This document shows, in pieces, positions 1-64,000 of a stretch of 64,000 bases of DNA. Source of the stretch: Macrocystis pyrifera (taxonomy: Eukaryota; Sar; Phaeophyceae; Laminariales; Laminariaceae); the NCBI GenBank assembly GCA_031763025.1, contig JASSKH010000002.1, positions 17,768,468 to 17,832,467 of the forward strand, written 5' to 3'. The notes beneath the pieces were generated by a model. That model was not told the origin of the DNA. It saw only the letters and a program-made list of their open reading frames with translations, and did no database searches. The position numbers were made by a program, and so were the translations under genes. How positions within the stretch are numbered: the first letter of the stretch is position 1; each line of letters starts with the position of its first letter.

Positions 1-20
1 TACAGCACAGGGTATCCAAG

Positions 21-48
21 AATTTTCGGGGGCTTCGCCCCCGGAATT
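21..48. other. GC-rich hairpin at left edge
   Basis: An inverted repeat: a 7-bp stem CGGGGGC / GCCCCCG around a TTC loop, extended by AATT / AATT with a small bulge. It could form a stable hairpin. No gene is attached to it and its function is unknown. Confidence 0.5.
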
Positions 49-319
49 AAATTAATTAAAATAAGATTCGTAGTCGATACCGCCGGTGGGGCGTGATCCC
101 ACGTCTCTCTGCGTTAACGGTTAGAGTGTAGGACAGCTCGGGCTGAGACAGCAGCCCGATGACAAGATCAGACAGGGAGATATGCGGAGTGAGAGCCGAG
201 GGGCGAGCAATCATCGTTGCTCTCGCGGCACTCGGGTCAAAGGACAGTTCAGCGGGGCCTTGCTATGTCCCGCTGCGGAGAATCCGCTAGGCAGAATAGC
301 CGCCGCTGAAGATCCGTCA
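49..319. other. Left flank of the satellite, no gene seen
   Basis: About 270 bp of non-satellite sequence with no convincing ORF. A patch around 74-150 faintly resembles the 3' half of a tRNA on the minus strand (5-bp arms around a 7-nt loop near 78-95), but no full cloverleaf can be drawn. The satellite starts abruptly near 320. Confidence 0.4.
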
Positions 320-3300
320 GCGGAACATGTCGATTAACGAACAACATTTGTGTTTTTCATGCTCCACGTAGACTTGCTCGGGCGGCAAGACCTCCAAATA
401 CGCGCTCGCTTGTTCGTACGCCGCGCTAAAGGTCGTTTACCAGGCCGAAAACGCGTTTTTACCCGTTACCCTACCACTTGCCCGTAGGATGATATTTGTC
501 ACTGTTGATTAACTTGTGATCGGCGCGTTCATGTCGATTGACCAACAACATTTGTGTTTTTCATACACCACGTAGACTTGCTCGGGCGGCAAGACCTCCA
601 AATACGCGCTCGCTTGTTCGTACGGCGCGCTAAAGGTCGTTTACCAGGCCGAAAACGCGTTTTTACCCGTTACCCTACCACTTGTCCGTAGGATAATATT
701 TGTCACTGTTGATTAACTTGTGATCGGCGCGTTCATGTCGATTGACCAACAACATTTGTATTTTTCATACACCACGTAGACATGCTCGGGCGACAAGACC
801 TCCAAATACGCGCTCGCTTGTTCGTACGGCACGTGAAACGTCGGTACCCAGGTCAAAAACGTGTTTTTTTCCTTTTACCCTACCACTCGTCCGTAGGATA
901 ATATTTGTCACTGTTGATTAACTTGTGATCGGCGCGTCCCTATCGATTGACCAACAACATTTGTGTTCTTCATGCTTTACGTAGACATGCTCGGGCGACA
1001 AGACCTTCAAATACGCGCTCGCTTGTTCGTACGGCGCGTGAAACGTCGGTACCCAGGTCAAAAACGCATTTTTTTTGTTTTTTTTACCTTACCACTTGTG
1101 GGTAGGATAATATTTGACACAATCGATAAACTTGTAAACGGCGCGTTCATGTCGATTAACGAACAACATTTGTGTTTTTCATGCTCCACGTAGACTTGCT
1201 CGGGCGGCAAGACCTCCAAATACGCGCTCGCTTGTTCGTACTGTGCTCTAAAGGTCGTTTACCAGGCCGAGAACGCGTTTTTACCCGTTACCCTACCACT
1301 TGTCCGTAGGATAATATTTGTCACTGTTGACTAACTTGTGATCGGCGCGTTCATGTCGATTGACCAACAACATTTGTGTTTTTCATATACCACGTAGACA
1401 TGCTCGGGCGACAAGACCTCCAAATACGCGCTCGCTTGTTCGTACGGCACGTGAAACGTCGGTACCCAGGTCAAAAACGCGTTTTTTCCTTTTACCCTAC
1501 CACTCGTCCGTAGGATAATATTTGTCACTGTTGATTAACTTGTGATCGGCGCGTCCATATCGATTGACCAACAACATTTGTGTTCTTCATGCTCCACGTT
1601 GACATGCTCGGGCGACGGGACCTTCAAATACGCGCTCGCTTGTTCGTACGGCGCGTGAAACGTCGATACCCAGGTCAAAAAAGCGTTGTTTTTGTTTTTT
1701 TTACCTTACCACTTGTCCGTAGGATAATATTTGACACTGTCGATAAACTTGTGATCGGCGCGTTCACCTCGATTGACCAACAACATTTGTGTTTTTTCAT
1801 GCTCCACGTAGACATGCTCGGGCGACAAGACCTTCAAATACGCGCTCGCTTGTTCGTACGGCGCGTGAAACGTCGGTACCCAGGTCAAAAACGCATTTTT
1901 TTTTGTTTTTTACCTTACCACTTGTGGGTAGGATAATATTTGACACAATCGATAAACTTGTAAACGGCGCGTTCATGTCGATTAACGAACAACATTTGTG
2001 TTTTTCATGCTCCACGTAGACTTGCTCGGGCGGCAAGACCTCCAAATACGCGCTCGCTTGTTCGTACTGTGCTCTAAAGGTCGTTTACCAGGCCGAGAAC
2101 GCGTTTTTTACCCGTTACCCTACCACTTGTCCGTAGGATAATATTTGTCACTGTTGACTAACTTGTGATCGGCGCGTTCATGTCGATTGACCAACAACAT
2201 TTGTGTTTTTCATATACCACGTAGACATGCTCGGGCGACAAGACCTCCAAATACGCGCTCGCTTGTTCGTACGGCACGTGAAACGTCGGTACCCAGGTCA
2301 AAAACGCGTTTTTTTTTTTTACCCTACCACTCGTCCGTAGGATAATATTTGTCACTGTTGATTAACTTGTGATCGGCGCGTCCATATCGATTGACCAACA
2401 ACATTTGTGTTCTTCATGCTCCACGTTGACATGCTCGGGCGACGGGACCTTCAAATACGCGCTCGCTTGTTCGTACGGCGCGTGAAACGTCGATACCCAG
2501 GTCAAAAAAGCGTTGTTTTTGTTTTTTACCTTACCACTTGTGGGTAGGATAATATTTGACACTGTCGATAAACTTGTGATCGGCGCGTTCACCTCGATTG
2601 ACCAACAACATTTGTGTTTTTCATGCTCCACGTAGACATGCTCGGGCGACAAGACCTTCAAATACGCGCTCGCTTGTTCGTACGCCGCGCTAAAGGTCGT
2701 TTACCAGGCCGAAAACGCGTTTTTACCCGTTACCCTACCACTTGCCCGTAGGATGATATTTGTCACTGTTGATTAACTTGTGATCGGCGCGTTCATGTCG
2801 ATTGACCAACAACATTTGTGTTTTTCATACACCACGTAGACATGCTCGGGCGGCAAGACCTCCAAATACGCGCTCGCTTGTTCGTACGGCGCGCTAAAGG
2901 TCGTTTACCAGGCCGAAAACGCGTTTTTACCCGTTACCCTACCACTTGTCCGTAGGATAATATTTGTCACTGTTGATTAACTTGTGATCGGCGCGTTCAT
3001 GTCGATTGACCAACAACATTTGTATTTTTCATACACCACGTAGACATGCTCGGGCGACAAGACCTCCAAATACGCGCTCGCTTGTTCGTACGGCACGCGA
3101 AACGTCGGTACCCAGGTCAAAAACGTGTTTTTTTTTTTTCCTTTCACCCTACCACTCGTCCGTAGGATAATATTTGTCACTGTTGATTAACTTGTGATCG
3201 GCGCGTCCCTATCGATTGACCAACAACATTTGTGTTCTTCATACTTTACGTAGACATGCTCGGGCGACAAGACCTTCAAATACGCGCTCGCTTGTTCGTA

Positions 3301-6300
3301 CGGCGCGTGTGAAACGTCGGTACCCAGGTCAAAAACGCATTTTTTTTTTTGTTTTTTACCTTACCACTTGTGGGTAGGATAATATTTGACACAATCGATA
3401 AACTTGTAAACGGCGCGTTCATGTCGATTAACGAACAACATTTGTGTTTTTCATGCTCCACGTAGACTTGCTCGGGCGGCAAGACCTCCAAATACGCGCT
3501 CGCTTGTTCGTACTGTGCTCTAAAGGTCGTTTACCAGGCCGAGAACGCGTTTTTACCCGTTACCCTACCACTTGTCCGTAGGATAATATTTGTCACTGTT
3601 GACTAACTTGTGATCGGCGCGTTCATGTCGATTGACCAACAACATTTGTGTTTTTCATATACCACGTAGACATGCTCGGGCGACAAGACCTCCAAATACG
3701 CGCTCGCTTGTTCGTACGGCACGTGAAACGTCGGTACCCAGGTCAAAAACGCGTTTTTTTTTTTTTCCTTTTACCCTACCACTCGTCCGTAGGATAATAT
3801 TTGTCACTGTTGATTAACTTGTGATCGGCGCGTCCATATCGATTGACCAACAACATTTGTGTTCTTCATGCTCCACGTTGACATGCTCGGGCGACGGGAC
3901 CTTCAAATACGCGCTCGCTTGTTCGTACGGCGCGTGAAACGTCGATACCCAGGTCAAAAAAGCGTTGTTTTTGTTTTTTACCTTACCACTTGTCCGTAGG
4001 ATAATATTTGACACTGTCGATAAACTTGTGATCGGCGCGTTCACCTCGATTGACCAACAACATTTGTGTTTTTCATGCTCCACGTAGACATGCTCGGGCG
4101 ACAAGACCTTCAAATACGCGCTCGCTTGTTCGTACGGCGCGTTAAACGTCGGTACCCAGGTCAAAAACGCGTTTTTCCCTCTTACCCTACCACTCGTCCG
4201 TAGGATAATATTTGACACTGTTGATTAACTGGTGATGGGCGCGTTCATGTCGATTGACCAACAACATTTGTGTTCTTCATACACCACGTAGACATGCTCA
4301 GGCGACAAGACCTCCAAATACGCGCTCGCTTGTTCGTACGGCACGTGAAACGTCGGTACCCAGGTCAAAAACGCGTTTTTTTTTTTTTTATTTTACCCTA
4401 CCACTCGTCCGTAGGATAATATTTGTCACTGTTGATTAACTTGTTATCGGCGCGTCCATATCGATTGACCAACAACATTTGTGTTCTTCATGCTCCACGT
4501 AGACATGCTCGGGCGACAAGACCTTCAAATACGCGCTCGCTTGTTCGTACGGCGCGTGAAACGTCGGTACCCAGGTCAAAACGCCTTTTTTGTTTTTTTT
4601 TACCCTACCACTTGTGGGTAGGATAATATTTGACACAATCGATAAACTTGTAAACGGCGCGTTCATGTCGATTAACGAACAACATTTGTGTTTTTCATGC
4701 TCCACGTAGACTTGCTCGGGCGGCAAGACCTCCAAATACGCGCTCGCTTGTTCGTACTGTGCTCTAAAGGTCGTTTACCAGGCCGAAAACGCGTTTTTAC
4801 CCGTTACCCTACCACTTGTCCGTAGGATAATATTTGTCACTGTTGATTAACTTGTGATCGGCGCGTTCATGTCGATTGACCAACAACATTTGTGTTTTTC
4901 ATACACCACGTAGACATGCTCGGGCGACAAGACCTCCAAATACGCACTCGCTTGTTCGAACGGCGCGTGAAACGTCGGTACCCAGGTCAAAAACGCGTTT
5001 TTTTTTTTTTTTTTACCCTACCACTTGTGGGTAGGATAATATTTGTCACTGTTGATTAACTTGTGATCGGCGCGTTCATGTCGATTAACGAACAACATTT
5101 GTGTTTTTCATGCTCCACGTAGACTTGCTCGGTCGGCAAGATCTCCAAATACGCGCTCGCTTGTTCGTACGGTGCGCTAAAAGTCGTTTACCAGGCCGAC
5201 AACCCGTTTTTATCCGTTACCCTACCACTTGTGGGTAGGACAATATTTGACACTGTTGATTAATTTGTGATCGGCGCGTTCATGTCGATTGACCAACAAC
5301 ATTTGTGTTTTTCATAAACCACGTAGACATGCTCGGGCGACAAGACCTTCAAATACGCGCTCGCTTGTTCGTACGGCACGTGAAACGTCGGTACCCAGGT
5401 CAAAAACGCGTTTTTACCCGTTACCCTACGACTCGTCCGTAGGATAATATTTGACACTGTCGATTAACTTGTGATCGGCGCGTTCATATCGATTGACCAA
5501 CAACATTTGTGTTTTTCGTGCTCCACGTAGGCATGCTCGGGCGACAAGACCTTCAAATACGCGCTCGCTTGTTCGTACGGCGCGTGAAACGTCGGTACCC
5601 AGGTCAAAAACTCATTTTTTTTCCTGTTACCCTGCCACTTGTCCGTAGGATAATATTTGACACTGTCGATTAATTTGTGATCGGCGCGTTCACATTGATT
5701 GACCAACAACATTTGTGTCTTTCATGCTCCACGTAGACATGCTCGGGCGACAAGACCTTCAAATACGCGCTCGCTTGTTCGTACGGCACGTGAAACGTCG
5801 GTACCCAGGTCAAAAACGCGTTTTTTTTTCCTCTTACCCTACCACTCGTCCGTAGGATAATATTTGTCACTGTTGATTAACTTGTTATCGGCGCGTCCAT
5901 ATCGATTGACCAACAACATTTGTGTTCTTCATGCTCCACGTAGACATGCTCGGGCGACAAGACCTTCAAATACGCGCTCGCTTGTTCGTACGGCGCGTGA
6001 AACGTCGGTACCCAGGTCAAAAACGCCTTTTTTGTTTTTTTTTTACCCTACCACTTGTGGGTAGGATAATATTTGACACAATCGATAAACTTGTAAACGG
6101 CGCGTTCATGTCGATTAACGAACAACATTTGTGTTTTTCATGCTCCACGTAGACTTGCTCGGGCGGCAAGACCTCCAAATACGCGCTCGCTTGTTCGTAC
6201 GCCGCGCTAAAGGTCGTTTACCAGGCCGAAAACGCGTTTTTTACCCGTTACCCTACCACTTGTCCGTAGGATAATATTTGTCACTGTTGATTAACTTGTG

Positions 6301-8560
6301 ATCGGCGCGTTCATGTCGATTGACCAACAACATTTGTGTTTTTCATACACCACGTAGACATGCTCGGGCGACAAGACCTCCAAATACGCACTCGCTTGTT
6401 CGTACGGCGCGTGAAACGTCGGTACCCAGGTCAAAAACGCGTTTTTTTTTTGTTTTACCCTGCCACTTGTGGGTAGGATAATATTTGTCACTGTTATTAA
6501 CTTGTGATCGGCGCGTTCATGTCGATTAACGAACAACATTTGTGTTTTTCATGCTCCACGTAGACTTGCTCGGTCGGCAAGATCTCCAAATACGCGCTCG
6601 CTTGTTCGTACGGTGCGCTAAAAGTCGTTTACCAGGCCGAAAACCCCGTTTTTACCCGTTACCCTACCACTTGTGGGTAGGACAATATTTGACACTGTTG
6701 ATTAATTTGTGATCGGCGCGTTCATATCGATTGACCAACAACATTTGTGTTTTTCATAAACCACATAGACATGCTCGGGCGACAAGACCTTCAAATACGC
6801 GCTCGCTTGTTCGTACGGCACGTGAAACGTCGGTACCCAGGTCAAAAACGCGTTTTTACCCGTTACCCTACGACTCGTCCGTAGGATAATATTTGACACT
6901 GTCGATTAACTTGTGATCGGCGCGTTCATATCGATTGACCAACAACATTTGTGTTTTTCGTGCTCCACGTAGGCATGCTCGGGCGACAAGACCTTCAAAT
7001 ACGCGCTCGCTTGTTCGTACGGCGCGTGAAACGTCGGTACCCAGGTCAAAAACGCGTTTTTTTTTTTTTTTCCTGTTACCCGGCCACTTGTCCGTAGGAT
7101 AATATTTGACACTGTCGATCAATTTGTGATCGGCGCGTTCACATCGATTGACCAACAACATTTGTGTCTTTCATGCTCCACGTAGACATGCTCGGGCGAC
7201 AAGACCTTCAAATACGCGCTCGCTTGTTCGTACGGCGCGTTAAACGTCGGTACCCAGGTCAAAAACGCGTTTTTTTTCCCTCTTACCCTACCACTTGTGG
7301 GTAGGATAATATTTGACACTGTCGATTAACTGGTGATGGGCGCGTTCATATCGATTGACCAATTAACGTTTGTGTTCTTCATGCTCCACGTTGACATGCT
7401 CGGGCGACGGGACCTCCAAATACGCGCTCGCTTGTTCGTACGGCGAGTTAAACGTCGGCACCCAGGTCAAAAACGCGTTTTTTTTTTGTTTTTTTACCCT
7501 ACCACTTGTGGGTAGGATAATATTTGACACTGTCAATCAACTTGTAAACGGCGCCTTCATGTCGATTAATCAACATCATTTGTGTTTTTCAGACTCCATG
7601 CGGCCATGCTCGGGCGACAAGACCTCAAAATACGCGCTCGCTTGTTTGTACGGCGCGCTAACGGTCGTTTACCAGGCCGAAAACGCTTGTCCGTAGGATC
7701 ATATTTGGCACTGTTGATTAACTTGTGACCGGCGCGTCCATGTCGATTAACCTACAACAGTTGTGTTTTTCATGCTCCACGTAGACATGCTCGGGCGACA
7801 AGAGCTCCATATACGCGCTCGCTTGTTCGTACGGCGCGCTAAAGGTCGTGAACCAGGTCAAAAACGCATTGGTACCCGTTACCCTACCACTTGTCCGATG
7901 GATAATATGTCGCACTGTTGATTAACTTGTGATCGGCGCGTTCATATCGATTAACCAACAGCATTTGTGTTTTTCATGCTCCACGTAGACATGCCCGGGC
8001 GACAAGCGCTCCAAATACGTGCTCGCGTTTTGGTATGGTGCGCTAAGGGTCGTGAATCAGGTCGAAAATACGTTGTTACCCGTTACCCTACCGCTTGCCC
8101 GCACAGAAATAGTCGTCAACGTTGATTAACGTGTCACCGGCGCGTTCTTGTCGATTGACCAACAATATTGTGTTTTTCATACACCACGTAGACATGCTTA
8201 GGCGACAAGACCTCCAAATACGCGCTCGCATGCTTGTACGGCGCGCTAAATGTCGTTAACCAGGTGGAAAACGCGGTTTTTTCCTGTTACCCTACCACTC
8301 GTCCATAGGATAATATTTGACACTATCGATTAACTTGTAAACGGCGCGTTCATGTCGATTAACCAACAACATTTGCGTTTTCCATACTCCACACAGCCAT
8401 GCTCGGGCGACAAGACCTCCAAATACGCGCGTGCTTGTTTGTACGGCGCGCTAAAGGTCGTTAATCAGGTCGAAAACGCGTTTTTACCCGTTACCCTGCC
8501 GCTTGTCCGTACGATATTATTCGTCACTGTTGTTTAACTTGTGACCGGCGCGTCGAATAA
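320..8560. repeat. Satellite DNA, about 40 monomers of 204-210 bp
   Basis: The anchor ACAACATTTG recurs at 341, 545, 749, 954, 1163 and onward at 204-209 bp spacing to about 8560, giving about 40 head-to-tail monomers. Two classes are interspersed. Class A has CGCTAAAGGTCGTTTACC and a short T5 tract before ACCCGTTACC. Class B has CGTGAAACGTCGGTACCC and a T tract of about 5 to 18. Long-range copies exist at about 827 bp (4 monomers) and about 1442 bp (7 monomers; for example 5260-5457 and 6702-6899 translate identically). Monomers right of about 7550 are more diverged, as expected at an array edge, whereas the left edge is sharp. The period is often a multiple of three, so short ORFs of about 65 codons appear on both strands; I regard these as by-products and not genes. 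A centromeric or pericentromeric role is possible but unproven. Confidence 0.95.
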
Positions 8561-8971
8561 CTAACAACCTTTGTGTTTGTCATACTCTACATCGCAGCTC
8601 CCACATAGACATGCTCGGGCGTCCTTAGTTACGGTATAGCAGTGAAACGCACATACCCGCAAGAATACCAGACGTACGTACGAGGTACCAATTGCGGCGG
8701 CGGTGTTCTTGCCGTGCTTTATTACACATCGCAGCACAACGAAGAGCGTATATACTGCGGGATGTTCAGCAATAACTGCAATGCATATATTTCAAATACA
8801 TTTCATGCTGCGCCGCTATAACAGTAGGAGTGGGAGTAGACGCAACTCTGTCCATCGTGGCCTGCAAGGTTGGTCGCGGGAGTCCTACGTACTGCTGTAC
8901 TCTTACAAGTACTGCTGTAGTAGTTGTACATACGTACACCAGTAGCTCTAGGCAACGCTCACACTGCGAAA

Positions 8972-9053
8972 TTGTTGGGGCCTGAAACCTTTGTGACGTA
9001 GGCCAATCACACTTGTTGGGTCCTGAAACCTTTGTGACGTAGGCCAATCACAC
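8972..9053. repeat. 41-bp tandem duplication with TGACGT and CCAAT boxes
   Basis: Two adjacent 41-bp copies (8972-9012 and 9013-9053) differ by about one base. Each contains TGACGT followed by GGCCAATCACA, the cores of a CRE/bZIP site and a CCAAT box. An inverted CCAAT (ATTGG) follows at about 9094. This looks like a duplicated upstream regulatory element, but no clear gene starts nearby. Confidence 0.6.
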
Positions 9054-9346
9054 ACACTAAAACCAACCAAATTGTGACAGAATTCGTACGCTGATTGGAT
9101 GATGATTTGAAGAACCTAGCTTGTCAATTCCGCCGCCCATCGCAGCACGGCACACCTGCCACAGCAGCAGTGTCTGCAGGAGAAGCGCCTAATGACAGAT
9201 AGAAAGCTCTGCTCGATGGAGGGAGCATCGGGACGACCGCGCAGCAAGCAGCTGGCAGCTGCGACACGCAGCTAGCACGCCTCCCACAATCGTGTGATGC
9301 CACCGGACAACCCCGAGACCGGAGACACAGATCACAGCAGCAGCAT

Positions 9347-9422
9347 GCCCAGTAGAGCGATGGCAAAGCTTGACAAGCGGTTGCGCCCAGTAGAGCGATG
9401 GCAAAGCTTGACAAGCGGTTAC
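9347..9422. repeat. 38-bp tandem duplication
   Basis: A 38-bp unit beginning GCCCAGTAGAGCGATGG occurs twice in tandem (9347-9384 and 9385-9422) with one base changed. No function is evident. Confidence 0.8.
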
Positions 9423-10022
9423 GAGCGAGAACAAAAAAATCCAAACGTATAAACGAGAGGCAGAGCCACCTCGACACCCCGACAGCAAGCATATACATCT
9501 ATCTGTTGTTGGAACTCGTACGATCACAAGGACTAGCTATGTCGTTGCTGCTGTTATTGCAGCGTCTGTGCAGCAGCTGTTTGCTATTGTCGTAGAGAGA
9601 GAGCGCCTACTCCCCCAAATCCGAACGTGAGAAGAGATGAGGATGGGGCTTTGGGAAGAGCGTGGCGGAATTGTAAGGACCGTTGGGGCATAAATATGAA
9701 GAATAAACGGTCGTTACATTATTGCATCAGAATGGCGCATCAGCGTCGTGGATGGCTGGGGCCATTTTAAAATATATTCCCCATGCTCCGACGAGTCGAG
9801 GTGGGTTAAATGCCTATGATGTAGCTCTACACAAGATCTTTCGAATGTGGCTATTGTCACGGCGAGGTTCCAACTACAGCGCTCTCGTGGTGGCGTCGCA
9901 GCAGAGAGCACATACATGGCACGGGCAACAACACAAAACTCGAAAACTTGAGCGACCCGTATCGAGAATGCCTGCGCAAGCCTTGGAAATGTTTCCCTCT
10001 CCTGAGGTGGAAATCGAGTTTA

Positions 10023-10331
10023 TGTGAGATGGGTGTATCTCAGGTTCGACCTGGGTCTGCAGCAAGCTTCTCTTTCGGTAAGGTGTAGCGTGGAGGACAC
10101 GCCAGGTATAGGTGAGGCTCGGCACGGTCAGCCGAGCAGAAGTGATCATGAAGCATGACGCAAGTCATCTCACATGACAGTCATCAGCAATTACTTGGTG
10201 ATGGAGGCTGGTAATTCCCCGCCTCAACTATCATCAGATCTACGGAGTTCTGCGGCCACCTTTAGTACAAGAGTCAATATCCACGATAACGGATGAACCA
10301 CTGACTGTAGAGTAACGACCTGAGACTCACA
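10023..10331 (-). repeat. 3' LTR of gypsy A
   Basis: 309 bp, with TGTGAG...CTCACA ends that form a 6-bp inverted repeat. It pairs with 42038-42346. In minus sense the preceding sequence is a PPT ending GGGGGGCGA. Confidence 0.9.
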
Positions 10332-10632
10332 TCGCCCCCCAATGTTTGAACGCCTCTTACTGGAGAACCCAGCAAAGGTTTCGAACATTCTAGAAGGAAC
10401 GGTTTCTAGGTTCTCTACTAGTCAGAAATTTGTACAGTGAGTGGTATATAGTTGATGTATATGATTCAACTGGTTCATTTTCAAACCATGTCACTCCCAG
10501 CGTAGTGAAAACCACGGGCTTGTGTGACTATGATAGAATTTTACTACAGAATCAGTCATATACTAACGATGTATCAACTACCAGTGGCGGTGCGTATATT
10601 AAATTAATATGCGCAACCAGAACCTTTTATAA

Positions 10633-10801
10633 CAATGGTATACGGAACCATGTATACTATGGTGTACGGAACCATGTATACTTGCTATGGTATACGGAAC
10701 CATGTATACTATGGTATACGGAACCATGTATACTTCCTATGATATACGGAACCATGTATACTATGGTGTACGGAACCATGTATACTTACTATGGCATACG
10801 G
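10633..10801. repeat. Palindromic ATGGTATAC...ACCAT array, left part
   Basis: Closely spaced copies of an interrupted palindrome, ATGGT-7 nt-ACCAT with GTATAC at its heart, alternating with GTATACTTNCTATGG spacers. The array continues at 16880 across copia-1, so it was one block before copia-1 landed. It lies in the 3' non-coding part of gypsy A. It may be a protein-binding array or just a tandem expansion. Confidence 0.8.
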
Positions 10802-11057
10802 TGTTCGTAGAGTCCAAGCCTGGATGCCCTGACCACCACGTGGTCTGATGAGTTTCTTTATAATCGTTGTATTAGAGGACAGAGGAGAGGAGAGAGAGCG
10901 GAGCCTAGCTCGTAGCTCGGAGCAGAGAACGGAGCAGAGAACGGAGTGCTCAAACTCTCCTCGTGAACACACGGCATAATTCATAATAACGCCTGCGAAG
11001 ATATACGCAACCCTCTACAACTTGTAACCGTCGCTGCTGGAACGATCCAAACGAACA
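10802..11057 (-). repeat. 3' LTR of copia-1
   Basis: 256 bp, TGTTCG...CGAACA. One base differs from the 5' LTR (GGAGAGGAG versus GGAGGGGAG). The stretch 11058-11371 next to it is the 3' untranslated part of the element and holds the PPT. Confidence 0.95.
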
Positions 11058-11371
11058 CCCTCCCTGGCTCTTCACAGCAGTGACGAGACCGAAAAGACAT
11101 TCAAGACTTGCTAGGACCTAAGAACAGCCAACGACAGTCCCGCAGGAGGAAACCCGGCCACCGGGTCAAAACCCCCTGTATAACACATATACTCCAAACC
11201 ATTGCAATTGAAACAACGGCCGCATTCCAAACGATGACCATGGCCAGAAAATAAAATGTCAAGCGGTGCCCTACTCCCCCATGCCCCTCAAAGTAGCGCA
11301 GGGTTGGCGACCTGACAAATTATTCCTCGCATCACTCAAACGTGGTACTCATCGAATAATGCTCATACCCC

Positions 11372-11581
11372 TCAGTCACCCTCCAAAGGCAGATTCAACA
11401 AGAACCTACGATGAGACTTAAAAGGGGTCGCAGCAAGGGATTTCGTCAAAATATCCGCGTGCTGCTCTTCCGAAGCTACGAACTGAATGTCGATCTTCTT
11501 AGCACGAAGTAGCTCTCTGACAAAATGAAAACGCACGTCGATATGCTTACTCCGAGCAGAACTAAGAGGGTTTTCAGCCAA
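11372..11581 (-). pseudogene. Copia-1 RNase H C-terminal tail
   Basis: The last 69 codons of the copia pol frame, reading AENPLSSARSKHIDVRFHF and HADILTKSLA, the usual end of copia RNase H. It is out of frame with 11584-13566 because one C is missing in a C run near 11592; copia-2 keeps the extra base at 44011. The fragment is a broken tail and has no start of its own. Confidence 0.9.
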
Positions 11582-11583
11582 CG

Positions 11584-13566
11584 CTATGGCCCCTGGTTAT
11601 CCTCGAAAACCCGGACACATGATCCGCTTAGCTCTGGACAGATAAACGACAACACCGCGCCCGTAAACAAAGCTTCCTTCACCCCTTCACCCAGGGCGAC
11701 ATACTCTGCTTCTGCTGTCGACAACGTAACACACCTCTGCGTACTACTTGCCCAACTGACGGCCGCACCCCCTAGGGTAATTACCGTCCCCGATACCGAG
11801 CGCCTATCGTTCGACTTATCCGCATAATCAGCATCACTATACGCAGTCAAATCCAAACCCGAGCCCCGTACAAAAGCCAATCCCATAAACCTGGTCCCGT
11901 GGAGGTAAGCCATAATCTTCAAAACTGCCTTCCAGTGCCTCTCCGTTGGGTTGTGGGAGTGGCGCGCCACAGCACGCACAGCGTTCGAGATGTCCGGCCT
12001 CGTCATGGTCGACAGCCACATCAAGCTGCCCACAGCCTCCCTGTACGGCCAGTCTCCTCCAAGTTCGCCCTCCTCTCTTGGACCTAGTTCCACACCGGGG
12101 GTCGCGGGGATATCAGAGGATGAGTTAACACCAAAACGATTCAGCATGCTCTCAATGAACGCCTTCTGCGTAATCTCCAATGTCCCCAGTTCCCAGTCGC
12201 GTTTGAAAGCACAACCAGTGTACCAAGTCAGTTCGCCAAGGTTATTCGTGGGAAATTTCATAGCTAGCGCGGCATGGAAATCTCTACAAGTCTCATCCGA
12301 TCCTGCGATCACGATGTCATCTACATGAACGGCCATGATCAGTTCTACCTTGCCGTCCACAACCATGCGAAACACACACGGGTCAGACCTACACTGCTCC
12401 ATTCCGTACTCTACCACGGTCTCTACCAATAATCCGGCCCACTGCCGTCCGCTCTGCTTTAGACCATACAGTGATCTGTTTAGGCGGACGATCTTTCCTG
12501 ACATGTCACCACACCCACCGGGCAGTTTCATGTATATCTCGGCGTCGAGTTTCGCGCGAACAAAAGCTTGTGCGACGTCTAGATGAAAAATCTTTAAACC
12601 ATGTTCATTTGCAACAGCCGCCAGAATTTTAACTGACGCTGACGAGGGAGTCGGTGCAAACGTTTGAAAATAATCTACATCCTGCACCTGGCTAAAACCC
12701 TTAGCCACAAGTCTGGCCTTTGTCTTTACTATCAAGCCATCCTTATCCGTCTTGTAGGTAAACACCCACTTCGCACCTACAGGTTTCCGCCCTTTTGGCG
12801 GTGTCGCGGCTTCGTACGTACCGGTCGTTTTGTGACCGTCCAACTCAATTTTCATGGCCTCGTGCCACGCCGCTTTGTATTGAGAACGCTCTACATCTGC
12901 TACGGACTGTGGGGGCGGTTCTACGTCTTCCGGAAAACCACTCGGCATGCACACGCTCAACTCCCCTTTGTTCTCCACAGCAGGTCCTCCGGCCATCAAA
13001 GCCACTGCGTCCTCCGTCGTCCTGGGCGTACGATCCAGCATACTCCCAGGCTTCGTCCACGACTCGTACACTGTCGCAAGCAGCGCGTCTGCGGTCCTTT
13101 CATCCATCCTTATCTGGTGCACAGCAGGTTCACCCTCCAGGCGTTGGCTTTGACCCCGGGTCCGGCCCCGTACAGTCGGGGGGAGCCGGCCCCAGCTGCT
13201 GAGCTCGTGTGCTGGCCTTCCCGACAGGACCGCGGGGGGATCCTCACCGTCCCCTTGCCCGGTGTCGGAGGCTGATGCTGCGCCCGGGTCGTTTCCGGCC
13301 CTCCCTGTTGGGACCGAGGAGGCGTCCACGGCGCCCCCTTGAGACGAATCCATCGTCTCGGCTGTTTCGGCCCTCCCTGTCGGGACCGAGGAGGCGTCCA
13401 CGGCGCCCCCTTGAGACGAACTCATCGTCTCGGGTGTTTCGCCGCCGGCCTCGCCGGCGGCAGGTGCCTGCTGTGCGCGCTCCTGCATAAACGCGTCCAG
13501 GTCAAAACCCCACGTCACGTCGAGGTCGTTCAAGTGAGCCAGACCGTTGTCCAGCTCATTCACCAC
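11584..13566 (-). pseudogene. Copia-1 reverse transcriptase / RNase H
   Basis: 660 codons. The N-terminal part is a proline/glycine/serine-rich linker with two 24-residue repeats (about residues 42-90), which is the seed of the copia-2 minisatellite. The RVT_2-type RT follows, with VDYFQTFAPT, HLDVAQAFV, LYGLKQSGRQW and the catalytic VHVDDIVIAG near residue 412. RNase H then shows the Asp of TAYSDADYA and the Glu of LSTAEAEYVAL. It is separated from integrase by a frameshift in a C/G run at about 13563 and ends prematurely at FEDNQGP. RT and RNase H would copy element RNA into DNA inside virus-like particles. The domain is intact except at its ends. Confidence 0.93.
13296..13441 (-). repeat. 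Two-copy 72-bp coding repeat in copia-1
   Basis: Two tandem 72-bp units coding for a 24-residue unit (GGAVDASSVPTGRAETAETM type). The homologous place in copia-2 holds about 64 units. Confidence 0.9.
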
Positions 13567-14660
13567 CCCCCCCCACCACCTCGATCCGACGTGCTCACGT
13601 CGTCTGCCTCTGACCCCCCCTTTTCCGTAGACAGGGAGTCATTCGCCTGGGCAGGTACAGGTGGTGCAGGCGACACGCGTTGCCAGGTGACATTGCGCGT
13701 TATTAGCACAGTGCGGTTCTTTGTCAGCACTCGTACTGAATCACCGGGGTAGTTTGTTGCAGGGCCGAGGTAAAAGCACTCTTGCGCTTTCGCCTGTGAC
13801 TTGTTTTCCCTCTTCACCTTGCAATAACCAGGCTTGAGGAAGGGCAGTAGTACTACCGGGGGGGGGCTACCATGCCACATCTCATGTGGCGACTTGCTCT
13901 GCGGGTTAGCTGTTGTTGCTGTGCGGTTCAAGGCGTCACACGCCCAGTGGGACGCTTCCGCCCACAACGACGGCGTGGCCGGGGGTTTCGCGCCAGGAAA
14001 AAGCTCTTGAGCCTGGATTCGGCCCGCCATTGCGGCCGTCTCTATCAAACCTAGCGCGCGCTCTGCTACTCCATTGTATTGGGGACTGTCGGCCGTCGTG
14101 AATTCCTGCTTGATCCCTCGTGATCTACACAGGTCGCCAAACTTTCCCCCGCGGAATTCACCACCCCCATCAGATCGGACGATTACCACCGTAGAAGGGA
14201 CACCGTCTGCACGAGAATCCGCAAGGAACAGCTCGAACATTTCCGCGGCGTCCGACTTGTGGCGCATAAAGTACACCCACGTATACGGTGAAAAATCGTC
14301 GCGCACGATGAGAGTATACCGCTTCCGCCCGAGAGACTCTACCACCTTTGGTCCACTCAAATCCACAAAAACCCTCCCGAGCTTCTTATCTGCTCGTGTG
14401 TGTGGACTGCTTGATACCTTTGCGGAGACCCTTTGCCATGGAGCACCCTTTGCACTCCAGCAGCTTTCCCTCGAGGACAATCCCTTGCTGCTCCGCGGTC
14501 TTGCGAAGTAGTACCTCGTGGGAGTGTCCAGCAGCGCCGTGGAAATCGTTGATGTTGATTGCAGACTTGTTGGGCAGTTGTCCCGGGGCGAGTACAGCAC
14601 AGGCATTTTCCCCACAACTGCGGTCGACCCGGTAGCCGTATAGGCTGTAGAGAGTCCCAC
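13560..14660 (-). pseudogene. Copia-1 integrase core
   Basis: The catalytic core of a copia integrase: the first Asp in VFVDLSGPK, the second in VRSDGGGEFRG and the Glu in NGVAERALGLIE, giving a complete DDE triad. After it come the copia-typical HEMWHGSPP and CFYLGP. The useful frame starts near 14400, where the CA-rich run PHTRADKK shows a frameshift against the upstream gag-protease frame; codons before that are a shadow. It ends in a polyglycine run at 13560, the second frameshift. The enzyme inserts element cDNA into the genome. Confidence 0.92.
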
Positions 14661-16578
14661 TCAACGGGAACACGATCGAACGCTCCGACTTGAGCCTGAT
14701 TACAACCCCCGTGGGGCACCCTTCGAAAGTATGGCCGTTTTTGACCAGAGTGGGCAGGGAAAATAAGTGGTAGCGGAGATCCGGCACGTGCGCAACGTTC
14801 GTAAGCAGCACTTGCACGGGACCGTTTCCGGACCGAAAGACAACACTCACGTCACCGTAACCTTCGATCGCTCGGGTGGATCCGTCAGCGATTCGGAGAG
14901 TCAAGTTGCATTCTCTATAATTGATCATGCAGTCAGCGGAGGGCGTCATGTGGGTAGACGCACCACTATCACATATCCAAGCCTCGTCTCCTACCTGCCA
15001 AGCAGACTCCCCTTCCCCCGAACCATCGCTCCACTTGCCTGTCTCTTCGGCCTTGAAAGCTGAGGCCTGGACCGTACCTTTTTCCGGGTCGTCGTCCCTT
15101 GCCCCATCCTTACTCGTCACCGCCATGACAGCTTCTTCTTTCGATGACGGGCAGACATCAGCAGCGTGCCCCAGCCCGTTGCATCGACTGCATCGATCCG
15201 TGGACATGGGACAGGCATCGGCAGAGTGCCCGCGTCCCTGGCATCGACTGCATAGCTTCGCCGTACACTCGCTCCTCCAATGGCCCTTCTTGCCACACCT
15301 ATGGCACTTGCCCACTGGAGTACTTCCGCTGGCGGCTTTGGCGTCGTTACCATTGCCACCAGCAGCCGCGGCCGAGCCACCACCGTCCTCGTTGGAACCT
15401 CTACCGCCTCGTCCGTGGCCCCGTCGTCCACCTTTTTCTTTGCTATTTCCTCCGCCTTTCCGGCGACCACCACCGCCGCCGCCGCCGGCGTACATAGCAT
15501 GGCCTGCGTGGCCAGCGTTGGACCCCTTCTTCCTGTTTCCAGAAAGTCGGTGATGCCGTTCTCGAACAGCCTTGATGATGTCATCACGGCCGATGCTGTC
15601 ACGTGATGCCAGGTTCCGAGCCTCCACTTCGTATTCGGCAGGCAGAGCGTCAATAAATATGGTGTACAGCATGTGGTCGTCTACTGACATTCCTGCTGTT
15701 CGCATTTCCGCGGCAAGATCCTCGATCCTGCCCATCTCCTCGAGCGGGTTGCTCCCCGGCGCCATCTTAAAACTGTTAAGGCGTCGGGAGAGGTCTGATT
15801 TGGCCCCCGTCGTCTGAGGGCCGTACCACGCAAGGAGAGCGTCCCACGCTTGCCTCGGAGAGGTACACCGGTGCAAAATGCTTTTATCGCTCTTGCTCTT
15901 GAGGGCCGTCGACAGGAAATTCCATGCCAGTGTATGCCTGTGCACACTTTCGCGGCTAAACCCCCTAGCGACAAGCATCGAGTTTTCGGTGTCTAATTCC
16001 CCTACGGGAATGTACTGTGGTGGATCCGACACGAAAGCAGACAAGAAACCAACTCCTTTGGCGTAATACCGAGCGTCTCTTGTCCAGGGGTTGAACTCAG
16101 ATTTTAGCCCACTAAACGATGGCACAGGAGTGTGTTTGAAGGCCAAATGGTGCGATAGAGGCAGATCAAATCCACCACCCAACTCACCGCCGGGGTATGC
16201 ACCCCTTCCTCCTGTCCTCCCGTGCTGATCTGGCTCACCCCTCGGTGGGCCAACCTCGACAGGCAACGCAGTTCCTCCGCGTCCAGTTGCTCCCAAATCT
16301 GGCGAGGCGCCCTCACGCAAATTTGTCTCTTCTTCTGCTGCAATCTCTCTTACAACAGTGGGTACTGCCCCTTGTGGGCTCTCCCCTACAGCAGCGCTAC
16401 TCACAGCGCTGCCGGACTCCGATCGGCCGTTGTTCCTCATGAACTCAGCCATCATGTCCCTCATGGCGTTCATCATCGACGCCTCTCTTTTCTCCATCGC
16501 CAGTTCGATCTCGCGTCGCAGCGTTTCAACGTCACTTGGAGAGTCGGGCTCTCCTTGAGCCGATCCCTTCGAGGGCAT
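14386..16578 (-). pseudogene. Copia-1 Gag, protease and integrase zinc domain
   Basis: 730 codons from ATG at 16578, shortly downstream of the 5' LTR. Residues about 1-130 are low-complexity. A UBN2-like Gag follows (PVPSFSGLKSEFNPWTRDAR, WDALLAWYG). A Gly/Arg-rich stretch leads to three CX2CX4HX4C zinc knuckles near residues 420-480 (CHRCGKKGHWRSEC, CSRCQGRGHSADAC, CSRCNGLGHAADVC). The aspartic protease motif ICDSGASTHM lies near 535. The integrase HHCC zinc finger (FHGAAGHSH ... CKGCSMAKG) comes last. Three knuckles are more than most copia Gags carry. The frame closes at a stop just after HTSR, where a CA microsatellite has slipped. Gag packages the RNA and the protease cuts the polyprotein. 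Confidence 0.93.
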
Positions 16579-16623
16579 CGTGGGCTTCTGGTACTAGACC
16601 TCAAACGTTCAAGTACACTAGTG

Positions 16624-16879
16624 TGTTCGTAGAGTCCAAGCCTGGATGCCCTGACCACCACGTGGTCTGATGAGTTTCTTTATAATCGTTGTATTAGAGG
16701 ACAGAGGAGGGGAGAGAGAGCGGAGCCTAGCTCGTAGCTCGGAGCAGAGAACGGAGCAGAGAACGGAGTGCTCAAACTCTCCTCGTGAACACACGGCATA
16801 ATTCATAATAACGCCTGCGAAGATATACGCAACCCTCTACAACTTGTAACCGTCGCTGCTGGAACGATCCAAACGAACA
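16624..16879 (-). repeat. 5' LTR of copia-1
   Basis: 256 bp, TGTTCG...CGAACA. In minus sense it lies upstream of the gag ATG at 16578 and should carry the promoter. It belongs to a slightly different LTR subfamily from copia-2. Confidence 0.95.
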
Positions 16880-17400
16880 TACACGGAACCATTTATACTA
16901 TGGTGTACGGAACTATGTATACTTAATGATGGTATACAAAACCATGTATACTATGGTGTACGGAACCATGTATACTTAAGGATGGTATAAAAAACCATGT
17001 ATACTATGGTGTACGGAACCATGTATACTTGAAATGGTATACGAAACCATTCATGATATGGTATACGAAACCATTCATACCATGGTATACTTACCCATGT
17101 ATATGTGTTATGGTATACGGAACCATTTGTACGTAGTGATGATATACAAACTCAATCATTCTATGGATGTATGTTATATGGTGTACGAAACCATGAAAAC
17201 ATAATGATGGTATATACGGAACCATCTATACAATGGTATACGAAACCATGTATCTGAATGATTGATGGTGTACAAAACCATGGTATATTAATCTTGCATC
17301 ACTAACAATGGTATACAAAACCATTCATACCTAACGATGGTATAGTGCCTTTTTTAATGGTATACGAAACCATTCATATCGAACAATGATATGTGCCTTT
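16880..17400. repeat. Palindromic ATGGTATAC...ACCAT array, right part
   Basis: Continuation of the 10633 array, with roughly 20 degenerate copies of ATGGTATACNNAACCAT. They become more diverged and more widely spaced to the right. The arms are self-complementary, so single strands could form a series of small hairpins. Confidence 0.8.
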
Positions 17401-18001
17401 GACGACATTCCAGCTTTTCTCGACGTTGCACAGTGTGTATATGGAACGATTGCTTGCAAGCTTTGGTACACACAAACTGAAGAGAAATAAATGTGCTGAA
17501 TGACAATTTTGTCAGAGGGCTTTGCATGCAGGGTGCGCAACAAACGATACGGACGTTTAGGTTGATCAACCTATTTTTTTTAAACGATTAAAAAAAATTA
17601 AACAATAAAATCTGCATGTCTTGACAACGGTGTGGTTGTGACAACAATGGTGCAGTATAACGGACTGCAGGTGCATGGTGAACGATACGACGAGAACATG
17701 TCTCCTCAGTCGGACAAGGCATCATCGACTTTTTGAGCAAGTACATGTTTGCGATTCAGTGAAAACACTGGAATCGACTTATATCGAGTTGATAGTACGA
17801 ACTATCTATACAGTTGACGATCTGTACAAGAGACATTCTTGCAGTCATTGACGATTGACTGCAGACAGTGTACTCATAAATATGTAGTAAAACAAGCGGG
17901 GACTCATAATGTGCCCGAGGATATATGACTTTGGATTGTGCAGGTCACGCGCACCGCTGCCTCTCCTCAGTCAATTCCAACGGAACGATTCCGACACTAG
18001 A
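17401..18001 (-). other. Gypsy A 3' non-coding region
   Basis: AT-rich, no convincing ORF. It belongs to the untranslated tail of gypsy A between the palindromic array and the gypsy B insertion. The last five bases, CTAGA (17997-18001), are the left TSD of gypsy B. Confidence 0.6.
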
Positions 18002-18673
18002 TGTGATGTGGGAGAGCAGTAAGGGTTCCAAGGGATGATGATCCACAGAAGAAGTGTGACACAGGTGTCTGTGCTTGGTCAAACTCAGACCTAGTTCTTA
18101 TTGGAGTTCTCGTATTTTATTGGTGATAAGCTTGCTCAAAAGGGGCAAGTGAGAAGAGTGAGAAGGGAGGGGGGGGGAAGCAGATGCTTTTTGAAGCCAG
18201 AAGTATCATCTGGCTTCAACCGGCTATAATCTACTGGCAAGGGTGCATGCTATATCCTCAACTTCAATAGTGCAATACCCCTTAAGGGTGCATGCGTTAC
18301 CCTCGACTTCAACAGTACAACACCTCGTAGAACCTGACGAACATACCACGTGCGTACATCTCTGTCTCCTCGGCTACTCAGATGCTAGTCTGCGTATCAT
18401 GTCCGCGAATACAAATATCTTAATCCAAACGGGATACGTACGTGTACGAGGAATACTAGCACTGCGTACCGGATACTACAACTACGAAATATCTTATTCC
18501 AGACGGTAGAAGGGATACGTGTACGGAAGAATACTAACCTGCGCACCGGTATTACAAATACAAGATATCTTATTCCAGACGGTAAAAGGAATGAGATCCA
18601 ATTACTAGAATAATATCTAACGGTCCCTACTGCTGGTTGGTCTATATACTATAAAGCAGGGTACTCTATCACA
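18002..18673 (-). repeat. 3' LTR of gypsy B
   Basis: 672 bp, TGTGATGTGG...TCTATCACA. It contains a G9 run at about 18170 and a short inverted repeat, GAAGCCAGAAGTATCATCTG / GGCTTC. Confidence 0.93.
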
Positions 18674-19573
18674 TTAGCCCACCTTGAATAGCCGTAGATG
18701 CAGATCCCACGACGATACAGAAATGGCTAATTAAGACATTAGAAATTCGGAAGAGGGGGTCGAAGATACTGCTATTCAAAACAAACGACAACCCAATGAG
18801 ACCATAGACCAACCCACACCTCGTAAATGAGGCTAAGACGCCTCTGGTAGGCAGCATTCGTGCTAGAGAAGGAAAACGTGAAGGAAACGAAAGAACAACG
18901 ACAGAAAAGGATGTCGGCCGTGGTAGAATACGAGAAACGCCGAAGGGGTGGTCGGCTACTGTAGGCCCGATAGAAAAAAAAAAATCGTGGCTATCCGCGT
19001 TGTAGGCCTATGAGAAAGGCGGGAGAGATCGAGCAAGGTAAGGCACGAACTAGGAAGCTAATGGAAAAGCCGGCAATAGACTTGATGCGGGACTAAGTCC
19101 ACATGGAGCCAGGGCGAGAAGGACACAACAAGGTCCCTAACTAGGTGTTTTTACCAAAACAAAAAGAAAAACGAAGAAAAGGAACAAAGAAGAAAGGAAA
19201 GAAAGAAAAGAAAAAGAACGAGAGACAACAAGGAAGAAAAAAAGAAGAAAGAAGGAAAATAGAAAGACCAGAAGACCGAAAGACCACCCCTAAGGAAATG
19301 CACAAAGGAGGTGCAACAGAAAGGTATACCCTGGAGGTACAATAACACTTTTTGTTGCGAATTGCGTCCTAGTGAAGCAAACGGAACGTGGGGTGCTAGA
19401 TGGAATCAACACACAAGGCGAACGCGTGTCCCAGACAGCGAACGCACTGAACATCCCGGCCCGAAACTAGTATACGTCAATCTAACGCATCCGCCGACCA
19501 TCAGATACGGTTAATTGGTCGGGCGGATGAGTGGTGGGGGGGGGTGCATTTGCATTTCGTAGTACTCCGCGTG
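18674..19573 (-). other. Gypsy B 3' untranslated region with purine tract
   Basis: No domain is recognisable between the integrase stop and the LTR. On the plus strand 19156-19275 is a strongly asymmetric A/G tract (AAAGAAGAAAGG-type), pyrimidine-only on the element's sense strand. The sequence next to 18673 gives the PPT. Confidence 0.6.
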
Positions 19574-20731
19574 CTAGTCCTCCGGCCTGATGACGCTGAA
19601 GGCACCAGGATCCTTGAGTCGCGTTCCGTGAAGTGGTGTAGAGGGACGGAAGGAGTGTGATCTTGATCGGGCCCGGGTCGTCGAGGAAGCGGACGATGTA
19701 GGAGTGAGTGGAGGAGGTGTCGGTCGAGGCGCGTGGGGCAACTTTGCCCAACCACCAGAGACCATCGCGGGCCTTGTACCAGAGGTGTGCCCCGGCAGGT
19801 AGAGGTGAAGAGCTGAAACGGTGAAGCCAGAGGGTGCGTGGTACGAGGCTGTACCAGGGGGCGAGGAAGATTTCACCCCGGGACCGCGAAAGTTCACGGT
19901 GAGCGGCCCCGATGCGCATCTGGCGGTATAAAAACGGTTGGTCTGGCGGTGCTGTGAAGGGGTGCCCGACCAATAGCGGAGGATGTGGGATCGGTGGAGC
20001 TGTAGGTCTCGTCCGTGTTCCCAAGAAGGGCTAATGAGTCCGGCCCAGTGTGTTTCGTACATAACGGCGAGAACGCCTCCCCGGCCATGAACGAGTTGGT
20101 GTCCCGAGATCTGATCGACCTCGAGGCGTTCGGGCGGTGGAGAGATGTCGTCGAAGGTGACGTGGAAGGGCGGGGACTTGGTGGAGAAGGAGCTGAGCAC
20201 GTACTTAGTTAGGTCGGCCGGTAGGTGTTTGGGGAGATCGTCGATGTCGTCGGGGTTCCGGCAGGGCTTGCAGCGGAGAACGGAGACGCGGTGCTTGGAG
20301 TCCCGCCCCGGCATGTCCGAGGGAAGGTCGAAGTAAAGGAGCTTGTCGTGAAGGGGCCGTCCATCCGGAACGGCTGAGGCTGGTGCTGGGCCCACGGCAA
20401 GAATCTTGAACGGGCCAATCCAGTTGAAGGAGAGTTTGGTCTTGAGAACGGTGGCGTCGGTGCCTTTCTTGGCGCCCTGGCGAATAGTGGCAGCGGTGTT
20501 GTAGATCCATGCCCAACCGCCGACAGAGAACGGAGGGGAAAGGCGGAGGGCGTCCATGATGGGGGCGTTCCGGCGGTCGAGGCGTGAGACGTAGACCGCG
20601 TGGAGTTCCCGGACGGCGCGGTAGGCGCGTTGCTGACGACCAGTAGCGAGGTCAATGTAAGCGAGCTGGTCCCGGTTGAGGCTTTGATGTTCCGGTGGCG
20701 GCGCTGACGGAGTTGTTGTAGGCGCTTTCAA
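19574..20731 (-). pseudogene. Gypsy B integrase C-terminus with chromodomain
   Basis: 385 codons, in a frame shifted from the integrase core at about 20700. The region NRDQLAYIDLATGRQQRAYR and then LSFNWIGPFKILAVGP is the C-terminal GPY/F module of gypsy integrases. Residues about 200-255 read as a chromodomain: a hydrophobic start (LEVDQISGHQ), a central strand (AVMYETHWAGL), the hallmark Trp-Glu (PSWEHGRDL) and a closing helix (SHILRYW). Such domains bind modified histones and steer integration into heterochromatin. The last 130 residues are Pro/Ser-rich without a known fold. Confidence 0.85.
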
Positions 20732-21443
20732 TGTGAGGAAGATGCAAATCCCAATCGTTTTGTAGTTCGTTGCCGACCATGGCGAGCATCAAGGCCATGG
20801 TGTGATTGACGCGTTCGACGCCGCCGTTGGTGCAGGGGTGGTAGGAACTCGTGGAGATTTTGTTAATGCCGAGGCGTTCGTAGAGGGCGCGGGAGAGTTT
20901 GGCGCAGAATTGAAGGCCGTTGTCGGAAAGGAGAGTGACGGGGCATCCCCAGAGAGGGATGTAGAGATCGACGAGGATGTCGGCCGTGCCGGATGCTGTG
21001 AACTCGGCTTCGGTAGTGGCGTACATGTCGGCGCGGCGGCTGAAACGGTCGGTGAAAAGCAGGATGTAGGCGTTGCCCCGAGGCGTGATGGGTAAGGGCC
21101 CGAAATAGTCGACGCTGACGAGTATACCGGGGCCGTTAGGTAGCGGCAGGGAGAGGGTGGGCCAACGAATTGTTTGGCGCGAAGACTTTCGCGCCTGACA
21201 CTTGAGGCAGCGGCGGAGCCACCAGCGGGTGGAGATGTCCATGCCGATCCACCAGTAGAACCGCATAAGCATGCTGAGTGTCCGAGAAACACCCAGGTGG
21301 CAAGAGGTGGTGGAGTGGCAAGTGTGTAGGACCCACGGTCGCATCAACATTGGGACGTAAATGCGAGGTGGCGATGTGAGAGGATCTATGGTCACATGAC
21401 TACGGTCATGCATGATATCGGGTACATCCCTCCTATCGAGTAC

Positions 21444-21485
<42 letters not shown>

Positions 21486-21590
21486 CCCACATGAGCAACC
21501 GTCTGTACTCTTGTGGGAGAACTTGCATGATATCGATGGAGTCGCCAGAAGAATCGTTTCCCCACAAACACGAAGTCGCCTGCACAACAT
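20652..21590 (-). pseudogene. Gypsy B integrase zinc finger and catalytic core
   Basis: 312 codons. After a polyglycine run coded by the 40-base C tract come the HHCC finger (HTCHSTTSCHLG ... RRCLKCQARK) and the DDE core: Asp in SVDYFGPLP, Asp in LLSDNGLQFC, Glu in CTNGGVERVNH. All catalytic residues are present. The frame is lost near 20700 and the domain goes on in 19574-20731. ORF starts upstream of the G run are arbitrary. Confidence 0.9.
21445..21484. repeat. Uninterrupted run of 40 C
   Basis: Forty consecutive cytosines on the plus strand; the gypsy B sense strand reads polyguanine (polyglycine) just before the integrase zinc finger. The true length may be uncertain because such runs are hard to sequence. 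Confidence 0.9.
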
Positions 21591-21841
21591 CGACGCCTGT
21601 TAACCCGACCTGCGCAAGGCAAGGGCGGACAGATTCCAACCGGTGGTGTCATCAGGGATCAAAACCAGAGATACGCGAACAAATGGAGGAACGAAGATCC
21701 TCAGTACTTGCACAAACCAGAGGGGTAGGCAGGGAAGACACCACCCACTCACCCGTTCATCGTGGCTTCGCTTGCTCTAGTGCTCCGTCTGCACAGCAAA
21801 CAGCCTTGATCGTCTCCTTTTTCGTCTAAAACGTCTAAGTC

Positions 21842-22976
21842 TCACCTGCAGAGGTCGCCCGGTGGTGGTGAAGGTGAGCCCAAGGAAATATATCGTATGG
21901 TAGCTGAGCAAAGGGGTTCGGTGCGTTGTTCGCGCGCCCAATCGGTGGAGGTATAACGCTCAACGCAGGAACTAAGGTGTGGGTCGTCAGCAGACCGGAC
22001 AACGGGTTCAGGTAGTGGGAGTGGTTGAGTAGGGGAGGGCGGGGGAGAAGGCCCTGGGGCGGTGGACTGTGGTGGTGGCAGGGACACTGGTGGCGTAGCC
22101 GTCGCTGGTGAGGGCGAGTCTTGAGCGGCGCCGCGACGGGCTGCATCCGGTCGCCGAGGCAGTGGCCTGGGTGCGACGGCAGGTGGACGGCGGTGGGTTG
22201 GTGGAGGTCTTGAGACTGCCGCAGTTGACGATCGACGGCCAAATCCGTAGTCCGTTGGAGTAAGGGGGGTCCCTGCAGCAGCGGCAGAACGGTGACGGGT
22301 CCGAGAAGAAATTAGGCTTGACGAGGTACGAGGAGTGGCCGAAGGTGAGACGCCCAAGGTGGGCGATGGGGAGACGAAGGGTGGCCTGAAAGCCACACCA
22401 GCAGGAGCGCCAGCGGTCACGGCGGCTTTCTCGGAGCTGGAAGGCATGTCGGCGATGGAGTCGAGGATAGAGAGATGACCGACGAAGGCGCTGCGAAGCG
22501 AGTTGACGGTGGGGTCTTGGGCAAGGCGGGGGCCGGCGGGAAGGCTGCGAGGCGGTCCGGCGGCGGGGTCTTGAGCAAGGCGGGGGCCGGCGGGAGGGCT
22601 GCGAGGCGGTCCAGCGGCGGGATCTTGAGCAAGGCGGGGGGCGGCGGGAGGGCTGCGAGGCGGTCCAGCGGCGGGATCTTGAGCAAGGCGGGGGCCGGCG
22701 GGAAGGCTGCGGGGCGGTCCAGCGGCGGGATCTTGAGCAAGGCGGAGGCCGGCGGGAGGGCTGCGAGGCGGTCCAGCGGCGGGATCTTGAGCAAAGCGGG
22801 GGCCGGCGGGAGGGCTGCGAGGCGGTCCAGCGGCGGGATCTTGGGCAAAACGGGGGCCGGCGGGAAGGCTGCGAGGCGATCCAGCGGCAGTGTCTTGAAC
22901 GGCGGTGAAAGTCACAGTAGAGCAGGGGGTAAGAACCAAGTCCGAGTTGTTCATACGTGGTCCGTGTCGGCGGAAA
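21842..22976 (-). pseudogene. Gypsy B linker between RNase H and integrase
   Basis: The part of the 21842-23569 frame that lies downstream of RNase H (upstream codons overlap RT-RNase H in another frame). It is very rich in Pro, Ala and Ser and includes an 18-residue repeat (AQDPAAGPPRSPPAGPRF type) at about 22510-22900, followed by more Pro/Ser/Thr sequence. It has no catalytic motif and probably acts as a flexible spacer. The end (ERYTSTDWAREQ) is separated from integrase by a frameshift. Confidence 0.6.
22510..22900 (-). repeat. 54-bp coding minisatellite in gypsy B
   Basis: About seven tandem copies of a 54-bp unit (GGCGGGATCTTGAGCAAGGC core). The period is a multiple of three and keeps frame, adding 18 residues per unit. 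Confidence 0.9.
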
Positions 22977-24386
22977 TCACCAAAGTCGTTTTCGGTGCAG
23001 GGGTGGTGGGATAGTGTCGTAGGGAGCGGTTGAGGGTGGGACAAGCCCACCCAAACCGATGCCCGGGGTGAAGGGGTTGATCGGAGTAAAACCGCAGGCT
23101 TGGAGAAGGTAGATACCTTTGGTGTCGGGAGGGGTGAGGCGGTTGGGTCCGGTGCGGTCGAGATCGGTCGCTGGTTGTGGAAGTCGCGACAGGAAGTCGG
23201 CATTACCATTAGCTGAACCTTTCCGATACTCCAAGGTGTAGGAGTAGCCGGAGAGGAATTCCAGCCAGCGTTGGACGCGAGCGTTGTGTTCACCGACTTT
23301 AGTGATACTCTCAAGTGCCTTGTGGTCAGAGTAGATGTGGAACTTGGTGGACCAGAGGTGGCCGCGGAGGCGTTTGATGGCCCAAACGATGCTACCGGCT
23401 TCGAGGTCGAGGGGGGTCCAGGATCGTTTGTTGTCGAGAGTGGTGCGGCTGATAAAGACGATGGGACGGACGGAACCGTCGAGTTGTTCTTGTTCGAGAG
23501 TCGCGCCAAAGCCGTCGATGCTGGCGTCGCAGTAGAGGCGAAAAGGTCGGGAGTTGTCGGCAACGGCATCCCAGTCTGGGTTTACCAAGACCGGAGGGGT
23601 AGCAAGTTCGTGGAGGATCTGGCGAACGATAGTTTCCATTTCCGGCGTGAAAACGAACTTAACACCTTGTTTGAGCAGGGCGTTAATGGGTCGGAGCCGA
23701 GTGGAGAGATTCTTCAGGAATTTACGGTAGTATCCTATGCCTCCGAGGAGTGAGCGCACTTGCTTGGTGTTCGTAGGCATGGGCATCTGAGTTAGGGCGG
23801 CAACCTTGTCGGCGTTAGGGCTAGCGCCGGAGGAGGAAATGGTGTGTCCTAAAAAGTCGGCGCTGGTAGCGCCAAGCTTGGCTTTAGACGGGGATAGCTT
23901 GAGGTTGTGTTTTCGAAGGCGTTCGAAAAGGGAGCGGATATTGGCGACGTGGGCCGCAGGGTCGGGATCGAAAACTATGACGTCGTCGAGGTAGGTCGCT
24001 ACGCGGTCAAGGTCTTTGATGACCTCGTTGATGACCTTGACAAACCAGCCGGGCGCGGCGCTGCTGCCTTGGGGCATGACGAGCCACTCGAAGAGTCGGG
24101 TGGGCGTGCAGAAGGCGGTCAGGGGTATGGTGTCGTTGTCGATGGTGATTTGGTGGAACGAAGACACGAGATCGAACAGAGAGAAGATACGGCCTTTACC
24201 GAGGGAGTCGAGAACCTCGTCGACGCGGGGGATGGGCAGTTGGCCCAGGGAGCTGATGGCATTAAGCTTTTTGTAGTTCACGGTTATCCGAACATTGCCG
24301 TCTTTCTTGGGAATGGCGACCATAGGGCTGGCGTACGGGGAAGTGGAGTGTTGGATCAGACCGGCAGCCAGATATTGGTCGAGCAC
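22977..24386 (-). pseudogene. Gypsy B reverse transcriptase and RNase H
   Basis: 469 codons covering most of an RVT_1 RT: SPYASPMVAIPKKDGNVRIT, NYKKLN, LFDLVSSFHQI, MPQGSSAAPGWF and the active-site YLDDVIVF near residue 130. The thumb follows (FLGHTISSSGASPN, GGIGYYRKFL). RNase H starts near 285 (LYCDASIDGFGATL), with Glu in LDLEAGSIVWAIK and Asp in IYSDHKALE, and the RTgag-style end NGNADFLSRLPQP. The N-terminal edge of RT lies in the upstream frame (24262-27000) after a frameshift around 24400-24560. Catalytic residues are intact. Confidence 0.93.
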
Positions 24387-27000
24387 AGCGTCGGCCTTTT
24401 TGGCGAGGATAGGGTTGATGCGGTAAGGGCGGGAAAAGACGGGGGCGCTGTCCGGGGGGATGGAAATCTTGAACGGAATAAGGGAGCACGAGCCGAAGTC
24501 GGTTTTGGACGTGGAAAAAAACGTCGGGAAACTCGCACAGAACGTCCCCCAGAGCTGTGATGACCGAGGGGGACCAACCAGAACCGCGGAGGTCGAAGGA
24601 GATTTCGCGGAGGTGTAGCGGAAGTCGGTCCCAGAGGCGGAGGAAGCTTGTCCGTTGGTCGGCAGTTAGGCGTTCCAGGAGTTTGGGGCAAGGGGTCTTG
24701 GGGGGATCCGCGGGGGGTGTACCGTCGTCATGCACGGGGATGTTGTCGTGCAGGGCGTGAACGTCGTGTACAGCTGACGCTGGAGGTGACGTTGCGGGGA
24801 GACCTTGCAGTGCTGAGACCGGAATTTGTATGAGGGGAGAGGAGGAAGTCCCCAGAAGGTCGCCTGGTTCGAGATCAATGAATCCCGAGAGCGGGATGCT
24901 TTGGTAGCCGTTGGCGACGAAGATTTCGGTTTCGGAGTCAAGGCCGTCGCGGGGAAGCATGTCAACGAGGTAGTGGCCGGTGGGTGCCGGAATGCCGGAG
25001 GGACGCACCAGATTTACCTGGACGAGAGACGGCGTAGCCGAAAGTGCGATTGCGTGAGCGCCGGCGAACTCGAGGTGTAGGGTGTCGGGAGAAGGTCGGT
25101 GGTCGTGGATGAAAGTGGAGAGACCATGCTTGTAAGAAGTGGTTAGGGAGAGCTCGCCAAAGAGCGGTCGCGAGGGGAGGCGAGGCAGGGTTACGTACGT
25201 GCGTTGTTCGAACCGCATCCAGCTATCTCGTCCCAGTAGAACGGGGTGTTGCATAGTCCCATGTGGCACTATGCACGCCCATACGGCGAGCTCGGCGGAG
25301 GGAGTGTTGTCGTGTAAGAACTGGATGCTGAGTCGGACGGAAATCGAAGTGAGGAGCGGAACGGATTTACCAAAGCCGCCCCAGGAACGAGGAGCATCGT
25401 GTCGTTCGCATATGTCCGACGCAGCGTTGTTGTGCTTCATACGAGCCCAAGCTTCAGCGGAGATGAAGGTCTGGGGGGAGCCGGTGTCCAAGAGAGCTAC
25501 AAGGCCGTAGCGGTTGGATGCGGAGGGTCCACTGTGTACTCTGATCCTGGTCGTGAAGGAGGCGTCGTCGATGGTAACGATACCGCTCGAGAGGCCTCGC
25601 CCGTGTTCGGCAATGAGGGAGGGGAGCGCGGAAGGGAGAGCAGCTCCGGACGAAATGGCAGAGACCAATGCGTGCGGAGGAGTGGCCTCAGGAAGGAAAG
25701 GGGGCAGTAGGTGATCCAGCGTGGAGTGCGGTGTAGAAGCTGGAACGGTTGCGCTGATCTCATGGATCCCATTTTCGGAGGGTGAAACGCGAGAGACGCG
25801 GGGGGCGGGTGGGAGTAGAGGGGGGGAGGCAAGCTGGTGGCGGATCTTCATGAGGATGTCGCCCAACAAGTTGAGTCCCGGCCAGTGTGGAGGTTGTAAG
25901 GCTCGCGTATCGTTACACCTGAAGCCTATGCTCCAGACGAGGTCGTAAGGACTTGCTTCGGCGAGGAACTTGTCGCCGGTGTCTACGAGTTGTTGTAGTA
26001 AAGGGGGAGCCGAAAACTTGGCGAGGTTGCCCTTGAAAACGATGTCGTACCGATGTTGTGCCCAAAGCTCTTGATTAAAATTGGAGACCGAGCGGCCGAG
26101 GCGTTTTTGTTGTGCGGGATTCGGAGAGGACATGATCATCCGGCGAGCTGCTGTGTCGCCGAAAAGCTTGGCCTTTTCCGACATCATGTACTGTTCCGCA
26201 CAGTTGTAGTGCTCGTTATCTACGGTGAACGTCGAAGGATACCACTGGGAAAAAACCGAGGAATTATCCCAAAAAACAAGAATTTGGGAGGGGCTCAGGG
26301 TCGAGGGGAGTGGAGAGGGGGACGTTGTGTGGGACGTTGTCGGGGAAGGCGTGGGTGAGACGACTTCGCTCCCCGAAAACATGTGGGGTAAGGTCGATTG
26401 TGACGAGGCCCCGGGAGGATGTACGTGACGGCGAGACGCTCGTGACAGAGCACCCTGGGAGTCCCTGCTAACAGCATTTAACGTATGCGGAGGAGGGAAT
26501 AACTCGGAAGAATATGCGGTGCCTGTAGTAGTCCGTGACCGGGGTGTGGGTGTCGGTACAGGTGGCTCCTGGCATAATCTTGGTGACTTGGTCGAGTCTT
26601 CCGCGGGTGAATCCGCGGGAAAACCGTCCCTTGGGCCCAGGGAGAGTGGTGTGGTCAGCACGGGGCGGGCAGCTACGAGTCCAGGAGATCCTGCAGAACC
26701 AACGGAGGTCGAAGTATGTGCTGTCCGAGATCGACGGACGCCGGTTGACGTGTGCCGATAACATCGTTCGTCAGAGGACGTAGATGAGTTGGGAGTCGAT
26801 GGCCCTGGGGGAGGAGCAGAGCCGGAGAGGGAGTGGATACCGCTGTTGGCCGTTGTTGTCGTGTCGCCCACAAGATTGGCAAGATCCGCAGACATTTCGG
26901 CAATGTTGGGCAAGGCGCGGCGTCGCGCATCGACTGGGGACACCGAGGGGAGCGTTGAGGGAGTGCTCGGTGTGCTCGCCTCCTCCTGCCCACACCTCAA
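24262..27000 (-). pseudogene. Gypsy B NADAR domain plus aspartic protease
   Basis: 912 codons. Residues about 1-235 are Ser/Thr/Pro-rich. Residues about 240-390 form a NADAR (YbiA/DUF1768-like) domain, described separately. A second Pro/Ser stretch leads to a retropepsin with LLDTGSPQTFIS near residue 502 and VLLGRDSW about 110 residues later. The tail (TADQRTSFLRLWDRLPLHL) matches the region before RT in element C (DDQRAAFVKLWQRVPPHL), showing that the two families are related. The final 60 or so codons are out of frame. Known gypsy proteases lie directly after gag, so the NADAR domain is inserted between gag and protease. Confidence 0.85.
25830..26285 (-). other. NADAR (YbiA-like, DUF1768) domain inside gypsy B
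   Basis: About 150 residues with the family signature throughout: ILVFWDNSSVFSQWYPSTFT at the start, then NCAEQYMMSEKAKLFGD, ARRMIMSSPNPAQQKRLGR, IVFKGNLAKFSA, FLAEASPYDLVWSIGF and the closing PGLNLLGDILMKIR. The Glu of AEQYMM, the Lys of SEKAKLF, the EASPYD segment and the WSIG Trp are the usual conserved positions. Family members act on ADP-ribose-related N-glycosidic bonds; bacterial NADARs remove ADP-ribose from guanine in DNA, and YbiA acts in riboflavin intermediate turnover. What it does in a retrotransposon is unknown. It is free of stops although the flanking gag is broken repeatedly. Confidence 0.85.
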
Positions 27001-27213
27001 ACCAACCGCTTGAACAAGGGAGCCAACCCTAGATCGAGGGGTTGATATTGAAGATAGGTTAGAAGGGGGAGGGAAAGAGGGGGAGGGGTCGGGAGAGTAA
27101 GTAGAGCCGGCGGCTCCTAAACAATACGCTGCCCGAGGGTCCAGAGAGGTACCTGGCGCGGTCGCGTGTAGTGCCGCTGGTGAAGTCGCGAGCGGTTCTT
27201 CACCATCGGCTGG

Positions 27214-28074
27214 TCAGTTAGTACGGAAGGTGCCCGGTTGCCGGGAGTTTTGATTGCCTCCGTGTTGTGAAGGACCGAGGCGCATGTTAGCTGGGGTAGT
27301 GGGGATCTGGGTTGTGGGACCGGTTACGGTGAGGGCAAAGGAGGGAGGTCCTTGAGGGGAGGGGGGGGTGAGCTGTGGTGCCGAGTTATCCCGGGAGTGG
27401 TGGTTGTTGGGAGAGTAGTTTGTCCACTGAGAGCCTGCAGTACGGTTGGAGTTGCCGTGGGAGCGCTCGTTTTTAAAATGGGAGTTGGACCGGCGGTTGT
27501 TATTGGAATTGCCGGCAGAGTTGTGTCCCCTCGAGTTGAAACGCTTGGAGTAAGAGTTCGAGTTCCGATGGGCATGGCGTTCGTACTGTCCCCGACGGTA
27601 TGAAAGCATACGTTGTTGCCACCGTTGAAAAGCGTAGCCTCCGTCGTTGAGCTGGCCAAGCCGGGGATTGAGCACACCTGACTTGTTTATGAAGGGACTC
27701 TGACACGTCTTTACGCTGTGGTCCTGTCCGCCACAGTTGAGGCATACGCCACGCCAAGTGCGAAGAGCAGTCGCTCTAGCAGTAGCGCCAAGAAGAGGAC
27801 TCCAGAGGGGGGGGTCGGTGGTCGAAAACGTGGTAGATACCATGTACACTTCGTCGAAGTGTTCGAGAGGCCAGTGGTTGTAACCCAGAGTGAAAGGGTC
27901 AATGTCTGGGGACGTAGAGACGTTCATGACATAGGGGTTGCGTTGGGAGCCTTGTTGGTTTGGGTTGGAATGATTGCGCGAACGCGTCTGCTGAGCAGGG
28001 GCCGATGACGGCGGGGACGACGAAAACGTCGTGTGGCCTCCTGGGGAGGTATAAGAAAAATATTTTTTCGCCAT
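27214..28074 (-). pseudogene. Gypsy B Gag C-terminus with zinc knuckle
   Basis: 286 codons. The knuckle CLNCGGQDHSVKTC (CX2CX4HX4C) lies near residue 113, followed by a basic segment with RWQQRMLSYRRGQYE. The last 120 residues are Asn/Ser/Arg-rich. Element C has the same knuckle followed by a matching RRWQQRLCQWHANRRE, so the two Gags are homologous. Knuckles bind element RNA for packaging. A frameshift separates it from 27899-28498. Confidence 0.88.
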
Positions 28075-28498
28075 TTATGGCAGGTGTATTATTCGTAGCG
28101 TACACTTCATGAGCCTGCCAAATGGCCGAGACCGAAGGGAAAGGTTCTACCGCAGTCATCAATTCACCCGGGTACAAAACCGGAGTCAAAGCAGGAAACT
28201 GTCTACTAACACTGGTACGCACTACCTCTAATACCATGGCGTCGCTAGGCTTAAAGACCTTTTCAGAACCTTGTACAACCGCTGTCAACTCCCTCAAAGC
28301 CCGCAAATAAATTGAATACACCGTGCCCGTTGGTACTCCGAACGCTTGAAGCTTCTCGAATGCGCGGCCTTGGTCGCCGTGGTCGAAGTGCGTGCTCAGC
28401 AGACGCAAGAGTAGGCGAAAGGCAGACGGGCCGGCATTGTCCTTTTCCCGAAGGTGATCGCGCACCTGCTTAAAAACGTTGTTGATAAGGAGGGACAT
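27899..28498 (-). pseudogene. Gypsy B Gag capsid-like segment
   Basis: 199 codons with little low complexity, such as FKQVRDHLREKDNAGPSAFR and AFEKLQAFGVPTGTVYSIYL, which looks like the helical capsid part of a gypsy Gag (retrotrans_gag type). This is inferred from its place immediately before the zinc knuckle. It overlaps the next frame, showing one frameshift at each end. Confidence 0.65.
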
Positions 28499-29261
28499 CG
28501 GGGAGTTGGTGCCTGTCTTGATGGCTTTCCGGAAACACCGGAAGAAGCGGGGTGATCCATCCTGGTGACCAACGCAGAGAGTCTAGAGTACCGTTCGGGG
28601 AGTCGTCACAGCGTGAGAGAATGTCCGCTAAGACAAGTTTGGCGCTAGCTATGAGTTGTTGAACTCCTACACAGTCGTCGGTTCCCGCAGGAAAAGGGAG
28701 TGGGTCGATGAGCTCCAATTTTCGAGAGTCCAAGTCAATGTACTTGCGGTTGACCTCAAAGTCGTGGGTACTAGGTGCAGTGATTTGGGGCGTAGTGGGA
28801 GTTGCGGCAGGGGGGGCCGGTGCGGGAGTGGAGGTGGCCGGAGTGTAGGTGGGTGCGACTGGGTGTTGGGGGAGTACCGATGTAGTGGGAGTCGTGCTGT
28901 TTGGGAGAGGTGTTGGAGCCTGTACTGGCGCAATGGGGGTTGCGAGACCGGGCGTCGTAGGAAGCGGAGGGGCTTGGACTGCAACAGAGGTTGCATGGGC
29001 GGGAAGATGGGTGAGGGTCGCTGGGAACAGTGGAGGTAGTGGTGAGGGAGCTACGTGATACTGTGGAGGTAGCGATGTGGTGGGGGGTGCGGTATTAGAG
29101 AGAGGAGTGCTTATTTGTAGTGGCGCATTTGGCTGATACTGACCCAACGGTGGGGCAGTAGAGATTGTAGCGCTGGTTAGGGGGGGGGGGGGGTTGGTGC
29201 CGGGGCGGTAACGGCGTATCCGAAAGGTCGGTTGCCGCAAAACAAACAGATAGCGGAGCAA
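28470..29261 (-). pseudogene. Gypsy B Gag proline-rich segment
   Basis: 263 codons, about 150 of them Pro/Thr/Ala/Ser low complexity, then a more ordinary stretch (FEVNRKYIDLDSRKLELID) leading into the capsid-like part. No known domain. Confidence 0.55.
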
Positions 29262-29676
29262 TATCGTGATCGGTCACTTGCCTGTTGTCTCCGGAGATGT
29301 AGTCTTCGTCGGTTGACGAGGAGAAATAGTCGCCAACACTGTGCTTTCGTGGGCGTTGTTCAGGCCGAGGGGAAGGTCCGCTGTTTCTGGACCGGGGGCG
29401 TGTGGTCGAACTGGACGATGACGCGCGGCGGGCCGGGATGTCGGAGGTGCGGCTGTTGTGGTTGTTGTCGTTGCCATCGCGATCATGGTCGTCGTCCGGG
29501 CGCCTGCGGGTGACCGGTAGACGGCCGTCCGAGCAACCCATCGCCCGCTGTTGGCGCTGACCGCGGGAGGCGTTATATTCTGCCACGGTCGGCCAAGTGT
29601 GGTCGTATGTGGAGTGAAAAGCCCTCAAGATGGTGACCAATCTGAGTAGTTTGACACGCACGACGTCGTCGGTCAC
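29095..29676 (-). pseudogene. Gypsy B Gag segment
   Basis: 193 codons starting TDDVVRVKLLRLVTILRAFH, then an Arg/Ser/Asp-rich part (TRRRPDDDHDRDGNDNNHNS) that looks like an intrinsically disordered, charged linker. It is joined to 29673-30509 and 28470-29261 only through frameshifts, so it is a fragment of one longer Gag. Confidence 0.5.
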
Positions 29677-30509
29677 ATTAGGTAGAGATTCCAGGGCGTG
29701 CCGGAGGGTGGTTGAGGCGGTAGAATGATAGAACCCTTTGATGGCGGAGGCAGCCGACGAGATGGCTGCCCGTCTGTCCTCTGGGACATGGTGTGACGGT
29801 GTGACGAGATTAATTGGCGTATGGAAACGTGTAAAAACGCGACGTCAGAAAACTCCAAGACAAACCCCAGCGGGGCAAGGTTTCTCGTGGGAGAAGTGGG
29901 GGGAGGCGGTGTGGCGGGAGCTGAAGAGTCGGCCGGGGGAGTAGGGCCGATGCTGGGAGTCGAGGCAGCGGTCGAAACCGCGCGGAAGGGAGTGGGATCG
30001 AGGCCTTGAGAGGCCAGAGTTAGGGCATGTTTGGCCCTTAGTGAGGCCACCAGTTTCTCGGCGCGGTCGATCTCGTCCCGCTCCCTCGCCTGTCGCTCCT
30101 GTAGGAGCCTCGAAAGGCGCGCTTCACGCCTGGCGCGTTGCACATTGTTGTCTTCGAGCCACGCCTGTAGTTCCGAGATGGACGGCTCGTCCTCCGCAGG
30201 TGTTGTTGTTGCGGCGGGAGGCGCAGCTGACGTGGTGTCGGCCGAGGCCGGGGGTCGCTCTGGAGAGGGAGTGGCGAGGGAGTTTTCCGAGGTGAGGAGT
30301 GTCGGAGCAGGGGGGGCTGTTGCGGTGGCTACCGGGGTAGAGGGTGAGTTGTCCATGTCGTTTGTGTGAATGCCGTCATCCTCATCACCGGAGGACTCCG
30401 GCCCAAAGTCCACGCCATCCTCTTCATCTTTCACGTTTACCATTGTTGCTGTTGGCAGAAGCCGACGACAAGGGAGCGAAGGGAGGGAAGGAGGGAGGGG
30501 AGGGAACAT
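29673..30509 (-). pseudogene. Gypsy B Gag N-terminal coiled-coil segment
   Basis: 278 codons; an in-frame ATG (MVNVKDEEDGVDFGPE) about 22 residues in is the more likely start. An acidic N-terminus is followed by Pro/Ala/Thr-rich sequence and then a strongly charged helix (SELQAWLEDNNVQRARREAR and onward through RLLQERQARERDEIDRAEKL), which should form a coiled coil for Gag multimerisation. It overlaps 30424-31356 in another frame. Confidence 0.6.
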
Positions 30510-31356
30510 GTGTGAGCCCTAAGAGATCGTGCCATGTGGCGTAGCGAGCGGGGTGTGGGGGGGGGGGGGGGGGGGGGGGCTTGGGGGTGCTGTTATCCAT
30601 GTGCGAGCGAGTTTTATAGTGACCGGTCGCGGTGATGGAGTGTGTTCGTGTGCGCCCTCCGTCCGTCTGAGTGTACTGTAGACTCTTGTGGCGCTCTGGT
30701 TGGAGCCTAGTTATATTTGGGCTCAGGTGGCCCCGCTCGTGTCCCGTGGTGGAAGGAGATTTAGAGATACGACCTTTTAGACCCGTTTGAAGAGGAAGTG
30801 TAGAGACACTTCTGCGCACTTGACTGTAGTAACGGGGTGTAGAGACACTCCGTTTGTTCGCAACAGTATCTTGAATTTCTTGAACGACGCTGGCTGGCCC
30901 GGGGGTTTCGTACTGGGAGGGGTGTAAAAGGGACCCGTGCCCGGGCTGGTTTGGGAGGGCGGGAGTCGTATACCCGGGAGAGGAAGGGGAGGGAAAAACC
31001 GAAAAACAATAAAAAAGAATGCAAAAGTCCGGAGGAAGGTGGGCACGGGAAGGTGGTGTCCGTCGAACGGGTGGAAGAGGGTACCGTACCAACCATGTAC
31101 TTGACTCGCTTTGTGATTCGAAGACAAAACTCTCGGCAAAATCATCCTCCAATTGTTGACTCTGTGTCTGAAGACAGCTGTCGGTTGCTGTCAGATTCAG
31201 AGACCGAATAATTGTACTGGTATTCGCGTCTTCTACGTCGCGAAGTGTGTTAGTAGTCGTCAAAAGTTCCACTGAATTTTTATCCGGAAAAGAATTTCCA
31301 TCCGTACGGCTCAAAATTTCTCTCTCATCGCCGAAGGTTCCACTATATTCATCCAA
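30424..31356 (-). pseudogene. Gypsy B 5' ORF, second part
   Basis: 310 codons without a domain I recognise. It begins MDEYSGTFGDEREILSRTDG, is Ser/Thr-rich, and ends in a polyproline run coded by a 23-base G tract (30557-30579 on the plus strand). It may be the downstream part of the same reading unit as 32161-32964, joined through the 90-bp repeats, or leader sequence that is not translated. Confidence 0.4.
30557..30579. repeat. Run of 23 G
   Basis: Homopolymer of 23 guanines on the plus strand, read as polyproline on the element's sense strand. Confidence 0.9.
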
Positions 31357-31489
31357 AACTGTACAAGCGTGTACTTCTGGAAAAAAAAAATACGATTGTG
31401 CCTGTCCAAAACGAGTGGTGTAACGTTGAAAATTTCGTCATAGTTTTCCAAAGCTGCAAAAGTGTGCAAATCTGGAAAAAAATTACGAT

Positions 31490-32270
31490 TAGGACGGCTG
31501 GAATTTACGTAAGGTTCGTCGAAAAGTATATCACTCGGGGGGACCTGCGTGTTTCGGCAGATCTGAAAAAAAAATGCGATTACGACGGCTGGAATTTACG
31601 TATGTTTCGTCGAAAAGTACATCACTCGGGGGACCTGCGTGTTTTGGCATACCTGAAAAAAAAATGCGATTACGACGGCTGGAATTTACGTGTGTTTCGT
31701 CGAAAAGTACATCACTCGGGGGACTTGCATGTTTTGGCAAATCTGAAAAAAAATGCGGTTACGACGGCTGGAATTTACGTATGTTTCGTCGAAAAGTACA
31801 TCACTCGGGGGACCTGCGTGCTTTGGCATACCTGAAAAAAAAATGCGATTACGACGGCTGGAATTTACGTGTGTTTCGTCGAAAAGTACATCACTCGGGG
31901 GACTTGCATGTTTTGGCGAATCTGAAAAAAAAATGCGGTTACGACGACTAGAATTTACGTATGTTTCGTCAAAAAAAATCATAACTCAGGGGACCTGCGT
32001 ATTTTGGCAAATCTGAAAAAAAGTGCGATTAGGACGACTAGAATTTACGTATGCTTCGTCAAAAATTTCATCACTCAGGGGACCTGCGTATTTTGGCAGA
32101 TCTGAAAAAAAAATGCGATTAGGACGACTAGAATTTACGTATGTTTCGTCAAAAATTTCATCACTCAGGGGACCTGCGTATTTTGGCAGATCTGAAAAAA
32201 AAAATGCGATTAGGACGACTAGAATTTACGTATGTTTCGTCAAAAAATTCATCACTCAGAGGACCTGCGT
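31490..32270 (-). repeat. 90-bp tandem repeat in gypsy B leader
   Basis: Nine copies of an 89-91-bp unit containing GGAATTTACGTATGTTTCGT, CATCACTCGGGGGACCTGCG and an A7-A9 run. In minus sense a full unit codes for 30 residues (DETYVNSSRRNRIFFS core), but A-run length changes shift the frame between units. Left units (GACGGCTGG) and right units (GACGACTAG) form two subtypes. Confidence 0.9.
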
Positions 32271-32964
32271 CCAAAAATATACTCTCCTTGCGAAGTGAAA
32301 AGCAGAGAGAGTAGTATTTTGCGAAGGCGTCCGATGAGTCATCGGTGCAAAATATGCTCTCTAAAACGTCACGCTCGTGAGGTTCCACTAAGTTGGTGAG
32401 GGAGGCGGGGGCACTGCGTTCAGGGTTTTTCTGTGACGCGGTACGTACGAGGTCCAGATAATTTTCAAGCTCATCAGGGCTTAACGAAGACCAATGAACT
32501 GCGTGCTCTGTCTGAGGGAAATCGGACAAAAATGTAGCATCATCAAACTGTGCGTTGTCCAACTCATCATTCGTGGACGGAGCGACTACGTCCGTGGGTG
32601 GAAGCGGGTGAGGTAACTGCAACCTGTCCATTACACGCGCAAAATGACTATGGTGTGGAGAACGAGGTGCCGGGTGTTCGCAAAAAGTTTTATACAAGGC
32701 CTCATCGCGAGGATATGTTATATGAAAATCGTATGGGCTACAAGCGTCGGTCGGCTCTGTGGGGGTGTACGACTGAGATTTTTTTGTCTTCAGCCGTGAT
32801 AGTTGGTGTGAGTAAGCGTTTAACGCAGCGATAGTCGCTGTCGGTGTCGACATGAGCTTATTTGCATCAGCAACAGAGATGTGCTTTTCAGCGACGTCTG
32901 GTTCGTCGTCGAAATCCAAACTATAAATAGCTTCATGAAAAAGGATGATCTGAGGTGAGATCAC
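32161..32964 (-). pseudogene. Gypsy B 5' ORF, first part
   Basis: 267 codons, the first sizeable frame after the PBS. It has no recognised domain. It is acidic with DFDDEPDVAEKHISVADANK near the start and SSLSPDELENYLDLVRTASQ later, and it runs into the first 90-bp repeat unit before losing frame. Position suggests a Gag-like or accessory protein. The start codon is uncertain. Confidence 0.45.
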
Positions 32965-33292
32965 TACGGAAAGCTCGTCAGACCGGTCGACGATTAGAAA
33001 CGCGCGGACGCGAAGGCGGAAGTTATTGCACAGGCGCAGGCGTGCGCGCTACGGCGGTCATCGCTAGAAGCGGGCGCAACGCGCGCGTTGCGTTACGGTG
33101 CAGTGCTACCCAATGGAGAACACGAACGCTGGTAGAAAGACAAAGACAGAAAAAAAAAGGAAGAAAGACAAGGTACTCTAAAATGCAGTGACTCGACTCA
33201 TGCCAAAACAAAAAAAAGGAGGAAGGCTCACACCTAAAGGCAGAGGAAGGCTCGAAGAACAGGTCGAAGCGGTGGCCACGAGCAGAGATGTA

Positions 33293-33310
33293 GTCCTGCC
33301 GACGACGCCA
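33293..33310 (-). other. Primer-binding site of gypsy B (serine tRNA type)
   Basis: In minus sense TGGCGTCGTCGGCAGGAC starts two bases after the 5' LTR. Its complement, GTCCTGCCGACGACGCCA, looks like a tRNA 3' end with CCA and closely resembles eukaryotic tRNA-Ser (CCTGCCGACNACG). The same 18 bases are the PBS of element E at 42411. Confidence 0.85.
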
Positions 33311-33312
33311 AG

Positions 33313-33999
33313 TGTGATGTGGGAGAGCAGTAAGGGTTCCAAGGGATGATGATCCACAGAAGAAGTGTGACACAGGTGTCTGTGCTTGGTCAAACTCAGA
33401 CCTAGTTCTTATTGGAGTTCTCGTATTTTATTAGTGCGAAGCTTGCTCAAAAGGGGCAAGTGAGAAGAGTGAGAAGGGAGGGGGGGGGAAGCAGATGCTT
33501 TTTGAAGCCAGAAGTATCATCTGGCTTCAACCGGCTATAATCTACTGGCAAGGGTGCATGCTATAAGGGTGCATGCTATATCCTCAACTTCAATAGTGCA
33601 ACACCCCGTAAGGGTGCATGCGTTACCCTCGACTTCAACAGCGCAACACCTCGTAGAACCTGACGAACACACCACGTGCGTACATCTCTGTCTCCTCGGC
33701 TACTCAGATGCTAGTCTGCGTATCATGTCCGCGAATACAAATATCTTAATCCAAACGGGATACGTACGTGTACGAGGAATACTAGCACTGCGTACCGGAT
33801 ACTACAACTACGAAATATCTTATTCCAGACGGTAGAAGGGATACGTGTACGGAAGAATACTAACCTGCGCACCGGTATTACAAATACAAGATATCTTATT
33901 CCAGACGGTAAAAGGAATGAGATCCAATTACTAGAATAATATCTAACGGTCCCTACTGCTGGTTGGTCTATATACTATAAAGCAGGGTACTCTATCACA
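33313..33999 (-). repeat. 5' LTR of gypsy B
   Basis: 687 bp, 15 bp longer than its partner because AAGGGTGCATGCTAT is duplicated at about 33550-33580. Confidence 0.93.
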
Positions 34000-34004
34000 C
34001 TAGA

Positions 34005-34655
34005 GAATACATTCTCGATGTATCCAGGAATCTCTAGTGTCTCGCACAGAGAGACGGATGGAAAGCACACTGTGTCTCTTCCACCAAAAATTATTACGAA
34101 ATCGTAAAACAAAAATAACGTTCATTACTTGATTAAATAACCGCACACACATGTATACTTTAAAGTATATGAACACTGTACACGGCTACTGTAGTCGAAT
34201 AACCCAACAATAATGCAAAAGTGTATACTCTTGGTATATGCACACCCCTGCATAACTACTAGTTGAACGTCAATCTCCCCCTTGTATGTCTCAAACTCTA
34301 TAGCAAATTAATACAAATAAAATGCTATCCTTTCGCGTGAGGCACATTCACACGAAGTAACACAACACAATCCACACGGGTATCTCAACGATATACCGGG
34401 ACACAGGCTGTTGGGGTTCAGCATTTAGGTGTCTGACCATGACTTGGTTCGTGGGCACTACTGCACAAACGATATCTCCCAGGCATCCACAAGACAACTG
34501 CACGTGAGGTTGCGAATCACGTGTTAAACGACCCACTAAAAACGAACGACATCCGGCCGGATATGCAAATGGTAGTGGGGGGTGGTGCGAGGTGCTGACT
34601 ACAAGTACTCCCAGGGCTATAGCGACGTCGACAACGAACGATACTGGGGCTTGTG
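34005..34655 (-). other. Gypsy A region downstream of integrase
   Basis: Non-coding tail of gypsy A between the integrase stop and the gypsy B insertion. It contains a 16-bp perfect palindrome, TATACTTTAAAGTATA (34154-34169), related to the GTATAC array at 10633 and 16880. No ORF of note. Confidence 0.6.
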
Positions 34656-36314
34656 TCAGGGTAACGAGTCGACGACGTCTCGCTTACGTTTTGGACGATC
34701 AAATACATGCGGATCTTCAGCTAGGATCCTCGTACGATACGATCTGATCATCTCATGACATTGTGGCACGATATTGCCATGTCTCCAAATACCCAAACTA
34801 GACGGTTTATCTTTCACGAGAAAGTGGTATTGGAAATTAGTCGGCGAGGCTTTACCAGGGCTACGCTTATGACTTTCAATTGCTTCAATAGCATACGGGC
34901 CGATGTGCACGGTGAGCACAGAGCCGTCTAAGTCAGGTACCGGCAACGTAGTTCCTAAAAAGAAATCGTCCAGTGCTGTAAAATCCGGTACTGAGTTAGA
35001 CGCGTCATTATGGTAAGCCTTCATACGACCTAAATGAACTGATGTTTCCGCAAGTTCGCCATCTCTCGCAACACGATAAATTACGGGTGATAGTTGGGAC
35101 CGAACAGTAAATGGACCACGCCAGGGACTAATAAGTTTGGGGTTGGGTCCGTCAGCAACGGTATAGGGGCGGTGTACTAACACTTGATCTCCCTGCTGAT
35201 ATTGCGGAAAGGACAATTTCTCGTTAGATTCTGTCTGCTTATCGGTACGTTCCTGTAAATTGCGACGAGCAATTTCGTAAGCGAGTTGCAGATTTTCAAC
35301 GGTACGACGGGAGTATTCCAATCGTGTTCCAGAATCAGACGTGCACGGGACGCCGAGAATAATGTCAACGGGTAACGAAGCTCTACGGCCGAACATTAAA
35401 AAATGTGGGGTGTCTTCGAGCGTTTTGTTATACGCTGTGTTGTGCGCGAGCTGAATAAACGGTAGTAATTCTGCCCAATTGTCGTATTTAACGTTTACGT
35501 ACATCGCCAACATGTTGTGCAAAGTACTATGCACACGCTCTAAGACGGAGTTGCCCTGTGGGCGGTACGCTGACGTGCGCGTCTTTTTATAACCCAAAAA
35601 AACGGCTTGCAACTCCTTGACGAGTTCGTTTCCAAACTCACTACCTTGGTCCGAATGCAAAGTTTCCGGAGCAGAGAAAACAGAGAACACGCGTTCTACA
35701 AGAACTCGGGCGATTGTGGCGGCTGATTTGTCGCTAATCGCGACCAACACGAGAAAACGAGTCATGTGGTCAATCACGGACATGACATACTTCGAGTTAT
35801 TCGACGACGATTTGTACTCTACTAAGTCAATAGCCACGCATTGAAACGGGCGGGAAACGGGACGGTGACCAACAGGCAATTTCGGCGTACGATGGGACGT
35901 CTTGCGGTGTTGGCACGATGAGCAGCATTTAATGTGCTTAGCTACGTCTTTCGACATAGTGTGCCACCAATAACGATCTCGGATTTTGTCGAACGTTGCT
36001 TTAAAAGCTAAATGACCACCCGACGACGGTAAGCCATGACACGAATGAACGACTAATTTCCGTAAAGCGGTCGGCACGACTAGCTGGTCACGGAACGAAC
36101 TACGTTTGCGCAAATACCCCGGCAAATACGACCGGAATAAAACGTTTTCGTTCAAGAAATAATGACTCATGCTGCTTTTACTTTCACCATCCGGAACGGG
36201 AACAGTAACGGGTGCTTTCAGATATTCGATATACGGACCGAACTCAGCACTTTGTTCCTCCAGCAATTTTGCTGGGTCAATTAACGGAAAAACGGACACG
36301 GCACTAGCAAACAA
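34656..36314 (-). pseudogene. Gypsy A integrase with chromodomain-like C-terminus
   Basis: 552 codons, uninterrupted. HHCC finger: HSCHGLPSSGGH ... CCSSCQHRK. DDE core: Asp in AIDLVEYKS, Asp in LHSDQGSEFGN, Glu in NSVLERVHSTLH. Then YQQGDQVLVHRP and the GPF module SPWRGPFTV. Residues about 472-527 (YAIEAIESHKR, FQYHFLVKD, a Trp in LGIWRHGN) resemble a chromodomain. The first codon listed is TTG; the true frame starts further upstream, across the MITE, in the RNase H ORF. Removing the MITE and one ATT copy leaves the two frames in register. This looks like the best-preserved gene of gypsy A. Confidence 0.92.
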
Positions 36315-36326
36315 TTCGCCATCATT

Positions 36327-36926
36327 GGAGTGTTTGCGATTCTTTTTATTTTTTTTTTTTACTTCTCTAAAAATTCTCCCGAGGTAAATTTTTGAGGTAA
36401 ATTTCTGAAAAAACGGCCGGAAAAGACTTCAGCTAAGTAAGGATTTCAGCGAAAGTTACGGTAACTTTTGGCTCTCTGTTTCATTGGCCTACACGCACCG
36501 AGCATTATCCCGACGCAGAACGCAACTAAAATCTCGAAGGATCAAAACACCGAGCATCTTCCATGCCACCATGCTTGCTGCTTGCCGTACGCATCACGAC
36601 AACCGCTGGGAGCACAGAGGCTCGAGAGGTGTAGCTTGAGTATAGCGCGCACGAGCGGCGTTGGATCGTGCCAGCGGGTCGCCGCCGCTGCTACGGTACA
36701 CGCTTTCGCCCGCTTGGTGACGACGTGGAGGATGCGTCGTCCCAAAAAAGGACTCGTATTCACACTCGTACTCGTACTCGTGCTCGTAGAGAGCGCGACA
36801 GCATGACAGCTCGTGTATCATTTCGATTTCACCATACTACGGCTGCAGCAGCAGCAGCAGCGGCAGCGGCGGCGGCGGCGGCGGCGGAGCGGAGCGCGCC
36901 GGCGCTGTGGCGTGCGTAGGCCGAGC

Positions 36927-36966
<40 letters not shown>

Positions 36967-37385
36967 CAATCCAAAAATGGAAGCTGGTTGGTGCTGGTGC
37001 TTGCTGGTGCTGGTGCTGGTGCTGACGCTGTTTATTTTTGTTGCTCACGCTGCCCCTAGCTGCGTCTAGCGCCAGCTAGCTGCTATTGCTGCTTGTAGTC
37101 GTGGGATGGCTGTGGTGGCTTCGCGGTCACCTGTGCCGCCGAAACGTTGCTGGGCTGCCGTCGCTACTCGCACGCTGTTTTTTTTTTTTCCGTTCACAGC
37201 ATTCTTTTTTTTTTTTTTTTTTTGCCGCGTTGCCTCACCTCCCCACTTCCCTTCTTATTTTCGGAGGCGTCGCCTGCAGGATTTGATTTACCTCACTCGC
37301 AAACACACCGAAATCAGGAAGGGAAGGAAATTCACTGTTTTTAGCGGAAGTAAAGTTTTTTTTTTTACTCTATCGCAAACACTCT
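36327..37385. mobile_element. Tourist/Harbinger-like MITE, 1059 bp
   Basis: Terminal inverted repeats of 14 bp (GGAGTGTTTGCGAT at the left, ATCGCAAACACTCT at the right, 13 of 14 paired) are flanked by the 3-bp duplication ATT (36324-36326 and 37386-37388). A 3-bp TSD and a TGTTTG-containing TIR fit the PIF/Harbinger superfamily. The interior has no transposase. It holds CAG, GGC and GCTGGT microsatellites (36837-37031) and long T runs. It sits exactly between RNase H and integrase of gypsy A. Confidence 0.8.
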
Positions 37386-38339
37386 ATTATGCACTATGTC
37401 GACATCTTCGAGGTTTTGTGAAGAGACTTGGAAGTCGCGCGGCCCTGGCTCACGATACGGTCTGTCGCTTGGAACGTTGCGGCAGATGGACGCGAGGGCC
37501 GGTTCTTGCGGTAACGGTTCTTCCTCTACTTCACCAAACAATCGCAACAACGCGTCGGGTACTACGTTTAATTTCCCCGCTACATGCTTGACAGTGAAGT
37601 CAAAATTTTGAAGAGCAATAGCCCAACGGGTAAGCATGTTCGAAGTGTCTTGCATGTAGTATAGATGGGTCAGAGCTTGGTGGTCAGTAATCACCGTAAA
37701 ATGTCTCCCAAACAAATACGGTCGCCAGTGAGCTACTGCGAGTACAACTCCACAACACTCTTTCATCGACGCTGAGTAATGGCGTTGCCCGTGCTTGAAC
37801 CGTTGACTAAAATACGCGATAATGTCAAGATCATGCTTCGACTCGTCATTTTTCGACGGTTGGGCGAGAAACGCACCAACTCCAACCTCACTAGCATCTA
37901 CATGCACAACGAACTCACGGTCGTAATCTGGAAAATTCAACACCGGAGCCGACACCAGTAAACGTTTGATGTGGGCGAACGCAGTATTTTGTGCGTTACC
38001 CCAGGCTTTCTTGAAGCGTGGGCGGGTTGCGAAATCCTTACGAGTGAGATCAACGAGTGGTGCCGTAATTTCTGCAAAGTTCGGTACGAACCGCCTCACA
38101 AAATTTAAAACACCTAAAACTGAACGGAGGTCTTTGATGCAAGTAGGGGTTGGTAGCTCTTGAATAGCTTTGATACGATCTTCCCCAACTGCTACTCCTT
38201 CAGCGGAAATTACGTGGCCTAAATATTCGACCGATTTAGGGCCAAACGATAACTTCGACGGCTTCAATGTGAGACCAGCTGTTTGCAACGCTGCAAACAT
38301 GCTTTCCAATGATTCTCCCAAGTTGAGGACAATACACAA
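37365..38339 (-). pseudogene. Gypsy A RT thumb and RNase H
   Basis: 324 codons: the end of RT (KPSKLSFGPKSVEYLGHVIS, VLGVLNFVRRFVPNF) and RNase H with Asp in FVVHVDASEVGVGAFL, Glu in ASMKECCGVVLAVAHW and Asp in VITDHQALTHLY. The tail VPDALLRL corresponds to the common VPDALSRL. It is in a different frame from RT (38264-40087; overlap about 75 bp), so one indel lies between them. It ends at a stop created by the MITE end. Confidence 0.92.
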
Positions 38340-40087
38340 AGATAATCCATATACACGAGTAACTCGGGGATGTGTCCTAACGTTTTATGTGCCATTTCTG
38401 TAAAAAGCCACGGAGCATTGCAAACGCCGAACGGCATCCGTTTATAACAATACTTGCCAGAGTTGGTGACGAACGCAGTATATTCAATATGATCGGGATG
38501 AACAGGAATCTGCCAATAAGTGCTTTGGACATCGGCAACGCTGATGAACTGAGCTCCTCCGACCATGTCGATATTCTCTTCTAGGTTCGCCATCGGCCAA
38601 GTTTTACGGATGAGGTGTTTGTTGATAGTGCTCCGATAGTCTACACAAAACCGAGGTTGTCCATCTTTACGGGCAACAATCGTCACGGGAGAGGCCCACG
38701 GACTCGAGCGCTCTTCAATGATAACGTCAGTAAGCATATCTTGAACACACTTGTTAATGATAGCTTCAGTGCGTGGGTTAGCGCGGCACGGACGGCGACT
38801 AACCGGCTTAGTATTATCAGGCAGAGGAAAAGTGGCTTCGGCAGTAGTGCATTTGCCTAGTTCTGCTCTAGATAACGATAAAACGGGATGATACTTTGCA
38901 CAAAGGTCTAAAATTGCTGACTGTTGTTCAACGGTGAAGGTAGAGTCAACAAATGCCTTGGCCAAAGGTGCAGCAATTTCGGCACGAGCGGCTGCAATTT
39001 CAGTCGGTGTCTTGGGTGTCGCTGCTACAGCATGCACATGCAATTGAGCAGGAGACACTACGGCTACACTCGACAAATTCCCAATCTCTAATCCAGTATG
39101 TAGGGCAAGAGATTCGGACGACGGATTGGTGACGTGCACGGCTACGGAACCGTCGGACGCTAGCCATGTGGCTACAGTGCCAGCTACGATAACTCGCTCA
39201 AATTCAACCGGAAAAGCATCACATGACATCTCGTTTTCAGAGAGTATGCGCGGTTCAATCACAACTTCAGTATCTTGGGACGGTTTTACGTCTGTGAACG
39301 CGGTGATAACGGCGCCGTGTCGGGGACGTAAATTGATACGGTTGCGTAATTTCACAGCATGTATTTCTGCATCTTTGTGCACTGCGGCAACAGAGTGAGA
39401 CACAGTAGACACGGTCGAATCTGAACGATGATCAGAAGACCGATGGGTAGCTGGAACAGAAACAGTACTCGAAGAAAAAATTAATTGCTGGTTTTTCCAG
39501 TCCAGTACAGCACCAAACCGAGACATTACATCATTATCAAGTAATATCTGGTCAGGACCTAGAGACGAGATGACTAGCGCATCTATACAACGAGTAATAT
39601 CAGCCAACGTGACTGACAATTTAACGAATCCCAAAATCTCGAGTGGGGAGCCATTAGCTGCACTCAGAGACATGCACGACGATGGGACAGCCTCAAGTAT
39701 GGCCTTATATAACGTTGGGCGGCGTTTCAAAAACGATAATGAAACACATGTAATGTCGCTTGCAGTGTCGATGGTCAAATCTGGGACGAAAAGACCATTG
39801 ATACTACCAGGAATACGAATTCGCGGGGATGAGAAAGACAGAGTCGAATACGGGTTTTTCTGGGACAGTGACGAGCTGAACCACCAAATACTTTTCTTAT
39901 TATGATCACCAAGACTTCTGCTGTCTACTGCTGTACACTTCTGAACGGAACGACGGTGTTTCGATTTCGACTCTACGGAGGCCGCGGTATTACTAGCAGT
40001 GTCCCTCTTCTGTCCACGATGAGGTACAGACGATGGACAATCAACAGTAGTTGGATCACACATACCCGAAGAACTCACAGCAACCAC
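38264..40087 (-). pseudogene. Gypsy A protease and reverse transcriptase with altered active site
   Basis: 607 codons. The protease motif is LTIDTASDITCVS near residue 105, DTA in place of the common DTG. RT begins near 410 (DVIIEERSSPWASPVTIVAR, FCVDYRSTINKHL, VADVQSTYWQIPV, RMPFGVCNAPWLF). The active-site box reads LLVYMDYLCV where gypsy RTs have YMDD or similar: the second Asp is Tyr (TAT, 38342-38344). Loss of that Asp should abolish polymerisation. The frame then drifts off about 30 codons later. Confidence 0.92.
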
Positions 40088-40243
40088 GGAGTGCTGTGCG
40101 GGACAACTCTTACTACTCTCTGAATGACTTACAAGCGACGCAAGAAATTTTTTAGATTTCTTTACGCCCTGTCGACTGTTTTCGACGGCAACAGCAGACC
40201 TGCAAATCCCAAGTGCTACGGACGACCAAGCACCTGGGCACCT

Positions 40244-40978
40244 CTACTCGGAGCCGTCGTCCTCCTCCGAGCTCGGCATCCTCTTCTTTTTCTTGCTTTT
40301 CCCGCGGTTGTTGGATGCTCCGGGTTGGCGCTGTTCGCGGGTCCGCGTCCAGCACTGGTCGATCGTATGACCCTTCTTGCTGCGGCAAGGAGGATACGAA
40401 CACACCCTATCCGGGTGATTGGATGGGGGAGAACGGTTACTCGACGGCGAGCGACCTTTCGCACGTTTTCCGTGCGCTCCACTTCCGGCACCCCCACCTT
40501 TCCCTCGGTTGTCGCTCGTACGGTTCTGAGCGGGCGGTTTTGAGGCAAGGCGATCAAGCGCACGATGAGGCACTTGATGATACAGGGCGCTGACGTGCCC
40601 CCCGGCTAAGCCAGAGGCTTCATGCCGGCGAGCACGTTCGATTGCTTCTTTCAAAGACGTCGCTGGTTTATCTGTTAGTTGCAAACAGCGGACGTTGGGC
40701 GCTAGCCCCTGTTGCCACAAAGCAACAGTCATCGCATTCCAAGTTGTACGATTGTCATCGACACGGTCGACGGCTGCTTGGAATTGGGATAGAATGGTCC
40801 TAAACCTCATAGCGTAAGCGGAAACGGTTTCCGCACTCTTTTGAGTAAAAGAAGCAATCTGCCTGGCGCATTCGTCGATAGAATTCGCCGGCATTAAAAG
40901 ATCGAGCAACGCCCGGGTCATTTCCTGCCATGTGGCAGGTGCGGTAAATGACCCAGGTGTGTCGGGTTCAGATGACAC
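40244..40978 (-). pseudogene. Gypsy A Gag capsid and zinc knuckle
   Basis: 244 codons resembling a retrotrans_gag domain (TWQEMTRALLDLLMPANSID, ETVSAYAMRFRTILSQFQAA, WNAMTVALWQQGL, KEAIERARRHE). It then has a Gly/Lys/Arg/Ser-rich stretch and an unusual knuckle, CSYPPCRSKKGHTIDQC (CX4CX5HX4C), followed by a very basic end. It is separated from 41074-42018 by a stop and frame change. Confidence 0.85.
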
Positions 40979-41073
40979 TTTCGTCGAGCTAGTATCAATC
41001 TGACCCGTTACTAACTATTGGATAAGGGTCAGGCAGTGGCCTTCACCCAACAGAGCAATGTGCTCGAGTGCCA

Positions 41074-42018
41074 CTATGTCTCCGAACTCTCATCATCGTT
41101 CGGACGGACACGCTTCGCTTTCAGGCCAACGATAACCCGAAAATGACTGAGAATCTCTGGGACATTCTGGTCGCTAGATCCAGTCAAACGAGGCACCCCA
41201 CGCAAGTCAGCCGCTGTGACGGCAACAGCTGCGACATCTACGGGTAAGGTGCGAGTGGCTGACAAACTCAACGATGGGTTTGACGGGGTTGCTGACGGCA
41301 GGTGCAAACTCAACGGTGGGTTTGACTGGGTCGCTGACGGCAGCGAGGTTTTAGGGTCAATTAACGGTTGCCCTACTTCGACACTCTGAACAGCAGCACG
41401 GGTTGTTGTTACAGAGTTGGTTGACACGATATTGTCTATGGCAATCGACGGCGATGCCGGTACAGAAACTTCTGTCGCGGAGATACTCGACGGCAATGAG
41501 TTATCTTCGGAGGTGGTGGTGGACGTAGGCAACACGGGACCTATTTCACTCACCATGGCGGCCTCATGGACTGCAGCCGCCTCTTGCCTGCTGATGGTGA
41601 GAGCCACAGCAGCTGAGCCCGCAGACAACGGTGTCTGCGGCCGGTTCTCCCGGATAGCTCGGATGTTCGCCTTGGTTTCCTCCTCCCAGAGAAGAATGGC
41701 GAGCGCACCCGGAGTCATGGATTCAAGAGAATCCTCTGGTTGCGGGTTTTCATCACTCGACGACGACGACGAGGATGACGACCGAGGAGACGACTCCTGG
41801 TCGGCGTGAGGCGACGACGGTGCATCACGCTTGTTGCTCGTGGCGGGCGAAGTAGACTCGACTTCTCCTTCATCAGAAGGCTCGAAGTCTACTTCCTCCG
41901 TCGTTTGCACGACCGCTGTAGGATCGGGTTCAGGGGGAGGTTTTTTTTTTCCGCGTTCTTCTTTTTCCTGACCATAGTCCCGACCAAACTCGAAAAAGAA
42001 AACTTCCTGCAGGCTCAA
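41074..42018 (-). pseudogene. Gypsy A Gag N-terminal region
   Basis: 314 codons beginning right after the PBS region. Low-complexity acidic and serine tracts (a run of nine or more Ser), then TPGALAILLWEEETKANIRA and a Ser/Thr/Ala-rich part, ending with a basic RVIVGLKAKRVRPND. No named domain; called Gag from its place before the capsid frame. It includes a 33-bp internal duplication (LPSATPSNPSLSL type). Confidence 0.65.
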
Positions 42019-42036
42019 GCCTCACAGTCGACGCCA
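42019..42036 (-). other. Primer-binding site of gypsy A
   Basis: In minus sense TGGCGTCGACTGTGAGGC starts one base after the 5' LTR. It shares TGGCGTCG with the serine tRNA-type sites in gypsy B and E and then differs, so a different tRNA is the likely primer. Confidence 0.7.
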
Positions 42037-42037
42037 A

Positions 42038-42346
42038 TGTGAGATGGGTGTATCTCAGGTTCGACCTGGGTCTGCAGCAAGCTTCTCTTTCGGTAAGGTG
42101 TAGCGTGGACGACACGCCAGGTATAGGTGAGGCTCGGCACGGTCAGCCGAGCAGAAGTGATCATGAAGCATGACGCAAGTCATCTCACATGACAGTCATC
42201 AGCAATTACTTGGTGATGGAGGCTGGTAATTCCCCACCTCAACTATCATCAGATCTACGGAGATCTGCGGCCACTTTTAGTACAAGAGTCAATATCCACG
42301 ATAACGGATGAACCACTGACTGTAGAGTAACGACCTGAGACTCACA
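42038..42346 (-). repeat. 5' LTR of gypsy A
   Basis: 309 bp with about four substitutions against the 3' LTR (10023-10331). Confidence 0.93.
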
Positions 42347-42409
42347 TTTATAAGCCTTAAATTCATGTAGCGTTTGTTACGTAACATTTTTAGTCTACGT
42401 TTCCCTACA
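42347..42409 (+). repeat. 5' LTR of element E, right part
   Basis: 63 bp that continue the 20 bp at 10003-10022 across gypsy A. Two bases differ from 42720-42782. Confidence 0.8.
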
Positions 42410-42410
42410 A

Positions 42411-42428
42411 TGGCGTCGTCGGCAGGAC
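42411..42428 (+). other. Primer-binding site of element E
   Basis: TGGCGTCGTCGGCAGGAC, one base after the LTR end CCCTACA. It is identical over 18 bases to the gypsy B PBS and matches a serine tRNA 3' end. Confidence 0.8.
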
Positions 42429-42703
42429 GTGAGATTTTGAAGAGCGAGGTCCCTGGTTCGATTCTCGCCTTCGTCCCCCGAAAAAAAAAAAAAAAAAGGA
42501 AAAAAAAGGGGAATATCTCATGTTCAAGAACCTGTAAAACTCACTCACTTAGAAACACCTAGAAAGGAACGATGAGAGCAATGCGATCATTGCATACTGA
42601 GTCCGGTACCGAAAAGTCGGAGGTAAAACTTGGTTACTCAGAGTCTCATCGGGGTTCCTGACTTACTCGCAAGGAGAGATACGTCAGTTTTAGTGAGGGA
42701 GAA
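42429..42703 (+). other. Non-coding interior of element E
   Basis: Has no gene. GGTTCGATTC at 42455-42464 matches a pol III B box or tRNA T-loop, followed by an A17 run at about 42480. The last dozen bases (AGTGAGGGAGAA) are a polypurine tract. Confidence 0.65.
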
Positions 42704-42782
42704 TGTGGTGGAAATCGAGTTTATAAGCCTTAAATTCATGTAGCATTTGTTACGTAACATTTTTAGTCTACATTTCCCTACA
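42704..42782 (+). repeat. 3' LTR of element E
   Basis: 79 bp, TGTGGTGG...CCCTACA. It is uninterrupted, so it also shows the target of gypsy A before insertion. Confidence 0.8.
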
Positions 42783-42786
42783 CTCC

Positions 42787-43224
42787 TGAGGTGATATTGG
42801 GTTTCAGTAGTATTCGGAGGCGGTACAGAGCCGGGGATGTAGCAAAGAAAGGTCAGCCTCTCATGCCAGGATGTACCTGACACGGAGACTGACTCTGGCC
42901 TGCTGTGGTAAGAGAACTAACTGACGTACGTATGAGTGAGTACTATGAGTAAGACCGCTGTTGGACTGACTATTCTGTGATAGCAAAGACTGTTGCTGTA
43001 GAAAATAGTACTAGTAGCAGTAGGACAGATTACTTGGAGACTAGTCGAGTACGTAACCAATAGCAGAGAGTGTTTCCCGAGAGAGTGACAGTCTAGAGAG
43101 GATGTCGGTAGTCAGGTTGTCGATCATTGGCCGGTAACAGATACAGATACGAGTAATATAGATCAGAGTATGAGCAAGGTAATGACTCTTGTAGATGAAT
43201 ACCTTGAAGCAGTTAGGTAGAACT
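42787..43224 (+). repeat. 5' LTR of element C, left part
   Basis: 438 bp matching 61833-62269. It is cut by copia-2 right after GAACT (43220-43224). Confidence 0.9.
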
Positions 43225-43480
43225 TGTTCGTAGAGTCCAAGCCTGGATGCCCTGACCACCACGTGGTCTGATGAGTTGCTTTATAGTCGTTGTATTAGAG
43301 GACAGATGAGGGGAGAAAGAGCGGAGCCTAGCTCGTAGCTCGGAGCAGAGAACGGAGCAGAGAACGGAGTGCTCAAACTCTCCTCGTGAACACACGGCAT
43401 AATTCATAATAACGCCTGCGAAGATATACGCAACCCTCTACAACTTGTAACCGTCGCTGCTGGAACGATCCAAACGAACA
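43225..43480 (-). repeat. 3' LTR of copia-2
   Basis: 256 bp. It differs from the copia-1 LTR at a few shared positions (AGTTGC, ATAGTC, GATGAGG, GAAAGAG), defining a subfamily. 43481-43794 is the 3' untranslated part with the PPT. Confidence 0.95.
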
Positions 43481-43794
43481 CCCTCCCTGGCTCTTCACAG
43501 CAGTGACGAGACCGAAAAGACATTCAAGACTTGCTAGGACCTAAGAACAGCCAACGACAGTCCCGCAGGGGGAAACCCGGCCACCGGGTCAAAACCCCCT
43601 GTATAACACATATACTCCAAACCATTGCAATTCAAACAACGGCCGCATTCCAGACGATGACCATGGCCAGAAAATAAAATGCTAAGCGGTGCCCTACTCC
43701 CCCATGCCCCTCAAAGTAGCGCAGGGTTGGCGACCTGACAAATTATTCCTCGCATCACTCAAACATGGTACTCATCGAATAATGCTCATACCCC

Positions 43795-44430
43795 TCAGTC
43801 ACCCTCCAAAGGCAGATTCAACAAGAACCTACGATGAGACTTAAAAGGGGTCGCAGCAAGGGATTTCGTCAAAATATCCGCGTGCTGCTCTTCCGAAGCT
43901 ACGAACTGAATGTCGATCTTCTTAGCACGAAGTAGCTCTCTGACAAAATGAAAACGCACGTCGATATGCTTACTCCGAGCAGAACTAAGAGGGTTTTCAG
44001 CCAACGTTATGGCCCCCTGGTTATCCTCGAAAACCCGGACACATGATCCGCTTAGCTCTGGACAGATAAACGACAACACCGCGCCCGTAAACAAAGCTTC
44101 CTTCACCCCTTCACCCAGGGCGACATACTCTGCTTCTGCTGTCGACAACGTAACACACCTCTGCGTACTACTTGCCCAACTGACGGCCGCACCCCCTAGG
44201 GTAATTACCGTCCCCGATACCGAGCGCCTATCGTTCGACTTATCCGCATAATCAGCATCACTATACGCAGTCAAATCCAAACCCGAGCCCCGTACAAAAG
44301 CCAATCCCATAAACCTGGTCCCGTGGAGGTAAGCCATAATCTTCAAAACTGCCTTCCAGTGCCTCTCCGTTGGGTTGTGGGAGTGGCGCGCCACAGCACG
44401 CACAGCGTTCGAGGTGTCCGGCCTCGTCAT
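43795..44430 (-). pseudogene. Copia-2 RNase H
   Basis: 211 codons equivalent to the last third of copia-1 pol: MTRPDTSNAVRAVARHSHN, TAYSDADYADKSNDRR, LSTAEAEYVALGEG, DNQGAITLAENP and HADILTKSLA. Here the C run that copia-1 has lost is intact, so RNase H reads through to its natural stop. It is cut from RT by a TGG to TGA change near 44472. Confidence 0.93.
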
Positions 44431-44472
44431 GGTCGACAGCTACATCAAGCTGCCCACAGCCTCCCTGTACGG

Positions 44473-45189
44473 TCAGTCTCCTCCCAGTTCGCCCTCCTCT
44501 CTTGGATCTAGTTCCACACCGGGGGTCGCGGGAATATCAGAGGATGAGTTAACACCAAAACGATTCAGCATGCTCTCAATGAACGCCTTCTGCGTAATCT
44601 CCAATGTCCCCAGTTCCCAGTCGCGTTTGAAAGCACAACCAGTGTACCAAGTCAGTTCGCCAAGGTTATTCGTGGGAAATTTCATAGCTAGCGCGGCATG
44701 GAAATCTCTACATGTCTCATCCGATCCTGCGATCACGATGTCATCTACGTGAACGGCCATGATCAGTTCTACCTTGCCGTCCACAACCATGCGAAACACA
44801 CACGGGTCAGACCTACACTGCTCCATTCCGTACTCTACCACGGTCTCTACCAATAATCCGGCCCACTGCCGTCCGCTCTGCTTTAGACCATACAGTGATC
44901 TGTTTAGGCGGACGATCTTTCCTGACATGTCACCACACCCACCGGGCAGTTTCATGTATATCTCGGCGTCGAGTTTCGCGCGAACAAAAGCTTGTGCGAC
45001 GTCTAGATGAAAAATCTTTAAACCATGTTCATTTGCAACAGCCGCCAGAATTTTAACTGACGCTGACGAGGGAGTCGGTGCAAACGTTTGAAAATAATCT
45101 ACATCCTGCACCTGGCTAAAACCCTTAGCCACAAGTCTGGCCTTTGTCTTTACTATCAAGCCATCCTTATCCGTCTTGTAGGTAAACAC
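44473..45189 (-). pseudogene. Copia-2 reverse transcriptase core
   Basis: 238 codons covering VDYFQTFAPT, HLDVAQAFV, LYGLKQSGRQW and the catalytic VHVDDIVIAG. Bounded by two premature stops: Trp codons in GAKWVFTYK (upstream, at 45190) and GGDWPYRE (downstream, at 44472) have become TGA. Otherwise close to identical to copia-1. Confidence 0.93.
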
Positions 45190-45706
45190 TCACTTCGCAC
45201 CTACAGGTTTCCGCCCTTTTGGCGGTGTTGCGGCTTCGTACGTACCGGTCGTTTCGTGACCGCCCGACCCAATTTTCATGGCCTCGTGCCACGCCGCTTT
45301 GTATTGAGAACGCTCTACATCTGCTACGGACTGTGGGGGCGGTTCTACGTCTTCCGGGAAACCACTCGGCATGCACACGCTCAACTTCCCTTTGTTCTCC
45401 ACAGCAGGTCCTCCGGCCATCAAAGCCACTGCGTCCTCCGTCGTCCAAGACGTACGATCCAGCATACTCCCAGGCTTCGTCCACGACTCGTACGCTGCCG
45501 CAAGCAGCGCGTCCGCGGCTCCTTCATCCATCCTTACCTGGTGTACAGCAGGTTCACCCTCCAGGCGTTGGCTTTGACCCCGGCTCCGGCCCCGTACTGT
45601 CGGGGGGAGCCGGCTGCTGAGCTCGTGTGCGGTCCTCCCCGACAGGACCGCGGGGGGATCCGTTCCCTTGGACGGTGTCCGAGGCTGATGCTGCGCCCGG
45701 GTCGTT
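45190..45706 (-). pseudogene. Copia-2 linker before RT
   Basis: The unique part of the frame between the minisatellite and RT: AVHQVRMDEGAADALLAAAY, SMLDRTSWTTEDAVALMAGG, RSQYKAAWHEAMK and PKGRKPVGAK, then the TGA. The same stretch in copia-1 (about 12760-13290) leads straight into RT. This is the spacer that usually separates copia integrase from RT. Confidence 0.88.
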
Positions 45707-48700
45707 TCCGGCCCTCCCTGTTGGGACCGAGGAGGCGTACACGGCGCCCCCTTCAGACGAACCCATCGTCTCGGGTGTTTCGGCCCTCCCTGCCGGGACC
45801 GAGGAGGCATCCACGGTGCCCCCTTGAGACGAACCCATAGTCTCGGGTGTTGCGGCCCTCCCTGCCGGGACCGAGGAGGCGTCCACGGTGCCCCCTTGAG
45901 ACGAACGCATCGTCTCGGGTGTTGCGGCCCTCCCTGCCGGGACCGAGGAGGCGTACACGGCGCCCCCTTGAGACGAAACCATCGTTCGGGTGTTTCGGCC
46001 CTCCCTACCGGGACCGAGGGGGCGTACACGGCGCCCCCTTGAGACGAACGCATCGTCTCGGGTGTTTCGGCCCTCCCTGCCGGGACCGAGGAGGCGTCCA
46101 CGGCGCCCCCTTGAGACGAACGCATCGTCTCGGGTGTTTCGGCCCTCCCTGCCGGGACCGAGGAGGCGTCCACGGCGCCCCCTTGAGACGAACCCATCGT
46201 CTCGGGTGTTTCGGCCCTCCCTGCCGGGACCGAGGAGGCGTCCACGGCGCCCCCTTCGTCTCGGGTGTTTCGGCCCTCCCTGCCGGGACCGAGGGGGCGT
46301 ACACGGCGCCCCCTTGAGACGAACCCATCGTCTCGGGTGTCTCGGCCCTCCCTGCCGGGACCGAGGAGGCGTCCACGGCGCCCCCTTGAGACGAACGCAT
46401 CGTCTCGGGTGTTTCGGTCCTCCCTGCCGGGACCGAGGAGGCGTCCACGGTGCCCCCTTGAGACGAACCCATCGTCTCGGGTGTTTCGGCCCTCCCTGCC
46501 AGGACCGAGGAGGCGTCCACGGTGCCCCCTTGAGACGAACGCATCGTCTCGGGTGTTGCGGCCCTCCCTGCCGGGACCGAGGAGGCGTACACGGCGCCCC
46601 CTTGAGACGAAATAATCGTTCGGGTGTTTCGGCCCTCCCTGCCGGGACCGAGGGGGCGTACACGGCGCCCCCTTGAGACGAACCCATCGTCTCGGGTGTT
46701 TCGGCCCTCCCTGCCGGGACCGAGGAGGCGTCCACGGCGCCCCCTTGAGACGAACGCATCGTCTCGGGTGTTTCGGCCCTCCCTGCCGGGACCGAGGAGG
46801 CGTCCACGGCGCCCCCTTGAGACGAACCCATCGTCTCGGGTGTTTCGGCCCTCCCTGCCGGGACCGAGGAGGCGTCCACGGCGCCCCCTTCGTCTCGGGT
46901 GTTTCGGCCCTCCCTGCCGGGACCGAGGAGGCGTCCACGGCGCCCCCTTCGTCTCGGGTGTTTCGGCCCTCCCTGCCGGGACCGAGGGGGCGTACACGGC
47001 GCCCCCTTGAGACGAACCCATCGTCTCGGGTGTTTCGGCCCTCCCTGCCGGGACCGAGGAGGCGTCCACGGCGCCCCCTTGAGACGAACGCATCGTCTCG
47101 GGTGTTTCGGTCCTCCCTGCCGGGACCGAGGAGGCGTCCACGGTGCCCCCTTGAGACGAACCCATCGTCTCGGGTGTTTCGGCCCTCCCTGCCGGGACCG
47201 AGGGGGCGTACCCGGCGCCCCCTTGAGACGAACCCATCGTCTCGGGTGTCTCGGCCCTCCCTGCCGGGACCGAGGAGGCGTCCACGGCGCCCCCTTGAGA
47301 CGAACGCATCGTCTCGGGTGTTTCGGCCCTCCCTGCCGGGACCGAGGAGGCGTCCACGGCGCCCCCTTGAGACGAACGCATCGTCTCGGGTGTTTCGGCC
47401 CCCCCTGCCGGGACCGAGGGGGCGTACACGGCGCCCCCTTCAAACGAACGCATCGTCTCGGGTGTTTCGGCCCTCCCTGCCGGGACCGAGGGGGCGTACA
47501 CGGCGCCCCCTTGAGACGAACCCATCGTCTCGGGTGTTTCGGCCCTCCCTGCCGGGACCGAGGAGGCGTCCACGGTGCCCCCTTGAGACGAACCCATCGT
47601 CTCGGGTGTTTCGGCCCTCCCTGCCGGGACCGACGGGGCGTACACGGCGCCCCCTTGAGACGAACCCATCGTCTCGGGTGTTTCGGCCCTCCCTGCCGGG
47701 ACCGAGGAGGCGTCCACGGCGCCCCCTTGAGACGATCGCATCGTCTCGGGTGTTTCGGCCCTCCCTGCCGGGACCGAGGGGGCGTCCACGGTGCCCCCTT
47801 GAGACGAACGCATCGTCTCGGGTGTTTCGGCCCTCCCTGCCGGGACCGAGGGGGCGTACACGGCGCCCCCTTGAGACGAACCCATCGTCTCGGGTGTTTC
47901 CGCCCTCCCTGCCGGGACCGAGGAGGCGTCCACGGCGCCCCCTTGAGACGAACGCATCGTCTCGGGTGTTTCGGCCCTCCCTGCCGGGACCGAGGAGGCG
48001 TCCACGGCGCCCCCTTGAGACGAACCCATCGTCTCGGGTGTTTCGGCCCTCCCTGCCGGGACCGAGGAGGCGTCCAGGGCGCCCCCTTCGTCTCGGGTGT
48101 TTCGGCCCTCCCTGCCGGGACCGAGGGGGCGTACACGGCGCCCCCTTGAGACGAACCCATCGTCTCGGGTGTCTCGGCCCTCCCTGCCGGGACCGAGGAG
48201 GCGTCCACGGCGCCCCCTTGAGACGAACGCATCGTCTCGGGTGTTTCGGCCCTCCCTGCCGGGACCGAGGAGGCGTCCACGATGCCCCCTTGAGACGAAC
48301 CCATCGTCTCGGGTGTTTCGGCCCTCCCTGCCGGGACCGAGGAGGCGTCCACGGCGCCCCCTTGAGACGAACGCATCGTCTCGGGTGTTTCGGCCCTCCC
48401 TGCCGGGACCGAGGGGGCGTACACGGCGCCCCCTTGAGACGAACCCATCGTCTCGGGTGTCTCGGCCCTCCCTGCCGGGACCGAGGAGGCGTCCACGGCG
48501 CCCCCTTGAGACGAACGTATCGTCTCGGGTGTTTCGGCCCTCCCTGCCGGGACCGAGGAGGCGTCCACGATGCCCCCTTGAGACGAACCCATCGTCTCGG
48601 GTGTTTCGGCCCTCCCTGCCGGGACCGAGGAGGCGTCCACGGCGCCCCCTTGAGACGAACGCATCGTCTCGGGTGTTTCGGCCCTCCCTGCCGGGACCGA

Positions 48701-50300
48701 GGAGGCGTACACGGCGCCTCCTTGAGACGAACCCATCGTCTCGGGTGTCGCGGCCCTCCCTGCCGGGACCGAGGAGGCGTCCACGGCGCCCCCTTGAGAC
48801 GAACGCATCGTCTCGGGTGTTTCGGCCCTCCCTGCCGGGACCGAGGAGGCGTCCACGGCGCCCCCTTGAGACGAACCCATCGTCTCGGGTGTTTCGGCCC
48901 TCCCTGCCGGGACCGAGGAGGCGTCCACGGCGCCCCCTTGAGACGAACGCATCGTCTCGGGTGTTTCGGCCCCCCCTGCCGGGACCGAGGAGGCGTCCAC
49001 GGCGCCCCCTTGAGACGAACGCATCGTCTCGGGTGTTTCGGCCCTCCCTGCCGGGACCGAGGGGGCGTACACGGCGCCCCCTTGAGACGAACCCATCGTC
49101 TCGGGTGTTTCGGCCCTCCCTGCCGGGACCGAGGAGGCGTACACGGCGCCCCCTTGAGACGAACCCATCGTCTCGGGTGTTTCGGCCCTCCCTGCCGGGA
49201 CCGAGGAGGCGTCCACGGCGCCCCCTTGAGACGAACGCATCGTCTCGGGTGTTTCGGCCCTCCCTGCCGGGACCGAGGAGGCGTCCTTGAGACGAACCCA
49301 TCGTCTCGGGTGTTTCGGCCCTCCCTGCCGGGACCGAGGAGGCGTCCACGGCGCCCCCTTCGTCTCGGGTGTTTCGGCCTTCCCTGCCGGGACCGAGGAG
49401 GCGTCCACGGCGCCCCCTTGAGACGATCGCATCGTCTCGGGTGTTTCGGCCCTCCCTGCCGGGACCGAGGAGGCGTCCACGGCGCCCCCTTGAGACGAAC
49501 GCATCGTCTCGGGTGTTTCGGCCCTCCCTGCCGGGACCGAGGAGGCGTCCACGGTGCCCCCTTGAGACGAACCCATCGTCTCGGGTGTTTCGGCCCTCCC
49601 TGCCGGGACCGAGGAGGCGTCCACGGCGCCCCCTTGAGACGAACGCATAGTCTCGGGTGTTGCGGCCCTCCCTGCCGGCACCGAGGGGGCGTCCACGGCG
49701 CCCCCTTGAGACGAACCCATAGTCTCGGGTGTCTCGGCCCTCCCTGCCGGGACCGAGGAGGCGTCCACGGCGCCCCCTTGAGACGAACGCATCGTCTCGG
49801 GTGTTTCGGCCCCCCCTGCCGGGACCGAGGAGGCGTCCACGGCGCCCCCTTGAGACGAACGCATCGTCTCGGGTGTTTCGGCCCTCCCTGCCGGGACCGA
49901 GGAGGCGTCCACGGCGCCCCCTTGAGACGAACGCATCGTCTCGGGTGTTTCGGCCCCCCCTGCCGGGACCGAGGAGGCGTCCACGGCGCCCCCTTGAGAC
50001 GAACGCATCGTCTCGGGTGTTTCGCCGGCGGCCTCGCCGGCGGCAGGTGCCTGCTGTGCGCGCTCCAGCATAAACGCGTCCAGGTCAAAACCCCACGTGC
50101 CGGAAGCGAGGAGGAGTCCACGGCGCCCCCTTGAGACGAACACATCGTCTCGGGTGTTTCGGCCCTCCCTGCCGGGACCGAGGGGGCGTACACGGCGCCC
50201 CCTTGAGACGAATCCATCGTCTCGGGTGTTTCGGCCCTCCCTGCCGGGACCGAGGAGGCGTCCACGGCGCCCCCTTGAGACGAACCCATCGTCTCGGTGT
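45707..50300 (-). repeat. Giant 72-bp coding minisatellite, about 64 units
   Basis: About 4.6 kb of a unit with core CCCTCCCTGCCGGGACCGAG followed by GAGGCGTCCACGGCGCCCCC. In minus sense a unit codes for 24 residues (GGAVDASSVPAGRAETPETM plus M/R-SSQ). Two main variants (GAGGAGGCGTCC and GAGGGGGCGTAC) alternate. Blocks of four units (288 bp) repeat, as at 48121 and 48409. Several units lack 13 bp (GAGACGAACNCAT), so the frame changes along the array; no unit contains a stop in any frame. At 50028-50097 a piece of the unique copia sequence (AGEAAGETP, CWSAHSRH region) interrupts the array, with three more units beyond it. Confidence 0.95.
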
Positions 50301-50391
50301 CTTATTCCCCTACGGGAATGTACTGTGGTGGATCCGACACGAAAGCAGACCAGAAACCAACTCCTTTGGCGTAATACCGAGCATCTCTTGT

Positions 50392-51036
50392 CTAGGGGTT
50401 GAACTCAGATTTTAGCCCACTAAACGATGGCACAGGAGTGTGTTTGGAGGCCAAATGGCGCGATAGAGGCAGATCAAATCCACCACCCGACTCACCGCCA
50501 GGGTATGCACCCCATCCTCCTGTCCTCCCATGCTGGTCTGGATGACCCATCGGTGGGCCAACCTCGACAGGCAACGCAGTTCCTCCGCGTCCAGTTGCTC
50601 CCAAATCTGGCGAGGCGCCCTCACGCAAATTTGTCTCTTGCTCGGCTGCAATCTCTCTTACGGCAGTGGGTACTGCCCCTTGTGGGCTCTCCCCTACAGC
50701 AGCGCTACCCTCAGCGCTGCCGGACTCCGATCGACCAATGCCTGCTTCAACAGCAGCAGTAGTCTCTCGTACTTCAGCAGTGGGTACTGCCCCTCTTGGG
50801 CTTTCCCCTACAGCAGTGGTTCCTACCTCTGCTGGACTTTCTCCTACAGCAACGCTGCCTTCAGCGCTGCCTAGCTTCGATCGACCGTTGTTCCTCATGA
50901 ACTCGGTCATCATTTCCCTCATGGCGTTCAGCATCGACGCCTCGCTGTTCTCCATCGCCAGTTCGATCTCGCGTCGCAGCGTTTCAACGTCACTTGGAGA
51001 GTCGCGCTCTTCTTGAGCCGATCCCTTCGAGGGCAT
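50392..51036 (-). pseudogene. Copia-2 Gag N-terminus
   Basis: 214 codons from ATG at 51036, homologous to residues 1-170 of copia-1 Gag but with extra repeats (VAVGESPAEVGTTAVGESPR). It ends at LKSEFNP; a stop follows because the copia-1 TGG/CGN codons are changed. The rest of Gag, the zinc knuckles, the protease and integrase are absent: from about 50300 the sequence jumps into the minisatellite. Confidence 0.92.
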
Positions 51037-51079
51037 CGTGGGCTTCTGGTATCAGACCTCAAACGTTCAAGTACTAGTG

Positions 51080-51335
51080 TGTTCGTAGAGTCCAAGCCTG
51101 GATGCCCTGACCACCACGTGGTCTGATGAGTTGCTTTATAGTCGTTGTATTAGAGGACAGATGAGGGGAGAAAGAGCGGAGCCTAGCTCGTAGCTCGGAG
51201 CAGAGAACGGAGCAGAGAACGGAGTGCTCAAACTCTCCTCGTGAACACACGGCATAATTCATAATAACGCCTGCGAAGATATACGCAACCCTCTACAACT
51301 TGTAACCGTCGCTGCTGGAACGATCCAAACGAACA
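51080..51335 (-). repeat. 5' LTR of copia-2
   Basis: 256 bp, apparently identical to 43225-43480. Confidence 0.95.
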
Positions 51336-51340
51336 GAACT

Positions 51341-51548
51341 ACCGACAGGAAGGACCAACTGTGTTTGCCCCTTCCTCTTCAGTCCACTTCTTGCCTCTCA
51401 TCACGCTGAGTTTAATACACGAAAACTTCTTCTTCTTTCTCCTTGACCTGAACCACTGCGTCTTTGCCTGTTCGAACTATCATCTAAACTCTGGAAGCTA
51501 CCCTTCGAGTCTAAGAGTGTGACAGTTTCAATAACTGTTATCCTTTCA
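51341..51548 (+). repeat. 5' LTR of element C, right part
   Basis: Continues 42787-43224 after copia-2 and matches 62270-62473. The PBS-like TGGTGTCGTCCGGC follows at 51550. Confidence 0.88.
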
Positions 51549-51619
51549 GTGGTGTCGTCCGGCTTTAGGACTTGGCAGAGCTAGCGTTCGACCGGAGAAG
51601 TAAGAAAACACGTACAAGT

Positions 51620-52366
51620 ATGTCGTCGTACCAACCCAGCACGAAATCTGGAGGGAGGAAAGAAGACTCAGGACTCAAGCCCGTGGCCACGCCGCTCCGC
51701 CAGGGTTAGCAAAGCGAAGGGCCCCGAAGTAGTATCCGATAGTGCTGGCAAAGGCCAAGCACCGGACGAGGTATCCGATAGTGCTGGCAAGGGCCAAGCA
51801 CCGGACGTTGGGGGGGCCCACACTGCTGCTGTAGCAGCTGACACGACGCTGATGGTCAAGAATGAGCCTAAGGCGGAGAGACTTGCACGCCACCTAACTG
51901 GCAATGCACCCTCACTCTCCCCGAGTGGAAGGAGTGCAAAACTGCCCAAAAAGGAAGGCATGAGCCCTGGCAAGGACCAGGAACGGCCCAAAGAGGAGGA
52001 CGGCATCAGAGAGGGGCTGATTATCTGGATGAGAATATGGAATTTGAGAAGGTTTATACGGTATTACAGAGCCGAGGGGGCTTCGGAAAAAGTAATAAAG
52101 AACCTGCATTCTATATCAGATATGATTCGAGGGAAGCCAAAGATGCTGCACGCCGAGCCTTTGGTCCGAGATGTTTAAATTGTGCGGAAGATACACACTT
52201 TGCAAGAGACTGTCCTGCTGCATATATGAATCGATCCCAAATAATAAACCCTGAAATAGGAGAAGGCACACCGGAAGAGGTAAGGAGGCGTTGGCGAAGG
52301 TGGCAACAGCGGTTGTGTCAATGGCACGCAAACCGCAGAGAGGCCCGCGAAAGAGGAGAAATCTGA
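51620..52366 (+). pseudogene. Element C Gag remnant with zinc knuckle
   Basis: The first ATG (51620) opens a short frame. Two later frames carry the rest: 51852-52178 (basic, KAERLARHLTGNAPSLSPSG) and 52037-52366, with knuckle CLNCAEDTHFARDC (CX2CX4HX4C) and RRWRRWQQRLCQWHANRREA. At least two frameshifts are needed to link them. A 39-bp tandem duplication lies at 51732-51806. It is homologous to the gypsy B Gag end but much shorter, so most of the capsid is lost. Confidence 0.8.
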
Positions 52367-52446
52367 AGCTGCAACGGTAAGGAGGAGGTCGACTTGCCGG
52401 TAGCATCGCGGCCCCCGTTTCTTGTTTCTTTTCCACACACAGATCA

Positions 52447-52641
52447 TGTTCGAATGTGCTTGTTCAGTATTTGACGGTTTCATGACTATTCGGTATATTG
52501 GCTTATGATGAGATTATTTGGTGGTTACTTCTGTGGGTGTACGTGATCCCCACCAGGGCCACTTCCATCTGTATCTACTCTGCCGGGAGAATAATACTAA
52601 AACCTGAAACATCATCTTTCTTCGCCTGGGACTTATCAACA
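52447..52641 (+). repeat. Element D LTR 1
   Basis: 195 bp, TG...CA. Confidence 0.85.
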
Positions 52642-52675
52642 CTCTAGAGTTTTTCAACGTTGGCAACCTAGGCTC

Positions 52676-53081
52676 ATGGGTGACGAAGTAGAAGATCTTC
52701 GGGGTATGGTATTAGAGCAGGGCCTCGCCCTCGAGGGCGGCCGCCGACGCAGAGGAGCGTCGAAAGGCGAATCACGCCGAGATCCTCGAGATGATGGCAC
52801 AGATGGGGTCCGGTAGACAGCAACAGCTATCTACTGCAGTTGGAGCAGGGAGAGATGCTTTAACGCCAGGGTTGGAACACTCCGACGTTGGCAACGGGAG
52901 CCGGGAGGGTAAACGCGTTTCCGCGGAAGATGGCCACCTCGGTGGAAAAGGGGGCGGAAGCTGTGTTGGTGCTCTTGGAGTATGCCGGAGATACGACGGC
53001 GTGCTAAATGGAGAAGAAAAAGCCCTGCGGTGGGAGCAACAAAACCGTAGGCGCCTCCGTGGGGAGTGGCAATGGGGATAA
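52676..53081 (+). pseudogene. Element D coiled-coil ORF fragment
   Basis: It starts just after LTR 1 at ATG (MGDEVEDLRGMVLEQGLALE). The charged helix then continues in another frame (AEERRKANHAEILEMMAQMG) after an indel near 52740. The second frame runs to 53081 (ALRWEQQNRRRLRGEWQWG). Position and helix suggest a Gag-like protein, but there is no capsid or zinc motif, so I do not assign a function. Confidence 0.45.
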
Positions 53082-55267
53082 CAAGTCGTGCGAAACTTTA
53101 CGTGCGCACCTCACCCAGGGAGATGGTGGTGGGGCTGGGAGCTGTGGGGATGGGAGACATATCTGCACATTTTCGCGTGAAGTCGCACGGTGAGCCAGGC
53201 CGTGTGCACCCGGCCACCCATGTGGCATGGTCGGGAAAGCCGCGTACGTGATACGCGCACTCGACTACGGTGTGGTAGTAGTCGAGGGAGCGGACGTGGG
53301 GAGAATCGGGTGCTGCTGCAGCAGTACTAGTAACGAAGGAGGGCACGTCTGCATCGGCAACAAGTCGCGTGACACAGCAGTCGCGTGCACACGACGACAG
53401 CAGCAGCAGCAGGAGCAGCAGCAGCGGGAGGTCAGGAACAGCAGCAGCAGCAGCCGCGGAAGGTCAGCAGCAGCAGCAGCGGGAGGTCGTGGATGGGGCA
53501 GGCGTGGTTGGATCGTCCGCTGGATCCTTTTATGGGTCCAGCAACACGCGGGGCGAGGGGATAGCGTCTGCACTCGTAATGGTAGGTCTTCGATCCACTA
53601 TTACCTTGTGTTTGTTTCTTTTCACGACGAGGGTAGAAATTTCGTGAATTGATTCGTAGTACGTACGAGTACGTATGAAATGTGCGATAATACTAGATGA
53701 TACGTACGGAAGTATTGTTTGGACTTCTTTTTCTGGAAGATATACGCGATGAGTACCCCCCCGTCCCCCACCTGGTAGTTGAAAAGTCGTATTTTCGTGT
53801 TTTGGTTAGAAATGTTACTGCCGAATACGACATCCACTGCGCTTCGATGCGCTCCGTGTTCGATGTCGGCAGGCCCAGAAGAGCAACTGGACAAATACCA
53901 ATACATTAATATCGCATATTTCAAAGGTTTGGAGGGGGTCTGTGGGCAAGTGTGTATTTATGTTGCGGGAAGGTCGTGAAGTGGACAGACAGGTATCTCG
54001 CCAGCTGGAGCTTTTTAGTAATTCGGCTACTTAGCGGGCGGGAGGTTATGTCTAGTACTTCTGGTGGGTATTCGGAGGAGTAGTTTTCTCTTGCGATTGG
54101 ATACACCTGTCGGTCGAAATACGTTTTTGATCGTACAAATGGAGATATGTCTTTTTCGACCGGATTTGGATTCGTTCCGGATAAAGGAAAGTCGATACGT
54201 ACCGTTTACGACGTGTTAGGGAATACTAAATTATATGGTAGTTATCGTTCTTTCCGGGTAAGTGCTGGATGATATATAGAATATGTATCGTTTATTACTG
54301 GTTACGGAGATCTGAATGGTGTGCGTTATATTTTGTGTCCCGGGAAAGTCGTGAATTGTACGAAGAAGGTATAGCATCGTCTACTGTAGGTTCGTCAAAT
54401 GGAGATGTGTCATTTTCGACTGGGTGTGGATTCGTTCCGGTTATTAAGTCGTATATGATAAAAACCATTGGCGACGTGTTCGGGATAAAAATTATGTGGT
54501 AGTCACCGTTCTTCCCGTCGGGTACGTGGTGGGTGATATGTGGGATATGTATTGTTTACCACTGATGAGGGATCTCTGAATGTTACGGAACATATTTTTT
54601 TATCCCGGGAAAGTCGCAAATGGTACGGAGGTATACTATCGTCTACTCGACGGTATACGTAGCCTTTTGTTTTGCCTGGAGTTTTGAAATAAATAAATTT
54701 CCATGTTCAAATCAAACAGTCTTTGTGGCATAGACAGGACCAGAAGGTGACTGGTGGAACGGATATTTATTAGTTGACGGATTGGCGAATTAAGAGTACG
54801 TGGTGCACCTTGAGAGGTGTATTGCAGATGCAGCGGTATTGGTGGATACTGATGTCATTGAGTTTGGCAGGGATTTGTCTTTGTGCTGCGGTCTATTGGT
54901 TGCAGAACAAGGGAGGGTATGCTTATTCTTGATGGGTTGTTCTACCACCAATATTGTATTTCGGAACTTGATGGGTGATTGAAATCTTGTTCGCGAGTTG
55001 GAAGATGAAAAATTGTGGATATGATTATTCATGATTAGGGGTGATGAAAATCTCGGTTCACGAGTGGGAAGGTGAAGTATTTCAGGGAACAAGGATAGCT
55101 AGTGAACTGAACCAGAAACAGGGAGTGTTTTTCTTTTTGGTTCTGACACAAAACGGATATTGTTTCGGGAATAGTAAGCGCCGGGCAAACTCTATAGGGA
55201 AAGATATTTGGTATCTCGCGTTAGCTACGATCTGATAATTTGTGGCGGAAGTAGGGGGCACAGGGAG
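53082..55267 (+). other. Element D interior without a recognised gene
   Basis: CAG-rich microsatellite at about 53397-53478, then AT-richer sequence with short ORFs only. Several phrases recur in degenerate form between 54090 and 54600 (for example TCGTTCTTTCCGGG, AATGGAGATATGTCTTTTTCG), suggesting old internal duplications. Confidence 0.5.
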
Positions 55268-56153
55268 ACGTGTGTCTCGGGGAATGGGGTTCCTCGCGAG
55301 TTCTATCATTTAGCTATCTCTATGATTGTTTTGTTTTTACGGCATTGAGCTGTTGCAAAGGAGATCTGCAATAGTTTAATACAGGAGGAAGAGGTTTTTG
55401 CTTGTAAGGTACAGGTTTCCTCTTGAAATATTTTAGTTGGTTTTTGATGATGGAGATGAGTTTTGTTCTGTTATCTTGAATTGTCATTGCTGTTTTGCTG
55501 AAAAAGCAGGGAGTGTGTTCGAATGTGCTTGTTCAGTATTTGACGGTTTCATGACTATTCGGTATATTGGCTTATTATGATTATTTGGTGGTTACTTCTG
55601 TGGGTGTACGTGATCCCCACCAGGGCCACTTCCATCTGTATCTACTCTGCCGGGAGAATAATACTAAAACCTGAAACATCATCTTTCTTCGCCTGGGACT
55701 TATCAACAACGTGTGTCTCGGGGAATGGGGTTCCTCGCGAGTTCTATCATTTAGCTATCTCTATGATGGTTTGGTTTTTACGGCATTGAGCTGTTGCAAA
55801 GGAGATCTGCAATAGTTTCATACTGGAGGAAGAGGTTTTTGCTTGTAAGGTACAGGTTTCCTCTTGAAATATTTTAGTTGGTTTTTGATCATGGAGATGA
55901 GTTTTGTTCTGTTATCTTGAATTGTCATTGCTGTTTTGCTGAAAAAGCAGGGAGTGTGTTCGAATGTGCTTGTTCAGTATTTGACGGTTTCATGACTATT
56001 CGGTATATTGGCTTATGATGAGAGATTATTTGGTGGTTACTTCTGTGGGTGTACGTGATACCCACCAGGGCCACTTCTATCTGTATCTACTCTGCCGGGA
56101 GAATAATACTAAAACCTGAAACATCATCTTTCTTCGCCTGGGACTTATCAACA
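55268..56153 (+). repeat. 441-bp tandem duplication including element D LTRs 2 and 3
   Basis: 55268-55515 and 55709-55956 are 248-bp interior copies. 55516-55708 and 55957-56153 are LTRs. The four pieces alternate perfectly, giving interior-LTR-interior-LTR. Confidence 0.9.
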
Positions 56154-56158
56154 GATCA

Positions 56159-57615
56159 AGGAGCGTCCGGGAGGAGGGAGTCCGGAGAAAGAGGGGGGGC
56201 CTCATAGCATCATCGAATGCAAGGAAGGTTACGACGGGAGCCGCGGTGCACAACGCGAATCCAAGTCAAGGGGTAGGATACAATCTACCTATTAACGGTA
56301 AGAGTGGAGGCGTAGTTGGTTGTCGTCTTTCTGGAAAGAGCGGAAGTAATTACCCCGACGTCCGATCGTGCGCTTCCGCCCTAGTACCACCGCTCTGCAC
56401 AAGCTCCGTCACTGTTAGTAGTGGGCTAGCGGGCGGGCTTGGCCGTCCGGACGGCGTAAGGATACGGTGTAAGCTACCGAGAAAAACGCCAGTTCGAAGC
56501 AACGTTAACCCGTTGAGTGTGTTGGTTCAGAGTCATACCAAATATGAGTCAATGTCTGCTGTCAACAGGGCGAAGGGCACGCCTGCTTCAAATGTACAGT
56601 TGAAGAGAGAGATACCCCCCACCGATAACAGTTTTAGAGCCCGGGGAGGTGAGAATAGGGGAGCGACGCCTTGTCTACCCAGCAAAGCCCGCGAGTTTTC
56701 CCCGCCAGTAAAAGAGAAAAACTCATGGATTGGTAATGTAGAGAATAGGGGAGCGACGCCTTGTCTACCCAGCAAAGCCCGCGAGTTTTCCCCGCCAGTA
56801 AAAGAGAAAAACTCATGGACTGGTAATGTAGAGAATAGGGGAGCGACGCCTTGTCTACCCAGCAAAGCCCGCGAGTTTCCCCGCCAGTAGAAGAGAAAAA
56901 CTCGTGGACTGCTAACGTGGTAAGTGGAAACACAGAAAGGAGTGTACGACGCTTGCGAGCGAAAAATAGTACGGAAGTAGATATAATGCCAACCATATTT
57001 GAGCGACAGTCGGCAAAGCGACCGGAACAAAGTGTTGATGTATCCAGCATGACCTCAAATACACCGAGCATTGATAGAAGTAGCAGCGTTCAGGGGGGAG
57101 AATTTTCGAGCAAGCCAGGAATGCCAGACAGCATATATGCACTCGAACCCAAGCAAAACCTGACTAGTGAAACGCTACCCAACGTTTTCCCACTGCGCCA
57201 GGAGGAGATCGAGAGTGGGGAACGAGCAGACTACCTGCCAGTATTTACGCGTGCCGTGGGAGGAGAGGTGACGTTGGACAAAAGACGTCATACAACACGA
57301 GCTCAGATTTTTGGAGGATCCAAAGCTACGCGTACACAAAACTGCACCGTACTGCTGGACACTGGGAGTCCATCTTCTTTCATCCAACGCAAGGTATGGC
57401 AACATATGTTGAGATGCGGGGCAGCTTCTAGAAATGGGTTAACAGAAATACCAGAAAGAAAATGGGGAGGATTTCACGGTATACCTTTAACCACAAACAG
57501 CAGAGTACGATTGAACATTCAGATGGGAGGAGAAAAGGGATATCCTCAGAGAATGGGAGAGCACAGACAGTTTGCTTGGTGGTATATGCACACGTTGTAC
57601 CAGATGAGGCGATGA
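56159..57615 (+). pseudogene. Element C region with aspartic protease
   Basis: Two overlapping frames, 56246-56890 and 56851-57615. The first is Ser/Gly/Arg-rich and ends in three 90-bp repeats; the third copy has lost one T in a TTTT run, which shifts the frame. The second holds the retropepsin CTVLLDTGSPSSFIQRKVW near 57357 and KWGGFHGIPL, and loses frame at about 57540. The homologous gypsy B stretch carries a NADAR domain; none is visible here. Confidence 0.85.
56649..56890 (+). repeat. Three 90-bp coding repeats in element C
   Basis: Three tandem units with GAGAATAGGGGAGCGACGCC; each codes 30 residues (ENRGATPCLPSKAREFSPPV core). They are nearly identical, so the amplification is recent. 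Confidence 0.92.
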
Positions 57616-60260
57616 CTCATGCAGTACTTTTAGGACGGGATGGTTGGGCGGAATTTCCAACCAGAAAGTACGTTGACATAAACGACAAAGAAAAAAGGGT
57701 GACGTTTACAGTACGGGAGAGTGGGACCGTTGAAAACACACAAAGGTATTCTGATTGGGTCAACAGCACAGTTGGATTAGTAGAAACTAGCACCAAGGGA
57801 GTGGTGGTTGCACGTTTTTCGGGAAAACGACGTACACTTCCGAACGAGATGGCATGGGTTAAAGTCGATATCACTAATACAGACGGTACGGCGGCGTCCG
57901 AAGGTATGTATTATATACGATTTAACATAGGCTGGTTGCCCCGGGAAGCTATAGTAGAGGCCGGTACCTCTGAAATCCCGCTACGATACACGGGACATCA
58001 ACCACACGTAATGATGCCAGACATGAAATTGGGAGTAGCGGGTGCACCTTTAGTCAAGAGTGATTTGACAAAAGCACAGCTACTGCCCACCCTGTCTGGA
58101 GAGATTAATGCAGTAGAAGCTGCAGAAACGAAACAACCTCGCGAAATCCCGCAAGAAGTTTTGGATAGTTTAGATGACGATCAGCGTGCAGCTTTTGTAA
58201 AATTGTGGCAAAGGGTACCACCACATTTACATGAAATAAATTTCGATTTCGAAGAAGAGTTGTGGAAAGTAGCAGATATTGACGCTCTGGCAGAATTGCT
58301 GTGTAGTTACGAACATCGCTTTTCGCACCACAGCACTAATCTAGGACATGTCACAGCAGATCCGTTACGCATTATACTGAAAAGAGATGCGAGACCAGTC
58401 AAACAGAGACCATACCGTCACTCTCCAGTACTGGCAGCAAAAGTCCAAACAGAGATAGATAAATTGGTGTTGGCAGGAATATTGCGCAGATCATATTCCA
58501 ATTGGTCGAGCCCCTTGGTGATGATCGCGAAATCGGACGGCAGAATCAGGATCACTTGTAACTACAAGAGGGTAAACGCGCGGTCTGTCATACCAGTTTT
58601 GCCGTTGCCAACGGTTGACGACTTGTTAGCTGACTTAGGAGGAGCTCATGTTTTTAGTACGATGGATTTGGTGAGCGGATTTTTCCAGTGTTCAATACCT
58701 GAAGACTCTATTCCCTTGACAGCAGTGTGCACGCAATCAGGAAATGGGGAATGGACGGTCATGCCGATGGGCCTAGCATCGAGCCCAGGGTGGTTCCAGT
58801 CAATCATGCTCCGCGTATGCGAGGGGTTGGAGCGAGTGCGGTTATTTATTGACGATATAGTCTGTTTCTCGAAAAACGGAGAAGAGCATGTCAAAGATCT
58901 ACGGAATTTCTTTGAACGACTCACCATCTTCAATTTGAAACTAGCACCAAAGAAAGCACACCTAGGGGTAAAGGTAGTGACATTTTTGGGCCACAGAGTA
59001 ACGGCTGAGGGGATAGCACCGGATCCTGGAAAAGTAGAAGCATTATTGAAGATGCCGATGCCCACAAATGTTAGCCAGCTGCGCTTACTCATGGGAGGGG
59101 TAGGGTATTACAGGAAGTTTCTACCTAAAACGGCCGCGGTCACAAAGACACTGAACTCATTGCTGAAGAAGGGGGTAAAGTTTGAATTCACTCTGGAACA
59201 TACGCAAATAGTGCAGGACCTTTTATCGCAACTAGCGAGTCCCAAGGTACTGGCGTTTCCCGATTTTGCTGCAGCAATTTCGGGTGACCGGCCGTTTCAG
59301 TTGATTACAGACGCGTCTGCGAACGGGTTAGGTGCAGTGATAGAGCAAGACCAGAGCGACGGGACGACTCGCCCGATTAGTTTTTTGAGCAGATCGACGC
59401 TCCCAAACGAGAAAAACTGGAGCACCACCGAGCATGAATGTGCAGCTATCGTGTGGGCAGTCAAGAAAAATCGGCAATTGTTTTACGGTATACCATTCAT
59501 TGTGATAAGCGATCACCAGCCGCTTAAAAACCTCGAGAGCTTGGCCACGAAAGTTAACCGCGTACAGAGATGGTTTGATTTTCTAAGCGCGTACAGCTAT
59601 AAACTGGTATATAGACCGGGAAAATTGAATGGAAACGCAGACCTTATGTCTCGGTTGCCATTGCCTGCAACAGAGGAAGAAACCTGTGATAACCTACGTC
59701 TGACTGACCCTACGGATGTGGACGTTTACTTTATAGGTGCCAGTGGAATACAGCCGAGTTGGGGAAGGAGGGGCATCAGCCTGTGTGGGCTGGAGTGTCG
59801 AACCGAGGGAAGGAGGGGCATCAGCCTGGGTGGGCTGGAGTGTCAAACCGAAGGAGGAAGGGGCATCAGCTTGGGTGGGCTGGAGTGTCAAACAACTGGA
59901 GGGAGGGGCATCAGCTTGGGTGAGCTGGAGTGTCGTACCGACAACAGTTTTGAGGTAGGAGATAATGAGACAGAGATTGAGCACAAAATAGCGCCGCGAA
60001 CAACGGATGAGCAAGCTCAGCTATCCTGGCAGTTGATGCAGCGAGGCAGAAAACGAGAATCGTACCAGTTGAGACAAAATGTAAGTCCGCGAGAGTATGT
60101 TATACGTGATGACGGCCCGTTAAGTGAACCTGACGAGAGTAAGGTATTCAACGGTCAGCTAGAACCCGGTTTAGTGTTACATGCATGTCCTATGACCAAG
60201 GAGGGGAGGGAATTGTTGTGCCCAGGTTACGGAACGTACAGCCAGGTGGTTGCGGTATAA
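57462..60260 (+). pseudogene. Element C reverse transcriptase and RNase H
   Basis: 932 codons, the longest intact pol frame here. The start of the frame finishes the protease (HAVLLGRDGWAEF). Then come DDQRAAFVKLWQRVPPHLHE and the RT: SYSNWSSPLVMIAKSDGRIR, NYKRVN, TMDLVSGFFQCSI, MPMGLASSPGWF and active-site LFIDDIVCF near residue 461. The thumb follows (FLGHRVTAEGIAPD, GGVGYYRKFL). RNase H starts near 615 (LITDASANGLGAVIEQ), with Glu in TEHECAAIVWAVK and Asp in VISDHQPLK. After NGNADLMSRLPLP come four 15-residue repeats and a tail with no integrase; it stops at 60260. All RT catalytic residues are present. Confidence 0.94.
59756..59945 (+). repeat. 45-bp coding repeats after RNase H in element C
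   Basis: Four units of GRRGISLGGLECQTE type (15 residues), in frame. They occupy the same RNase H-integrase spacer position as the 54-bp repeats of gypsy B. Confidence 0.9.
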
Positions 60261-60377
60261 AAAGGGGGGGGACGGCAACTTCAGTACGGAACGTACAGCC
60301 AGGTGGTTGCGGTATAAAAAGTAAGGGATGGCAACTTCAGTACGGGAAGTACAGCCGGGAGGTTGTGGTAGAGTAAA
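60228..60377 (+). repeat. Three 56-57-bp repeats with TATAAAA
   Basis: Units start at 60228, 60285 and 60341. The first two contain TTGCGGTATAAAAAG, a TATA-box-like sequence; in the third it reads GTAGAGTAAAAA. The first unit overlaps the end of the pol frame. Confidence 0.85.
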
Positions 60378-61832
60378 AATACTTGGAGGAGTATATAGTT
60401 GAAAACCAGAGTACAACAATTAGGGTACGTACAAAATAGGTTTATAGAAGGTTTATACAAGGCGCTTCGCTCCGCGGGCGGCCTACGCCGCCCGCTACGC
60501 TCGCTCAGGAAGGAAACATCGATGTATATGCGAAGCGGACAGAGGTCCATGATTGAAATGAATATTGTTTTTTTTATGGCCAATGTAGTTAGCTGCAAAC
60601 TGGCGACTTGATAATGCCAAGAGTCCCGCCGCCATGCTTCAGGAGAAAACAGCTCGGACGCCACATATGCTTCGCGTCGCGGGCGGTTTTCCGCTACGCT
60701 CGCTCACACGTCGTACATACGTACATACCCCAGGTAGGGTACTTATTTCTTCTTTCGATATGCTCTGTGTCTGTGTACGCGTCGTATGTACGAAAGATAA
60801 AGCACAGAACGGCACAGCAACACAGCAAAAACAATGAAAATGAAACCGAAAATGTCTAAAAGAAAAAAAAAATCCCTGTCCCTTTTCGTGTAATAATTTA
60901 CTACTTGACTGGAACACCTTACACCAGTCGAAAATAGAAAAAAATGAAAAAAAAAAATAAATCTTACAGCAGAGCTTCTCTCTCAGCCTTGTACGCCGCC
61001 CGCCCCTCTCGCGACCATGTCGCCACCGATTCAGTCCGGGTAAAGCTTCCCTCCCTCTCTTTCACAGTGAGCCCCGTCGCCCGCCTCGCGTGAAGCCCGG
61101 TGCTCACCGTGGACCTCGACTCAAGCTCGACAATGTTGGTGCTCATTCGGGGTACCTCCCTCTTGTGACTCTCAGCCCGGTCGCAAAAATAAGCACCGCT
61201 TGAATATTATCTTACAATCCCGAACGAACCTTAAATACTCGTACGTACTCTATCCAAAATCACAAATGGAGGGCCAGACAGAGCCTATTGATGCATCCCT
61301 CGTGTCTCGAGGCACACGCGACGCCTAGGCACGAAAGCGGCGACCGCGCTCCTTGCAACTCCCCCTCTACTCGCCAGCATCCGCTGACACCCGCGACGGT
61401 GCCGGGTTCGCCCGCGCAACCGTGCTCGGAGTACACGCACGCACACGAAACGAAAGAAGAGAAAAGGAAAGAAGGACTGAAAGTACGACGAGAAATGGAG
61501 AAAACAAAGACTCGCTGGAACGGTCCGGCAAGTAATAAACGGAGGCGATTCCCAAGTGGGAGCTCTGAGAGGCCAGGGATGTACCAACCGAGCACGCTCA
61601 GAGGCTGAGATATCTATAAGTAGTTCTATTATGTGATACGAGAATTGTAGGTCGTAGGTTTTAATTTTTTTTCAGGGTCTGACACTGCTGTTGACTTGGT
61701 ATGATTTTTTTTTTCTCGGGTCTGACTAATACTATTGACTTGGTATTTTTTTTTTTTCATGCGAGCAATTTCACATATTGATGTTCCACTGCACGCCCTC
61801 TAAGTTGGCGACAGTGGACCAGGATGGGCTAT
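60378..61832 (+). other. Integrase-less 3' region of element C
   Basis: Where integrase should be there is no HHCC or DDE motif on either strand. A GC hairpin with 9-bp arms lies at 60474-60495 (GCGGGCGGC / GCCGCCCGC), followed by CGCTACGCTCGCTC, which recurs at 60691. A 60-codon minus-strand ORF (60964-61146) has no recognised domain. The end, CAGGATGGGCTAT, is the PPT. Confidence 0.6.
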
Positions 61833-62473
61833 TGAGGTGATATTGGGTTTCAGTAGTATTCGGAGGCGGTACATAGCCGGGGATGTAGCAAAGAAAGGTC
61901 AGCCTCTCGTGCCAGGATGTACCTGACATGGAGACTGACTCTGGCCTGCTGTGGTAAGAGATCTAACCGACGTACGTATGAGTGAGTACTATGAGTAAGA
62001 CTGATGTTGGACTGATAGCAAAGACTGTTGCTGTAGAAAATAATACTAGTAGCAGTAGGACAGATTACTTGGAGACTAGTCGAGTACGTAACCAATAGCA
62101 GAGAGTGTTTCCCGAGAGAGTGACAGTCTAGAGAGGATGTCGGTAGTCAGGTTGTCGATCATTGGCCGGTAACAGATACAGAGACGAGTAATATAGATCA
62201 GAGTATGAGCAAGGTAATGACTCTTGTAGATGAATACCTTGAAGCAGTTAGGTAGAACTACCGACAGGAAGGACCAACTGTGTTTGCCCCTTCCTCTTCA
62301 GTCCACTTCTTGCCCCTCATCGCGCTGAGTTTAATACACGAAAACTTCTTCTTCTTCTTCTTTCTCCTTGACCTGGACCACTGCGTCTTTGCCTGTTCGA
62401 ACTATCATCTAAACTCTGGAAGCTACCCTTCCAGTCTAAGAGTGTGACAGTTTCAATAACTGTTATCCTTGCA
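61833..62473 (+). repeat. 3' LTR of element C
   Basis: 641 bp and uninterrupted. It also preserves the pre-insertion site of copia-2 (GTAGAACTACCG at about 62261-62272). Confidence 0.9.
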
Positions 62474-62777
62474 CTCCTCTTTTTTTTCGCCTCTCCCAGG
62501 CCCCACTACTAGAAAATTGCCGAATGGTGGGAATTATCTTTAGCCGCTTTTTATGTGCTGGTACGATGTCGTGGAAGCATCTTCCATTGTCTTTTGTACT
62601 GAATAATATACATCTGTGTGTTTTTCCTGTGAGCTACGTGAGCTCTTCTTGATCGTCCTCGCCTGATATCCGTCTGAGCTTGAGGCCCTTCCAACACGCT
62701 AGCGTGGCAGAAGAAGTCTCTGGCTTGGGCAGTTACCGGTCAACCCAGCGCGGGTTGGACGTTCTTGCAATGAATAT
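62474..62777. other. Host flank between element C and the Q-rich ORF
   Basis: Begins with CTCC, the right TSD of element C. It may include the promoter and leader of the following ORF; no clear TATA box stands out. Confidence 0.45.
62521..62547. repeat. 27-bp direct repeat, left copy
   Basis: Starts CGAATGGTGGGAATTATC; 26 of 27 bases match 63974-64000. The two copies bracket the Q-rich ORF. Confidence 0.85.
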
Positions 62778-63791
62778 ATGTGTGGTGATGGTGGTTATGG
62801 TGATTTTATGCAAGAGACCAGCAAGGAGGTGGCTGCGGGTCATCTCAGGCCTCGGGAAGCGTTTTTGAGGGTGGAAAGATGGAAGACGGTGCAGCTGATG
62901 GGGATCGTGGATAGGCTGTATTCCGAGAGACTTGTTCTGGTGCGCCACATCGTGGCCGGCGAAGAAGCTTGGACCGCGAGGAACGGCAGGGTTATCGTGT
63001 TCACGAGGGAACGGGCCCGGCTCAACGAATTGGATTTTGAGATTTCGTCTGCGCAGCTGACGATAAAGCAGAGGCAAGAGGAGGTACACCCTCTACAGCA
63101 GTCACGGCAGCATCATCCCAGCTCGGCCAGACGTGAGCCGAAATTGGTAGACCCGCTTGGAGCTGGAGGCAGAGGCATCGCAGGTGAGCAGCAGCAACAT
63201 CAGCCGCTGCCGCCGCCGCCGACTGCACGGCAGAAACCGACCGAACATGATGGGGCGGAAAGAGAGGTGAAAGGTGATGAAGTGAATAATGAGGTGAAGG
63301 TGAAGGTGCAACGTGAAGTGATATATGAGGAGGTGAAGGTGCAAGCGGAGAGCGATGGCACCGGGGAGCAGCCCCAGCAGCCACGTCTGCAAGAGCAGGA
63401 GCAGGACCAAGTGGGTCCGCTAAGCGCTTGCGACGATCGCGCCGAAGCGCAACAGCAGCGGCAGCAGGATCAAGTGGGTCCGCTACGCGCTTGCGACGAT
63501 CGCGGTGAAGCGCAACAGCAGCAGCAGCAGGACCAAGTGGGTCCGCTAAGGGCGTGCGACGATCGCACCGAAGCACAACAGCAGCAGCAGCCGGACCAAG
63601 TGGGTCCGCTACACTCTTGCGACGATCGCGCTGAAGCGCAACAACAGCAGCAGCAGCAGCAGCAGGACCAAGTGGGTCCGCTACGCGCTTGCGACGATCG
63701 CACCGAAAAACAACAGCGACAGCGGCAGCAGAGTCAGGAGGACTCGGTTAGCGCTGGAGGTGACAACCCTGGCAACCAACAGTCAGTATAA
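62778..63791 (+). CDS. Glutamine-rich repeat protein of unknown function
   Basis: 337 codons from ATG to TAA. Residues 1-105 are ordinary and partly helical (YSERLVLVRHIVAGEEAWTA, RARLNELDFEISSAQLTIKQ). Residues about 105-205 are Pro/Gln and then Glu/Lys/Val-rich. Residues about 210-320 hold five repeats of 21-24 residues with core DQVGPLRACDDRTEAQQQ. Each repeat ends in a CAG-coded Gln run of variable length. There is no signal peptide or membrane segment, and I recognise no domain. The ordered N-terminus and a frame kept through the repeats favour a real gene, but a retroelement Gag is possible because the 27-bp direct repeat flanks it. An upstream, out-of-frame ATG at 62680 is an alternative start for a different frame. 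Confidence 0.55.
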   Translation: MCGDGGYGDFMQETSKEVAAGHLRPREAFLRVERWKTVQLMGIVDRLYSERLVLVRHIVAGEEAWTARNGRVIVFTRERARLNELDFEISSAQLTIKQRQEEVHPLQQSRQHHPSSARREPKLVDPLGAGGRGIAGEQQQHQPLPPPPTARQKPTEHDGAEREVKGDEVNNEVKVKVQREVIYEEVKVQAESDGTGEQPQQPRLQEQEQDQVGPLSACDDRAEAQQQRQQDQVGPLRACDDRGEAQQQQQQDQVGPLRACDDRTEAQQQQQPDQVGPLHSCDDRAEAQQQQQQQQQDQVGPLRACDDRTEKQQRQRQQSQEDSVSAGGDNPGNQQSV

Positions 63792-63973
63792 GAAGAGGTG
63801 GACGGAGTGGAGGAAGTGAAGGGGGTGGAGAGGGTGGAGGAGGTCGAGAGGGTGGAGAGGGTGGACGGGGTGTATTGGTTGTGATCGGAGATCGACATGG
63901 ATTTATCGTAGACTACTCAGGAGTTATATATGGATGGTGGCTTTTATGATGTGGCCAAGAGGGTCCGTCGGCA
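63792..63973. other. G-rich GTGGAG repeats after the Q-rich ORF
   Basis: About 90 bp of degenerate GTGGAGAGG / GAGGAGGTC motifs (63800-63880), purine-rich on the plus strand, then unremarkable sequence to the 27-bp repeat. In position it resembles a PPT-rich 3' end of a retroelement. Confidence 0.45.
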
Positions 63974-64000
63974 CGAATGGTGGGAATTATCTTAAGCCGC
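63974..64000. repeat. 27-bp direct repeat, right copy at window end
   Basis: Second copy of 62521-62547, one mismatch (T to A). The match runs to the last base of the window, so the repeat may be longer. Confidence 0.85.

Follow-up and report, generated by a model that had tools for sequence, protein, structure and literature searches.

A NADAR domain ahead of the protease in a gypsy retrotransposon of Macrocystis pyrifera: a candidate eraser of guanosine ADP-ribose

NADAR proteins are reported to strip ADP-ribose off the guanosine bases of DNA (PMC11543638) and to act on guanosine-ADP-ribose in RNA, not on phosphate ends (PMC11833690). The P. nicotianae NADAR (PDB 8bau) and E. coli YbiA (2b3w) are proteins without retroelement parts, but the domain is also found inside polyproteins: in nidoviruses, hepe-like viruses and picornaviruses it is described as embedded alongside the viral polymerase, where it is interpreted as opposing ADP-ribosylation by the host (PMC9503650). 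Two kinds of retrotransposon are on record as well. Tx1 LINEs of Crassostrea gigas carry a YbiA-family NADAR in ORF1, and a 2025 study reported a NADAR in one of four gypsy lineages of Ectocarpus (Dinatale et al., Genome Biology, PMC12477816). A literature search on NADAR or YbiA in retrotransposons or transposable elements gave, by titles, this one relevant report. The original prediction, which knew of no described NADAR-bearing gypsy lineage, is overtaken by it: such elements are already known from brown algae, and the element described here (element B) is a further member. What it adds is another sublineage, evidence at the level of residues, and standalone brown-algal NADARs as a possible donor or descendant. 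Likened by description, the viral polyproteins are those of RNA viruses, unlike element B, and the Tx1 elements differ from it in being LINEs, with a divergent NADAR in another protein.

The window, that is, the whole 64-kb stretch of DNA that was analysed, holds one NADAR domain, and a tblastn search of it found no second (best other E 0.64). The domain (154 aa) lies on the minus strand at 26292-25831, inside a 983-aa stop-to-stop ORF (24262..27213, minus strand) that runs through a linker, NADAR, a second linker, an aspartic protease and a stretch towards the reverse transcriptase (RT). Its place had been correctly predicted (25830..26285), but its strand is minus, and the plus-strand translation of the same interval has stops. 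The expectation of a complete domain is borne out: the Pfam NADAR profile (PF08719) matches residues 314-461 of the frame with E 5.2e-44 and a score of 150.8 bits, where 35.1 would suffice, and positions 2-162 of its 163 are covered, which is a full-length match. E-value and coverage together rule out a chance match as the source of the call. The predicted position, with the gag zinc knuckle on one side and the DTGS protease on the other, is also confirmed: on the minus strand, the CCHC knuckle (27703-27744) is followed by NADAR and then by the protease motif LLDTGSPQTF (25465-25494), with NADAR and protease sharing the 983-aa frame. A stop at 27214-27216 ends the zinc-knuckle frame, and NADAR-protease continues in the same frame downstream; read-through of this gag-pol stop is possible.

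Element B extends over 15,998 bp from LTR to LTR (18002..33999, minus strand, as are all its parts given below). Its 5' LTR (33313..33999, 687 bp) and 3' LTR (18002..18673, 672 bp), both of the form TG...CA, differ by 8 mismatches and a single gap of 15 bp, against 664 matches. A 5-bp target duplication, CTAGA, flanks the element at 17997-18001 and 34000-34004. Because the LTRs are nearly identical and flanked by identical 5 bp, the element is read as an end-to-end and fairly young insertion. The segment adjoining the 5' LTR on its inner side (33288..33312) resembles, on inspection, the 3' end of tRNA-Ser and is presumably the primer binding site; ARAGORN found no tRNA genes in the window. The 3' part of gag, with the zinc knuckle, occupies 27214..28074, and a capsid-like part in another frame, assigned by position and look, occupies 27899..28582; Pfam gave no match to either. 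The protease core (25144..25596) is identified by its motif and by its conservation in relatives, Pfam having found no protease family in the 983-aa frame. The RT and RNase H share an ORF (22977..24665) in a frame that differs from that of NADAR-protease, with Pfam matches at 23838-24314 (RVT_1, 4.8e-28) and 23244-23558 (RT_RNaseH, 8.3e-29). A 54-bp (18-residue) tandem array (22436..22952) fills the interval between RNase H and integrase, and a 90-bp array of about nine copies (31434-32270) lies in the 5' part of the element. The integrase (20652..21599; H2C2 and rve, Pfam 9.8e-14 and 2.2e-09) matches the Ty3 Gag-Pol structure 7q5b with E 8.8e-28, and its C-terminal region (19574..20788) matches the relatives P0162 and P0182. 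The LTRs, the target duplication and the order PR-RT-RH-INT are those of a Ty3/Gypsy element. The Gypsy-12_Ec32 type of Ectocarpus is described as having a C-terminal integrase chromodomain (PMC12477816), whereas none was detected at 19574-20788 of element B with Pfam at up to E 10, a search that a diverged chromodomain could escape.

The relatives P0158 and P0162 are each one continuous protein, yet in tblastn their pieces match element B in successive frames. Because pol changes frame five times against them (near 24.5, 22.55, 21.4-21.8, 20.69 and 19.93 kb), this copy looks dead. An inserted retroelement copy is, in any case, not itself under selection. Judged by its ORFs, gag is spread over more than one frame and the NADAR-protease part is unbroken. 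That NADAR stayed readable while gag decayed, as the original prediction had it, is weak evidence: by our estimate from one LTR gap per ~1.36 kb, about two indels are expected in 3 kb of element B, and their absence from the NADAR-protease stretch is no great surprise and no sign of selection on this copy.

Other repeats share the window with element B. A Copia element at 43225-51335 is a very recent insertion, because its 256-bp LTRs (43225-43480 and 51080-51335) are 100% identical. In its middle, from ~45.6 kb, units of 72 bp repeat in a long tandem array, with 62 of 64 register matches; the other Copia element (10801-16879) has just two of this kind, near 13.2 kb. An uninterrupted segment at 61833-62470 is ~95% identical to the flanks of the recent Copia (42787-43224 and 51335-51545) and is a copy of the target repeat in which the insertion site is empty. 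The interval 326-8591 is a satellite-like array whose unit, read from alignment offsets, is ~205 bp.

The combination of NADAR with gypsy is real and common to a family of elements. A search with the NADAR region, limited by a length rule to proteins of ~540-1720 residues, gave 24 proteins, nine of them aligning across NADAR and protease. A second search, with the protease region, took its query words from outside NADAR and scored the best 7993 candidates by words in common; it gave at least 39 relatives. By our own NADAR profile, 28 of these 39 bear the domain or part of it, a count that includes proteins beginning inside NADAR and having only its end. Other NADAR-bearing gypsy copies thus exist, as the original prediction needed, and a one-off insertion is ruled out. 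All 18 relatives with at least 230 residues upstream of the protease have the domain. Nine of the 11 proteins with no NADAR match start within the protease or no more than 97 residues before it; in the other two, P0150 and P0163, 123 and 154 residues precede the protease and the end of NADAR is absent from its expected place, which may reflect out-of-frame starts or losses. P0158 has NADAR, protease, RT and RNase H within 1616 residues, and its cluster represents 415 sequences; that of P0149 represents 89.

An RT tree of 19 rows (element A, whose RT match is too short, was left out) nests the window element with P0162, P0177 and P0146, the closest being P0162 at 84% identity. Together with P0147, P0183, P0174 and P0182 they make up an eight-row clade with support 100/99. 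P0183 is a NADAR gypsy protein of Ectocarpus sp. CCAP 1310/34, and its place ties element B to the Ectocarpus NADAR gypsy elements, Gypsy-12_Ec32 and its kin; compared with the Gypsy-12_Ec32 lineage, by description only, element B is another sublineage. Element C (56120-60260) had been predicted to be a related element without NADAR. Its three ORFs indeed show no Pfam NADAR, but its RT falls far outside the NADAR gypsy lineage, too distant for a close sister, and it was dismissed as a control.

Between the window element and nine relatives, mean identity is 47% in NADAR and 49% in the protease, against 26% and 17% in the linkers before and after NADAR; among the nine themselves the figures are 73%, 78%, 62% and 54%, in the same order. 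NADAR and protease distances correlate with r 0.94 (378 pairs of 28 sequences). Judged by such protein conservation, the view that selection holds NADAR across gypsy elements is supported.

The residues point the same way. Eleven ADP-ribose-site positions, numbered as in the P. nicotianae NADAR (PMC11543638), were compared in 30 gypsy NADARs, namely that of the window and those of 29 proteins with at least 130 NADAR positions and a protease; many of the 30 are closely related and hence not independent. Site numbers were transferred through the 8bau alignment, with a chain offset of two derived by hand, and the same alignment marks E33 (26194-26196), K40 (26173-26175) and E112 (25957-25959) in the window domain. 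The equivalents of E43, K50, K75, R79, W89, E125, D130 and W133 are kept in 28-30 of the 30. For E43 the count is 29 and for K50 it is 30, so that the gypsy NADARs have the residues by which guanosine ADP-ribosylhydrolases are recognised; at E125 (E112 in the window) 29 have Glu and one has a gap. Where the P. nicotianae protein has Y84, 27 have Phe; at the R93 equivalent, 13 retain Arg and 17 have Cys. D86 is conserved neither in the 30 nor in 80 bacterial and archaeal rows (the locus sample kept 80 of 293 loci). Glu at the E125 position is given as the mark of YbiA-type NADARs (PMC11125620), and because Glu, not Asp or His, sits there, the gypsy NADARs are by this residue assigned to the YbiA subfamily. 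The window domain is also predicted to adopt the YbiA fold. The structure prediction that had been proposed as a check covers its 154 residues with pLDDT 96.6, and Foldseek aligns the model with 8bau (E 1.2e-11, TM 0.91; 29% identity) and with 2b3w (E 2.3e-7; 26% identity), both of which resemble it in fold and ADP-ribose site; all other PDB chains stay above E 0.001.

The reading that we favour, with slightly better than even confidence, is that element B is a dead copy of a brown-algal (or close-kin) gypsy lineage whose Pol starts with a YbiA-subfamily NADAR, captured once and kept as an active eraser of guanosine ADP-ribose that counters a host ADP-ribosyltransferase. After one ancestral capture, preceding the split of the present families, purifying selection would have kept the domain as an active ADP-ribose N-glycosidase. 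Made with Pol and then packed into the particle, the fused domain would meet genomic RNA and minus-strand cDNA there, and would remove ADP-ribose from guanosines of the element's RNA or single-stranded cDNA; marks left in place would stall reverse transcription. The NADAR would in this way answer a host ADP-ribosyltransferase. The original prediction of an eraser, or of a counter to PARP/DarT-like defence, fits the residues that are kept, and the parallel with RNA-virus NADARs lends support, by analogy, to counter-defence. Among algae, no ADP-ribosyltransferase directed at retroelements is known to us. ZAP, a member of the PARP family, reportedly restricts human retrotransposition; it works by another route, and the parallel to the role proposed for NADAR is a loose one.

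A competing account, to which we give appreciable but distinctly lower probability, has NADAR serving the element otherwise: acting on a small derivative of ADP-ribose or of NAD, processing RNA intermediates (as suggested by Dinatale et al.), or using its ADP-ribose pocket to anchor the particle, or the integration complex, on chromatin that bears ADP-ribose. Intermediates of riboflavin are among the small N-glycosides on which NADARs are also reported to act (PMC9503650), and all four Ectocarpus gypsy lineages are described as having chromatin-reader domains (PMC12477816), which makes chromatin targeting a theme of these elements. The catalytic-position Glu (E125) and the Glu facing it (E43) each persist in 29 of the 30 gypsy NADARs, and the phosphate-binding Lys in all of them, which favours catalysis over mere binding; the lack of a detectable chromodomain in the window copy is a further point against this account.

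How often NADAR entered these elements is a separate matter. From 307 extracted NADAR domains, 94 (thinned by identity and caps), 58 (hand-chosen) and 54 rows entered trees; the 54-row set omits P0145, P0153, P0154 and P0105, whose place in the RT tree is unknown. The NADAR trees are poorly resolved, with 46 of 90 inner branches open at 94 rows and 21 of 55 at 58 rows. In the 58-row tree, one group with support 85/91 unites 13 of the 16 gypsy rows with four standalone proteins of brown algae, and it is surrounded by sequences from myxobacteria and planctomycetes; the window NADAR with P0105, and P0145, lie outside it. Repeated capture or exchange at one and the same site, leaving the window sublineage or P0145 with a different NADAR, would account for this separation. 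The main fact against a single capture is the pair formed by the window element and P0145, which are 71% identical in the protease core and 50% in NADAR, a mismatch that hints at exchange or at rapid evolution of either one. The NADAR/protease distance ratio, 1.20 for window pairs against 0.93 for other deep pairs, leans the same way, as does one of eleven clade tests (uncorrected), in which eight rows, grouped by a guess from their similarity in RT and protease, are rejected as a clade with p 0.033. The other ten do not reject. A single clade of all gypsy NADARs gives p 0.694, 0.093 and 0.413 on three data sets, gypsy with algal standalone rows p 0.737, 0.191 and 0.469, and gypsy with myxobacterial and planctomycete rows p 0.696; the RT-defined clade is accepted (p 0.497, with only those rows whose RT place is known). 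In the 94-row quick tree, constrained trees, the all-gypsy one among them, scored above the free tree, a sign that the free search was incomplete. Faster change in one branch would account for what remains, and we consider repeated capture or exchange unlikely; a single capture before the present families split is probably the simplest reading of these sequences.

The donor may have been host, bacterial or viral. For Ectocarpus a bacterial source has been inferred, blastp hits outside Ectocarpus being reported as almost all bacterial (PMC12477816). On the viral side, none of 35 pattern matches in viral contigs was confirmed as a NADAR-protease match, and the 58-row tree took in nine of 77 viral NADAR loci, none of which lies on the branch (95/96) common to all gypsy rows. 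A second candidate source, as donor or as descendant, may be a family of standalone brown-algal NADARs: P0056 of Ectocarpus fasciculatus, P0066 of Ectocarpus sp. 13 AM-2016, P0103 of Pylaiella littoralis and P0134 of Scytosiphon promiscuus. These have 227-252 residues and a NADAR like that of the window (48-54% identical, among the best 120 of 6181 matches); they differ in their common Cys/His-rich N-terminal module, which matches no Pfam family, and neither an RT (Pfam) nor a match to the element B protease was found in them. In oyster (Magallana gigas), P0003 has a protein kinase joined to a NADAR domain. Going further, the gypsy NADAR might be an active particle-borne guanosine de-ADP-ribosylase and these zinc-finger-like standalone proteins its donor or a copy retaken by the host, both sides using one enzyme in the same conflict; we offer this as a speculation of low probability.

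That NADAR is a passive hitch-hiker, captured by chance and seemingly kept only since copies are young, is very improbable: the window copy alone, with LTRs that differ at 8 of 672 sites and by one gap, says nothing on selection, but the active-site residues persist, while the linkers diverge, between families in which about half of the protease sites are different.

If the domain is active, as the favoured reading of a particle-borne eraser would have it, retrotransposons carry an eraser of ADP-ribose marks, as has been proposed for some RNA viruses and phages, and the algal host would mark retroelement nucleic acid. The existence of abundant families with a continuous Pol makes the role of NADAR testable in a model brown alga.
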